From the NCBI GenBank assembly GCA_033239005.1, contig BSQZ01000011.1, forward strand, positions 8,747,501 through 8,811,500: a DNA stretch of 64,000 nucleotides. The letters are read 5' to 3'. The DNA is from Lamellibrachia satsuma (Eukaryota > Annelida > Polychaeta > Sabellida > Siboglinidae). The notes under the pieces were generated by a model. It was not told the DNA's origin. It worked only from the letters and a program-made list of their open reading frames with translations, and made no database searches. Below are positions 1 through 64,000 of the stretch, piece after piece. Made by a program: the position numbers and the translations under genes. Position 1 is the stretch's first letter, and each line of letters opens with the position of its first letter.

Positions 1-194
1 TTGGACGTAGGTTGAAAGCACTAGTAGAGTATTTTGAACATGGGCTCAAAAACAATACCGAGTGTTTTGAACTTGCTACACCGACTGTAATGTACGATAA
101 ATGTGAATGAACAGTTTTTGCGCAGTAACTGAAGCGTGGCCAAAATGCTTCACTGAGACGTCGAGTTGGTGTTGGAATGGACAAGTCTGCCAGG

Positions 195-303
195 TGGTGA
201 AGTGTAAGGTCTGCCATGTGGTGAAATGTAAGGTCTGCCAGGGGGTGAAGTGTAAGGTCTGCCAGGTGGTGAAGTGTAAGGTATGCCAGTGGGTGAAGTG
301 TAA
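195..303. repeat. 24-bp minisatellite
   Basis: About five near-identical copies of a 24-bp unit (GTCTGCCAGGTGGTGAAGTG plus TAAG). It lies upstream of the first receptor exon seen here, so it is probably intronic. It stays open in one frame only because 24 is a multiple of three. Confidence 0.85.
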
Positions 304-388
304 ATCGATTTAAGTGGTTCTAATTACTGGACACCTAGCTATATGAAAACATACCTCTATGATACTGGCTCCCCTGTCCTGCTGATAG

Positions 389-523
389 GAAGCGTCAGCG
401 GTCGGTGTCTCGTGCTGTCTGTGTGGAACCTCACGTCGCAGGCGTTCGACCGCGATGACATGACACTGTTCTCGCAGACGTGTCCGAGATACAAGAGATA
501 CTTCCTATGCCAAGCCTACGATG
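389..523 (+). CDS. Receptor exon: C-terminal part of a C-type-lectin-like module
   Basis: Acceptor TGATAG at 383-388, donor GTGCGT at 524; phases 1 and 1. The 45 residues include GRCLVL, a CP pair and the closing motif YKRYFLCQA, like the FICE end of C-type lectin domains. The earlier part of that module would be on upstream exons outside the window. The assignment rests on the final cysteines and is weaker than for the modules downstream. It would be the first of two CTLD-like modules in the protein. Confidence 0.55.
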
Positions 524-3500
524 GTGCGTAGAAATAAATTATGCGCATTTTATGTTGTGGTAGCACTGACATTGTCAGACGTAGCAAGCGCCCAACGTGT
601 TGAAACGAGCAACATGACGCCGTTGAAGAGTCAAACAGTGGAAGTCCATTTTGATCTGCACCATTTGGTTGGTTGTATACGAGTTTATTACACTAAATTC
701 TAGCACAGGAATATCTGTCGAGGAACCAAAACAATAAAAGTCCAATTTCGCGTGTTAGAAGAAGACATATATTCAACCAACCGTATGGTGCAGATCAAAA
801 TGGACTTCCATTGTTTGAACTCTTCAACAGCGGTATATTAAATATTGATTGGTCATTTTTTTAATACGTAAAACTGACTGTTAACAAAGCAGTTACACTG
901 TACTGAACTATGTTATCTTTCAAAATTACATTTTAAAGTTAACTTTGTGCATAAAGCTAGTCAAATCTTTACACGGTATGTATGATAACATTTCTGGTTC
1001 AGTACGCATACCGGGCATGTTGCTGGACGGCGGAGTGGAACAAGCCGCCATCGACGACATCGATGCGTGCTGGAAGTCGTGCGTCGGCAAATGCAAGTCA
1101 GCTGACTTCGTGACGTCAGACCGGCCTCGTTGCTGGCACCACTTCGACGGCGCATGTCGGCCGGGGTACGCGGCTCCCATTAAGTCGACTTCCGTGCATA
1201 TGCAAAGGGAACAATGTGGTAAGGCAGTCAAAGGAACGCAGCGTTGTAATTAGACGTTACTTGCACGTGGATCGTCGGTGTAAAACTATTCTAAAATCAC
1301 TCCTCAGAGAAAAACGCAAGACATGTTTTCACCGTACGCTAAATGAAATTCGTGTTGTAAGTAGTTGTTTTTTTATGAGCGAAAGCTAGTAAAAGAAGGT
1401 TCTAAGTGACAACACAGACATAATTTCGACATGCCAGCCGTTCCATGCTAGCTGGTGAAGCAAGGAGTTCTACGAACAAAACATGTTGGTTTTGGTGCGT
1501 TCTACTAATTTTCCCGCCGCATGGCGCTTCAGCAGATTCTGGTTCATGATATGCAACGAATACGTTTCTCGAAGTAGCATTCATAAATGTGCCGGTATAA
1601 ATGTGTACACCAGGAACTAAATTTTTGCTCACCCACCTTGAATCCTACGATGTGATTGGCTATCGAAAAAAGTAGTAAAGGAAACATCACGACGTATTTC
1701 TATGGGCAATAGTGAAGGAAACTGACACATAGAAAACATTTATTCGTTGTGTCTGTTGTAAGACCTGTGTGTTTGCACTGTTTGGGGCGGCCATATTCAT
1801 GAAATGTTATTCAAAAATGTTTAGTGAATTAAGTTAATTTCGTGTTTAATTTTTCCAATCAAAATGATTTGCCAGCAGTAGTTTTAAAGACATTTAATGG
1901 GTAGGAAAATATTAATAGAACAATTTTTTTTCTCATAAAAGAAAAAAAAGAACTAGATGACACGAAGTAGTGTATGTGAAGGGACATTGTATATCAGATA
2001 TCCGAAAGTATTTATTCTCACAGAGGACAATAAATGAATTTATTAAATTATCAACAGATTGTGTAAATGCTAGCGTGTTATGTTTAAAAAACAAACTTGA
2101 TAAATATACCAGAAGGGTGGGTTGTACATAGATAACAAATTGATGGAAACTCCATAAACCAATTGCTTCCTTGTCCAATTGCTTTCTGGGTGTTATTGCA
2201 TTGGATGGAAATGAATCTTGTTAAATCGTGTAAAATCTCGTTAAATCGTGTTAAATATTGTTAAATGCGGTTAACTGTTGTTAAGTATTGCTAAATTGTG
2301 TTAAGCGTTGTTAAATCTTGTTAAATTGTGTTGAATCATGTTAAATGTGTTTTGTGTTGCTTCCTACAGAGTGCAATCGCTACCTGCTGTCAGGATCTGA
2401 TGGAGTTCCGGACTCGGCACTGTCTGCCTCCTCCGTCCATCCTCGCAATGGCTACATCCACGCTGTCGCCAGGGGGCGTCTTCACACCAGTCAGGACGTA
2501 ACGCCATCCGGAGTGCTGTCAGGGGCGTGGGTGGCCGCTGAATCAGATATGCACCAGTGGATTGGGGTACAGTGTTCGCCAATCAGGACGTATTAACACC
2601 ACACTTTATACTTGTCATTTTGTATCTTGTATGTTTTGAAGTTTGTCAGGAATATTTAATAAGAACTTCAATCAAAAAACAAAACTCTTACCTAAGTAAG
2701 TAAACAAAACAATAGAGGTCAACAATGATAACAATGATAACAGTAATAGATGGGTTTGATGTAGTTAATTGCTCGTACTGATCACCGGGAAATGTTCCCG
2801 AGGGTTTAACGTTCGAAATTTTCGCTTTCTTCATAGAAAATACTAAAATGTTGTATCTAAAACATACAATTCTCTATCATATAGCATCACCCCAGTTCAT
2901 TTGCACTGTTCCTGTTTATGGCAATCAACAATAGACAATCACCCGAAAATAAAATGTTCATTTATCGGTTAGGTTTCGTCGAAACAAATGATTTGTGTGC
3001 AGTGCTGGATTAACACAGTAGCCACTTTCGTGGGGCCCTTGACGAGTGCGTTAAAGACGAACACCGAGACGCGTAGCGGTGACTATATCCCAACGTCTTT
3101 TGTAGGGCCCTTGACGAGTGCGTTAAAGACGAACACCGAGACGAGTAGTATTGATTATATCCCAACGTCTTTTGTGGGGCTCTTGACGAGTACGTTAAAG
3201 ACGAACACTGAGACGCCTAACATTGACTATATCCCAACGTCTTTTGTGGGGCCCTTGACGAGTGCGTTAAAGACGAACATCGAGACGCGTAGCATTGACT
3301 ATATCCCAACGTCTTTTGTAGGGCCCTTGACGAGTGCGTTAAAGACGAACACCGAGACGCGTAGCATTGACTATATCCCAACGTCTTTTGTGGGGCCATT
3401 GACGAGTGCGTTTAAGACGAACACCAAGACGCGTAGCATTGGCTATATCCCAATGTCTTTTGTGGAGCCCTTGACGAGTGCGTTAAAGACGAACACCGAG

Positions 3501-6500
3501 ACGCGTAGTATTGATTATATCCCAAAGTCTTTTGTGGGGCCCTTGACGAGTGCGTTAAACACGAACACCGAGACGCGTAGTATTGATTATATCCCAAAGT
3601 CTTTTGTGGGGCCCTTGACGAGTGCGTTAAAGACGAACATCGAGACGCGTAGCATTGACTATATCCCAACGTCTTTTGTAGGGCCCTTGACGAGTGCGTT
3701 AAAGACGAACACCGAGACGTGTAGTATTGACTATATCCCAACGTCTTTTGTGGGGCCATTGACGAGTGCGTTAAAGACGAACACCGAGACGGGTAGCATT
3801 GATTATATCCCAACGTCTTTTGTGGGGCCCTTGACGAGTGCGTTAAAGACGAACACCGAGACGGGTAGCATTGACAACGCATCCCAACGTCTTTTGTGGG
3901 GCCCTTGACGAGTGCGTTAAAGACGAACACCGAGACGGGTAGCATTGACAACGCATCCCAACGTCTTTCAGTTATTGTTGCGACGCCGGCATGCAAACAT
4001 ATGATGACAAACAAGAAAATACAGCGTACAAGTTCGGATTTTCTGACGTTCTATTCACCCTGATCGCCCTGCATCATCTTGAGGCGGGGTCACGTTCACG
4101 ACTATAACACAGAAGTTGAACGGATTCGAGTGACCCAAAGAGAGATTCTAAACGGCTAATCAGATGGATTATGACTGATTTTTTTGGAGGGTCCCTTTTG
4201 TGTGTATCATTTATACCGTGGCTAATCCGACACTGTGTGTGTGTTGCAGGTAGACCTGGGGCAACGGCGAGAGGTGTACGCGGTCGCCACTCAGGGCCGA
4301 GACGCCGTCATCCTCCGACAGTGGGTAACGGCCTACCGCTTCAACTACTCCGAGGACTGCCTCAATTGGGACACGTACAAGGAACGCGGTAAAGTGAAGG
4401 TATGACAGAAACAGGCGTTATGACACATGTGAAATTTGGTTGATGTACGTAACATTTATATTTGGCCCAACAAGGGAACGTGCCACAGGCGTTATAAAGC
4501 ATGTGGAACAGTGTTTGGTTGTTACACCCTATGTTGATATTTTGTTCAACGGGGGTCGGACCACCCCTTGATTCCTCTTGACTAGGGACCTGCCTGGTCA
4601 CGACCATCTTCTTTGATTTGAAATTGTTTTAATTGGACACGATCGACAATACTTATACAAAGCTGTTCTACGTTGCAGGTGTTCATCGCCAACACGAATC
4701 ACAACGAGACGAAGCTACAAGTCTTCAGACGGGTCTTGTACATTAAGTGTGCTCGCATACTGCCGGTTACCTGGAGTCAAAGTATTGCCTTGCGATTTGA
4801 GTTGATTGGCTGTCTGAGTGAGTCGGTATTTTACATTATTCTTGTGTGTGTGGGGGGGGGTGAGTAGATGAGTGAGAAATGGTGACCGATCCAGTCTGTC
4901 AGATAATGTCCGACTGAAAAAGATACTGCTCGACTCATGGCAGGTTAAACGGAATGGTTGACCCGCCGACCGACCGAGGGACCGACCGACCGAGGGACCG
5001 AGGGACCGAGGGACCGACCGACCGACCGACCGACCGACCGACCGACCGACCGACCGACCGACCGACCGACCGACCGACCGACCGACCGACCGACCGACCG
5101 ACCGACCGACCGACCGACCGACCGACCGACCGACCGACCGACCGACCGACCGACCGACCGACCGACCGACCGACCGACCGACCGACCGACCGACCGACCG
5201 ACCGACCGACCGACCGACCGACCGACCGACCGACCGACCGACCGACCGACCGACCGACCGACCGACCGACCGACCGACCGACCGACCGACCGACCGACCG
5301 ACCGACCGACCGACCGACCGACCGACCGACCGACCGACCGACCGACCGACCGACCGACCTACCGACCGACCGACCGACAGACCGACCGACCGACCGGTTG
5401 GCTGACTGCTGCTATAGAAAAATTCTTCAAACAGCTTAATACATTTACCAAACTAAAATGCATGATAGATATACTGACTGATCTATATGAGAATGCCATT
5501 TTCCACCAGCGCCGTCTTCTACCCCCAGGACACCGCATGAACGTTGCGCTGGGCCGAGAGACATACCAGAGCTCCACGTACCCGGCGAGTCCCGGACGGT
5601 CCTCGCTGGCTGTCGACGGCCTGCTCCACGGCAACTACAACCTCCTACACAGCTGTACACACACGCGCCAACAGGTAGAACACTGCAGGAAATGAATGTA
5701 TTATCGCTCATGTGTAAATATATGTTGGCACTGTCGGGTTGGTGTACGTATGTACAATACATACATTATGGTCATAATGATGAATTCACGCATATAAACC
5801 TACGTACATATGTGTTATATACCTACATACCTACCTACCTACATAGTTATATAATTGCGCGTACGCCTGCACGCACGCACGCACGCACGTACGCACTCGC
5901 ACACTGAGCGCTGTGTATGTATATGTAATATTATGTAAACATATGTATGCATTTACATGCATTGAACCTTGTCTTTAAATCTGGTTTCCATGGAAACAGC
6001 AGTCCACAGCAAAAACGTAAGTCGAAACAAAAACGACATGACGTCCACACACTAACTCTTAGACATGACGTCCACACACCAACTCTTATACATGACCTCC
6101 ACACACAAACTCTTAGACATGACGTCCACACACAAATTCTTAGACATGACGTCCACACACAAACTCTTAGACATGCACTGTTCATTAAAAAAATCCACTA
6201 AGTCTTTCCTTCGTGCTTCGTGCACACTGAGCCTGCACGACGCAAGTCACACCGCCGTGACGTGGTCGTTGGTGTCTTCAGACAGACCCGTGGTGGGCAG
6301 TGGACCTCGGACAGGTGTACGAAGTGACGGACGTCGAGATCACGAACCGCGGAGACTGCTGTGGTAGGCTCACAGTTACAGTTTTGTTTATTGAAATACG
6401 ACCTCTACTTGGTTTCTCAGACATATGACGAGCAGGCTTTTGTGATGAGTAAGCTGCTAAAATCTTACGCATCATATCAGCTTGTAAGCGTAAACTAGCA

Positions 6501-9500
6501 AAATTCCCGATGCCGTCTTGAATGAAAACGCAAGCAACGTGTCCACAATTCGTCGTGGACACGAACGTTGTTTATTTCAATGTTCAAGGCCGCACCTCTG
6601 TCCATATGCCCATCCTCATCACTACTATCATCATGATTATGAATAATATAATAATTGTCGTGATGGTGGTGATTGTGGTAGATATATTGATAGTGGCAGA
6701 AGATGCGATCATGCACTATCATTGTGATGATAACGAAACGATGGAATAATACGTTGAAAAACGTATTATAAGTTGTCAGTAATAATAATATTACTACTAA
6801 TAATAATAGGAAATATGTGTTTGTTAAAATAACCCAGTTACTCTGTGTGCTTTCTAAGCTGAATGCTAATATTTCTCTCTGCTCCTGTTTGCAGAGAAAC
6901 GACTCCACGACTTCACCGTCAAAGTTGGCTACGGCTTCTCGAAGGTTCTATTCGAAACATCCGACTACGCGACGTGTGCCGAAGTCGCCGGCCACATTGG
7001 ACGCGGCGCATCGATGAGCGTGACGTGTCGTGAGCCCATCACAGGACGATTCGTCGCCATTCAGATCCCAGGGGAGAAGTATGTTCTAACACTGTGCGAA
7101 GTGCGTGTCTTCGCGAAGGCGGGTAAGCTGATCTTTGTGTAGATAGGCTATCTTCGTGAGCGTGACACACATGGCCTGTAACAACTGCACAGATTTGTAA
7201 ATAGCAATAATGTGTTTAAGTAAAAAGCCAGATGAACCGATTTAATTACGGTGTTGTGATATTATTAATAAGTACACGAAGTTAGAAACGTTGTGCAAAT
7301 TTCATGTTTAATGAATGAGTAGGGTATCGAGGCTGCCGGTCACCCGATGTGTGAGAACTACCAACAATTCAGATGAAAGTTGTGGAAAGATATAGTATGT
7401 GCTTAACGGGAGGATTAGTTCCTTTTCTGAGTAAAATACCACTACTATAACAATCACGCGACCCGTTTATCTTGACGTGGGATTGTTCTTTATATGTAAT
7501 CTCGACTAGCAAAGTAATGTTCTATGGACAAATGAGGCCAATTACGATGACTTTACCTACCTAATAAACAAATGTATACATAGTGCGTAGATCTTAGACG
7601 GTAACAACTCATTCGATCGTGTAGCCAACGTGACGAACGTGGCGCTTGGAAAGAAAGCCTTCCAGAGTACGATGGGCGGTATCGGCATTGCGTCGAAGGC
7701 GGTAGATGGCAGCACCAACACGTTCTATTTTTCGAGTGGATGTACACATACATTGTCCGAGAGCGACCCCTGGTGGCAGGTGGATCTAGGAGCAGAGTAC
7801 AGCGTTGAGGAGGTGATGTTGACGAATCGTGGCGACTGCTGCGGTGAGTTTCACAACTAATGTTGTTCGTAACGTGTCTTCAGTGCGCATGTTTCTCACG
7901 TTTGTGTGACGCCTTAACACCTCGCGGTTGTGGCGTGTGTTCTCGTGAGCGTCTCGTACACGGCCTCGTTATGACCACGTGTTTTATTTTTATCTTTTCA
8001 TGAGTTTTCCTATTTGTTAAAGTTGTGTGCAATTTGTATGATAACCGTATGTAGATGTAGTTTGTGGGATCTTCACATAGTAATTATACACGCAACAAAG
8101 AAGCACGTGCAGAGTAACGTTCCACTTCACTGGCGTTCAATGAATCCATCGCTAGCAATACATTAGCGTGGTTTATGGTTGGTAACTGGTAGATTATGCA
8201 TGTAAACTATCATAACATGATTTTACTAACAGCGAAGACAAGCAGTTTCCCGTTTGTTTTCTCTAGTCTTTTAAATTCATTCTACTAAAAATCAAAATTA
8301 CCACTGCAACATGCTAGCTCATTTGTGCAACTTAGGTATATAATTTTTGTGTGAAATCATCAGACATACTATTAAATTACTCAATGTTTGGTCAAACATT
8401 AATTGAAGTGAAACTGGAAATGCTGAAAACCCTTGGTGAAATTTCGTCACTTTCTCATGTGATCAGCAAGAAAATGGGAGTCCGGCCCATGATCGGCACT
8501 GACCCGCACAATGCTTACCATATTAGATATCCACCATTTTCAGCCTTAACAGATCTAACGACTAATGTAAATTCTTTCGATGATTTGAAAAAAATTGCGG
8601 TTTTCATTCAATCGACTACGGATGTTACATACAGTATTCATACACTACACATTTGGATATCAACGAGCCGGATTTGCTAATTCAAATGAGGATGGAATTT
8701 TAATTAAACAAATAGATGTGAATTGTTGAAACGTTCTCGTTTCACCCAACAGCCAGTCGTCTGCATGACGTCATTATCGAGGTCTCCTTTCATCCGACAA
8801 AGTCGTTACACGCCGCCGGTTCACGGACATGCGCAGTAGTCCCAGGATCGGTACGGCTTGGCGAGACACGTCACATCCGGTGTCGATCGGGCGTGACGGG
8901 TCGCTTCGTGAAGGTCACGGTGCCTGGATCGAACGAAATTCTGACGTTGTGCGAAGTGCAGGTGTACGGAATCAGGGGTAAGACTACTACACTGTATTCC
9001 CTTCCAGTGTACTTCTTGGGTCAGATATACAACTTGGTCTTCTCGAGCCACTCGCGTATAGTTGGTTCTAGCTCAACGAGTCTTCGTACGCTCACAGGCA
9101 TTTGGTAGACAGAGCCAGCCTCCGTTGATGACGTGCCCGGCCGTTTGGACTGCCCCACGGCCACAGCGGCCACTTTGGGCCAGGCTTCGGCATACCGTGG
9201 AGGCGCAGAACCTCCCAACACCAGGCTGCAGTCGGCTTAGCCTTGTCGAGGTTCGGCGCGCGAGGTCGGCACCAGATGCGCTGGTTGAAGATGCCGGAAC
9301 GAATCGGTGTAATGTTGTGGTGGTGGATGTCCACGACTCGGTCCATCTTCCAAGGGAAGGCGAAGAAGACAAGTTGCCTAGCGTGGTGGGTGAGGAAGAC
9401 GCAATGCAGAGAGTTCAAAGTAGCAGCGTATATGAAATACACGCACATGAATGCAATGTCTATGGTCAACTTTCGCTGTGACTGTTACAAAGGAGAAACA

Positions 9501-11995
9501 CGACAGTATCGAAGGGCGTTTACTAATAAAGGAGCTATATAACAAATATTCGAATATCTGTTGCATAAACTCTATGCATATGCAGCAATACCCTGTGTAT
9601 CCACCAACGGGTGATGTAGACATGGATAACTGGCAATACGAGGCTGTATGCAGCAGACTTGTTGATTCGAGTTGTAGGGGCTGACTCGAGTCGGACTCGA
9701 TTCATTCATTTTGACATGACTTGATTTGGAATTCAGAGAACTGACTGGAGACTTGACTTGGAGTTGGAGTTCATTGTCGTCAGACATGACTTGACTTGCC
9801 AGTTTGTGACTTGTCAACAAGTCTGGTGGCTCGAAGCGTACGCAAAACGAGACCACGTTTTTGTGACAGGCCGCAATGAATGCAATAATTATTCGGTACT
9901 TATTATGATAGGCTAATGGTTTGGCCGGGTAGCATCCGCCTAAATTTTCCGGTAGAAGTTACCGGAAAAAAACTATCATGACGATTGGTGAACCCTGTTG
10001 ACTTGCGGCTGACTCCAGTCATTGGCTTGAGACCTGACTTGACTTGCCGGTCAATGACTTAACACTTGATCTAACTTGACTTGCCAGTTTATGACTTGCC
10101 GACAAGTCTAGTATACAGATAGAGCGCGCTGTCTGTTGTAGAGTTAACGCGGACGTACGGCGGCAATGGACACCACGCGGCGTGCGTGTTCCCGTTCACG
10201 TTCAACGACACGGCCTACACGGAGTGTACGACTGCCGGCCGCGGGGGACAGCCATGGTGTGCCGTCACTGACGACTACGACAATGACGGAGAGTGGGGCT
10301 TCTGTGCAGGTAAATATCACCACTGAATCATGCGATATGATTTATTTACGTACCCAGTAACAATATGCCTATCGTCGGTTAATATAAGTGAGCCGTTGTT
10401 GGTATGTCTACGGTAGATCAGTTTAAGTCAACAGTGAAGACGGAAGCTGTCGCTATGTAATGGTTTCATACATGACGCGACGTCGTTCATGATATCCGCT
10501 GGAAGCACGTGAAAATCCGGTGTCTCAGAACAAACAAATAACGAGAAACAAATAAGTAGAAAAACGACCGTGTACAACAATGAAAATGATAATAATAAAG
10601 GCATTTTCAATCATAGTAACACAGTTAACAACATTGTACTTTTAACGCGAGATAGATGCAGTGAGAGAAAGCGTTTTTCAGACGTGCGTTTGGTGGGAGG
10701 TCGTCGTGACGGCGAAGGTCGCGTCGAGGTGCGACGACGCGGCGCGTGGGGCAGCGTCTGTGATGACGGTTGGGATGATGTCGACGTCGACGTTCTGTGT
10801 CGGCAACTTGGCTACAAGGGTGGGTATCGCTGGGGCTGCAACCTCATACTCCGTCGCCGTAGTGACGGGTGTGGAGCAGGGGTCACAACCTCCCATTTCC
10901 CACCTGTTTTAGGGTCACCTTCCCACCTCCCACCCATTTTGAGTGTCCACCTCCTATCAATCCTACATCCCACCTTCCACATCCCACAATTTGTTTGGAC
11001 CAACCTCCCACCTCCTGCCACACCCCTCCATAGTTATCTCGCTAGCCATCAGTCAGTATACATAAATTGGCAGGTAGAGTCCCCAAATCTCAAAGGTTTA
11101 CGTACAAGTAAAAGTACACAACATTTCCCCATTTAATTTTTTTGCGAAATCCGAAGGTAAAGCGATTCTGATTTCTGGCTTAAACCCTGCGACTACCTCC
11201 CTGTATTTAATCATTACAAAAAACACAGGATAAAAATAAAATAAACGGTTTTTAATTGTGGACCTATCTGCGGCTATTCAGAATCAGTAGAATGCAGATG
11301 AAAACAATATGTGTTGCTTTGTGGTCGTACAGATACTTGATACATTTGGTAGGCCAAGAGATGTCGAAACTCTTGACACCGTCGAACAAGCCAGTTGTTA
11401 CACTGTTTGCTCCGTTTCTCTCACCAGGAGGAAGGGCCGTCTACCCACCGACGTTCGGCAAAGGAACCGGAGCGATTCTGCTCGACGACGTCGCGTGTGT
11501 CGGAAACGAGGCATCACTCAGCGAATGTTCGCACCTAATTAGTGGTGTACACGACTGTAGCCACAGCGAAGACGCTGGCGCCATCTGCGTAACAGATGGG
11601 AACTGTGAGTATATTATATATGTATTGCCATATAATTATCACGTGGCCACAACGGCTTATGACGCATAAATACAATACAGCTTTTGCTGGTTTAATAGAA
11701 AATATCTTACGTAGTGCAGATTATGCGAAATTTATAAATTGCACAACTTCGACGATTGGTCGCTTTTGTCTATCAATTCTTGAATTTGCAAAGCAGTAGG
11801 GCCTGCCCGTTACAAGAGACGTTTACTTGATTTTATAAAACAACCATATAATGAGCTAAACCACAACCGTGTCTTAATTAATACAAAAAGTGGGGTATCT
11901 AGAATCTCTTTGCAAAGTGGTACGCCTATAGTCACATTTTAAACTAAAGGAGGCATAACCCAAATGCTCCCCTCCCCCTAAATACGCCGCTGACA

Positions 11996-12042
<47 letters not shown>

Positions 12043-15000
12043 TCTCTGTGTTGTTTCGGGGTTTACTTACTAGTGTTTGTTTGCAACGTTCTTTCAATAC
12101 TCTCGCAGCACGAGGTTCCGTAGTTGGCTATCCCGCCTATCACCGCTCGCAGAAGGACGACCTGCTTTCTGGAATCGTCCTTCTGCAGAACTGTGAGGTG
12201 TCGACGGAAGGCATCGTGACCTCGTGGACAGTCTACATCGGGTCACGTGAAACCGCGTTTGAACTACAGGTATATAGTAGTTGTTATTTGATGTTTGTTA
12301 CACGTACGGTGGACGATAATTTCGGTGTTTTATCTCGATTTTAAGAATTATAATGGTAAACAGCCTATTGGTAATGTATAACGAATAATTAAATCCATAA
12401 TATCACGCAAGAGTGGTAGTATTACCATAGTACCCCTGACAGTAACGTGGATTTGCCAGTTTATCCCACACCACGTGCGGATGTATGTACGCTGAATCAG
12501 TGTTGTACTTCATCCCATTTGTGGTCTTGGTCGACGTGTTTCTAGACGTGCCAGCGCCCAAACTTTAGAGAGCGTTTTCAGGAAATGCCCGTCATTACCC
12601 GCCCGACCACCGACGACGGGTCCACTACCAATTAAAGTTAAGTTCCCGTTTACTGGCCCCGTAAATTCGAGAGGCAATCCCATAGGTTAACACACCAAAT
12701 GAAAATCAGCGTTTCAACAGGTCGATCTGTCGGCAGTACTGATGCAGTCAGAATCTCCTGTAGGCGAGGATGGCAGTACTGCACCATGCTTCTCCTTAAA
12801 CGTCTTGGACTCTCGAATTTGATAAGCACTTATTCAGATAGTCTTGCCTCGAACGGATTGAAGTGTGATTATGCATATCTCCACCGCCATACGACTATTT
12901 CAATCAGGCAGCTGTAACCCACAGATCTGGCGACCGTCCACCAACCAGGCTACGTTCATGCTGGTCAATTCACTGACCGTCTCCGGCCGTTCGCCGGGTG
13001 TCCACACGATCGATCTGCCCGAAGCCGACCGCACGAAGGTGAACGTTGGTGACGTTATCGGACTGTCGTTCTCAGACGCCAATCCGATACCGTTCGACTA
13101 CAGCTTCTACTGTGAACATCACCGGACGCTCTACCGGCGACTGGCGGGCGTGGTCCGGCAGCCAACCGCGGGAGAAGAGATGAAATTTGGAAGCAAGACA
13201 GATTCGACTGATTCGTGTCGCGTCTACTCCGTTTACGCCACTGTGCAACCCGCAGGTTTGTATCACCATATCTCGTAGGTGACAGACATCTGCTCATGGA
13301 AAAGCGGGAAGGTTTGTTTTAGCGGGATCACGTATTCTTTTTATTGGTTGCTATTTTTAACTTTCTGTTCTTCGTTCGCGATGAACGCATGCGTGATAAC
13401 AAGTTAAACAGTTAAGAGAGAATTATCATGTGCATACACCGGTCTTGTATGTAACAAATATATTTACTGTTAAAAATAGCTTTGGAAAACTACAAAAAGG
13501 TAATTTTGCCCAGAAAGCGGGAAACACGATCAAGAGATACAAGCAGTATTTCCCGCCCGGAAGCGGTAGTGTTGACACGTATGAATATATCCACGGTTAT
13601 ACACATCGAAATATGCAACTCAGTGCATATCCACGAGTACACACCGTTACAAAGGTAGTGTAGTCAAATGGCTACATGGTACAATACAGTTCGTATTGGT
13701 GAACATTACACGACCATTGTAGCATTCCTTTGCCTCACCGGACAATATTTCTTGCAATTTGTTTACCTTCATTGTCTGTGAAACATACGAACTTGACATG
13801 TTTCCAAAACGACTCAAAATCCTGACACAACGTAATGTCGGCCCGGTGTGATGACTGAAGCTCAAATGTCGGCATATCCCGGTTAAGAACGACTGTATTG
13901 TAATGCAAACGATCAGTGAATGGTAATGTTTTGAAAAACTGTATTCATCATTATTAATACGGATAAATCTCAGTCACGTCTGCACACTTTATCAACGTAA
14001 AACGTTGATCAAGAATACCACGCCAGTGGTTTACTGGGAAAACCTTGTTGAACACACAGCATGTTTTATTCATGGGCCGCGCCAAACTGTTAGATAGTCC
14101 TTAGATAGTCACGAGTGCGTGTAGTCTTGACAAGAATCTTCCACTTTTATAACAAATTCTGAGAAAACCACTGGCGTGATATTCTTGATTGCCCCCAAAA
14201 CTATGACTTTTGTCTTGCTTTAATATATTCTCCAACCGGAGAACCCCCTTCCTTCTAGTTCTTTAGATTAGCTCCTCTGTTGATGCGCTCGTCGTCACAC
14301 CGTAGATACTAGTTAATTTATCTATGGTCACACAGGGCAGGCGTCGTTGGGCGACTTCAGCTATGAGAGCAGTGTGTACCTGGTGCGAGAGGAGAAGGCA
14401 AACCGACGCTCGGCAGAGAGCCTGTGTCGTGTGCACCTGGGCGACTCAGCACGACTCGCTCATTTCGACACGACGGCCGAGTACATGGCTGTCCAACAAC
14501 ACCTCGCTGAGGTGGCGGAAAACGGCACGTATTGGTACGTGAATCACTATATTCTTAGACCATCAGTTGCTGTCCGAGGTAAAAGAATATCTGTAAAAGT
14601 TATATTTATTGATCTACAACTAAATTATTTATTGCAGAAAGGGAACATTAGTATACGGTTTAAGCACATAAAAATATTGACAAGTCGGCCAATAATTTTC
14701 TTAGGCGAGTCATTTGTTAAGGCTTGTAAGCCAAAACAGCCTCTGTAGCAAAACTCATGTGTAGCAAATTAATTTACAAAGTAATCGAACTAATTCGCTG
14801 TTAATTTAATGCGTAAGCTATCTTTATATGTTTTTAGTTTTCCCATTTTATGATTTCTCATTAGGATATTACTCCTCTTTGATTAGTTTCAAAGATTTTC
14901 TTAAAACCGTTAACGAAATACAACCCATAAATGTGTGCTTGATTTATGCTTGCAAATGGCAGCCATGTTTTAAAATGGCGTCCAAAAAGGCATTAAGCTA

Positions 15001-18000
15001 CTCATAACACATTTTCAGACACTTCACACATTGGTGTAACTGAAAATCATAGTGGGAATTAGTCCCCCGATTTGAGAGTCGACCGACCTCACTATTTGTA
15101 GGCTCGTGGACAATAGGCCCCTATCGTGACACCAACAGACATACTGTAATATACTACAAGAAGCGAATGGGGCATAAGACAAATAAATTAACACTACGAA
15201 GGGACAAACCTTTTGAGCTTTTAAAATTTAACATAAATGTAGGTTTGGAAAATGAAGTTGGATTGTTCTTGGGTATATTCAGGGTCGGTGGCCGCACGGA
15301 CGGAGTTGCTTCCTTGGACAATGACGTCATCGTGTGGGGGAAATGTCAACCAGGTCGGTGACACTAGTTATGTAACTTCGATATTTGGAAATAAAATGAC
15401 ATATGTTAGTTTAGATTTGGTATTGCGTGGTTGGGCCATGGTTGCAGCGTTGCGTGACAGTCCATGCGACACTGTGTTATCGTTTATCCATAACTTAATA
15501 ACTAGCCCAACAGTGATCTGTTTGTCTCCAGCGACACGGACGTAGGCCTACACAGTTCATTAGTAACTCGTGCAGCCTCTTGTAGCCCATCGTTGGACCA
15601 ACAATTAAAGTAGGACCTGTGAGCGTGCATGCCCCTCTATACAAAAAGGTCCGTTTTCCTAAATTCGCCGGTGGAAATCCTGGCTACCAACTTCTGATAT
15701 TGTAGTGTACTTCTCTCCCACCATCTCCATCCCCGTCAAGAGTTATATTACAGTTGAACGGCCTTCATATGGGTCTAGTGCTAATACGGGTAAACTCAGT
15801 GTCGAATGCGCGATACCTTGCGGATGTGTTGTGGGATATCGCCTCTTGAAATATCACGCGCCGAATGCTTGTAGAAAGGGGTAAAGCCTGCCTCGTGTTG
15901 GCGAAAGAGACCGAAGACGCAGCCGAGTATGTGTGGTACACGCGAATGTGCGGCGAAGTGCACAAGTTCATTTGTGAGGACAATCAAAGTAAGTACGGAA
16001 AGGCAGTGTTAGTTGAGCCAGTTTTCATTGTTTTTGATATCTAGGGCACAGTAATATTTCTAAGTCAAAATTGTTTTAGCTCACATAAAATATCGTTATT
16101 AATAGATCATTTTAGACCAAGATAATATTTCTAGTAAACATAGATAATTACGTGTAGCTGGTTCAAATAGGGTTGGTAAGCTGGCTCAACTAGCACTTGG
16201 TGTGGAGTAAGTTGAGCCACAGCGTAGCGTAAATTGGGTAAATGCTTTATTTGTATAATTTACGTAGGCCTTGTACTAAAATTTAATAACAACTAAGCCA
16301 ACACATCTACCCAATGTAAGTCAACATACTTAAGTAGTAAGTCGACACACTTTGTTAGCATAGACTCATAGGCCAACCGCAACCAGTGTAACTAACTGCT
16401 AATATGTTACCAATGTCCCAATTTGCTCGGAAAAATCAATTCCTTGATGTATTTTGGGGTAAAGAACACTCGTCCTCGTTCTTTAACCGCTGCTCAACTA
16501 ACCCTCCCTTGGGCCTTGGGTGGCTCAACTAACCCTCCCTTGAGCTTAGGGTGGCTCAACTAGCCCCGTTTCGACAATTTAGCTTGTTTAATCAAGTGCT
16601 CATTAAGTCTGGTCACAAGCGTTGATAGTTTACACACCAGCAGACATTAATCACAATCACCAAACGTTTCGGAAAACATACTTTTAACTCACATTTTCTG
16701 ACCATTGTGATAAATGATACTTATTGTACGTCAATCGTGTTCTAATAAAATGTCCAATCACAGGGTGGTACCATGTAGCTGGCGCTGCTGTAGTATTCTG
16801 GGAAACACGGGTGGCTCCAATTACCTAGTGGCTCAACTAACACTGCCTTCCCCTAATATATTATATATAGTGATTGTCAGTTGTGACATGTGCGATTCGC
16901 TTTGAAACGCCTGTTTATGCCGGTGGAACTTTTCGTGATGGATGCTTCGTATGTTCGAAGCGTGTAGCAACACATTCAATTAATCAGTGAATAATTTGCT
17001 TTTAAGCTCTGGTGTAGACAAAAGAGAGAGTGGGTGGAAGTAAGTGATGGGGGGGTGTAAAGAGAGAGGAGGAGAGAAAGGAAGAGAATGCGTCTGTGTG
17101 TGTGTGTGCGTGTGCGTGTGTGGGCGTGTCCGTTGAATCATATGGTTTATTATAGTGGGAACAGCTAGACAGCTATGTGTAACATTACGAATCATCTGAA
17201 GGTGCACCAAAAATTCTGAAAGATGATTACTATTTTTCTCGACTGTTTCGCACATAAATCAAAGCGATGGGTGTTCTGCCTTGCAGCAAGAAGCGTTACC
17301 GTGACACCACCGACGGCGAACTCGTTATCGCACCACACACGTTGGTCTAGTTCAGGTGAGTACTGCCACACCAATTTACCTCCACCCCCACCGGCCTTCA
17401 GGTGTATAATGTGACTGGTTCTTAAAACTCCATTCTCAACTGATTAACCTATCGCAAATTCGGTTAATTGATTTATGAATCGTTTATATAACACCCGCAG
17501 GCAATTAATAAATGCATAGTTTTGTTTAAATCATCGAAAAATTTAATTTAGTCGTTAGATGTGATAAAATGTGGCTATCCAAAACAGTAAACACCGCGCG
17601 GGTCAATGTCGATGATGGGCGTGACTTCCTTCCTCTTGTCGATCACACGGCAAAGTTACGCGAGTTTTCAGCGTTTCCATTTTCACTTCACTTAATGTTT
17701 GACCAAACATTAAATAATTTAAACTGATTTAAAACTTCACACAAAAGTTACACAAGCGAGTTAGCCTGTTGCATTGGATACTAGGTAGGTTTGATTTTTC
17801 GTAAAATGAATTTGAAATGAGACTAGGGAAAAAATCGAACTGAAGAGGGACCTTTAACAGAGCGACGCGAGTAGCACGTTTCTTATCTTTCTGGCGCGGT
17901 AGGTGACTATAAGCCGTGTGCGAGCGTGACTTTATGAAGTGAGAATGTTTCTAGTCCACCAAATCATAAGCCATAACATGTTTAGACTCGCTCATAACTC

Positions 18001-19184
18001 GGCTATGCATCTTGCGGAACGATACGTTTGAACACGACTTGCACGTTCTGAATGTAACTAGTATTTTGAGTATTCATTCACGCTCATTGAAATACGACCA
18101 CTACTGGGTTTTCTCAGACATAACTACCATTACATACGACACACGACAGATGTGATTTTCTGTTTACGATGCGTTATCCCACTCGGACGTGTTATCCGCC
18201 AGGGGCTGCGAGACGCTGGTTGGTCGGCGTCCTGGTGTGTCTGGCGTGCGTCGTGATGGTCGTCGCAGCAGTTCTATTCTATCTACGGTGAGACGCTCAT
18301 TTATCTTACCAGTCGGTTAATGGGATGGTCTCTGGGCCTCACATCTATTACACTTAGCTAGTTAATCATTGGCAATCCCCATCGACAGATGTGCACGAAT
18401 CATTTCTACTGTGTAAGTGGAATTGCCTTTCATATTTAGTTAACTTGCCGCCAGCGACCATTGTCATTCTAAAACCTTTTACTAGATGCAATTAAAGGGC
18501 ACTGCCATTTACCAATCAAACATTAACGAAAACATGTTTGACAAGCTATCCTACTTGATCATGTGCGTGATTTCTTTGCTTATTTGTAAACGCCATTCAA
18601 ACATCGTTCTAAACGGTCAGCGCCAGCAATGTTCTAAACCAGAGCTAACTGATGACGTAGGTCGGCCTACTTAATAAGTGCGCAACAGCAGTCAGTAAAG
18701 GTTAAAGCGCGACGTGTATCATTTCGAAGACGGTGCAGATAATGCTATTGCACAGCACACTTCCTCAAACTCTACCGGGTGCAACTTTGTTGTGCGCAAG
18801 GACACGGGATTTCGCACTACTTTACGAACAGTGGAGAACAGAACCCGCTACGTCACCGGTTTTCGAGAAAATGTCGCGATACGCGTCTTATCCACAAATA
18901 TGTTAGGCCAACTTGTAACTGGCACGTTCATATACGATTATACGAAAACATAAAATTCACTGTATAAATTAACGTTCATACGTTGCAGCTGGCGAAGACG
19001 ACACGGCAGCTGCGTGTTACAAGATAGATTCGTTGTGAAGTCGACGCCAATTTTACCTCGCGCCTTTGGTATTGGTAATCCGCTGTACGCGGAGAACAGC
19101 GACGACGATGACGCCGGCGCAGACAGAGGCTCAGACACCGATCAGCGTTGGAGCGCCGACAACAGTTGCCAAGAGGAGCTCTAG
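389..19184 (+). CDS. Mosaic transmembrane lectin/scavenger receptor, 3' portion (21 exons)
   Basis: This is the gene-level model. Exons: 389-523, 1003-1218, 2370-2566, 4250-4399, 4679-4817, 5529-5674, 6282-6363, 6895-7122, 7598-7843, 8753-8977, 10142-10309, 10652-10819, 11428-11604, 12109-12269, 12925-13255, 14336-14534, 15283-15353, 15875-15988, 17287-17355, 18203-18287, 18989-19184. All introns are GT-AG and all phases match, giving one open frame of about 1166 residues ending in TAG at 19182-19184. Module borders are almost all phase 1, as expected for exon-shuffled extracellular modules. Order: CTLD end, PAN-like, F5/8C, F-type lectin twice, FN2, SRCR, GDVIG domain, CTLD, stalk, TM, cytoplasmic tail. 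The 5' part, including any signal peptide, lies outside the window. Inference: a type I membrane receptor binding glycans, perhaps in immunity or cell adhesion. I know no named orthologue with this order. The chance that two adjacent genes are merged is low because every phase is compatible. Confidence 0.85.
620..834. mobile_element. MITE-like inverted repeat
   Basis: Two arms of about 60 bp (620-677 and 774-833) are near-perfect reverse complements, for example GTGGAAGTCCATTTTGATCT in the left arm against its complement in the right arm, around a loop of roughly 100 bp. No coding capacity. It is consistent with a small non-autonomous foldback element in the intron after the first exon. Target-site duplication is not clear. 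Confidence 0.65.
1003..1218 (+). CDS. Receptor exon: PAN/apple-like cysteine module
   Basis: Acceptor GGTTCAG at 996-1002, donor GTAAGG at 1219; phases 1 and 1; 72 residues. The motifs [24 protein letters not shown] and [10 protein letters not shown] match the layout of PAN/apple-like modules of invertebrate extracellular proteins (a 'GG-EQ ... C-x2-C ... DF ... CW-H' pattern). In that family such modules bind protein or carbohydrate. It sits between the CTLD end and the F5/8C domain. The family call is by pattern only. Confidence 0.65.
1938..2360 (+). mobile_element. 5'-truncated CR1-type LINE fragment
   Basis: This matches the last part of ORF2 and the 3' UTR of the element at 20336-24112: a decayed end of the reverse transcriptase reading frame (AATGAAT...TCAACAGATTGTGTAAATGC), then CCAATTGCTTCCTTGTCC, then a degenerate TTGTTAAATC tail from about 2218 to 2350. 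The tail runs straight into the polypyrimidine tract of the F5/8C exon. Confidence 0.8.
2370..4817 (+). CDS. Receptor exons 3-5: F5/8 type C (discoidin-like) domain
   Basis: Exons 2370-2566, 4250-4399 and 4679-4817 join in phases 1-0-0-1 to give about 162 residues. Visible family features: N-terminal cysteine (CNRYLL), SALSASS, GAWVA, the core HQWIGVDLG split exactly at an intron (QWIG/VDLG), [41 protein letters not shown], and the closing RFELIGC. Length and motif order fit a complete F5/8C domain. Members bind phospholipid heads, glycans or collagen on the cell exterior. The ligand here is unknown. The first intron holds a 72-bp minisatellite. Confidence 0.9.
3020..3968. repeat. 72-bp minisatellite, about 13 copies
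   Basis: The unit begins CCCTTGACGAGTGCGTTAAA and is 72 bp long. Copies differ by a few substitutions and the last two carry a small insertion (GACAACGCATCC). It lies in the intron between the first two F5/8C exons. Because 72 is a multiple of three, one frame on each strand stays open, but the array has no splice sites or start context that would make it exonic. Confidence 0.95.
4955..5398. repeat. CCGA tetranucleotide microsatellite, about 430 bp
   Basis: A nearly pure run of (CCGA)n of about 100 units, with a few GAGGGACC variants at its start and CCTA/CAGA variants near its end. It is intronic, ending about 130 bp before the acceptor of the first F-type lectin exon. It reads as Pro-Thr-Asp-Arg repeats in three frames, which is an artefact of the period. 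Confidence 0.97.
5529..7122 (+). CDS. Receptor exons 6-8: F-type (fucose) lectin domain 1
   Basis: Exons 5529-5674, 6282-6363 and 6895-7122, phases 1-0-1-1, about 152 residues. F-type lectin hallmarks in order: [75 protein letters not shown]. The fucose-binding signature H-x26-R-x-D-x4-R is complete: H of CTHT, 26 residues, R of NRGD, then D and the R of EKRL. In this family those side chains contact alpha-L-fucose and the adjacent cysteine pair lines the site. An active fucose-binding module is therefore predicted. It is followed at once by a second copy. Confidence 0.95.
6037..6176. repeat. 27-bp minisatellite, about 5 copies
   Basis: The unit is CATGACGTCCACACACAAAC plus TCTTAGA. It lies in the intron inside F-type lectin domain 1, between 5674 and 6282. 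Confidence 0.9.
7598..8977 (+). CDS. Receptor exons 9-10: F-type (fucose) lectin domain 2
   Basis: Exons 7598-7843 and 8753-8977, phases 1-1-1, about 157 residues. Motifs: [69 protein letters not shown]. The H-x26-R-x-D-x4-R signature is again complete across the intron (CTHT ... NRGDCC/ASR). Unlike domain 1 there is no intron after the CTHT segment. The intron after RGDCC is shared in position with domain 1, so the pair came from a tandem duplication followed by one intron gain or loss. Confidence 0.95.
8261..8540 (-). mobile_element. Dispersed non-autonomous repeat, copy A (inverted relative to B and C)
   Basis: Reverse-complement relative of 17560-17822 and 44185-44490. Shared blocks: CTAGTC...TTTAAATTCATT, GCAACATGCTAGCTC, the central palindrome AATGTTTGGTCAAACATT, and GGTCAGTGCC. 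It sits in the intron within F-type lectin domain 2. Confidence 0.75.
9654..10110. mobile_element. hAT-like non-autonomous element with 8-bp target duplication
   Basis: The ends are CAGACTTGTTG (left) and CGACAAGTCTA (right), imperfect inverted repeats. The interior has several ACTTGCCAGT/GACTTG subterminal repeats. Flanking 8-mers are GTATGCAG (9646-9653) and GTATACAG (10111-10118), seven of eight identical, as expected for a hAT insertion. No transposase. It ends 31 bp before the FN2 exon. Confidence 0.7.
10142..10309 (+). CDS. Receptor exon 11: fibronectin type II domain
   Basis: Acceptor TTGTAG at 10136-10141, donor GTAAAT at 10310; phases 1 and 1; 56 residues. The four FN2 cysteines are present in the right spacing: [27 protein letters not shown], with DYDNDGEW before the last one. 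FN2 modules bind collagen or glycans, and next to lectin domains they recall the mannose-receptor layout. A single-exon, phase 1-1 module is typical of exon shuffling. Confidence 0.93.
10652..11604 (+). CDS. Receptor exons 12-13: SRCR domain (group A)
   Basis: Exons 10652-10819 and 11428-11604, phases 1-1-1. Motifs: [38 protein letters not shown], then [32 protein letters not shown]. The two cysteines of the first exon and four of the second give the six-cysteine group-A pattern, and group-A domains are typically split over two exons as here. The acceptor of the first exon is somewhat ambiguous. 10652 is chosen because it restores phase 1 and keeps the leading cysteine. SRCR domains bind polyanions and microbial surfaces. 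Confidence 0.92.
12001..12042. repeat. (ACGC)n microsatellite
   Basis: About ten ACGC units in the intron before the GDVIG-domain exons, ending about 65 bp before the acceptor at 12108. Confidence 0.9.
12109..13255 (+). CDS. Receptor exons 14-15: beta-rich extracellular domain with GDVIG motif
   Basis: Exons 12109-12269 and 12925-13255, phases 1-0-1, about 164 residues. Visible: [17 protein letters not shown] joined directly to [14 protein letters not shown], then [40 protein letters not shown] 'WRP ... GDVIG ... NPIPYD' pattern is, to my knowledge, seen in uncharacterised domains of invertebrate secreted and receptor proteins. No catalytic motif is visible and I assign no function. The acceptor at 12924 (ACCCACAG) was chosen because nearer AGs give a wrong frame or a stop. 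Confidence 0.8.
12488..12655. repeat. Dispersed repeat, inverted partner of 19385-19560
   Basis: CTTGGTCGACGTGTTTCTA, GCGCCCAAACTT and AAGTTAAGTTCCCGT recur in reverse complement at 19385-19560. Non-coding; family unknown. Confidence 0.7.
14336..15988 (+). CDS. Receptor exons 16-18: C-type lectin domain
   Basis: Exons 14336-14534, 15283-15353 and 15875-15988, phases 1-2-1-1, about 128 residues. CTLD landmarks: [20 protein letters not shown] (the C-x-a-HLa helix), E at [17 protein letters not shown] (WIG strand), [31 protein letters not shown]. Cysteines for the conserved disulphides are present. Canonical calcium and sugar motifs (EPN or QPD, and WND) are not: the sequence has QPG, and VWY in place of WND. 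Calcium-dependent sugar binding is therefore doubtful for this domain. Many CTLDs of this kind bind proteins or lipids. Confidence 0.9.
15999..16853. mobile_element. Terminal-inverted-repeat element, non-autonomous, about 850 bp
   Basis: The left end GGCAGTGTTAGTTGAGCCA and the right end TGGCTCAACTAACACTGCC are exact inverted repeats of about 19 bp. The interior contains repeated GGTGGCTCAACTA/TAACCCTCCCTTG units. No transposase frame and no clear target-site duplication. It starts about 10 bp after the splice donor of the last CTLD exon. Confidence 0.75.
17020..17135. repeat. Purine-rich and GT-rich low-complexity stretch
   Basis: GAGAGAG, poly-G and a (TG)n run of about 30 bp in the intron before the stalk exon. 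Confidence 0.85.
17287..18287 (+). CDS. Receptor exons 19-20: Ser/Thr-rich stalk and transmembrane helix
   Basis: Exon 17287-17355 (phases 1-1) encodes a Thr/Ser-rich stalk ([15 protein letters not shown]), probably O-glycosylated. Exon 18203-18287 (phases 1-2) encodes ARRW followed by about 22 hydrophobic residues ([20 protein letters not shown]), then YLR and basic residues in the next exon. This gives a single-pass type I orientation, with the lectin modules outside and the tail inside. Confidence 0.88.
17560..17822 (+). mobile_element. Dispersed non-autonomous repeat, copy B
   Basis: Same family as 8261-8540 and 44185-44490: GGGCGTGAC...GTCGATCA, the central palindrome AATGTTTGACCAAACATT, TACACAAGCGAGTTAGC, GTTGCATTGGATACT, and a GAAATGAGACTAG end. 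Intronic. Confidence 0.75.
18989..19184 (+). CDS. Receptor exon 21: cytoplasmic tail with NPLY motif and stop
   Basis: Acceptor CGTTGCAG at 18981-18988. 64 residues, then TAG. It begins with a basic membrane-proximal stretch (RWRRRHG), then [14 protein letters not shown], an acidic run [13 protein letters not shown], and ends NSCQEEL. NPxY motifs bind PTB-domain adaptors and clathrin adaptors, and phosphorylated tyrosine can signal. NPLY fits the consensus, so endocytosis or signalling is a reasonable inference. Confidence 0.85.
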
Positions 19185-20335
19185 AACTGTCCTTTACACG
19201 GAGACCAGTCCCAGTTGGACATTTGCGGTCTGCTCAAATCCTAGCGTCAACTCGTCGACCATTGTCAGAAGTCATCCTTGCCGCCAGGGGCTTCCTACTA
19301 CCCCTGGCCATTGACCTGATGAAACGCTGATTTTGCAGTTGCTGTGTTAAGCAATGAAATTTCGAGCTCTAATTTATGAGGCTGACGTACGGGAACTTAA
19401 CTTCAAATGGTTGTGAAACTGTCGTCGTCGCTGGTCGCATTGGTAATAGTAGACATTCGTGGAAAGCTCTTTGAAGTTTGGGCGCAGACGCGTCTTGTTC
19501 ATAGAAACACGTCGACCAAGACAGCAAGTGTGACGAAGTACACGTGATTCAGCCTGCATCCACTTGACGTGGGATAAACTGACAAATCCACGTTTCAACA
19601 GGTCAACCTGCCAGGGATAGTGTAGTGCAACTACCACCCCTGGTTAACGAGGATGTTAGATGTAGACTTATGCAGTCTGTAAAACGAGCTGACCGTAACT
19701 GGTGGTTGTACTAGTCGATTAATTGTCCGTATCAGAACTACTCGAAGGTGACCAAAACAGTCTACATTAAGCTGTTATACCTTATCCACCACACATCCAC
19801 TTCATACTAGCACTGGTTTTACTTTAGTCCACAAACGATGACTGTGTAACCACTACCTGTCTAGTAGTGCGGCAACGGTTCCAGTTTTCAAGGTTCTCAT
19901 CGGTTCTTGGTGACCATTAATTTTATTCACCGCAAGAGTCTGCCACGGGTCCAATTACCACTGCTCCACCTGGTGCTTTATTTGGAACTACCGATTGGTG
20001 GTGTTTGTTGTAAGACGGCACGGCATTGTGGGGATATTTCGCCATTTTCTTTATTTTTATTGGTTGTGTGTATACCATCTACTCAGTATTTGCCAATATA
20101 TGTTCTCGCTGTTTGACACAGTACGGGTCATGGGCGTGTGCCGAGAAATTATGCAATTTTTCATGTAAATTGTCTGTGTTATCTGTAATTAATGATAAAA
20201 AAATTGGCATATTGACGACATTGGATTACAGCAAAGGTTAGCATGTCAAGAATGTGCGAGTGTGCTAGCTGTTATAATTTAGTTGTCATCAAATAAACCA
20301 CATTTTGCCAATATACCGGAACGTTCTCAAGAGTA
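19185..20335 (+). other. 3' UTR and downstream flank of the receptor gene
   Basis: No convincing coding exon. 19385-19560 is an inverted copy of the intronic repeat at 12488-12655. An AATAAA at 20292-20297 is the first plausible polyadenylation signal I see on the + strand, which would give a 3' UTR of about 1.1 kb. Confidence 0.5.
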
Positions 20336-20454
20336 TCTTAACAAGATTTAACAAGATTTAACAAGATTTAACAAGATTTGCCATCCAAGCCAAAGGCCCA
20401 GATGGCAAGTGGACAAGGAAGCCATTGGCTTATCGAGAGTCCAACAATGTTCAT

Positions 20455-22674
20455 CTACTTATAGCCCGCCCTCCTGAGATATGTGTCAACCTTGTTTTTA
20501 AACATATTCACACTGCTAGCAGTTACACAATCTGTTGACAATTTGTTCCATTCATTTATTGTCCTCTGTGAGAACGAGTGCTTCCTGATGTCCAATCTAC
20601 ATTGATCCTTTACTAATTTTACCTCATGTCCTCTAGTTCTGCTATCCTTCTTGAGTGAGAAAAACATATTTCTATCAATATTTTCATACCCATTCAATAT
20701 CTTAAAAACTTCAATCTGATCTCCTCTTAACCTCCTTATCTCTAGAGTTGTTAAACCACATTCTGTCAGGCGTTCTTCATAACTAAGGTCTCTCAGTTCT
20801 GGAATCATTTTAGTTGCTCTCCTTTGTATGCGTTCAAGCGTATCTATATCCTTCTTACGATATGGTCTCCATGCTTGTATACAGTATTCTAAATGAGGTC
20901 TAACTATTGCTTTATAAAGAGGTATAATTAACTTTTTTCCCTTGTATGTTATGTTTCTTCTAATCAATCCAAGAATTTGATTACCCTTTGAAGCTGCAAT
21001 ACCACACTGCTCTGAAACTTTCATATCAGCGCTTATTGTAACTCCTAAGTCCTTTTCTTTTACAGTAGTACCCAGAACAGTATCTCCCATTCTATAGTTT
21101 ACATTCAAGTTCCTATGTCCTGTATGTATGCATTTACATTTCCCCAAATTGAACAACATCTGCCATTTCTCAGACCATTTCACTAATCTGTCTAGATCGT
21201 TTTGTAAATGTTGTTTATCACCATCAGTATTAACCTTTCTAAACAGTTTTGTGTCATCCGCAAATTTCAGTACGTTACTTGTTATACTGTCGTCCAAGTC
21301 ATTGATATAAATTAAGAATAATATAGGTCCTAATACTGATCCTTGAGGTACCCCACTCAAAACCGATTTCCAATTTGAAACTTCTCCATCTACTACAACT
21401 CGTTGTCTTCTGTCAGTCAGCCATTGTTCTATCCAGTCAGTTATGCTATCCTCGATACCATGGGCTTTTAATTTAAGTAGTAATCTTTGATGTGGCACTT
21501 TGTCAAAAGCTTTCTGAAAATCTAAGTAGATAATATCTACTGGCGATCCCACGTCTATCCACTTAGTGATTTCTTCCAAAAAACATAACATATTTGTTAA
21601 GCATGACCTCGCTTTAAGGAATCCATGTTGAGATGAATTTAATAATTGATGCTTAACGAGAAAGTCCACCATATGGTCTTTAATTAACCTTTCTAATAAT
21701 TTACAAATCACTGACGTTAAACTCACTGGTCTGTAATTCTCTGACTTATTTCTCGAACCCTTTTTAAATAATGGTATGATGTTTGCTTCTTTCCATTCAA
21801 ACGGAACAACTCCTTCTTTTAATGACAAGTTGAATACTCTTGCAAGTGGTATGCTGATTTGTTCTACTGTTTCCATTAGTAATTTTGGAGGAATCCCATC
21901 CACTCCCGGTGATTTGTTATCCTTCATTGCCTTTATTTTCTTAGCTACCAATTCTGGAGTTACAACTAACGGACCTAAATAGTCAGATTTAGCCCCCTGA
22001 AATGTAGCATCAGCAACTGGTAATGAACTAATATCTTCTTTGGTAAACACTGAACTGAAGTAACCATTTAGGTCTTCCGCCATTAAAAACCCCTGTGATA
22101 TTATATTTCCAGCACTGTCTTCTAGAGGTCCAACCTTGTCTTGTACGTTTTGTTTACTCCTGACATATGCATAGAAACTCTTGCTGTCATTTTTTATGTT
22201 ACATGCTAGTTTTTGCTCATAGCTTCTTCTAGATTGTCTGATTTCAGTTGTAGCTGCATTAAGTGCCTCTTTGTATTTTGCATAGTCTTCGTCCTTTCTG
22301 GTACGCCTATAAACCCTCCACATAGTTTGCTTTAGCATTATTTTTCTAATAGCCTCTTTTGACAAGTGTTTCTTTCTACACCGTTTTCCTTGTTTTTGGA
22401 AGGGAACAAATTTATCGATGATACTCTCAATTTCATATTTTAGAATATTCCAACATTCAATTGCGGTCTTATTCATCAGCATGTTATTCCAATCTAGCTT
22501 TGCTAAGTATTTTCTCATATCTTTGTAGTTACCTTTGTGGAAGTTTCTCTTGTACGTTTTCTTATTTTTACTTTCTGATTTTACATTGATGTCAAAATGT
22601 ATTTGATTATGGTCACTATTACCCAATGGTTCAAATATTTTTACATTGTCCACTAATTCTTTTTGTGATGACAA
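20455..22674 (-). CDS. LINE ORF2, reverse transcriptase part
   Basis: 739 residues. Reverse transcriptase blocks in order: NIIPLFKKGSR, ENYRPVSLTSV, QHGFLKARSC, YLDFQKAFDKVPH, GVPQGSVLGPILFL, and the catalytic FADDTKLF. The C-terminal region has YKAIVRPHLEYC and RIQRRATKMIPEL, typical of CR1/L2/Rex-like elements. It makes cDNA from the element's RNA by target-primed reverse transcription. The apparent first Met is not the true start: the frame continues the endonuclease across a one-base frameshift near 22690. Confidence 0.95.
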   Translation of the reverse strand: MSSQKELVDNVKIFEPLGNSDHNQIHFDINVKSESKNKKTYKRNFHKGNYKDMRKYLAKLDWNNMLMNKTAIECWNILKYEIESIIDKFVPFQKQGKRCRKKHLSKEAIRKIMLKQTMWRVYRRTRKDEDYAKYKEALNAATTEIRQSRRSYEQKLACNIKNDSKSFYAYVRSKQNVQDKVGPLEDSAGNIISQGFLMAEDLNGYFSSVFTKEDISSLPVADATFQGAKSDYLGPLVVTPELVAKKIKAMKDNKSPGVDGIPPKLLMETVEQISIPLARVFNLSLKEGVVPFEWKEANIIPLFKKGSRNKSENYRPVSLTSVICKLLERLIKDHMVDFLVKHQLLNSSQHGFLKARSCLTNMLCFLEEITKWIDVGSPVDIIYLDFQKAFDKVPHQRLLLKLKAHGIEDSITDWIEQWLTDRRQRVVVDGEVSNWKSVLSGVPQGSVLGPILFLIYINDLDDSITSNVLKFADDTKLFRKVNTDGDKQHLQNDLDRLVKWSEKWQMLFNLGKCKCIHTGHRNLNVNYRMGDTVLGTTVKEKDLGVTISADMKVSEQCGIAASKGNQILGLIRRNITYKGKKLIIPLYKAIVRPHLEYCIQAWRPYRKKDIDTLERIQRRATKMIPELRDLSYEERLTECGLTTLEIRRLRGDQIEVFKILNGYENIDRNMFFSLKKDSRTRGHEVKLVKDQCRLDIRKHSFSQRTINEWNKLSTDCVTASSVNMFKNKVDTYLRRAGYK

Positions 22675-22682
22675 AACTATAT

Positions 22683-23327
22683 CTAATACATTTTCTCCCT
22701 GGTTGGTTCTAGTACGTGCTGAGTAAGAAAGCTATCCTGGATTAAAAATAGAAATTGTTGGTCCTCAATCCCTGTGCTCTCTAGAGAATTCCATTGTATG
22801 TGTCCATGGTTAAAATCTCCCATTATGATACATTCCCCTTTACTAACTTCCTTTATAGCGTTTATTATTTTTGTGTTGTCCTCTTCGTTTTTGTTTGGAC
22901 TTCGGTAAACTAATCCAATAGTTAATTTAGAATTTCCTGAAACAATTTTGCACCAAACAGCTTCATCGCAATCTGCTTCCCTTTCTAGTTTTATTTCATA
23001 AGCCTGAATAGATTCTTTAACATATAAAATAACTCCCCCGCCCCTTCTTCCTATTCGATCTTTCCTAAACATTACATATCCTGTCAGTCCTAATTCAGCA
23101 TCTGTTATATCTATGTTGGCCCATGATTCAGTTATACCAATTATGTGAGGGTCAATATCTTCTACCATAATGTTTAATTCGTTTTTCTTATTTACTATGC
23201 TCCTTGCATTTAAACATACGCATCTATAACCTTTTTCAGTGATGTTTTTCGGATGATTTGATATTGGTTTATCTGTGCTAGTGGCCTCTTGTTCTGCTTG
23301 AGACACCTCTAGGTAACACCCCTGCAC
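22683..23327 (-). CDS. LINE ORF2, APE-type endonuclease part
   Basis: 214 residues. APE endonuclease features: CLNARSIVNKKNEL, GITESWANIDI, RKDRIGRRGGGVILYV, IGLVYRSPNKNEED, IIMGDFNHGHIQW (the catalytic GDFN), then HVLEPTRE, after which a stop appears. In intact relatives HVLEPTR is followed by a 'VLDIVLS' type run into the linker. Here that run is in another frame, so a single-base deletion near 22690 separates endonuclease from reverse transcriptase. The enzyme nicks target DNA. Confidence 0.93.
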   Translation of the reverse strand: MQGCYLEVSQAEQEATSTDKPISNHPKNITEKGYRCVCLNARSIVNKKNELNIMVEDIDPHIIGITESWANIDITDAELGLTGYVMFRKDRIGRRGGGVILYVKESIQAYEIKLEREADCDEAVWCKIVSGNSKLTIGLVYRSPNKNEEDNTKIINAIKEVSKGECIIMGDFNHGHIQWNSLESTGIEDQQFLFLIQDSFLTQHVLEPTREKMY

Positions 23328-23329
23328 TT

Positions 23330-24094
23330 CTAGTTTAAAGAATGTTTACTTCCAAAAATATTTGTCATTGTACCCAAGTCACTATCTACCGCTGCTGAAA
23401 GTTTGTCCGCGAATACTGCCGCCCCCTTACCACTTAAATGAAGCCCATCCTTCATGTACATATCAGCCCTCCCAACAAAACTTCCCCATAAATCCACAAA
23501 TCCAACTTCCTCTTCCATACATAACTTCTGGACTAACATGTTAATTGCCATCCCCCGACAATTTCGATATTTGTGACCCCTCCTGCCCATTACAGGTAAA
23601 ATCCCTGACAGTATTACCTGCTCAACCCGCGTCTGTTTTAGTGTTCTGACCAACTGCCTATATTTCCTAACTATGGCAGTTGTACCCTCCCTCTCTACGT
23701 TATTTGTCCCTACGTGTACTAAAACAGATCCACCCTTTCCCGAGCCTATGATGTTTTTTACCCTCTGAGTTATCGCCTCTATTTTGGCTCCAGGCAAGCA
23801 GACCACCACATCATCTCCCTTGTTTAAGACTCTGTCGGTCTTCCTAACTATCGAATCCCCCACAAACACCCTCGCTCTCTTCCTCACCCCCTCTATCACT
23901 GCTGCAGAATAACTCTTCCGTTCGATCCCCTCCATCACATTCTGTCCTGACCCCTTCCCTCCTGTCTCCCCCACTTCCCACTCCTTTGCTCTTGTCTCTC
24001 CCACTTCCATCTCCTTCACTCCGGTTGTTTTCCCTCCCGTCTCCCCCACTTCCCTCTCCTTCACTCCGGTTGTTTTCCCTCCCGCCTCCCCCAC
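23330..24094 (-). CDS. LINE ORF1 with SGNH/esterase domain
   Basis: 254 residues. The N-terminal 60 residues are a low-complexity GETGGKTTGVKE repeat. After that comes an SGNH hydrolase fold: ARVFVGDSIVRK (block I, GDS), VHVGTNN (block III, GTN), VEQVILSGILPVMGRRG, and DGLHLSGKG (block V, D-x2-H). An esterase-type ORF1 is known in several CR1-clade LINEs and is thought to act in RNA binding or membrane association. The ORF ends just before ORF2. The start may lie further 5', because the element is truncated there. Confidence 0.9.
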   Translation of the reverse strand: MGEAGGKTTGVKEREVGETGGKTTGVKEMEVGETRAKEWEVGETGGKGSGQNVMEGIERKSYSAAVIEGVRKRARVFVGDSIVRKTDRVLNKGDDVVVCLPGAKIEAITQRVKNIIGSGKGGSVLVHVGTNNVEREGTTAIVRKYRQLVRTLKQTRVEQVILSGILPVMGRRGHKYRNCRGMAINMLVQKLCMEEEVGFVDLWGSFVGRADMYMKDGLHLSGKGAAVFADKLSAAVDSDLGTMTNIFGSKHSLN

Positions 24095-24112
24095 TCCCTT
24101 CTCCTTCCCTCC

Positions 24113-24448
24113 CTTATTAATAATAATAATTTATAAGTATTTCATTGTGCTAATAAAAAATGTCGTAAATTTTGTGTGGAGAACAGTAGAAGCGTTCAGA
24201 AGTTTCGATCGACAGGATTTGACTCCACTCGCTGCCGTTTCGAAGTCTATAGTTGATTTCGTTTAGTCTCAAGTAGTTATACTCCAAACAGCCCAATCTT
24301 GAGCTAACGCAAGAGTTTGGACCAACGGCTTTTAGTGTATCTTCCGAAAGACACGGGCAATGTGGGATGAACGAAATTGCCCAAGCTTCGTACCTCCGTC
24401 CTCTCGATCGACAGGCGGGTGCTCTAACCATTAGACTACCGCACCCCT
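24113..24448 (-). mobile_element. tRNA-derived SINE (tRNA-Asp-like head)
   Basis: On the minus strand the element starts GGGGTGCGGTAGTCTAATGG, with box-A-like TAGTCTAATGGTTAGAGC, then CCCGCCTGTC and box-B-like GGAGGTACGAAGC. The order resembles tRNA-Asp (anticodon-region CCTGTC), but the stems are decayed. A 230-bp body follows, with a tail rich in ATT/TAA at 24113-24135. RNA polymerase III would be the expected transcriber. The tail abuts the 5' end of the LINE. Confidence 0.75.
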
Positions 24449-26100
24449 CTGTTTACTCGACAATGTTTATGTTATTACTTCTCCCTCAGTAGTTTCATCA
24501 TAGCAGAATGCCCCCACATAATGCCCCCACAGAAGCATAGTTAGTTTCACTGATGACAGAGCTGCCAAGTTATGTATCGAAACATGCATGAGATCGTCAG
24601 CGGATCCAAACAATGAAAAAGGGTGCCAAATTCCCATACATGACACCAGGTGGCAGCACTTTTGTCATTTAAATTTCTATCGAGGACAGCGCTTAATTAA
24701 TTTATACGCTGGAAAGCATTCATAAATTGACAAAATCTTTCATTGGATATGCTGTAGCGGTTTATTAAAATAAGGTACGAAACGTGTCCAATTGTTCTGT
24801 TGCAATTAAAGTCATGGTTGTTCGGCCTATGCACATATAAGTTACTAAAACATAACCTTTGCAACTACAATTAATAATATGACGCCAGGAAACTTTGTTG
24901 AACACACATCTCAATTTCATGGGCCGCTGTCAGATTACCCTACGTCACGAATGACGTAGTCGCTCGCCAAATTAAACTATTATTTGTATGTACACCGATT
25001 ATTTGCCGATAGGATATTACCTTTATGTTTGCGTCCAAACTCAACTTATGTAATATATATATTTGGCCTATATTCACTAAACTATTCCTCTTTTTCACTT
25101 AACATCCCGTTTGATAGACTGCGTCAGTTCCGGGTATACCGGCAGCGCTTAGTACGTCACGCAGTAGTCTAGGTTACTCGATTTCGTAGAACCTGTGCGT
25201 TTCTATTCAGAATGACCAATTGGCATGCCGGTTTTATATTATTATAAACTATAAATGTCAAATGGCGCTAATGTTTGACAAAGTAAGCCCTGGGCGTCAG
25301 AGCGTTACATTAGATGGAAATGCGTGAGACTCACGCCGAATGCGTAAAAGTTGGCATGTATGTACATATCGATAATAATTGTGAACGGCCCCATAGGCTT
25401 TCGCAAGTCGTTTGTTGGCTCAAATGTCAATGGGTGGTCCATTAGAAGTTTGACCATACTCTATCATGACCACAATAGTAAGGAGACTTGGCGGCTGTCG
25501 CACAGGCTGTATGTTGACAATTATGCGTGAATCCATACGTGGCATTTACGCGCGATGTCACCGACAAGAATAACCTAGGGACCCCCTGCGCTATCAGCGC
25601 GCGCATGGAAATGATATGTATCAACACGTGTATAGAAATAAGCTTGTTTGTATTAATTGTTCACAGAAATGGCCAATATGCGCGAGATTTGCAGACAGCT
25701 GCGTGAGATATGGAAACCAACGCCAAACGTACGAGACGGTAGCTCTGACCTTCCAGGGAGAAGAATTAAGGAATGTTTATTAATAAACATGTGCTGTTCC
25801 GTATAAACGAACTAACAGACTAGTGTGCACATTCACTTTGTTGGTAGATCGCATGGTGAAGACCAGTAATATACTTTTCACAGTAGCTAACACGTTATAA
25901 GTAATAACAATATTTTAATAATAAAACATTGCGTTTTCCTCAAACCAAATTGTGCATACTAAATTTCAAAACATGGCAAAGGTGCTCATGGTTTTCTTGT
26001 AGACACTATTCTCCTAAATAGTGCATAACTATAATTAAGATTATTCTCCTAAATAATGCATAACTATAATTAAGATTATTTTAAACAAACAACAGGCACA
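24449..26100. other. Intergenic region
   Basis: No coding exon recognised. 24880-24930 (TTGTTGAACACACA ... CATGGGCCGC) resembles 14050-14085, a shared dispersed repeat. 26009-26079 is a direct tandem duplication of a 35-bp unit (TTCTCCTAAATAGTGCATAA and following). Otherwise AT-rich and unique-looking. Confidence 0.5.
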
Positions 26101-28876
26101 TATGTATATATCAATAGTACGTTTATTTCAATCTTTTGTCCAAAAAAACACGAGACATTCATCAACAGTCATTCACAGTCTGGGCCACAATCACGTATCG
26201 ACCTCTGAAAGTCACACGTCTTTCAACTTACATTTTCAACGCAGTCACATCTGACGACAAAACAATTTCGCATCCCAAATGTCAACATATGTGGTGCGCG
26301 CTAAGTCTACATAACAATACGTACAATCGAGAACATTCCCCCTTTATTCAAACATGTTTCCATCCATAAACACGCCTAAAAGCCATTCCATTTGACATAT
26401 CGGGAGCTCGGAAAAAGTTATTTACCTCATTTTGTTTGTAATTTCTGAAAAAAATTATTTTCAACGAACTCCCGGGATACGAAATGGAACGACAACTACA
26501 GAGCGCCAACACACGCAACACACCATATGATACACAACACTAAAACTACCTAAGACTGAGGGTGGGCATTTCTGAAAGGTCTTAAATGCAATCAGTCGAC
26601 CAATCAGACAATCAAACATTGGGCGTCACTAAACATTCATACGTAGCACATTTCCTGTATAAATACACCTACACTTCACAGTAGCAAACGTTCCGACTCT
26701 CAAACCCGTTCACATCCATCACGTCATCAGCTACTTAAAAAAAGTGGCAATTTATGTTACTGGAAAGATTTAGTAGAAAACGTCAGCAGAACACCGACAG
26801 TCTGAAGATTATTGAATACATAATCATATTTAGACATCAACAGACACAGGAATAAAAAGTAAGAAAACGTTGCCGGGTTGTAACACGACAATGGATGTGG
26901 AGAGGTGCACAAGCACATTCAGAGATTTCAAATACGTTCACAAACACTCTAGTGAGACGTGTCCATTCACCAATGATATCACTCTGTGTTTGTCCAACCA
27001 TACATAGTACACGCTTGCTGCAACCAAGAAACACCACGCAACCAAGTCATGTGCACAAACATAATAAATTATTAAAACATCAGATGCAATGGCGAAACCT
27101 CTCGGTATCGAACATACAGTCTCTCATAACCATACTGATTTGACTCACGCCATCTCATTCAACTTTGCTGCTATAAAATGATCAACATTATTACACCAAA
27201 CTGCAATATGAGTCAAATAATACAGATTTTAGGACAAGCTGAGACTACCAGAAATGGTGGTGTTATAACCGAGCCACATACATTCACAGCAAGACCACAT
27301 CTACAAATACTTGAACAAAATTCCAAAATGGAAGAAATGCCACTTTCAGGCAATCATTTGACAACTCACAGAAAGGGGAACTTCTGAGCTAATATCGATT
27401 TCTTAATTTGTACAATGTACCAAGCCTTAAACTACTTTAGATGATAACTTTTAAGCAACATTTACTGCAATCATCCATTACTCTTTTCAATGGGAAAACA
27501 TGAACAGTTACTTGACAGCTTGAAATCGTGTTGGTGTGAAGGCAGTACATTCAGAGCATACAGTCATAGATCTTTAACCACTATTTACATGATGACATTC
27601 AACAATATGCCTCGAAGGGTAGTATTTGACTACTATGGCGCCTGCGTGTACACCTAGTAAAATAATCACATCTAATGAAAACACAAAATGTAAACAACAC
27701 ACGCAAATGTATCATGCAGCTTTACAACGACGCTCAGGTTGCGTTCAATCATCTCACAAACTTTTAATCGTTAACAGGCTCAAACATTCCAGTGAGATGC
27801 AGAGCAAACACCCACAACATGATAAGAAGTCACCTAGTGCATCACTTCTTGCACGCAATCAAATATTCGGCAGCGGATGTTCGACCAATGCTCGGCCTCA
27901 TAGACTGCTGCGACTGCTAGAGCATACAGAGGACACAGTGAAACAGACAGGCACGCCTCAACGACGACTTGACACACTCCTGCTAAGCACACGCCACGCT
28001 AACACCCAACTGCACTTTGAACGCCAATCAGCAACCAATTGCTCCCTCACAATTTCTTCCCACTCGCTGTGCACCAACAACCATCCCAGCTGACACCCAC
28101 AATTCCTTCCCCTCGCACACAGGCCAGCTTACATCCACATTGCCATAACGCAGAGCAGATTCAGTTATCGCAGTCAGCATTTTCACAGGCACGTTGCAGC
28201 CACTCCGACTAGGAATGTAAAAATTCAACTTACCTGCTTGCCTGTGCAGACAGACTAGCTGCGCATTTAAAGTGTGACGCATGCGGTCCAACAATTGGTA
28301 AAAAATGCAATTGTTAAAGCAATTACATGCCAGTTTTGTTAAATTGCTGATGTTAAGACAAATGAAAAAAAACTTTCTTGTCAGTTTCATGTTCATCAGA
28401 GTTGCTCTATTACAATTTCTTTACAATAGATGTAAACCTTCATTTAGACCAAAAAAGATAACACAGGATAGTGTCTTTTGTGAATACAGGCCACTGAGGC
28501 AGTAATTTTTTTTTTACCAAATTAGCTACAAACTTAACCGTTTTTTGTAAGATGCCAAAAGAAAGCCAATTACATAGATGTGAAGGAAGCCACATAATTA
28601 ATTGTAGTCTATAAAGAATTTTTTCAGGGAAAAAATACCTGACGAAATAGAACTTGTGTGTCTTGGATACAAATCTCCATAACTACAAAATGCATGCATT
28701 TTGAAAACCCACACTAATAGCAGTCACTATGCTGGCGCTTGATAAAAGCATAACTATTCCTGCCCTGCATACCTATAAAGTGCATTGCTGCCCCAATTCC
28801 AGGTTGGACTAATCACCAATGGACATTCAAGTGCAGTTGGAACCAGTCTGTGACAGCGCCCCTAGGATCACCCGCC
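26101..28876 (-). other. Candidate long 3' UTR of TARDBP
   Basis: No coding exon is visible. In the minus (mRNA) sense, the first canonical AATAAA signals after the stop appear only far downstream (complement of TTTATT at 26343-26348 and 26122-26127), which suggests a 3' UTR of about 2.5 kb. The sense strand has UG-rich stretches such as the complement of 26508-26540 (CA-rich on +). TDP-43 binds UG-rich RNA and autoregulates through its own 3' UTR in vertebrates; whether it does so here is inference. Confidence 0.45.
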
Positions 28877-29620
28877 CTAATTCCAATTCGTCCCCGTGTT
28901 TGTCGGCGGCTGCTGTTGCCCCCACCCTGCTGTCTGTTGTGGCTTGGTTTCGCCGCCCTGCGGGGCACCACCCCACCCAAGGAACCCTCCAGCTTGGTTC
29001 GACGCCTGCGTACCAGGCGCCGCCGGGCTACTGAAGTTTCCAAATCCCTGATTCGTCGGTGTGTTAGCCTGGGGGTTGCTGCCATCGCCCGCCCCTGTTC
29101 CTGTCTGGTTGTTAGCCATGCCTAGCAAGCCCCAACCCCCCTGCGTGAGGGCGGCCTGCGCTGCCGCCAACATTGCAGGGTTCAACTGGAAAGGCCCACC
29201 AAGGTTCAGCCCGCCCATCCCAAGGGGATTGTTGTTCATGTTGCTGCTGTTCCCACCTCCCATGTTCTGAGCCCCGTTTCCCTTATTCGGCTGGTTCCAG
29301 CCTCCATAGCCCTGGTTCTGCGCATAGCTCCCGGAAGGGTTGCTCCCGCTATGCTTACCACGCTCCTTGTCATAGTTCTTGGGTGCCGCCGTGCTGATGT
29401 GCACGCTGGTGCCAGCAATGATGTGGTCTTCGCCACACAGGTTCTGCGCCACTTCCGGGTCTGTGAACGTGACGAATGCGAACGCACGGAATGGCTTCGG
29501 GATGAAGACGTCCAGCACCTCGCCAAACTTACTGAAATAGTTGCGCAGGTCGTCCGCTGTCATGTCTTCGTGACACCGACCAATGAAGACCTTTCGATTC
29601 ATCTGCTGTGCCTCGCTCTC
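28877..29620 (-). CDS. TARDBP: TARDBP coding exon 4: RRM2 and Gly/Asn-rich tail
   Basis: Acceptor TTTGTAG (complement of 29621-29627), phase 0; TAG stop at 28879-28877. 247 residues. RRM2 is [10 protein letters not shown] ... [19 protein letters not shown] ... GTSVHIS, almost as in vertebrates. The tail is prion-like: [24 protein letters not shown], and the helix [20 protein letters not shown], which matches the phase-separation helix of vertebrate TDP-43. It ends in NTGTNWN. The whole tail is in this one exon, which in vertebrates also takes part in autoregulatory splicing. Confidence 0.95.
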
Positions 29621-32047
29621 CTACAAACAGACGGACTCATGTGCACTCGAGATGTTTATGCAATGACCATTTGATGTATAATAGTTAAAAATTATGTGAC
29701 AAATAATTGCCCTAATTCACCAAGCAATATCAACATGTACAAGTCAAAAGCTGATAATGTGATCATCAAAATTATTTGTTGATACAATTTGTAGATGAAC
29801 ATTTCCAAGAGATAACAACAGTTAACAGACAGGACGTGTCAGCCCACACAATTCTGATGAACAAGCCAAGAAAGAAAAATGTCTGAGAATACGTAATCAC
29901 CTGTAGAGAAATATATTCAGGGTTAAAAAAATTCATGATTAAAAAAAATCGTATTTAAATCGTATTTTTTATTTATTTGAAATCTGGTATATAGAAGTTT
30001 ATATTTATAAACTCTTTCAAGTGTGTTCTATTCAAATCGATCTGGGTACTTGTCTTAACAGAGGGTACATGATTTTTGCTTATATAAAGACATTAGACAA
30101 TATCCACAAGGCTTCACCTCCTGTAGTTGCATAATCTGTCTTGGAAACGAAAGCATGTTGTGTGTCTGTGGCTGTAGCAGTATATATTGTTTGCTGAGAG
30201 GGTGGATTAGCACCTGTGCAGGGCTGTGTGTACTCTAAGGGTCTCCAACCAGACTGCAAACTGGTACACTATTAAACAATTGTAGCCCAAACTGTCTCAC
30301 TTGAGTCAACATACTGAATTTGTAACAACTAGCACAAGCTCTAAGTGGACTTTAACTCAGGGCTTCCAACTTGAAAAGATACTTCCTCTGGAAGACAAGT
30401 TTGTGTGGCTTCACTGCATTCAGAAAGGGAATAGCTCAAACATACACAATGTCATAAAATGTTTGACTGTCAGGCTATCTGGTGTCAACACAGTTACACA
30501 AGTGTGCGCACTTTGTGCTTTTGTATTAAAAAAACATACAAAACTTTGTTGATCTCGATGCTTGTAAACAATTATTTATGTTAAATTAAGTTAAATTAGC
30601 GATTAAACAAATCGGAAGTAAAAAAATCATAAATCAATTATTTTTTTTGGATTTAAATCAAATGATTTAAATCAAACAACCCTGACTATATCAGAAAATA
30701 CTTTCTACAGATACAGGCTTCAATAGCCAACACTGACCCTCGAGTTTGGTATGCGGACGTCACACCACCTCCCGTCAATCATGTGTCTCTGTGCCAAGCA
30801 CTTCACCTGCGACTCGTACTCATTGAATCGAACGAACCCAAAGCCTTTTGACTGACCAGTCTTTATGTCCTTTTTCACCTGTGTAACATTCACAACCACA
30901 ACATTTTATGCACAAGCTACAAACCAAACACGAACAACAAAGGTAAGTAATAAGTAACTCCCATTGAAAATTACAACATTGAAGAATATACTATTTTTAT
31001 GTATGTTAATCATATATTTGTCTCTCTTACTTTAACTTTTAGTATAGCAGAAAATAGTTCGTTTTTGCAACATTAACCCAATAGAACATAATAAATGCAT
31101 AAGTTAGCATCACGCTTATGTTGATCTAACAGGGACATTTGGTAGCAGTGCAATGTTGCAGCTATATTTTTAAGTTGCATTTAGAAGTTATTTTCTATGC
31201 TTGTTTCAGAAGCATTGTAGCAAACAGCACATTTGGTTCAAATTTCAACAAACCTGAACCATCAGTAGCTCTCCAAACTGCTCAAAATAGCTCTTCAAGT
31301 CCTCTTCGGAGCTTTTCCATGGAAGGCCAAGCACAATGAGGTCGCTGCACTTTTCTCGGTCAATCTTTTTGGTCTTTGCCATAGGGTTCTCTAACCCCTC
31401 GTCACCTTTCCTTTTGTTCTCTGCAACCATCCGATCTGGCAATAGACAATTAAGTTCATGCACATACACAAACAATTGATTTTACATATTATTTATGTTT
31501 CAAACTTGGTTACTAGCCAGTACAAGTATTTTTACATTTCAGCTGAAAAGTTAATTCCAAATTAGGTATCTTTTTAGTTATGTATCTTAAAAACACAAAA
31601 ATTCATACACCAAATATTCATTTACACAATGCAGTTACAACTTACAGAATTTTGTAGCATGTATCAATGTACTAGTTTTACAGGTAACGTAAAAAAAATT
31701 GCAGTAGGCGGCGCATGCGCACTGAAAACAGCACGTGAACACGTTGCGATGAGACATGATTAGCCTAATTATGGTCGTTTAATTGTAGACTTACCATGAC
31801 TTACAACACCTTTTGGAAATACTGCTACATAAACGGTTGATCCCCACATATCGTCTGGAGGGTGCAATTTTCCCTCACACAGTCGGATGGCACGCATGCC
31901 TCCCGTTTCAGGATTTCTGTATTTCAAGCCGCATGCACCTGGAAACTGCGCAGCAAGAGTGGACAACAGGAGACACCCATCATCTTCAATCGGCATTTCG
32001 ATCGGTTCATCTTGTTCATCATCCGTTACTTGTATATACTGATACAT
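28877..32047 (-). CDS. TARDBP: TDP-43 (TAR DNA-binding protein 43) orthologue
   Basis: Gene-level model, minus strand, four coding exons: 32047-31795, 31435-31254, 30878-30738, 29620-28877. Total is 1320 nt, or 439 residues plus stop (human protein 414). Order: ubiquitin-like N-terminal domain (about 1-80), basic NLS (KRKGDE ... KTKK), RRM1 ([14 protein letters not shown]), RRM2 ([14 protein letters not shown]), and a Gly/Asn/Gln-rich low-complexity tail with a conserved helix [14 protein letters not shown]-43 binds UG-rich RNA in the nucleus and controls splicing and stability. Start: the ATG at 32047-32045 aligns with the human start; the upstream TTG is not used. All junction phases match (1-0-0). 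Confidence 0.96.
29918..30684. mobile_element. hAT-like non-autonomous element in TARDBP intron 3
   Basis: The ends CAGGGTT (29918) and AACCCTG (to 30684) are inverted. AT-rich arms repeat GATTTAAATC and AAAAAATC. Flanking 8-mers are AATATATT and ACTATATC, six of eight identical, a weak target-site duplication. No transposase. The ATTTAAATC palindromes near both ends are typical of this widespread group. Confidence 0.6.
30738..30878 (-). CDS. TARDBP: TARDBP coding exon 3: end of RRM1 and linker
   Basis: Acceptor ACACAG (complement of 30879-30884), donor GTCAGT; phases 0 and 0; 47 residues. [21 protein letters not shown] contains RNP1 of RRM1. It continues [18 protein letters not shown], nearly identical to vertebrate TDP-43. 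Confidence 0.95.
31254..31435 (-). CDS. TARDBP: TARDBP coding exon 2: NLS and start of RRM1
   Basis: Acceptor TTGCCAG, phase 1, donor GTTTGT after CAG, phase 0; 61 residues including the split codon. Basic NLS-like ENKRKGDEG and AKTKKIDR, then [20 protein letters not shown] (RNP2 of RRM1) and FGELLMVQ. Confidence 0.95.
31795..32047 (-). CDS. TARDBP: TARDBP coding exon 1: N-terminal domain
   Basis: Starts [19 protein letters not shown] and continues [16 protein letters not shown] and [18 protein letters not shown], the DIX/ubiquitin-like domain that mediates TDP-43 oligomerisation. The donor is GTAAGT after CATG, phase 1. An alternative GTAAGT nine bases earlier would give phase 0 and break the join with exon 2. 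Confidence 0.95.
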
Positions 32048-32120
32048 TTTTGTCGTCGACAATCAATTTCTGAATTGTAACAACGGTATAATTTGTATAG
32101 CTAGATCGCTACAACCTTAA

Positions 32121-32130
32121 CAAGATGGCG
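32121..32130. promoter_or_regulatory. YY1-like motif near the TARDBP start
   Basis: CAAGATGGCG reads CGCCATCTTG on the TARDBP strand, about 75 bp upstream of the ATG. This is the YY1 consensus commonly found at or just after metazoan transcription starts. TATA-less context. Confidence 0.5.
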
Positions 32131-32149
32131 AACAATCCGTAACTATTCC

Positions 32150-33754
32150 CAATGCATGATGGTTAATTAAACAAAACGAATTTTCTTCAAAGCTGTCAAA
32201 ATACCGAATGTCACAGAGTGCATAGATTTTGCATAAAATATATTATATTTGTTAAATTGTATTACAATCTCAAATGTTATATATTGTGACTGACTCAACA
32301 AATTTATCGTACATATCTGCAAGTTGCCGCATGAAGCGATAACATTTTCTATTCCCGACCAACTGGATATTATGCATTCACGCATTCATTTAAACCATAT
32401 TAATCGCTACTATGCCACCTTTGCTAACATATTTCCATTTCACTGTTTGACAAGGAAGACATTAGCAATGGAGGATCGAATACATTTCACGCCCAACCCT
32501 TTCAATTATTTTTTTATTCAGTTCTATATAATAGCATTGTTTCCAATCTCACCGCGCTATTACCCTTCCAACGAATAATCAAATTGCTCTTCGTATATAG
32601 TTATCACATGCAACTGCCGCAACGCTTTATGCGAACAATTACGTACAATTGTTCGCAACGTGTCTTTTCTACGATTGTTCCAAGTTACGAAAAATGTCGT
32701 TAGAAGCTACGATGACCGCATGCCAGTATGACGTCGCAATTTCGAGAGTTATTGAATTCCAGTTAAGCCACCAAGATATCAACTGGCAACATCAAATACC
32801 AAGGCTCGTTGCTGTGATAATGTGGTATATCCTGATATTGTAAAAAATATGTTATTACGTATGACAGTCACTTAATTATATAGGCATACAAATTATCAAA
32901 TTATCCCATCCGGAGGATGACTACTTTTTTCTTGCATATATAGCTAGTTCAACTTGCGCTGCACGAATCTATCATGTTAACTCAAATCCGTTTTCGTGCT
33001 AAGTTTGAAGGTTTTACATCCAGCGGAAAATAAATTATAAGAATTAAGAGCTAATTAAAAAACTGCGCATCGGTCTGCGAATGGTAGCCGTAAAATTAAA
33101 TCCACACAAATGTACGTTATATTGTCTATTGAAACAATGTCCTTTATGCCAATAATAATTTGTAACCAAAAAACAGTATACATTTTTCGTACTACCGGTG
33201 GAGCCCCCCCCCCATGGCGGACAATGAATGTGTGTTATAAATTCGTTACATACAATTTTTAAACTCGAAAGTAGCAATTTTTTTTCCCCAGAAACTTCAT
33301 TGGTTTTTTCTATGTATATAGAAATAATGATTAATAATAAATTAACATTTCAACCAACAACAGCATTACTCATTGTAAATAATATTTGGCTTTTGATAAA
33401 AGTTTTGTTAATTTCATTTGCTGCTGGCGTAGTTGTTACTAAGTCAGATATTTCAAAATTTTCACGAGTACCACCAATTTGTTTTGCTTTGTTATATAAA
33501 TAATAAACAAACATTTTGGCCAAGTTTTACTGAAGTGGTACGCGTTATTCCTTATGGGTAAAATATTGAATATTGTCCAAATTGAGCTAAATTGTGGTTT
33601 TATCGCGACTTAATGAAATACATAAAATAATAAATGTCAACATTTTTGTTGTGCGAGTTTGACATATTACGTTTTATATAATATGAACATATTAAATTGC
33701 AATATTACTACTAGTTTTATATTTGAATAGTAAACATATATAATATTATGACTG
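32150..33754. other. Intergenic spacer between TARDBP and LPCAT3
   Basis: AT-rich; no gene recognised. It lies between the divergent start regions of TARDBP (minus) and LPCAT3 (plus), and is interrupted on its right by a LINE fragment. Confidence 0.5.
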
Positions 33755-34486
33755 ATTGTGATCAGGATGCTGTACTAGGTAGAACCACACAAGAAAAGGA
33801 CTTAGGAGTAACATTTAGTGCTGACATGAAAGTTTCAGAGCAATGTGGGATTGCTGCTTCGAAAGGAAATCAAATTCTAGGGTTAATTAGGAGAACTATC
33901 ATGTATAAGGTCAAACAGTAATTGTGCCCTTGTACAAAGCATAGTTAGATCACATTTGGAATATTATATTCGAGCATGGAGGCCTTATCGTAAAAAGGAT
34001 ATAGACAAGCTAGAAAGAATACAACGAAGAGCAACTAAAATGATTCCAGAATTGAGAGACCTTATTATAGTTACGAAAGTCGCTTATTACAATGTGGTTT
34101 GACAACAATATAGAGACCACGAGACTAAGAGGAGACCAAATAGAAGTGTTTAAAATAGTGAACGGTTATGAGGATGTTAACAGGAATATGTTCTTCAAAC
34201 TTAAAGAAGGCAGCAGAACTAGAGGACACAAAACAACATTAGTTAAGGAGCAGTGTAGGTTGGACATGAGAAAGTACTCTTAATTTCTCACAGAGGGTGA
34301 TAAATGAATGGAACAAACTGCAAAATGATTAAGTGTTAATGCTAGTAATGTGAATATATTTAACAATAGAATTACATATATTTGATAATGGCGGGCTACA
34401 CATAGATGAGAAAATTGTTGGACTCTCGATAAGCCAATGGCTTGTTGTTTAGGGTGGCAATCTTGTTAAATCTTGTTAAATCTCTT
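33755..34486 (+). mobile_element. 5'-truncated CR1-type LINE fragment
   Basis: Reads EKDLGVTFSADMKVSEQCG ... IQRRATKMIPELRDL ... RTRGHKTTLVKEQCRLDMRK with stops and frameshifts, then the shared 3' UTR and a short TTGTTAAATC tail at 34452-34484. Same family as 20336-24112. It ends about 150 bp before the LPCAT3 start codon. Confidence 0.9.
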
Positions 34487-34637
34487 CCAAAAGACCGACG
34501 AGCGCAGTGCGAGCTGCCGCCGTTCTGCAGAGTCGCACTTGCAGTCAGGTGATAACGCGCCACCGCCAACATGGATAGGGGACTGTGCTGGTAATAATAT
34601 TTACTCATCTGCACTCGTTCGAGCGCCAAATAACGCA

Positions 34638-34731
34638 ATGGAATCCCCAGACACAGGCATCGTAGCGAGTGTTGCTGAATCTATCGGCACCTGTCCGGCT
34701 TCGCTACGACTGATGTTGTCACTTCTCGCGG
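34638..34731 (+). CDS. LPCAT3: LPCAT3 exon 1
   Basis: ATG at 34638 in context CGCAATGG. Reads MESPDTGIVASVAESIG, CPASLRLMLSLLA and splits a Gly codon at GTTTGT (phase 1). It aligns with the vertebrate segment ending in the first transmembrane helix. The exon lies within a GC-richer island that starts just after the LINE tail at 34486. Confidence 0.88.
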
Positions 34732-37700
34732 GTTTGTGTCACTTTGACGTGTCATTCATGAATATGTCTTGGCCCGGTGACGGGCGCTGGTTGCTTGAGG
34801 AATGCGACCAAGGGACACGGTCATGCACATGGTGACCGATGATATGAGACACATGCGTTTAAGCTGAGGCTAACGTTGTAGAATCATTTAATGCATACCC
34901 GTTGAAGCAGTTTTATGCAGAGCTACGGAAAATATTTAAATACAATATTATATGGCCGATTTTTTGTCTTAATAAAGATATTAATCATTATCCGTATCTG
35001 TCAATATGTGAAATGTGAAGGGCCTGTATATTAGCCGGAACGAGCCGGAACGAGCCCGGAACGAGATTGAATTGCTAAATGTGTGGATTACGTGATCAGT
35101 ATAATGATTTCGCTTGAATGTGTAGTGAGATAACGTAATAATGCAACTTTTCACCAAGTGGGAAATAATTACACGTACATTAAGATATGTTTTGGGCTCC
35201 CGGAACGATAACTTATTGACGATCGACGGCCATGTTTTGGCTGTTCCGTCTATTGAACATCACAACTGACATTAGTGGGTTACTCGTGGTGATCTCGGCC
35301 TGTAGAGATCTCGGCCTGCATGTAATGGTTGCTCCGTTGGGCGGGGTTGATTGATAGTATGGGTGTGTGTGGTCATCAATAGCCATTATTATATTTTAGT
35401 AATTTCCTTGTATATTTGACATTTCCTTAATAATATTTAATGACTGCATAAGTTAAAAGTAAAAACAATTTAAATGTGACTATTTAAACACAACCTAACT
35501 TATAAAAACGACACAAAGCCAGAATGTAAAAAGAAATCTGGATGTTTATTTTTTATAAAGCATGCATACATGTATTAATTCGTACAACAATTATGACAAT
35601 TTTTAAAAACAATACAAAATCATACATCCATGGGAGGGCACAGGCTTATTTGATGGCGACCTGCACTCGCCATGTTGTAACACTGTCATTGGGTTTACAT
35701 GGAATTTTCTAGACATAGCAGCGCCACCTACTACATCTTCCATACTCTGGTAGTATCATAAAAAAACCAATGGATCACAGTATATAGTATACTTGGTTAC
35801 TAATACAAAACATGACCATGTGCCCCTAGTGATATCGATTTAGCTGCATTGGCATACCAATTTAGCTGCGTAGCACCAACAAATCTAACATATTAGTCTA
35901 AAGCTTTAATAAATACTAATACACCAGCTAGTATCCTACACGGAACACACTAATAACATACTCGTCTAAACACTAAACAAAACATGGTCTACATACAAAT
36001 CACCAAAACGTACTAATTCCAAACATAAATACATACTAACCAAAAAATAGCCTACACGAAACACACTAATATAACACACTTTTCTAATACAGACAAACTG
36101 TGTACTAAAAATGAACTACACGCATTTGATGAACTGCTTGCTTGTTTGTCGAATATCTCTGACCACCTGTCAACAAAAAATCCTGGCAGTAACTTGTCCA
36201 ACTGTGCAAAACATCAATCACATCACACACAGCCACACACTCCACACACTCCACACAAACACATGTACAACAGTTAGAGTGAACAGTTTAGTTGATTGAA
36301 ATGACAGTCATATACAAAACATTGGAAAAGAATGATGATCAGAGAGAAATAAGATATTTGCAGTTGATGAAACCCTGTAAAATAGTAAGATAACATAACT
36401 AGAAAGATAAAATGAATAGCATTATCAAATAACATAGACGCCTGCTGACAGCAGTGCTATTGTAGCTTCCAGCGTCTTAGTATCACTACACCACCGTGTA
36501 CAGTAAGAAAGAATAATAAGTTTGTAGATGATTCAGGTAATGATTAGTACAGTTAGAGATAACACGTATATTCACAAATTTACATATATGCATATGTACA
36601 TATCTGTCCATTTACATAATCATATATCTGCATATTTTCATATCATACATGTTGTGTATAGATAACCAACACTGAAGATTTATACGGTAAAATCCTAGCC
36701 CATCTAGCAGATAACAGCATAACATGATCAAATAACACAGACGCCTGCTGGCAGCAGGGCTGTTGTAGCTGAGCGTCTTAGTATTTGCATATTGCTACAC
36801 CACCCTGTGTAATAGTTACGGGCCGCCCAATAGTTAGTGTTTAACATGCCGATAACTGTTGTGACAACACTGTTCTGTTGTATGATATTGCATCTAAGCC
36901 GATTTACACTATGGGCATAACCACTGCTGTGGGAGAGCTGTATTCTAGAACCCAACACAGACCTTGTGATGCCAGGCATCACAGAGATCACATCCAACCA
37001 TGTCAGCATGTATTATGCATAAAAAACAATCCTAATAAAACATAATGTGTTGTAGAACAAGAATTTTTTTTACTACAAAAAATAACAAATCATGAAGCAA
37101 TATAGAGATATGCATTTACACAAATAAAATATATACACATCATATGTGCAGACATATTATCTAGGGATTTGTAACTTAGCATTTCTGATATGTACCATGT
37201 ATTATTATTATTATTATAAAACTACTCGGGTCGGGGTCGAATTAACATGCTGTTATATAACAGTGACACGAGAACATGCATAGTGAACAAGTAACAAGAT
37301 CTTACCTCAAACTGTGAGAAAGCCGAATTGATTGTGTCATCCAGTGCCAGCTCCTCAATCTTGTAGCCAGAAAAACTCAACGTAGGGATGCCAAAATCTC
37401 TAATATTGCAGTGCAGATATTTGATCTGTGAAGCTCCGATAATAACAGTTGTCATGATGAACTTGATAGTTCAAGACACGAGAGCAAATGAGTGACCTAT
37501 TCCAGATGTCATGGCTTATATGACAGTGAGTGAGCACAGGTAGTGAGCACATCTTTCTTTCTTCATTCTGCCTAGAAATGTTTTGTTTCTCATGAGGCAA
37601 TCAACAAGATTACCTTTGTGAGTTTAAATTAATCCCATTATACTGGTAGTTCTATTGTAGAATGAGTCCTTTTGCATGTGGACACCCTAGTGATTTCATA

Positions 37701-40700
37701 GTACTGGGGTAAAGTTCTATTGCAATAACTTTTACATTCACATCCCTATTCACTAAACAAGGCAGCTCATTGCAAAGGTGCTAATCCTGATTTACAATGC
37801 TGTTGATTGCCTGAGTTGTAATTGCAGTAGGTACTGAACCCTGAATAGACAAGAGCTCCATTAAACAATAAGTAAGAAATTAAAGTACTAGTATGCACAG
37901 TTACAAAGAAAATTTGGTGAAAGTGGATTCACAAGTCAGACAATGATTCAATAATCTGACCATTACAGAGCACATTTACAAAGAACATTTTGTGAAAGTG
38001 GATTCACAAGTCAAACAATGATTAAGTAATCTGACCATTACAGAGCACATTTACAAAGAACATGGTGTGAAGTAAATTTCCTAAATGATAAATAACAAGG
38101 ATGCATAGTTACACGGGCGGCTTAGGTACACAACATGAGAGAGGCCCAATATAAATTGTGTATAAAATTCCAAATCTAACATAAGTAATTATTCCATAAT
38201 TTATTCTTTTAAATTCACTCATAAATTGCATTATGCAACAACAAAAGGCCGCTCCTAAAAAAGAATTTAGTTGTAGTGTTCTAGTGTTCATTGTGTAACA
38301 CTAAAGAATAAAAAACAGTGCCATGTAGTATACAATATTTTAATAAATATTTAATTTTCTAAAAAAAAATTTGCGTTACATAATAATGTAATATAACACC
38401 AATATTCAATGTGTGGAAAGTTTTATTCACCAATAGCGTATTGGAAAAGGGTTAACAGAAGAAGTGTAATATAATATAGTGACATGTAAAACATATTATA
38501 AAGTAAATTATAATACATAGTCATTGACATAATATACATAATGATGTTGTGTAGAAAGGTGTAGTTAAACTGTATCATTTCAGATTTACTTCATTTTATT
38601 TAGATATATATTATTTCATATACCAGTACACATCCCAATCAGTGATCACCAGTATTAATGCAGTAGATGGTGTATGAAAAGTAACCCATTAATGTAAGGC
38701 CGCCCACTAGGTGATGTTCAATAGACGGAACAGCCAAAACATGGCCGCCGATCGTCAATAAGTTATCGTTCCGGGAGCCCAAGACATATCTTAATGTATG
38801 TGTAATTATTTCCCACTTGGTGAAAAGTTGCATTATTACGTTATCTAACTACACATTCAAGTGAAATCATTATACAGATCACGTAATCCACGCATTTAGC
38901 AATTCAATCTCGTTCCGGGCTCGTTCCGGCCTCGTTCCGGCTAAGATGGTGCCAGATGGCACTGTATCAATTCTTTACTGTTTAGTTCTGTAGAGTAATC
39001 ATTATTATGAATTTATTAAACATCTGAATATGAATTTTATTCGTGAAAGTAAAATGCTGTTTAAAGGTGACGTAAGCCTGTAAAGCCGTTGCTGACAATG
39101 GGCAAAAATCGGTTCTCGATCCACGATGCTCGTTCGCTCACGAATATCAGAATTGTGTCGGTGTATGGTGATTATAAATACATTGCAAATTTAAATATTT
39201 ATAATACGTATTGGAAACTTACTGATTAATAATTTATATGGTGCAACGCAGACATTTGCATCGTAGTTTGAGATGTCACGCCAGCGGTTTCGCCAAAAAA
39301 GTAACGAAAATATATTGCGAAGTAAATAAAAGTAACGGAGTAAAAAGTCGCGTTACTTTAGATAAAATTTCTTCGTTACAGGTAAAAGTATTTAGTCAAA
39401 ATTCTAGTTCGTTACATGCCAATTACTTGAAATAACTACTCAAGTATTTTAACGAAGTACTTTTACTTCGTTACATGACAACCCTGGTGATTACACATGG
39501 GCCACTGCAAGTGCCAGCGGTGGGCGACAACACAGTAGTGTCTCGGTTACTAGGGCCAGGCACATTAACATTGTGGATCGCCACCACTGTAACAAAGGAT
39601 GTGGAAGGCACCACTGTAACAAAGGATGTGGAAGGCACCACTGTCACAAAGGATGTGGAAGGCACCACTGTAACAAAGGATGTGGAAGGCACCACTGTAA
39701 CAAAGGATGTGGAAGGCACCACTGTAACAAAGGATGTGGAAGGCACCACTGACTGTTCATGGACAGTCATAGGAATACTGCTCTTGTTCGCGAAAAAGGC
39801 ATCGATTGTTGTTAACTTTGACATCTTTTCACTTGCTCTCGCTTGGCAAGTGCCATTTTGAACTTGCTCCACGACATCCGGGGCACTGGATTATCTCCGC
39901 CAATGAGAGCACCGATAGATAAGACACTGGGAAAGCCCACAGAAAGCCTGTGTTTCTCAACCAATGACATACACGATTATTATAAATAGACATAGGTGCT
40001 CCCAACACTGGTCGCGGCATCGTTATGTGCCAACGATGTCAAGGTTAAAAATAGTATAGATCAGCAGTATTTGTTATTTTGCGAGGACCTGCAGACACCG
40101 GTGCTCACAGATGATTATGTTGTAATGGTTGTGACATGAGATGCTACCACAGTGGTAACAGCTGATTGTATTTACAGTATTATGTTGGAACCACTGATTT
40201 ATTTATTACATATACGATATTTTGGTGACAGATGATCATGTTAAGTTTAGCATTACTGTGGTGACACTACCGTGACAGGTGATACTATACGGTGGTAATG
40301 ATAAACCAATCAAAACATGCATGATGAATAAAGTAATTACAATATGATGTACACGTAATCAATCAAGTAGTCAACATGTTCCTCTCCGTACAAGACATAC
40401 TAGTTCTCAGATCCCTCCTCCCTGAATTACTGCCTTAAAATGTTGATAATTTTCCAGATTGATGAAGCAACAGTGGTCATATTTCCCATGTGACCGACAT
40501 TAATTTAAATTAGTACATATGCCTCTAACCATAGTACACTTTGTATGAATAGGTAAATGTCAGCAACGAATTAATTTTGTATTTCTTTGTTATATTTCCT
40601 TTCTTATTGAAACACAGGCAGAATTCGTTCACATTGACACTATTATTTCGCAGTCATGTTGCAGTTCATTTATTTGTCTGAATGACCCGTATGTTGTGTG

Positions 40701-43700
40701 TGATCACTGGTGCATCAAGAGGTCAACAGTACTTTTTGCATGCCGAGTTGTGTGTGATCACTGGTGCATCAAGAGGTCGACATAAATGTTCGCATGTTAG
40801 GTTGTGTGTGATTACTCAATTTACTGGTGCATCAAGAGGTTGACATAAATGTTTGTATGTCATCTATGTGATCACTGTTGCTTCAGCAGGTCAACGTAAT
40901 AGTGCACTGAGAGATTGACAGAACTGTTTTTATGTCAAGTAATGTTGCGAAGGAACATCATAATTAAATTTAAATTGCGCTAGTAAAAAGCTCAATGGTT
41001 TATTTTCCCACAGCTATTCATCATTGACGTTGCAGCTTTGCATGAACCGAGAACATGTTATTTGTTGTGCAGGATACCCACTTGCATTCTTCCATCGATA
41101 CTTCCTCTATGGCAAAGCGCCGGATCTACAACATACGTATTTTGTCATCACCGGATTGTCGCTGGGCTACTTCAACTTTGGTGAGTTTATGACTACCGAC
41201 TAAAGAGATTGTACTGTTATCATGCTTCCCATGCCCCAGGGTGACATAAACATACCCTTGTCCTCCATTGTTGTGCTGCCTGGTACGCTGACTATAGCCT
41301 TAAATGCTAGATCTTCTCAGTATGTCTATAGTATAAAGTAGTTAAACTACTAGTTTGTGTCTGTTCCCTCATATCTCTGTCAGTTTCCCATTTTGTATGC
41401 GTGCCCTGGGGATTGTTGGTACATTAAAAAATTTTTTCAAAATTCCCCCAGGGTGGGGATATTACGAAGGAGCTTATGTGGATGTTTGACGTCGGTTATG
41501 TAACTCTTACGTGATAATATAGGAGTTCATCATTACATGCAATTGTTTTCTATGATTGTCCCTAGTTACGTAATCTATGTCAAATGTCTACACATAAGTT
41601 CCTTTGTATGGTATGAATATTTCATGAAACCAGCATGATTTCTGGGGCATGAAGTAGTCATAGCTATTGGCATTGTCCTACCAAACTTTTACTGAGTAGT
41701 GGCGTAGTGCAGGGAGTAATATGCTCTTGCAATGGCTGCCTTTTCTCCGTGCAGTGCCGGGCAACTTGGCTAGTATTGTCTAAATTTTTTCACCTTGCTG
41801 TATTTTTGAGCACCATCCTGGGTCCACTGCCAGGATGAAAATAATCATCTCTGTAGCGTGTGGATATGTTGTATCGTATTAATATGTTGTATTGTATTAA
41901 TATGTTGTATTGTATTAATATGTTGTATTGTATTAATATGTTGTATTGTATTAATATGCAGCTGAAGTGTCAAATATTGGGCAAGGCATTGCATTTTGCG
42001 TTTTACATGAAATATGCAAAATGTACGATTTAGAGTTACCAGTTTCCGTATTTGTACACCACAATAATGCATGCTGAATGTTACATAATATAAGTCCTAT
42101 GCGCACTTAATATGATAACTATGACTTCATCTTGGCTAGAACTTTGTACTTTAACTTGTGAGTACTTACGTATACATTGAAATTTGCATTATATTCAGGC
42201 CAGAGTGGTAACACAGTATACAAGAGGGTTAATTTAACCTGCACTAAATTGATTTTGTTGAGGCCAGTGCTGCAATAAGCCTGTATTAAACTAAGCTTTA
42301 ATTAGTATAGTCCAGATTGAACTGGATTTAACGGAAATATGGATCCAGTCATATTGCCCTTTATGCAACCATGTCATGCTGACAAAAATGGTAAATAAAT
42401 TAATTTCTCTAGATCCAAAGTTCACAGATGCCTAGCCGCAACTAATTGGAACTAATCTAAACTGACAAACCATATTTCTTCTAGGACAGTCAAAGAAACT
42501 GACAAAATATTTGTGGAACTGGGCTGGTGTGAATGTGTATGAGTGGAGTCACGAAAAATGGAACAGTTGTGTAAAAATTAGGAGTGAGTAATTTTCTTTA
42601 CTAAAATAATTTCTTTCCCATATAATGTTGTAATATGGGGTTGAAAGTGTACTAAGGTGATAAGTAAAACTTACTGCCTGGTTTTTATTATATTGGATGA
42701 TAAAATAGACCATTCACATTTTTGTGTCGCATATGTCATACTTATAAATCTATGTCTCCTACAAAAGTTTCCACAATGACAATTCTTTGCTTGTAGAAGT
42801 GTATTATGATGGTAGTGATCCGAAAAATAGAAATGTTAGGTTTTCTATCGAAACTATCGAATGATAGTGCTGAGAGTGCAAAATTGTGTCCCTTGAAAAT
42901 CCAGATGGAAAAGTTCCACTCAACATAATTTTTTTGGACAGAGAAATAAATTAACTGTCTGGTTATGTTCTACACCTCACACCTCACTCAGCATACCTCA
43001 CACCTCACTCAGCATACCTCACACCTCACTCAGCATACCTCTCATTGGGCACTGATTTTCATAGATTCCATTATACAGGACAAAAACCTGTGTGACAGAT
43101 GCGACATTAATTGTAAGACATGACATAAACGACAAGGTAAATCAAATGAATTTTTATTTTCAAACTATACTTGGTTGAGATGTTGGCTTACATGATTAAG
43201 ATCACTTTCTTTTTCACAGAATATAAAGACTATTACTTTAATGAACATAGTAATACCTGGAAATCTAACTACTTGTAAATTGGTATTACCAATCTTCTCA
43301 TAATGGCATTCAAAGCAGCTATCTTACTTTCAACATTCGTGTGCTTGCGACAGGCGCATTGAATATGATCACCGAACCTTGGGATCCTCACATTAGGCAG
43401 ACGGAATTTCTTGAATATTGTGAACTTGTAAGGGAAGGCTGGATTTTCATCTTGCAAGATTCTGTATGCATCTTCAACTGTCATGCTCAGAAGATACTTT
43501 GCCTTGTGTTGTTTGAAAGCAACCAACACTGTTTTCCCTGGTACAGCTCTGCTTATGTCTTCTCTGAAGAAGAAATCCTGGATTTGATTCATCCATAGTG
43601 GGGAAACCTTGCCTTTTCTAAATTTGTCAGTCCCAGAGAGCGTGCTAATATCCCTGTACACTTTGTCTCTACAGCCAGTGTCTTAGCAATTTTTTTTTTA

Positions 43701-46700
43701 GATATTCTTGTATTTTCTTTTGATCCAGAGGACATGATTTGCTGATATTTTTCTGCCAACATCCCTGTCCATGACCATCCCTTTAAATTCGGGCATTAAA
43801 CTACGTTTGTTTTGTGCACGTATTTTAACCATAATCCCACATTTCATAGTTAGCCACTTAGCATCCCGGTTCTTTCGGTGTTGTGTGGCATCCTTCTTTC
43901 GAATTTCCTCAAGTTTTTGTGAATTCTCATTTAACTTCTCTGTCCATTTCCTCTGGCGCTCTCTTACTTTCAGCTTTTTCACTTCTGCTGGATCAGGATG
44001 AACCATTTTGCTGTAAGAATAAAGTAATTTCAGAACAATGTCCAACATGGACAGTGTAACACTTTTTTTGTGTCGGGTATTGTGTCATGATGATTGTTTT
44101 ACAGCAATGATATTCACTTCCTAATATCATCAGCTCAACCATACTATGATATTCGAATTTTTTATTTGAAAAACTTAGTCATTAGATCTGGTAAGGATCA
44201 AATTAGTGGATATCCAAATTGGTGAACACTGCATGGGACAATGCTGATTATGGGCGTGACCTCCTCTCGTCGATCATATGATAAAGTTAAACAATTTCAC
44301 CAAGGAGGAAAATCATGATATTTCAGCATTTCGGTTTTCAATTCAGTTAATGCTTGAACAAGCATTAACTAAGTTTGTCTGATGATTTCACGAAAACTAC
44401 ATACAAAAGTTGCACAAACGAGCTAGCATGTTGCAATGGATACTTGGTAGGTTTGGTTTATTGCAAAATTAATTTGAAATAAGACTAGCAAAACAAATTT
44501 GCTTAAGTTTTAGGCAAGCCAAAAAATTTAACAACATAGGTTTTCTCTTAGAAAACAAAAACATTGTATTGTTTGACAACAAAGTTACATTATGTAAATG
44601 GAAATGATGACACTTCTCCTTTGAGCCAAATGAATAATATGGGATGGTATCATGACACATCAAAAGCAGTCCAAAACATGTTCATTTAGAACTTCTAATA
44701 CAAAAAGCAGATGCATATATGTTATACACGTGGTGTGAGCAGCAAAATCAGATGTACTCTTTAGCTGGTGAAGGGAGCTAATATTCTGTTCAAGCTTCTC
44801 CACACAAAAATGTCAGGCAAAATACCAGATTTCTTTCATTTGTATGAATTTACTTGATATTCAGATACACCTGCGACCTTTTGAACAATTTTCACCCTTA
44901 GATCAGATGATTTCAGCACAGACACCTGAAAGGGACGAGTCAAGATGTGCAAAGAAAATGGTGAACAGCTAAGCTTAAGATATCTAAATATTTCGGTTTT
45001 GTCTTTTGTTTTACATGGGTAATTAGCATAATCTATGGTGCCATCCGTATATAAAATAACAATAACAAAACAGCTGTACACTACAGCCAACTATCAGTAG
45101 ATTGCCAGCCAATTGTTGGCAAAATGTTGATGTTTTGGACTACACAAAGGTGGAAATTTTCCAAAAGTAGGCATCTGTTTGTATCTAGTTAATAACACGT
45201 AATATCACATGGCTCATGTAGTTTTACTTTGTTTTTAGTGTAATTTCAACCAAGAAAAAGATGGTTTATAACAGTTTAGTTTACTCACAGGTGACATCAT
45301 CGTGCTCATAAAGCATTTCATCTGCAACAACCCAATCTTAACATTTGAAAGGGTCCTGGTCTAGTACCTATTATTCTAAATTAGAATATTTTTCTTGGAC
45401 ATTTGGACATATGCCATTGATCATATAAAACTGCAAATACAATACAGCAAATTGATCATTCTGGTACTTATGTCGCTTATGTCATTTTGAGGGACGGAAT
45501 TGATAAATTCTTTGCTACTGCATAACACCAACACACTGATTAATGTTTTTGTACCTGTAAATCTCAAATGGTTCAAGCTGTGTATAGCATATTATTTCAT
45601 ATTTTTCTCCCTCTTACTTTTCTGAGAAAAAAGGGTGTGACAGATACGACATAAAGGGACAGAATTTTTTTCACAGTTTTCCACTAAAAAATCTGTATGA
45701 CTTACAATGTTTGTTCAATTTCTTTTTTAGGAAATTAATTGAGGATGGGTTGTAAGGCACAAAAAAATGTTTAATGTTAATTTAGCCACTTACCTTTTTT
45801 TAGACAGATCATGATACAGCTACTGCCCAAAACCGCTCTCTCCTTAAAAACAAAGCCAGGTTCCCACTTCAATAACTCAGCAATGGGTGGGAGTAGACGG
45901 TTAATTTTTTTCACCCAAATATACATTGGGGTATATATTCAACACAAAAAAATAGAAGGAGACATCCAGAGCTTTGTTTAATTTTTTTTACACATGAAAT
46001 GCCATAATTTTTAGGCCCTCAAATAGCTGTAGGGGAGGCAAATCTTGATGAAACTTGCTGTAGTTGTCTTTGCTGAAAGATTTTTTATCCCTTACAAAAA
46101 TTAAACGTGGGATATTAGTCTAAACAACCGAACTTTTTTTTCAAAGGTTTGTCTACATGTTTTTCACCATGTGGAAGAAATGTAATGACCCCGTATAAAT
46201 AGCGCCTTTTGCTTTACACAGAGCTATGGCAGGGGACTGTGGCGATTCTCAGAGGAAACCATGATTAGTCTTGTGTATAATTTCCTTCTAGCATTGCGGT
46301 ATGAAAGGCGTACTATTATTTGATATGGGAGTCAGTTCTATTTATACTCATCTAATTAGTGTTGGTTGGATGCATGGATGAAGGAGATTGGTTAGATGCA
46401 AGGCAGTGTGTCGCAGTGATGCACTTGTTGCCTCTTACATTTGTGGTAGACGGAGAGAAAGTAACGGGAAAAGAAACATATTTTGCCAAGAAAAAAACAT
46501 GAGCATTATTGAATTTCAACATCTTGAAAACGTATTTAATTATCCTAAAAACGCATTGACCATGTTTACTCATTTCTGCGCTCTTTGATGTAGCACTATT
46601 CTGCCATCCTAATGATGTTACACTGCACGTCGTGTCTCATCTTTGGATGTGTAGCACTATACTGCTATTGCACCAAGAATTGTATCGTTATTTGTCATCT

Positions 46701-49700
46701 TTGATGTTTTTGGGTTCCACCCTTGTTTTTGATTATTTCCATGTTGCATTGGATAAATTGCAACTGTTCGTTAATTAAATTCTCTATTTTAGTCAAGAAA
46801 GCCCTTTGGATTACAGTTTAAATCTTTGCCCTTGGATTACAGTTTAAATCTTTGCCATTGGATTACAGTTTAAATCTTTGCCATTGGATTACAGTTTAAA
46901 TCTTTGCCATTGGGTTACAGTTTAAATCTTTGCCATTGGATTACAGTTTAAATCTTTGCCATTGGATTACAGTTTAAATCTTTTCCCTTGGATTACAGTT
47001 TAAATCTTTGCCATTGGATTACAGTTTAAATCTTTGCCATTGGATTACAGTTTAAATCTTTGCCCTTGGATTACAGTTTAAATCTTTGCCATTGGATTAC
47101 AGTTTAAATATTTGCCCTTGGATTACAGTTTAAATCTTTGCCCTTGGATTACAGTTTAAATCTTTGCCATTGGATTACAGTTTAAATCTTTGCCATTGGA
47201 TTACAGTTTAAATCTTTGCCATTGGATTACAGTTTAAATCTTTGCCATTGGATTACAGTTTAAATCTTTGCCCTTGGATTACAGTTTAAATCTTTGCCCT
47301 TGGATTACAGTTTAAATCTTTGCCCTTGGATTACAGTTTAAATCAGTGGAGCTAACGTCACTTAGATCAGATCGATCAATGTGTGCATACTTTCATACTA
47401 TGTTATATAGTAATAGTAAACATAATTACTTTTCATAACACACAACACTGACATAAAAGCATTGTTATGATGTATAAAATTGAAATGATAATCAAAATAA
47501 CCTGTTACTTTTTCTGTTGCTCTTTCCTGTTACCTTTTCCCCAGTATTTTTTTATGTGACTTTTTTTGTTACTTTCTTTCCTGTGTTCCACATTTGAGAC
47601 AGCTTTATCATCTGACTCTAATGTTGCGTGACTTGTGTAAGTACTCTTGGACAGCATTTTGTGTTAAAATCCTTAATAAACTACAATCAGTAACATTCTT
47701 CTACGCAGGCCCTTAGCCAGGTACCCGTCTGCCCGTCATGATGACAGGCAAATGTCTTACGACGACGGGTAAGATAAAACAAAAGACGGGTTTTTCTTTT
47801 TACAAGATGAAATGTTTTCATAATAAAATTGTTTAAGCTGCCTTAGACTTAGTGACTCTTAGTCTCGCTTATCTGACTCGGCTTCGTGAGTCCGCCGAGA
47901 ATAGAAGATGCGTGCGACAAATGGTGGCGCTACAGTGCGGAGCCAGGATAATAGAGGCTAAGTGACTCTTAGCGCACGCGGTCGTGATTTGACAAATGTT
48001 GTCAGCAGCAGAATAGCGAATACCGGCGATCTATAAGACAATACGTTGATATTGTTGGAAAATAATGATACTGCGGTTGATCTCTATTTATTGCAATCGT
48101 GTACGTCATTGGTTGGGAAACGCGTTTCCATGGGCTTTCTCGGTGCCTATCCATTGGCGCTCTCATTTGAAGAAACAATCCTTTGACCCGGATGTCGTGG
48201 GGCGAGTTCAAAATGGCACCTGTCAAGCGTGTGAAAAGATGCGACATGTCAACGTCAAAGTTCACGACAATCGATGCCTTTTTCGTAAACGTGAATAAAA
48301 GCAGCGTTCCTGCGATTGTCCCTGAACAGTCCGAGTCAGCATCCTTTGTTGTATCGGTGGAGATCCATAATGTTGATGTGCCTGCCGCTAGTAACCGAGA
48401 CACTACTGTATTGTCGCCCACTGCTGGTACTTTGCAGTGGCCAAACGCAATCGCAGTAGACTTCAAAACTGAATCTGATTCGGACTCCAATTCATCTACA
48501 TAACTGGCGTGTAGGCCCTACTAGCAGCAGCAGTTTCCCGGATCCTCAATTCAAACGACAGGCAAACCACGAACAATTAGGCTGTGCTCAGTCTAGTAAA
48601 TTCATTTGTTTTGTTGTCCAATAGCCAATACCTAATCCGGATGATTGCTTTTTTTATCAAAGAAGTAATGTTTCAATGTATTACTTTCAAAACCAGTTGT
48701 ATTACTGAGTGCTGTATCTTCTATTTTTATTTGTTGTATTGCTTTACTTTTAGTGTCAACATTTGATTTTGAGCGTGATTATAATCATATTTGTTCATAT
48801 TAGATGTATTTGCATGCATGTACTTAAAGTCTTAAGACCCTTCAAACATTACTTCCATGTTTATATATTTAAAATAAAGTTTCAAGTTACTTTTTCACAA
48901 ACCTTCATATGTTGGCCCTTCTTCTGTTATTATTACAATGCAGGTGATAACGCCAACCTCGCTGCACAACTAGTAAGACTCGATTGGGCCAATAATGGTT
49001 AAACAGACTTGGCCTGCCATTGAAAAGACAATTGGGCCAATAATGGCTGCAATTTAACATTTTCTCAATTTGAATTGGCTTACCAGTACAAAAAAGCAAA
49101 TGGGCCTATAATGACTGTCGTTATATCAACCAGCATTGGCTTACCACTGAAAAATCAATTGGGCCAATAATGACTGTCATAGATACGCTTTTCGTTTTTT
49201 TAGAATATTCAAGACTGGCAACATTTTATTTCTGCCTAAGGGCATGCTTCTGTGATCAGGAGGGAAATATTTATTTATTTTTTGGATATTTCCAGTGAAC
49301 ACCGTGTCTTCATTGTATGGTCCACTGATTAAACTTAAAGACTGTCAAATTGCATGCCACAAAATCGGCACATGGGGCCTGGCGGCTATCAGTCTGTTGA
49401 CAACAACCAAATTAATTACTGATGTAACTAATTATTTATTAATGTGTTTAACAATGTCAGCTCCAGTGAATTGACAATCAATGAATCTCAAGATGTCCAG
49501 CATGTTTGTGTGCACACACCTGGTCAAATTGTGTTCTTGTATCCACTAGCAGCCACCACTCCAGGGTATTAATTAACTGGCTTTGGTTAATCAGTCTTAG
49601 GGATCATCTCAATACATCAATGTTTGATGCTCAATGAAACCAATGTCTTTGAACATACGACCCCTCCTCCCCCCCACATGAAACTTTGAATTACTGTATT

Positions 49701-52700
49701 ATTACTAACAAGCGTACAATATGCTTTAAAAAAATTGGGCCATGGACAAATGTAAGTTAATCTGTTCTTATAAACGTACACCAAATTTTTTTTCTCTAGA
49801 CAATAATGTTGCTGTTTAGCAAAAGTGGTATCATTTGGTGACTAGTGTAGAACAACTTTTCAGTTGTTCCACAACAGTAAAATTACAATAATTATGGATC
49901 CTGCAGATTAAAAAAGGGTGTTCGCTAATTAGGGTATGTACACTTAACAGGTCGAATACTGTTCATTGGATGTGGATGCTATGATGATGTCCCATGATGA
50001 TGTCCCATGAAGATGTTCTTATGCTGTAACCATCACATTCCATTCATATTCAGCCACTGTAATTATTAAAGTTAAAAGAGCTGGAAGTATGTCAGTTTGA
50101 CCACACTTGTTCAGCACATTGGTAACATAACCAGTTAATGTTATGAAGCTTTAGAATTTTTGTTGGTCTCAGGCGTCGCCAACACAGCAGTGTGCTGGTG
50201 TTGTTTAGACCCTTCTAGAGCAAGTTGGTGGCCGTATGTCCACAGGACATTTTGCTGCTCTGTGGAGTGGCGACTGTTGTTGATCATACTGTGACTGTAG
50301 ATGCTTCTGTATCTGTAACTGGACAAAACCCGACTGGACAAACCCCACTTGGACATAACCCCACTGAACCAAAACCCCACTCAGACATAATCCCATTCCA
50401 CTCACATATAATGATACCACACCCAAGGAAACAAGACTACAATGAACTATTTTTATTCATAACAATGTTTACAAAAACAGAACACTATCACATATCAACA
50501 ACATATACTGTCTACTTCCATCTGACACAATGACCAATGCCCTTCAGAGCTTCAAGGATGGGTTTCATGTCATCACCTCTGTCAGTGCAGATCTCACCTG
50601 TTATGCAATTAGTAATTCTGGGGAAACCACATTTTTATGGCTTCCCTGTCAGGTTTGGTTCCTTGTCAGGTTTAGTCCCTGCACCATTAGTTGGGTTCCT
50701 TGAGCATTAAAGAAAATCATTCAACTGTAATTGAGGATCATCCCCTGAAGTGCAATCAAAGTTATCATACTCTTTTCCAAAATACATATTATTATGTGTC
50801 AAAATGTGTTGGCTTCTTTGAGCATTAAAGAAGATCATCTAAGTGTAATTGGGGAACATCCCTTGAAGTGCAATCAAAGTTATCATACTCTTAGCCAAAA
50901 TACATATTATTATTTTGATAAATTTGTTTAGGGGTTATATCGATAGCGGTCATGTTTTCAGGGGTTTTGTCCCTGAGGGGTTATCTACCACCAAGAAGTC
51001 AACATCACCTTGATCACTAGTGCAGCTAGATGCCATTCTGTTAATTAATTTTGTCATGAAAGCCCTTTAGATTATAGTATAAATCTGTGGAGCAAACGTA
51101 ATTTTGATCAAACGATGTGTGCATATTTATATAGGCATATATAACTTTCAAAACAAACTAAATTGTAACCCAAACATATTTTTTATCATGTATGAAATAG
51201 TAATGATATTTAATCAAAGTAACCTTTTAGTTATTTCCGTTGCCTTTTTCCTGTTACCTTCTTTCCGACATTCGAGTGGGAACACTATTAAAAAGGACAG
51301 TAATTGCAAAACAGCTGGCAGATACACACTCTGTCATCGCTGAATGTAGGAATGAAACTAACAGTTCTCAGGAAATAAAGTAATGGACAAAAAGTAACAG
51401 TTCATTTTGATTATTATTGCTATTTTATATATTATAAAAGTACTTTTGTGTTTCGATATTGTGTATTTTCAGAGTGAATCATATGATTGATGTGCAAACA
51501 TTTATTGAACAAAATTATATTTGCTCTGCTGATTTTATATTAAAATGTAATGGGCTTTCATTATTAAAATAAATGATTCACAGAATGTCATGTATTTGCA
51601 AGCTAGGCCTCACAATTGGCTTATCTGGCATTTGATCCCAGTGGCTTCCATGATTGTGAACTGAATGGGTTTATATCTTGCTTACCCCATAAATCGGCAG
51701 TAGAATTTTTATTTTGTAACTTTACAATAAATGCCATTTTTCCCCAAGCAAAATGTGTCACTTTCAAAGTTTAAACGGCTAAGGCGACTTAGGAGGACTT
51801 GCCATGAAGTACCAACCTCCAAACAGTCGCGAGATGTGTCCGAAGGACATTATTTGCCAGTAAAATATACAGATACAGGTTTAATGATGTTTTGTGAACA
51901 TGTTCAGAATACAATAAAAACAGTTAAAATAATATGTTGTTTCCTTATTAGTGTGTAACTTAGTCAATTATTCAAATACATAAATAACAAACCAATATCC
52001 AGTCAGACTTTGTTTTATCAGATCAATTTCAGCCACCAAACATTAGCTGCATTCTCTCAAATCAGCTGCTTTCTGCTAAAACCGATCGTTAAGACAATGT
52101 AAAACAAGCACAAAAATATATTTGATTACAACATGTTTGAGAGTGTTGTAAAGTAATAAATCAAATTCACTTTGTAATATATCCTCTTAATTCAAGATTT
52201 CCCCAAACTTGCAATAATATGTATCTTCATTTACTTGCTGCCACTTTCGGTAGGCAGACCTGGTAAATTCGCTCATAGATGTAGACAGAGCCATAGCTGT
52301 GACAGTAGCGCTGGTGGCCCGCTTGCCTTCGATCTGAGTGGCGTGGTCATCGATGCCCATGTTGCTGTCTGCGTTCAGGTTCTACAGATTGATGGCATCA
52401 ACACAGCTTCCACTGTTGGGAATAATGTTGGCACAGCATCCTTTTTAAAGAGATTTTAGCACCAGGATAACCCTAACCGAAGACTGCCATCTTCTCCAGG
52501 TCGCGATCAAAACAAGTCTTCTCGAAGCGAGCCAAGCAAAGCCAGCTGTGTTTTGACAGAATATTGTCTGCTCGCTTCATTTCCGAGAGCCATTTCTTTA
52601 GCAAACTTGGCTCCGTAGGGAACCTGAACCAACAATAACTTTCGGTGTTGTGGAAATGGAAATATACTACAAGATATAATATAATATGATTTCAAGCAAT

Positions 52701-55591
52701 TGTTGTTTTCCCTTTAACTGTGGTCTGACCCCTCATGATCTACCCTGTGACTGTGTTTGGTAATAGTGGTGTTAAGGTGTTTGTCATCCCTGGTGCTCTC
52801 TGCATAATCACTGGTGGTACTGCATCATCCCTTGTGGTCCCAGCATCATCCCTTTTGGTCCCAGCATCATCCCTTGTGGTCCCAGCATCATCCCTTGTGG
52901 TCCCAGAGGTATCCCTATTGGTTGTTGTATGGATCTGACCTTCGTTTTAAATGCCCATGCTGATCTGACCACTGAGAGATGTACTAATGGCAAACATTGA
53001 GGATACTGAATATTTGCTGCACCGTAGAGGCCATGAACAACGAGGTTGTTGGCTTGACATGTGGCAGGGTCCAAACCACTGTTTTGCTGCACCCCCGTTG
53101 TCTCCTGGAGGTGCTAAAAGGTCATTCATTAGTTCAATATTTCGCTCATCACGTTTTAGAATCATTCCCCAAAAAATCAGACCTGTCTAGTAGCCACTAT
53201 GACATGCTAGCTCTAGTATCCACTATGACATGCTAGCTCTAGTATCCACTATGACATGCTAGCTTCAGTATCCACTATGACATGTAGCTCCAGTATCCAC
53301 TATGACATGCTAGCTCCAGTATCCACTACGACATGCTAGCTCCAGTATCCTCTACGACATGTAGCTCCAGTATCTACTACGGCATGCTAGCTCCAGTATC
53401 CTCTACGACATGCTAGCTCCAGTGTCCTCTACGACATGTAGCTCCAGTATCTACTATGACATGCTAGATCCAGTATCCTCTACGACATGCTAGCTCCAGT
53501 ATCCTCTACGACATGTAGCTCCAGTATCTACTACGACATGCTAGCTCCAGTATCCTTTACGACATGGTAGCTCCAGTATCCACTATGACATGCTAGCTTG
53601 TTTGTGCAAGCATGTTATTTATTTTTAATGAAATCGTTGGACAGACTATTAAATAATTTTTTTATTTGGATCTGGTCAAAATTCTGCTAAAAACAGCAAA
53701 AGTGGTCTGGTTCAATGTACTATGAAGTAAGGATATTCACACTTTCACAAAGAACCCAATCTATTGATCAATGCCTGTCTACGATTTTAACAAAAGTGTG
53801 CAACTATTTATGCAGTACAGATATGAACATGATTTGTAATGGACTGTGTGAAGAGGGAGTTTTAATTAATGTCTGTCCATGTTCCAGGTCCACAGGTCCT
53901 CCATACAGCTGTCAACATTCTCATGATCTATGTCATACTGCGCGTCGCTGGTGGAACGTTCGCATCCATCATTCTCAGCTTCACAATAAACATGGTAAGT
54001 GTCGTGGCTTCCTGCTTCCTACCTCTGTCCACTCCATGGTTTGTCTTCATTAGTGAATATCAATAACACTGAGTGCTTGTGTACTGTCTCTACCACAGTG
54101 CATACAGTACCGACCTTGTTATCTCACCTTTTACCTGCAGACATGGAGTCAATTTCATTATATCGTTTCCAGTTCCAACTTATTAATATCAGTTTCAATT
54201 CCAATTACATCTCAAAAATACCAATTCCAATTGCAAAATACCAATTCCAAATGGAAATAGCGGTGTGAACAGAGCAACCACACTCAAAGCCCAAATACAA
54301 TATATTCCAGAGCAGCTTTAATTAATTTCTACATACTATGGTAGATAATGACAGACAAATATATGCTATATACTATATTTTATTGATCGTTTTTAACGAA
54401 TAATTTGAGTTAAAAAAGTTTTTTTTTAAAGTAATTGAAAATTCCAGTTACTTTTAAAAATAAAACACAAAATACAATTCCGGAATTGGAATTGGTGTTT
54501 CAATTCCACATACAATACAATACTATACAATACAATGTAATTGACCCCAAGTATTTGGGTCCTAACACAGTGCGTGTTATAACAACATCCTAACCAGACC
54601 TGGGGCCAATGTTCTCGGTACTCGTGTACTCGAGTACATTTTTGAAGTACTTGTACCCGTGGAAATTATGGGTCATGTACTCGTACTCAATGTACTCAGA
54701 TTTTTTAGGAGTGCATTTGAATAGTTTTTTAATTTTATGATGTTGTGATAATTATCTATGACTTTATTTTAAATACAGTTTTATCAAGTGTTTGTCGTTA
54801 ACGTAATGAAAATATTTTTAACTTAAATACTTCCATAAAGTATCTGAAATGTTCAGATACATTATTTCTGATTGATATAATAAAACTAACTAAACGCTTC
54901 ACTAAAGAATGCATCTTTTTCCAGTCAGAAACCCATAGTTAGCCTTAGCAAACAGTTATGTTAGTAACCAGTTCAGGCTGTAATCACTGTCTTTGTTTAA
55001 TTAAGCCAGGAAGTCCATAATGACAGGGCACCGATTTGTTGCTCATACAAGGGACAGTGTTAAGAACTAACTGAGTCTATTTCTATGTTGATTCAAGTCA
55101 CACATCACCAATAGTCTTTATTCAAATTAGCACACAAGTACACCCTTTGTTCCAGTTTGGACAACTCTTCTTCTAATTCTGGGGCGACCAATAAATGCAG
55201 TCTGTTAAAGTACTTGTCTAATGGTTATATTTGTTATTGTAATAAATAAATTATTATTGTTAGATTATGCACCTGTTGTACTGTTTTGTATTATTGCTTA
55301 ATAAGCTTCATATTGTGTACTATGCAGAGTAAACCGGAATTTAAGCTGTCTGATTTGTGAAACCAGGTGCTCAACATGTTCTTTGTAAAAGTCTGTTTGT
55401 AGTGAGCAGATCATGGCTCTCTACATCATGGGTGTTTGCGGGGGGGGGGGCAAGGGGGCACCCCCCCTGATCTGGATGTGGAATTTTTTTCTGACGTATA
55501 TTCGTGAGCTTAAAGTATATGTTAACTTTACATCTTGTGTGTGCGTGTGTGTGTGTGTGCGTGCGTGCGTGCGTGTGTGTATTATACAAGA

Positions 55592-55651
<60 letters not shown>

Positions 55652-58600
55652 CATATATATATATATATATATTTCTTTTTTGCCTCTCCCTGGAAAAATT
55701 CCTTTAATTAAATGCTCCTGCTTTACATAGTCTATAAATCAGATGGTGGTCAGATGATAAGTGCAATAAACAGGCAAAACTACATCTAGGGCCTGAGAGA
55801 GCAGAGATAAGAGAAGTGATAAACAAAGAAAAGCAGTCCTTGAGGTTTCAGGTGAGAAATCCTTTGATGCCTCAGGAAATAAATAATATTTATTGTATTG
55901 TATTGTATTGTATTCAGCTCCAACAGGTCCAAAGACCGAGTAACAGGACTGATAACAAATGAGGACGCCAATGAACATCTTAATGCCCTAATGTACTGAT
56001 TCTTGTACTCGGCCATCACCAATGTACTTGTACTCATCCATCACCAATGTACTCATACTCATCCATCACCAATGTACTCGTACTCGTACTCATCCATCAC
56101 CAATGTACTCATTGTACTCGTACTCATCCATCACCAATGTACTCATACTCATCCATCACCAATGTACTCATACTCGTACTCATCCATCACCAATGTACTC
56201 ATACTTGTACTCATCCATCACCAATGTACTCATACTCATCCATCACCAATGTACTCATACTCATACTCATCCATCACCAATGTACTCGTACTCGTACTCA
56301 TCCATCACCAGTGTACTCATACTCATCCATCACCAATGTACTCATCCATCACCAATGTACTCATACTCGTACTCATCCATCACCAATGTACTCGTACTCG
56401 TACTCATCCATCACCAATGTACTTGTACTCATCCATCACCAATGTACTCGTACTCATCCATCACCAATGTACTCGTACTCGTACTCATCCATCACCAATG
56501 TACTCATACTCGTACTCATCCATCACCAATGTACTTGTACTCATCCATCACCAATGTACTCGTACTCATCCATCACCAATGTACTCGTACTCATCCATCA
56601 CCAATGTACTCATACTCATACTCATCCAGCACCAATGTACTCGTACTCATGCATCACCAATGTAATCGTAATCGCACTCATCCATCACCAATGTACTTGT
56701 ACTCGTACTCATTCATCACCAATGTACTCATACTCGTACTCATCCATCACCAATGTACTCATACTTGTACTCATCCATCACCAATGTTCTCGTACTTGTA
56801 CTGATGAAAAGGTACTCGGACCCAGGTCTGATCTTAACAAAGGAATTTGATTACCTGAGGATGTGTGAAATAGAGTGTGCCCAGTTCCTAAGCAGATCTG
56901 GGATCAATTCTTAATTGAATTGGAATTGAATTAATAACAATTAAAATAGATTGAATTGGAATTGAACTCTGCAAAGAAAGTTGAATTTAATTAATTGATC
57001 AATCTGTATATGATGGTTCATTTTTCTACGTAAATTTATACATGTAGACATCGGAATATGTCACAATGTAGTTACTCTTAAGACTGACTTCCATTTAAAA
57101 TGAAAGAGTTTATCTTGAAGTCAATAGAGATTTTACCACCTGCTCGAAGTAAACATGTAGCACTGGTCTGTCTGCATAGATCTGAAACCATGTCCTTTGT
57201 GGGACAACACAATAAAGGGGAGCAATAGGCCTGCAAATCCTTGAGCAGGTATTTTCTGAAGCCAAAATCTTAACAACATACAGATCTTCCCTTGTTGTTT
57301 GAATACTGGCTTAGCCATTGTCTATGCGCAGTGCACTGCTCTCTGCTTTGTACCAGATATACTAGCAGTTGGAATAAGATGCAAACAAAATATGATAGTA
57401 ATGGACTATTATAATGTAAAATAGCTTTATTATAAAATACTATTGTGATTAGCTTTGAACTAATAAAAAATATTGTTGTACTGAACAATGATGGTTGATT
57501 TTAACTGAGCAGTGTTTGCACTATGCTGTAACCTGTACATCAGATGCGAGTTGCAAATGCTGCTTGAGCATTAGTTTTGTCATTTTGAAGTTAGTATACT
57601 ATCTATAGAGTTTGATATGTAATGCATGTGTTAACTGGTAATAATATTTCTGCCACTAGACAGTGCTACTATTAAAAGCTTCCACTATGCAGCATAGTAT
57701 TAACTAAGTACTGTTGCTAATTGGCGATTTGAATTGGAATTTATTAAAATTAAATAGAATTAGAATGGATCCTTTTGTCAGTACATTGAATTGCATTGGA
57801 ATTGATCTTTTATAAATATGTTTTGATTTAACAAGGCACATGCCTGTGAAAGTTGACAGACAAGAGTGTTCAACTGATATTTTTGCGACCGCCATCGTTA
57901 TGCTACCGCATCGTCAAGCAGTCATCTTTTTTTTTCTTCAAAAGTTAAAGAGCAATTGTCAAGAGTCCAACACCATTACATTCGTCGTTAAATTATTTAC
58001 CATATGTGCAACATTTATGAAAATGTTTTGATTTGACGAGGCACCTGCCCATGAAAGTTGACAGGCGAGCGTTCGACTGACATTTTCGTGACTGCCATCG
58101 TTGCCTGTGTGACCCAGTAAATTTTATTTTCGTCTTACTTGCTTTATTTGCACATGTATTAATATATGATAAATAACGATGTTTACTAGAAATGAATCCA
58201 CAAATGATCAACGCTAATTAAAGAATGGCATATTTCTGTAGGTCCTCTGCACTCCTCCCCCATGACATGATGGACTGACCCGCCTATGATCACGTGCAGT
58301 GCCTAGCTTGGACTAGCCTATTATTATCTAGAGGGGTGGTATTGTAATTCTGTCTTTTTAAGCCGTAATACTAATAGTTCAGTTTTCTTACTCTGTTTGT
58401 TGATTGTTCTAAATGTTAATCTGAATTGCAATTTGAAAAGTTTGAGTTCATTTTAAGTTTGGATTTGATATCAGTGTCCTATGGTTGGATTGCAGGATGT
58501 ACATACAGTCTCACTAAAAATAAAATGAAATAAAAAATTCAGTTCAACTCAGTAAAACTTGTTTTTTATTGTCGACATATAACAGTAATCTTCCATTTGT

Positions 58601-61600
58601 CCATATTTTTGTGTTTGTCTGAATGCCATTTTTCTAAGTTATTTACACCCCTGCTTATTTAAAGCTTTCAAAATCACACATTTTGCTATTTTTCAAAGCA
58701 ATATATCTCAAAATCTGTTTGACCTACCCTAATGATATTGTGTGTACACATTACTTGTATACCAGTCTCTGAATATTGAACGTGATTCTGATTGACCCAT
58801 AAATTAAAAAGTTATGTCATGCTGAATATCATTTTTTGAAAATCCTTGCCCTGTGTATAAACAATACCACTTTAGAAACCTTTATGTTAATTGTTAGTGT
58901 TATGCTGATTATAATATGTTCTACAGTTGTATGTGGTCTCACTGGTCTGTGTTCCAGGTTTATTTATAGTTGTATGTGGTCTCACTGGTCTGTGTTCCAG
59001 GTTTATTTATAGTTGTATGTTGTCTCACTGGTCTGTGTTCCAGGTTTATTTATAGTTGTATGTGGTCTCACTGGTCTGTGTTCCAGGTTTATTTATAGTT
59101 GTATGTGGTCTCACTGGTCTGAGTTCTAGGTTTATTTATAGTTGTATGTGGTCTCACTGGTCTGAGTTCCAGGTTTATCTATTGTTGTATGTGGTCTCAC
59201 TGGTCTGTGTTCCAGGTTTATTTATAGTTGTATGTGGTCTCACTGGTCTGAGTTCTAGGTTTATTTATAGTTGTATGTGGTCTCACTGGTCTGTGTTCCA
59301 GGTTTATTTATAGTTGTATGTGGTCTCACTGGTCTGTGTTCCAGGTTTATTTATAGTTATATGTTGTCTCACTGGTCTGTGTTCCAGGTCTATTTATAGT
59401 TGTATGTGGTCTCACTGGTCTGTGTTCCAGGTTTATTTATAGTTGTATGTGGTCTCACTGGTCTGAGTTCTAGGTTTATTTATAGTTGTATGTGGTCTCA
59501 CTGGTCTGAGTTCCAGGTTTATCTATTGTTGTATGTGGTCTCACTGGTCTGTGTTCCAGGTTTATTTATAGTTGTATGTGGTCTCACTGGTCTGAGTTCT
59601 AGGTTTATTTATAGTTGTATGTGGTCTCACTGGTCTGAGTTCCAGGTTTATTTATAGTTGTATGTGGTTTCACTGGTCTGAGTTCCAGGTTTATCTATTG
59701 TTGTATGTGGTCTCACTGGTCTGTGTTCCAGGTTTATTTATAGTTGTATGTTGTCTCACTGGTCTGTGTTCCAGATTTATTTATAGTTGTATGTGGTCTC
59801 ACTGGTCTGAGTTCCAGGTTTATTTATAGTTGTATGTGGTCTCACTGGTCTGAGTTCCAGGTTTATTTATAGTTGTATGTGGTCTCACTGGTCTGTGTTC
59901 CAGGTTTATTTATAGTTGTATGTTGTCTCACTGGTCTGTGTTCCAGGTTTATTTATAGTTGTATGTGGTCTCACTGGTCTGTGTTCCAGGTTTATTTATA
60001 GTTGTATGTGGTCTCACTGGTCTGTGTTCCAGGTTTATTTATAGTTGTAGGTGGTCTCACTGGTCTGAGTTCCAGGTTTATCTATTGTTGTATGTGGTCT
60101 CACTGGTCTGTGTTCCAGGTTTATTTATAGTTGTATGTGGTCTCACTGGTCTGAGTTCCAGGTTTATTTATAGTTGTATGTGGTCTCACTGGTCTGAGTT
60201 CCAGGTTTATTTATAGTTGTATGTGGTCTCACTGGTCTGTGTTCCAGGTTTATTTATATTTGTATGTGGTCTCACTGGTCTGAGTTCCAGGTTTATTTAT
60301 ATTTGTATGTGGTCTCACTGGTCTGAGTTCTAGGTTTATTTATAGTTGTATGTGGTCTCACTGGTCTGAGTTCCAGGTTTATTTATAGTTGTATGTGGTC
60401 TCACTGGTCTGAGTTCTAGGTTTATTTATAGTTGTATGTGGTCTCACTGGTCTGAGTTCCAGGTTTATCTATTGTTGTATGTGGTCTCACTGGTCTGTGT
60501 TCCAGGTTTATTTATAGTTGTATGTGGTCTCACTGGTCTGAGTTCTAGGTTTATTTATAGTTGTATGTGGTCTCACTGGTCTGAGTTCCAGGTTTATTTA
60601 TAGTTGTATGTGGTTTCACTGGTCTGAGTTCCAGGTTTATCTATTGTTGTATGTGGTCTCACTGGTCTGTGTTCCAGGTTTATTTATAGTTGTATGTTGT
60701 CTCACTGGTCTGTGTTCCAGGTTTATTTATAGTTGTATGTGGTCTCACTGGTCTGAGTTCCAGGTTTATTTATAGTTGTATGTGGTCTCACTGGTCTGAG
60801 TTCCAGGTTTATTTATAGTTGTATGTGGTCTCACTGGTCTGTGTTCCAGGTTTATTTATAGTTGTATGTTGTCTCACTGGTCTGTGTTCCAGGTTTATTT
60901 ATAGTTGTATGTGGTCTCACTGGTCTGTGTTCCAGGTTTATTTATAGTTGTATGTGGTCTCACTGGTCTGTGTTCCAGGTTTATTTATAGTTGTAGGTGG
61001 TCTCACTGGTCTGAGTTCCAGGTTTATCTATTGTTGTATGTGGTCTCACTGGTCTGTGTTCCAGGTTTATTTATAGTTGTATGTGGTCTCACTGGTCTGA
61101 GTTCCAGGTTTATTTATAGTTGTATGTGGTCTCACTGGTCTGAGTTCCAGGTTTATTTATAGTTGTATGTGGTCTCACTGGTCTGTGTTCCAGGTTTATT
61201 TATATTTGTATGTGGTCTCACTGGTCTGAGTTCCAGGTTTATTTATATTTGTATGTGGTCTCACTGGTCTGAGTTCCAGGTTTATTTATAGTTGTATGTG
61301 GTCTCACTGGTCTGAGTTCCAGGTTTATTTATAGTTGTATGTGGTCTCACTGGTCTGTGTTCCAGGTTTATTTATAGTTGTATGTTGTCTCACTGGTCTG
61401 TGTTCCAGGTTTATTTATGGTTGTATGTGGTCTCACTGGTCTGTGTTCCAGGTTTATTTATAGTTGTATGTGGTCTCACTGGTCTGAGTTCCAGGTTTAT
61501 CTATTGTTGTATGTGGTCTCACTGGTCTGTGTTCCAGGTTTATTTATAGTTGTATGTGGTCTCACTGGTCTGAGTTCCAGGTTTATTTATAGTTGTATGT

Positions 61601-64000
61601 GGTCTCACTGGTCTGTGTTCCAGGTTTATTTATAGTTGTATGTGGTCTCACTGGTCTGTGTTCCAGGTTTATTTATAGTTGTATGTGGTCTCACTGGTCT
61701 GTGTTCCAGGTTTATTTATAGTTGTATGTGGTCTCACTGGTCTGAGTTCTAGGTTTATTTATAGTTGTATGTGGTTTCACTGGTCTGAGTTCCAGGTTTA
61801 TCTATTGTTGTATGTGGTCTCACTGGTCTGTGTTCCAGGTTTATTTATAGTTGTATGTGGTCTCACTGGTCTGAGTTCCAGGTTTATTTATAGTTGTGTG
61901 TGGTCTCACTGGTCTGTGTTCCAGGTTTATTTATAGTTGTGTGTGGTCTCACTGGTCTGAGTTCCAGGTTTATTTGTTGTTGTATGTAGTCTCACTGGTC
62001 TGTGTTCCAGGTTTATTTATTGTTGTATGTGGTCTCACTGGTCTGTGTTCCAGGTTTATTTGTTGTTGTATGTTGTATCACTGGTCTGTGTTCCAGGTTT
62101 ATTTATTGTTGTATGTTGTCTCACTGGTCTGTGTTCCAGGTTTATTTATTGTTGTATGTGGTCTCACTGGTCTGTGTTCCATGTTTATATATTGTTGTAT
62201 GTTGTATCACTGGTCTGTGTTCCAGGTTTATTTATTGTTGTATGTGGTCTCACTGGTCTGTGTTCCATGTTTATATATTGTTGTATGTTGTATCACTGGT
62301 CTGTGTTCCAGGTTTATTTATTGTTGTATGTTGTCTCATTGGTCTGTGTTCCAGGTTTATTTATTGTTGTATGTTGTATCACAGGTCTGTGTTCCAGGTT
62401 TATATATTGTTGTATGTGGTCTCACTGGTCTGTGTTCCAGGTTTATATATTGTTGTATGTTGTCTCACTGGTCTGTGTTCAAGGTTTATCTATTGTTGTA
62501 TGTTGTCTCACTGGTCTGAGTTCCAGGTTTATTTATAGTTGTATGTGGTCTCACTGGTCTGTGTTCCAGGTTTATTTATAGTTGTATGTTGTCTCACTGG
62601 TCTGTGTTCCAGGTTTATTTATGGTTGTATGTGGTCTCACTGGTCTGTGTTCCAGGTTTATTTATAGTTGTATGTGGTCTCACTGGTCTGAGTTCCAGGT
62701 TTATTTATAGTTGTGTGTGGTCTCACTGGTCTGTGTTCCAGGTTTATTTATAGTTGTGTGTGGTCTCACTGGTCTGAGTTCCAGGTTTATTTGTTGTTGT
62801 ATGTAGTCTCACTGGTCTGTGTTCCAGGTTTATTTATTGTTGTATGTGGTCTCACTGGTCTGTGTTCCAGGTTTATTTGTTGTTGTATGTAGTCTCACTG
62901 GTCTGTGTTCCAGGTTTATTTATTGTTGTATGTGGTCTCACTGGTCTGTGTTCCATGTTTATATATTGTTGTATGTTGTATCACTGGTCTGTGTTCCAGG
63001 TTTATTTATTGTTGTATGTTGTCTCACTGGTCTGTGTTCCAGGTTTATTTATTGTTGTATGTGGTCTCACTGGTCTGTGTTCCATGTTTATATATTGTTG
63101 TATGTTGTATCACTGGTCTGTGTTCCAGGTTTATTTATTGTTGTATGTGGTCTCACTGGTCTGTGTTCCATGTTTATATATTGTTGTATGTTGTATCACT
63201 GGTCTGTGTTCCAGGTTTATTTATTGTTGTATGTTGTCTCACTGGTCTGTGTTCCAGGTTTATTTATTGTTGTATGTTGTATCACAGGTCTGTGTTCCAG
63301 GTTTATATATTGTTGTATGTGGTCTCACTGGTCTGTGTTCCAGGTTTATATATTGTTGTATGTTGTCTCACTGGTCTGTGTTCAAGGTTTATCTATTGTT
63401 GTATGTTGTCTCACTGGTCTGTGTTCCAGGTTTATTTATTGTTGTATGTTGTCTCACTGGTCTGTGTTCCAGGTTTATTTGTTGTTGTATGTAGTCTCAC
63501 TGGTCTGTGTTCCAGGTTTATTTATTGTTGTATGTTGTCTCACTGGTCTGTGTTCCAGGTTTATTTATTGTTGTATGTGGTCTCACTGGTCTGTGTTCCA
63601 GGTTTATATATTGTTGTATGTTGTATCACTGGTCTGTGTTCAAGGTTTATCTATTGTTGTATGTGGTCTCACTGGTCTGTGTTCCAGGTTTATATATTGT
63701 TGTATGTGGTCTCACTGGTCTGTGTTCCAGGTTTATATATTGTTGTATGTTGTCTCACTGGTTTGTGTTCCAGGTTTATTTATTGTTGTATGCATGTTGT
63801 CTCACTGGTCTGTGTTCAAGGTTTATCTGTTGTATGTGGTCTCACTGGTCCGTGTTCCAGGTTACTCTATTGTTGTTTGTGGTCTCACTGGTCTGTGTTC
63901 CAGGTTTATCTATTAATCGGGTACTACAGGAACATGACTGGTGAATACAATATTGCGTGGACGACACCTCACTGCGTACTTACGTTGCGGCTCATTGCCC
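34638..64000 (+). CDS. LPCAT3: Lysophospholipid acyltransferase 5 (LPCAT3/MBOAT5), 5' part
   Basis: Gene-level model: exons 34638-34731, 41073-41180, 53888-53994 and 63904 to beyond the window, phases 1-1-0. About 134 residues are visible, aligning without gaps to the start of LPCAT3: a short hydrophilic N terminus, GYPLAFFHRYFLYGK, TGLSLGYFNFG, LHTAVNILMIYVILRV, and YYRNMTGEYNIAWT. The catalytic His and the MBOAT core lie downstream of the window. LPCAT3 is an ER multipass enzyme that transfers polyunsaturated acyl groups to lysophosphatidylcholine and related lysolipids (Lands cycle). The introns are 6.3, 12.7 and 9.9 kb, full of repeats, the last one ending in a 5-kb minisatellite. Confidence 0.93.
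36430..36810. repeat. Direct repeat inside the 3.9-kb element
   Basis: The segment around 36435-36500 (AGACGCCTGCTGACAGCAG ... CACCACC) recurs at 36730-36810 with about ten differences. Confidence 0.7.
37306..37455 (-). CDS. Exon-like frame, SGNH-like start (transposon cargo?)
   Basis: Starts MTTVIIGASQIKYLHCN, continues TLSFSGYKIEEL and INSAFSQFE, then a good donor (TTGAG/GTAAGA) at 37305. The IIGASQ and SFSG pattern resembles block I and the following strand of SGNH-type hydrolases (GDS replaced by GAS). No second exon found. It lies inside the inverted-repeat element, so it may be part of that element's gene. Function unknown. Confidence 0.4.
37900..38092. repeat. Tandem repeat of about 70 bp, 2.5 copies
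   Basis: The unit contains GTGAAAGTGGATTCACAAGT, AATCTGACCATTACAGAGCA and ACATTTACAAAGAA. It lies inside the 3.9-kb element. Confidence 0.85.
39471..40030 (-). pseudogene. hAT/ZMYM-like transposase N-terminal fragment, copy 1
   Basis: On the minus strand: KMSKLTTIDAFFANKSS, then six copies of the 9-residue VVPSTSFVT (27-bp DNA unit GTAACAAAGGATGTGGAAGG plus CACCACT on +), then HNVNVPGPSNRDTTVLSPTAG. The Ser/Thr-Ile-x-x-FF start is typical of ZMYM-type hAT transposase relatives. Upstream 5' sequence (39873-40030) matches copy 2 (48002-48203). No catalytic core, so a fragment or MITE-like derivative. Confidence 0.6.
40690..40925. repeat. Degenerate tandem repeat, unit about 54-60 bp, four copies
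   Basis: Each copy includes GTTGTGTGTGATCACTGGTG and CATCAAGAGGT(C/T)(A/G)ACA. LPCAT3 intron 1. Confidence 0.8.
41073..41180 (+). CDS. LPCAT3: LPCAT3 exon 2
   Basis: Acceptor TTGTGCAG at 41065-41072, donor GTGAGT at 41181; phases 1 and 1. Encodes YPLAFFHRYFLYGKAPD, LQHTYFVITGLSLGYFNF, closely matching the vertebrate 'GYPFALFYRHYLFYK ... TFTGLSIAYFNFG' segment between the first two membrane helices. Confidence 0.95.
41862..41957. repeat. 18-bp minisatellite, five copies
   Basis: Unit GTTGTATTGTATTAATAT. LPCAT3 intron 2. Confidence 0.9.
42971..43041. repeat. 21-bp tandem repeat, three copies
   Basis: Unit CTCACACCTCACTCAGCATA plus C. LPCAT3 intron 2. Confidence 0.9.
43269..44048 (-). pseudogene. 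Broken gene of an uncharacterised mobile-element-linked family
   Basis: Two frames on the minus strand follow each other with a frameshift between 43698 and 43661. The first (44048-43698) is basic and coiled: KVRERQRKWTEKLNENSQ, EIRKKDATQHRKNRDAKW. The second (43661-43269) has WMNQIQDFFFREDISRAVPG, YLLSMTVEDAYRILQDENP, FKKFRLPNVRIPR and CACRKHTNVESK. This order (ERQR-rich start, FF-D-SR motif, a 'RP-NV' strand and C-x-C-x2-H-x-N) recurs in numerous uncharacterised invertebrate and fish proteins that spread as repeats. I cannot name the superfamily. It lies in LPCAT3 intron 2, antisense. Confidence 0.55.
44185..44490 (+). mobile_element. Dispersed non-autonomous repeat, copy C
   Basis: Same family as 8261-8540 and 17560-17822: GATATCCAAATTGG, GGGCGTGACC, the central palindrome AATGCTTGAACAAGCATT (changed on both arms relative to B), TGCACAAACGAGCTAGCATG, GTTGCAATGGATACTTGG. 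Confidence 0.75.
44491..46790. other. Intronic sequence of LPCAT3
   Basis: No gene recognised. A short frame with an acceptor (complement of about 44933) reads VSVLKSSDLRVKIVQKV and a stop. It could be part of the mobile gene at 43269-44048 but nothing confirms this. Confidence 0.4.
46795..47345. repeat. 26-bp minisatellite, about 21 copies
   Basis: The unit is GGATTACAGTTTAAATCTTT plus GCC(C/A)TT. Copies are almost identical, differing mainly at CCC versus CCA. LPCAT3 intron 2. A homologous locus with a single unit lies at 51055-51110. Confidence 0.97.
47706..48503 (+). mobile_element. hAT/ZMYM-like fragment, copy 2
   Basis: The left end CAGGCCCTTAGCCAGG (47706) is typical of hAT terminal repeats. 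Within it, 48204-48503 reads MAPVKRVKRCDMSTSKFTTI, DAFFVNVNKSSVPAIVPEQS, VEIHNVDVPAASNRDTTVLS, paralogous to copy 1 at 39471-39872 but without the 9-residue expansion. It then goes to a Ser/Asp-rich end and a stop. No right terminal repeat found. Confidence 0.55.
48940..49185. repeat. Degenerate tandem repeat, unit about 65-70 bp
   Basis: Each copy includes CAATTGGGCCAATAATG(G/A)CTG and a TTGGC(T/C)TACCA(C/G)T motif. LPCAT3 intron 2. Confidence 0.7.
49186..50689. other. Intronic sequence of LPCAT3
   Basis: No gene recognised. 50325-50390 has short ACCCCACTGGACA-type repeats. An acceptor-like site at 49298 is followed by 48 open codons, but they do not match LPCAT3. Confidence 0.4.
50690..50915. 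repeat. Tandem duplication of about 119 bp
   Basis: TGAGCATTAAAGAA(A/G)ATCAT ... CATCCC(C/T)TGAAGTGCAATC ... CAAAATACATATTATTAT occurs twice in direct orientation. Confidence 0.85.
51030..51290. repeat. Unexpanded homologue of the 46795 minisatellite locus
   Basis: AAAGCCCTTTAGATTATAGT, ATAAATCTGTGGAGCAAACG and CGATGTGTGCATA match both flanks of 46795-47345, with one single repeat unit in between. The match continues through TTTCCTGTTACCTT. A dispersed repeat of unknown family. Confidence 0.75.
51300..52815. other. Intronic sequence of LPCAT3
   Basis: AT-rich. Nothing recognised. Confidence 0.4.
52820..52918. repeat. 21-bp minisatellite, about 4-5 copies
   Basis: Unit GCATCATCCCTTGTGGTCCC plus A. 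Confidence 0.9.
53188..53600. repeat. 26-bp minisatellite, about 16 copies
   Basis: Unit GACATGCTAGCTCCAGTATC plus CACTAT, with variants CTCTAC, CTACTA and a one-base shorter GACATGTAGC form. It ends about 290 bp before LPCAT3 exon 3. Confidence 0.95.
53888..53994 (+). CDS. LPCAT3: LPCAT3 exon 3
   Basis: Acceptor CATGTTCCAG at 53878-53887, donor GTAAGT at 53995; phases 1 and 0. Encodes PQVLHTAVNILMIYVILRV, AGGTFASIILSFTINM. It aligns with the vertebrate segment QLYHSLLCIVLQFLILRLMG ... TTFCFQM, the next membrane helices of the MBOAT fold. Confidence 0.95.
55540..55675. repeat. (GT)n/(GTGC)n and (AT)n microsatellites
   Basis: A GTGTGCGTGC run followed by about 80 bp of (AT)n with two CATAC breaks. 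55440-55450 is a G homopolymer. They lie inside the hAT-like element. Confidence 0.95.
55990..56812. repeat. Minisatellite of GTACTC(AT/GT) and CATCCATCACCAAT units
   Basis: About 30 copies of a composite unit: CATCCATCACCAATGTACTC followed by one to three ATACTC or GTACTC hexamers, giving lengths of 24, 30 or so. All three forward frames stay open through the array, which argues against coding. Confidence 0.95.
56831..58920. other. Intronic sequence of LPCAT3 with a duplicated segment
   Basis: 57821-57905 and 58022-58105 are direct repeats of about 80 bp (TGTTTTGATTTAACAAGGCA ... GAAAGTTGACAG ... GCCATCG). 56905-56990 is rich in GAATTGGAATT. No gene recognised. Confidence 0.6.
58925..63903 (+). 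repeat. 43-bp minisatellite built from the LPCAT3 exon 4 splice acceptor, about 115 copies
   Basis: The unit is CTCACTGGTCTGTGTTCCAG followed by GTTTATTTATAGTTGTATGT and GGT. The last unit runs into the real acceptor: CACTGGTCTGTGTTCCAG then GTTTATCTATT, the start of exon 4. Two subtypes exist: 'TTATAGTTG' (mainly 58925-61960) and 'TTATTGTTG' (mainly 61970-62510 and 62780-63830). Subtype order shows higher-order duplications of 946 bp (22 units) and 817 bp (19 units). Because 43 is not a multiple of three, the open frames in it are not proteins. Confidence 0.98.
63904..64000 (+). CDS. LPCAT3: LPCAT3 exon 4 (cut by window end)
   Basis: Acceptor TGTGTTCCAG at 63894-63903, phase 0. Encodes VYLLIGYYRNMTGEYNIAWT, TPHCVLTLRLIA, matching the vertebrate AYLLAGYYYTATGNYDIKWT segment followed by MPHCVLTLKLIG. 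Its first 11 bases are shared with the 43-bp repeat unit. Confidence 0.95.

What the first reader, a model, noticed from the sequence alone, without database searches (positions are those of the whole stretch)
58925..63903. A 3' splice site amplified about 115-fold in front of its own exon
The 43-bp unit contains a branch-point-like CTCAC, a short pyrimidine-biased tract, the acceptor TTCCAG and the first 11 or so bases of LPCAT3 exon 4. The final unit is the genuine exon boundary. So the array appears to have grown out of the splice site itself and now presents over a hundred near-identical decoy acceptors upstream of the true one. Fourteen bases after each AG there is a GTATGT, a usable donor, so each unit could also act as a 14-nt microexon, which would shift the frame. 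Possible outcomes are slowed or noisy splicing, AG competition, or population variation in LPCAT3 output linked to array length.
Basis: partly seen in the sequence, partly recalled or inferred. Interest (0 to 1): 0.88.

Follow-up and report, generated by a model that had tools for sequence, protein, structure and literature searches.

The report
Splice site tandemly copied 116 times
In an invertebrate lipid-enzyme gene, a 43-letter stretch that straddles the start of one exon stands over a hundred times in a row, so the splicing machinery must pick the last of many look-alike sites; the same kind of repeat is known from lancelets, but this one is much larger than the lancelet example read here and is not alone in its gene.

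Summary
58925-63913 holds 116 units of 43 bp; the last is the real acceptor of exon 4 (63904-64035) of an LPCAT3-like gene, and the repeat runs 10-11 nt into the exon. Fifty-five of 115 decoys equal the real site from -20 to +3. The unit was found nowhere else in the 735-Mb assembly (116 of 116 hits are this array), and the exon part codes conserved residues (Tyr-Leu in 98 of 98 aligned homologues). So it grew in place from a duplication spanning the acceptor; it did not arrive as a satellite. The microexon claim is weaker: the decoy donor pairs poorly with U1 in a crude model. This is the "mirage" minisatellite described in amphioxus genes; donor-side human cases (ABCA7, IFI6) exist. What is new: 116 copies, an apparently annelid-like host, two further splice-boundary repeats in the same gene (exon 5 donor, exon 7 acceptor) and a likely one in an RSK gene. 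In 44 distinct kinase-exon loci, tandem arrays are not enriched at exon edges, so this looks like a tolerated by-product of a minisatellite-rich genome rather than a splicing device. No RNA was available; decoy use is untested.

The parts
41073..41180 (+). LPCAT3-like exon 2, ends G|GTGAGT, phase 1; acceptor placed by eye at CAG|GATACC
53888..53994 (+). LPCAT3-like exon 3 (107 nt), ends ATG|GTAAGT, phase 0
53995..63903 (+). intron 3, 9,909 bp, of which 4,979 bp (50%) is the array
58925..63913 (+). 43-bp tandem array, 116 copies; unit = about 32 nt of intron end + 11 nt of exon start
59776..60330 (+). 555-bp stretch repeated exactly 946 bp (22 units) downstream: recent block duplication inside the array
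63774..63860 (+). irregular units 114 (47 bp) and 115 (40 bp)
63861..63903 (+). unit 116: the genuine 3' splice site; nearest upstream AG is 43 nt away; the decoy-donor position reads GTTTGT
63904..64000 (+). LPCAT3-like exon 4 (continues to 64035 on the window's scale in L009; 132 nt, donor AGA|GTATGT)

Best explanation
A local tandem duplication of about 43 bp spanned the acceptor of intron 3 (about 32 nt of intron and 11 nt of exon 4). Slippage and unequal exchange then grew it to 116 copies and kept it alike, so that a splice-boundary minisatellite ('mirage') fills half the intron. The local, exon-derived origin is shown by sequence; the steps of growth are inferred from block repeats. The rest is inferred too: the gene stays functional because the true site is the exon-proximal one, defined together with exon 4 and its donor, while decoys lack a good donor in register; most decoy use would frameshift or meet a stop and be lost by nonsense-mediated decay. 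The array is therefore mostly a neutral passenger with a low rate of decoy splicing.
For: Array in register with the exon. Unit found only at this locus: 116 forward and 0 reverse hits with up to 3 mismatches in 735 Mb, and the window alone holds 116; an 86-mer finds 74 matches, all here. Exon start V-Y-L-L: Tyr 98 of 98, Leu 98 of 98, next Leu 78 and Met 20 of 98, among the 98 of 120 listed LPCAT3 homologues that fitted my pattern, so copying ran from exon to array. Units next to the exon diverged and irregular, distal edge clean; 946-bp and 903-bp block repeats. Further exons follow downstream and exon 4 had one match in the genome. Decoy donors weak. 83 of 115 decoys meet a stop within 50 codons, 61 of 115 at codon 4. 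Same gene has an exon 5 donor repeat (29 bp x 3.2) and an exon 7 acceptor repeat (378 bp x 2, 373 of 378 identical). Published amphioxus mirages are spliced normally by RT-PCR.
Against: No RNA data. 55 of 115 decoys match the real site exactly over -20..+3, so no acceptor score of that stretch separates them. Seven of 115 decoys (5, 8, 11, 14, 17, 20, 23 units upstream) stay in frame and stop-free to the window's end, so not all decoy use is fatal. The relative P0242 shows only 5 residues upstream of its exon 4, too little to show an empty site. No complete gene model was built and exon 1 was not located, so that the gene is functional is an inference.
Confidence: 0.77

Rival explanations
1. 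The array tunes LPCAT3: decoy acceptors compete with the real one, so longer arrays give more frameshifted, decayed transcripts, much as ABCA7 VNTR length goes with exon skipping.
For: 55 of 115 decoys equal the real site over -20..+3, each unit with its own branch-like A. ABCA7 VNTR length correlates with exon 19 skipping (passages).
Against: Amphioxus mirages are reported not to disturb regular splicing (passages). In ABCA7 itself, retention of one repeat unit was not affected by VNTR size. Decoy donors weak.
Confidence: 0.2
2. A dispersed satellite carrying an acceptor inserted here and its last unit took over as splice site.
For: The genome is rich in minisatellites (15% of the window's mask).
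Against: No copy found outside the array in the assembly; the exon part codes a conserved motif.
Confidence: 0.02
3. The array units act as recursive (ratchet) sites: AG|GTTTAT is acceptor and regenerated donor at once, letting intron 3 be removed in steps.
For: AG|GT junctions in most units.
Against: After joining, ATG|GTTTAT pairs with U1 at only -2.6 kcal/mol; 38% of 2000 random GT 9-mers do as well; it lacks the strong GTRAGT-type donor of known ratchet sites (recalled).
Confidence: 0.05
4. Splice sites themselves promote tandem amplification in this genome (a targeted process).
For: Three of 16 LPCAT3 exon ends examined lie in repeats and an RSK gene has a likely further case.
Against: In 44 distinct kinase-exon loci array cover is 0.04% inside the matches, 1.4% at 1-10 nt, 4.5% at 11-30 nt and 6.2-9.4% beyond: no enrichment at edges. 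In LPCAT3 3 of 16 (19%) is below the 28.5% array cover of the region.
Confidence: 0.08

Closest known systems
'Mirage' minisatellites of amphioxus genes (Adh3, globins BflGb6/BflGb9; also cited for PGBD5 and troponin C)
   Same: [quoted passage not shown] acceptor- and donor-side cases; concerted evolution with cluster edges left out; unit length within the range given there (10-72 bp in Adh3, 150-160 bp in globins) (passages of PMC3087553, and one passage of PMC3902484).
   Different: 116 copies against 6 and 3 in the two BflGb6 haplotypes; Adh3 copy numbers were not seen. The host is probably not a lancelet (best named TDP-43 relative is the annelid Paralvinella; no Branchiostoma seen among the 120 of 657 hits listed).
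ABCA7 intron 18 VNTR (human)
   Same: 25-bp VNTR whose first GT is the exon 18 donor; about 12 to 427 units; one-unit retention seen in RNA (passages of PMC5954066).
   Different: Donor side, the first unit is the real site; here acceptor side, the last unit is the real site and exon sequence is inside the unit.
IFI6 (6-16) minisatellite with multiple splice donors, Turri et al. 1995
   Same: Repeat units used as splice donor sites (introduction passage and reference entry of PMC4526556; the 1995 paper itself not read).
   Different: Donor sites, in human; here acceptors.
Intron gain by tandem duplication containing AGGT
   Same: Duplication across an AG|GT junction (search listing only; also named in PMC3087553).
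   Different: No new intron is shown here; the array lies inside an existing intron.

Membership tests
Mirage (splice-boundary) minisatellite | Tandem repeat unit spans an exon-intron boundary | tested here: met
   Unit = intron 3 end + first 11 nt of exon 4, in register with the exon
Mirage (splice-boundary) minisatellite | Many units carry AG/GT splice signals | tested here: met
   111 of 116 units end AG; GT 14 nt on in 113 of 115 decoys
Mirage (splice-boundary) minisatellite | Concerted evolution with boundary units escaping homogenisation | tested here: met
   Blocks of ten units 93.5-97.7% to consensus, last six 87.6% (ungapped, so the two irregular units score low); the exon edge only, the distal edge is clean
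Mirage (splice-boundary) minisatellite | Length instability between alleles or somatically | tested here: inconclusive
   P0241, an array-encoded frame from another assembly, shares the irregular units but continues with more repeat where the window enters the exon; its locus is unknown
Mirage (splice-boundary) minisatellite | Regular mRNA splicing persists | not testable with these tools
   No RNA data
Dispersed satellite family | Unit present at several unrelated loci | tested here: not met
   116 of 116 genome hits are accounted for by this array
Recursive splice (ratchet) site | Acceptor directly followed by a strong regenerated donor | tested here: not met
   ATG|GTTTAT -2.6 kcal/mol with U1 against -8.8 for the exon 3 donor
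Donor-side splice VNTR (ABCA7, IFI6) | Repeat supplies the 5' splice site of its exon | tested here: not met
   This array supplies a 3' splice site; the gene's exon 5 repeat does supply donors

The most novel reading that the evidence does not exclude
In this lineage splice-boundary arrays are common, and the spliceosome reliably takes the exon-proximal unit out of over a hundred near-equal sites by a rule that acceptor strength cannot supply: exon definition, perhaps helped by local RNA folding that masks AGs inside the array and frees the last one. With local pairing (spans of 40-120 nt) the true AG is predicted more open than all 17 proximal decoys tested, and shuffled exons lose this; but at spans of 200 and 400 nt, 12 and 9 of the 17 decoys are as open or more. 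Now and then an in-frame decoy adds array-coded hydrophobic sequence to the enzyme.
Probability: 0.15. Interest if true: 0.75.

Novelty: new member of a known kind. Interest (0 to 1): 0.52.

Why it matters
It is a natural experiment on acceptor choice: 55 decoys with the same -20..+3 sequence as the real site, most at 43-nt steps, before one real exon. RNA from one animal would show by position alone how sharply the exon-proximal site is favoured. It also suggests that splice-boundary arrays, described in lancelets, occur in another phylum and can be several to a gene, which bears on intron growth and intron gain by duplication.

Tried and rejected
Satellite arrival: rejected by the genome-wide search. 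Amphioxus as host: considered because of the mirage literature, set aside on TDP-43 relatives; this is inference, the assembly is unnamed. Ratchet splicing: weak regenerated donor. Donor-armed microexons: main donor form no better than half of random GT 9-mers; 60 of 113 candidate 14-nt microexons carry an in-frame TAG (summed from the table). RNA folding as selector: fragile, lost at longer pairing spans. Targeted amplification at splice sites: no enrichment in 44 distinct kinase loci. The arrays of L059 and L052 near kinase exons looked like boundary arrays but end 28 and 23 nt short of the exon. L033 (array starting at the apparent donor GT, TATG-like) shares no exon sequence, so is not counted as a mirage. 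Exon 8's nearby 21-bp repeat does not cross the boundary. My first L050 test took a decoy AG as the real one and was redone: with 24 nt of exon alone it is weak (940 of 5000 shuffles as good; 7 of 9 anchored bases, P 0.0013), with the acceptor included 21 and 9 of 5000. No correction was made for picking this locus out of the sample. Searches used 50 loci of which six lay inside another; one search repeats the distance table on the 44 distinct ones, and its numbers replace those for the kinases (same trend, slightly lower at the edges). My notes carry the old figures and 35 nt of exon 7 where 29 nt is right. Rfam: no hit over the gathering score. The original mirage paper (Canestro 2002) is not held. 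Paper searches found nothing.

Full report
Check. TRF finds one array at 58925-63913, period 43, 116 copies, 94% matches. Splitting at the AG gives 116 units: 114 of 43 bp, one of 47, one of 40. 111 of 116 end in AG and 5 in AT. The last AG is 63902-63903. The exon after it matches solved LPCAT3 structures (7ewt, E 1.1e-8); exon 2 does too (E 3.3e-8), and exon 3 was found by its likeness to human LPCAT3 (E 1.9e-4, 27% identity). Exon 3 ends ATG|GTAAGT at 53994, phase 0, and exon 4 starts at 63904 with GTT TAT CTA TTA, phase 0, so the boundary is right although TTCCAG would also read Phe-Gln in frame. Exon 4 ends at 64035 (AGA|GTATGT) and exon 5 continues in phase. Pieces of further exons follow downstream, and an exon 4 query has one match in the genome. 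No complete gene model was built, and exon 1 was not located.

The decoys. Over -20 to +3, 55 of 115 decoys are identical to the real site, 46 differ at one base and 14 at two; none of 115 is identical over -32 to +3. A branch-like CTCAC places its A at -17 in the main form, and an A stands there in all 116. There is no other AG in the 43 nt before the real one. 113 of 115 decoys have a GT 14 nt on, but its predicted pairing with U1 is -1.9 kcal/mol for the main form (101 of 115), against -8.8 and -8.9 for the exon 3 and 2 donors and -4.6 for exon 4; two of 115 (GTAGGT) reach -4.8, and random GT 9-mers average -2.2. If a decoy were joined to exon 3 and read through towards exon 4, 61 of 115 give a stop at codon 4, 83 of 115 a stop within 50 codons, and 7 of 115 (5, 8, 11, 14, 17, 20 and 23 units upstream) stay in frame and open to the window's end. 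The nearest four decoys all shift the frame. Duplex energies are a crude model and no full splicing score was computed.

Origin. The assembly holding the window (735,336,914 bases, 279 contigs) was searched. An 86-base query gave 74 matches, all in the array (that search skips very common words). A 26-base pattern across the acceptor with up to 3 mismatches gave 116 forward and 0 reverse hits, reversed-pattern control 0 (the listing shows the first places, the count is whole); the window alone holds 116, so nothing lies elsewhere. The first exon residues are conserved in LPCAT3: Tyr 98 of 98, Leu 98 of 98, then Leu 78 and Met 20 of 98; these 98 are those of 120 listed homologues (of 625) that fitted the pattern, 22 were left out, and the named ones are vertebrates. 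A relative with 83% identity over 36 residues has T-Y-I-L-V in place of V-Y-L-L-I. The exon sequence is therefore older than the array and was copied into it. The simplest history is one tandem duplication of about 32 intronic and 11 exonic bases, then growth. Units near the exon are the most diverged and irregular, the distal end is clean, and a 555-bp stretch recurs exactly at 946 bp (22 units), another of 276 bp at 903 bp (21 units).

A second array. A protein search with the array's open frame found 2 proteins, one being P0241, from a 1.13-Mb contig of another assembly. It aligns at 91% over 97 residues to the exon-proximal end and shares the two irregular units, but goes on with more repeat where the window enters the exon. 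This fits an allele or a close relative's ortholog with a different number of units; its position next to LPCAT3 is not shown.

Not alone. In the same gene, exon 5's donor is repeated: CTTAGTTGGTCCATTG|GTAAGTACCGGGA, 3.2 copies of 29 bp (L009:1300-1392), and exon 7's acceptor with its first 29 nt lies in a 378-bp duplication, 373 of 378 identical (L009:4519-5273). Its likeness to the exon start is moderate: 21 and 9 of 5000 shuffles as good with the acceptor included, 940 of 5000 without it. The assembly thus has several splice-boundary repeats.

Is it targeted? Array cover in the 44 loci is 8 of 21,513 bases inside kinase matches (0.04%), 14 of 980 at 1-10 nt (1.4%), 88 of 1,960 at 11-30 nt (4.5%), and 6.2-9.4% in the bins further out. 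Match ends only approximate exon ends. LPCAT3 itself is 28.5% array over 31 kb, and 3 of 16 exon ends examined lie in repeats, some of those ends being approximate. So repeats avoid exons and show no preference for splice sites. Boundary arrays look like the part of a genome-wide minisatellite process that splicing tolerates.

How splicing copes. Inferred: intron 3 is 9.9 kb, so exon definition is expected; exon 4 (132 nt) with its donor pairs with the nearest acceptor, and decoys lack a good donor in register. Predicted local folding leaves the true AG more open than all 17 proximal decoys at spans of 40-120 nt, and shuffling the exon removes this (0.52 real against mean 0.14 in 15 shuffles, span 120), but at spans of 200 and 400 nt the true AG is closed (0.05, 0.03) and 12 and 9 of 17 decoys are as open or more. 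It is a lead only.

What is known. [quoted passage not shown] PMC3902484 (one passage seen) adds PGBD5 and troponin C. The human ABCA7 VNTR begins with its exon's donor and reaches about 427 units; its length correlates with exon 19 skipping, while retention of one unit did not follow its size (PMC5954066, passages). IFI6 uses repeat units as donors (PMC4526556, passages). The present array is of the mirage kind and larger than the globin cases given there. I found no acceptor-side array of this size in print with searches, which cover open-licence PubMed Central papers only.

Host. The best named relative of the neighbouring TDP-43 gene is the annelid Paralvinella, then Octopus and Lingula; no lancelet was seen among the 120 of 657 hits listed, many of them unnamed. 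An annelid or other lophotrochozoan is likely; this is inference.

Noticed in passing
L009:1300-1392 (window scale 64800-64892): Donor-side boundary repeat at LPCAT3 exon 5: 29 bp x 3.2, 16 nt exon + 13 nt intron per unit, exon part coding the end of FLVGPL.
   Followed up: yes
L009:4519-5273 (window scale 68019-68773): 378-bp tandem duplication, 373 of 378 identical, carrying the exon 7 acceptor and its first 29 nt: a very recent decoy.
   Followed up: yes
L050:1014-2999: 36 bp x 55 array ending at the acceptor of an RSK-like kinase exon; unit has TGTAG|CATATTGTTAACT against real CCCTAG|CATACTGCTGAACT.
   Followed up: partly
L033:1895-2045: 16-bp TATG-rich repeat that begins at the apparent donor GT of a kinase exon, as in ABCA7; no exon sequence in the unit.
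   Followed up: partly
62893-63999: The array is open for 369 codons in the frame of exon 4, up to the window's end, and codes a hydrophobic 43-residue repeat; the TTTATAG form of the unit brings a TAG, the TTTATTG form does not.
   Followed up: partly
1-64000: Minisatellites cover about 15% of the window, e.g. 72 bp x 13 at 3025-3968, 26 bp x 21 at 46806-47344, 26 bp x 16 at 53189-53598, 31 bp x 27 at 56025-56802.
   Followed up: no
28877-32062: TDP-43-like gene on the minus strand, upstream of LPCAT3; a contig of the same length (189307) is listed for both a TDP-43 relative (P0123) and an LPCAT3 exon 4 relative (P0242), so the linkage may be conserved.
   Followed up: partly
20455-23345: Minus-strand open frames that look, by eye, like a non-LTR retrotransposon reverse transcriptase and endonuclease; a fragment of a similar one at 33887-34283 on the plus strand.
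   Followed up: no
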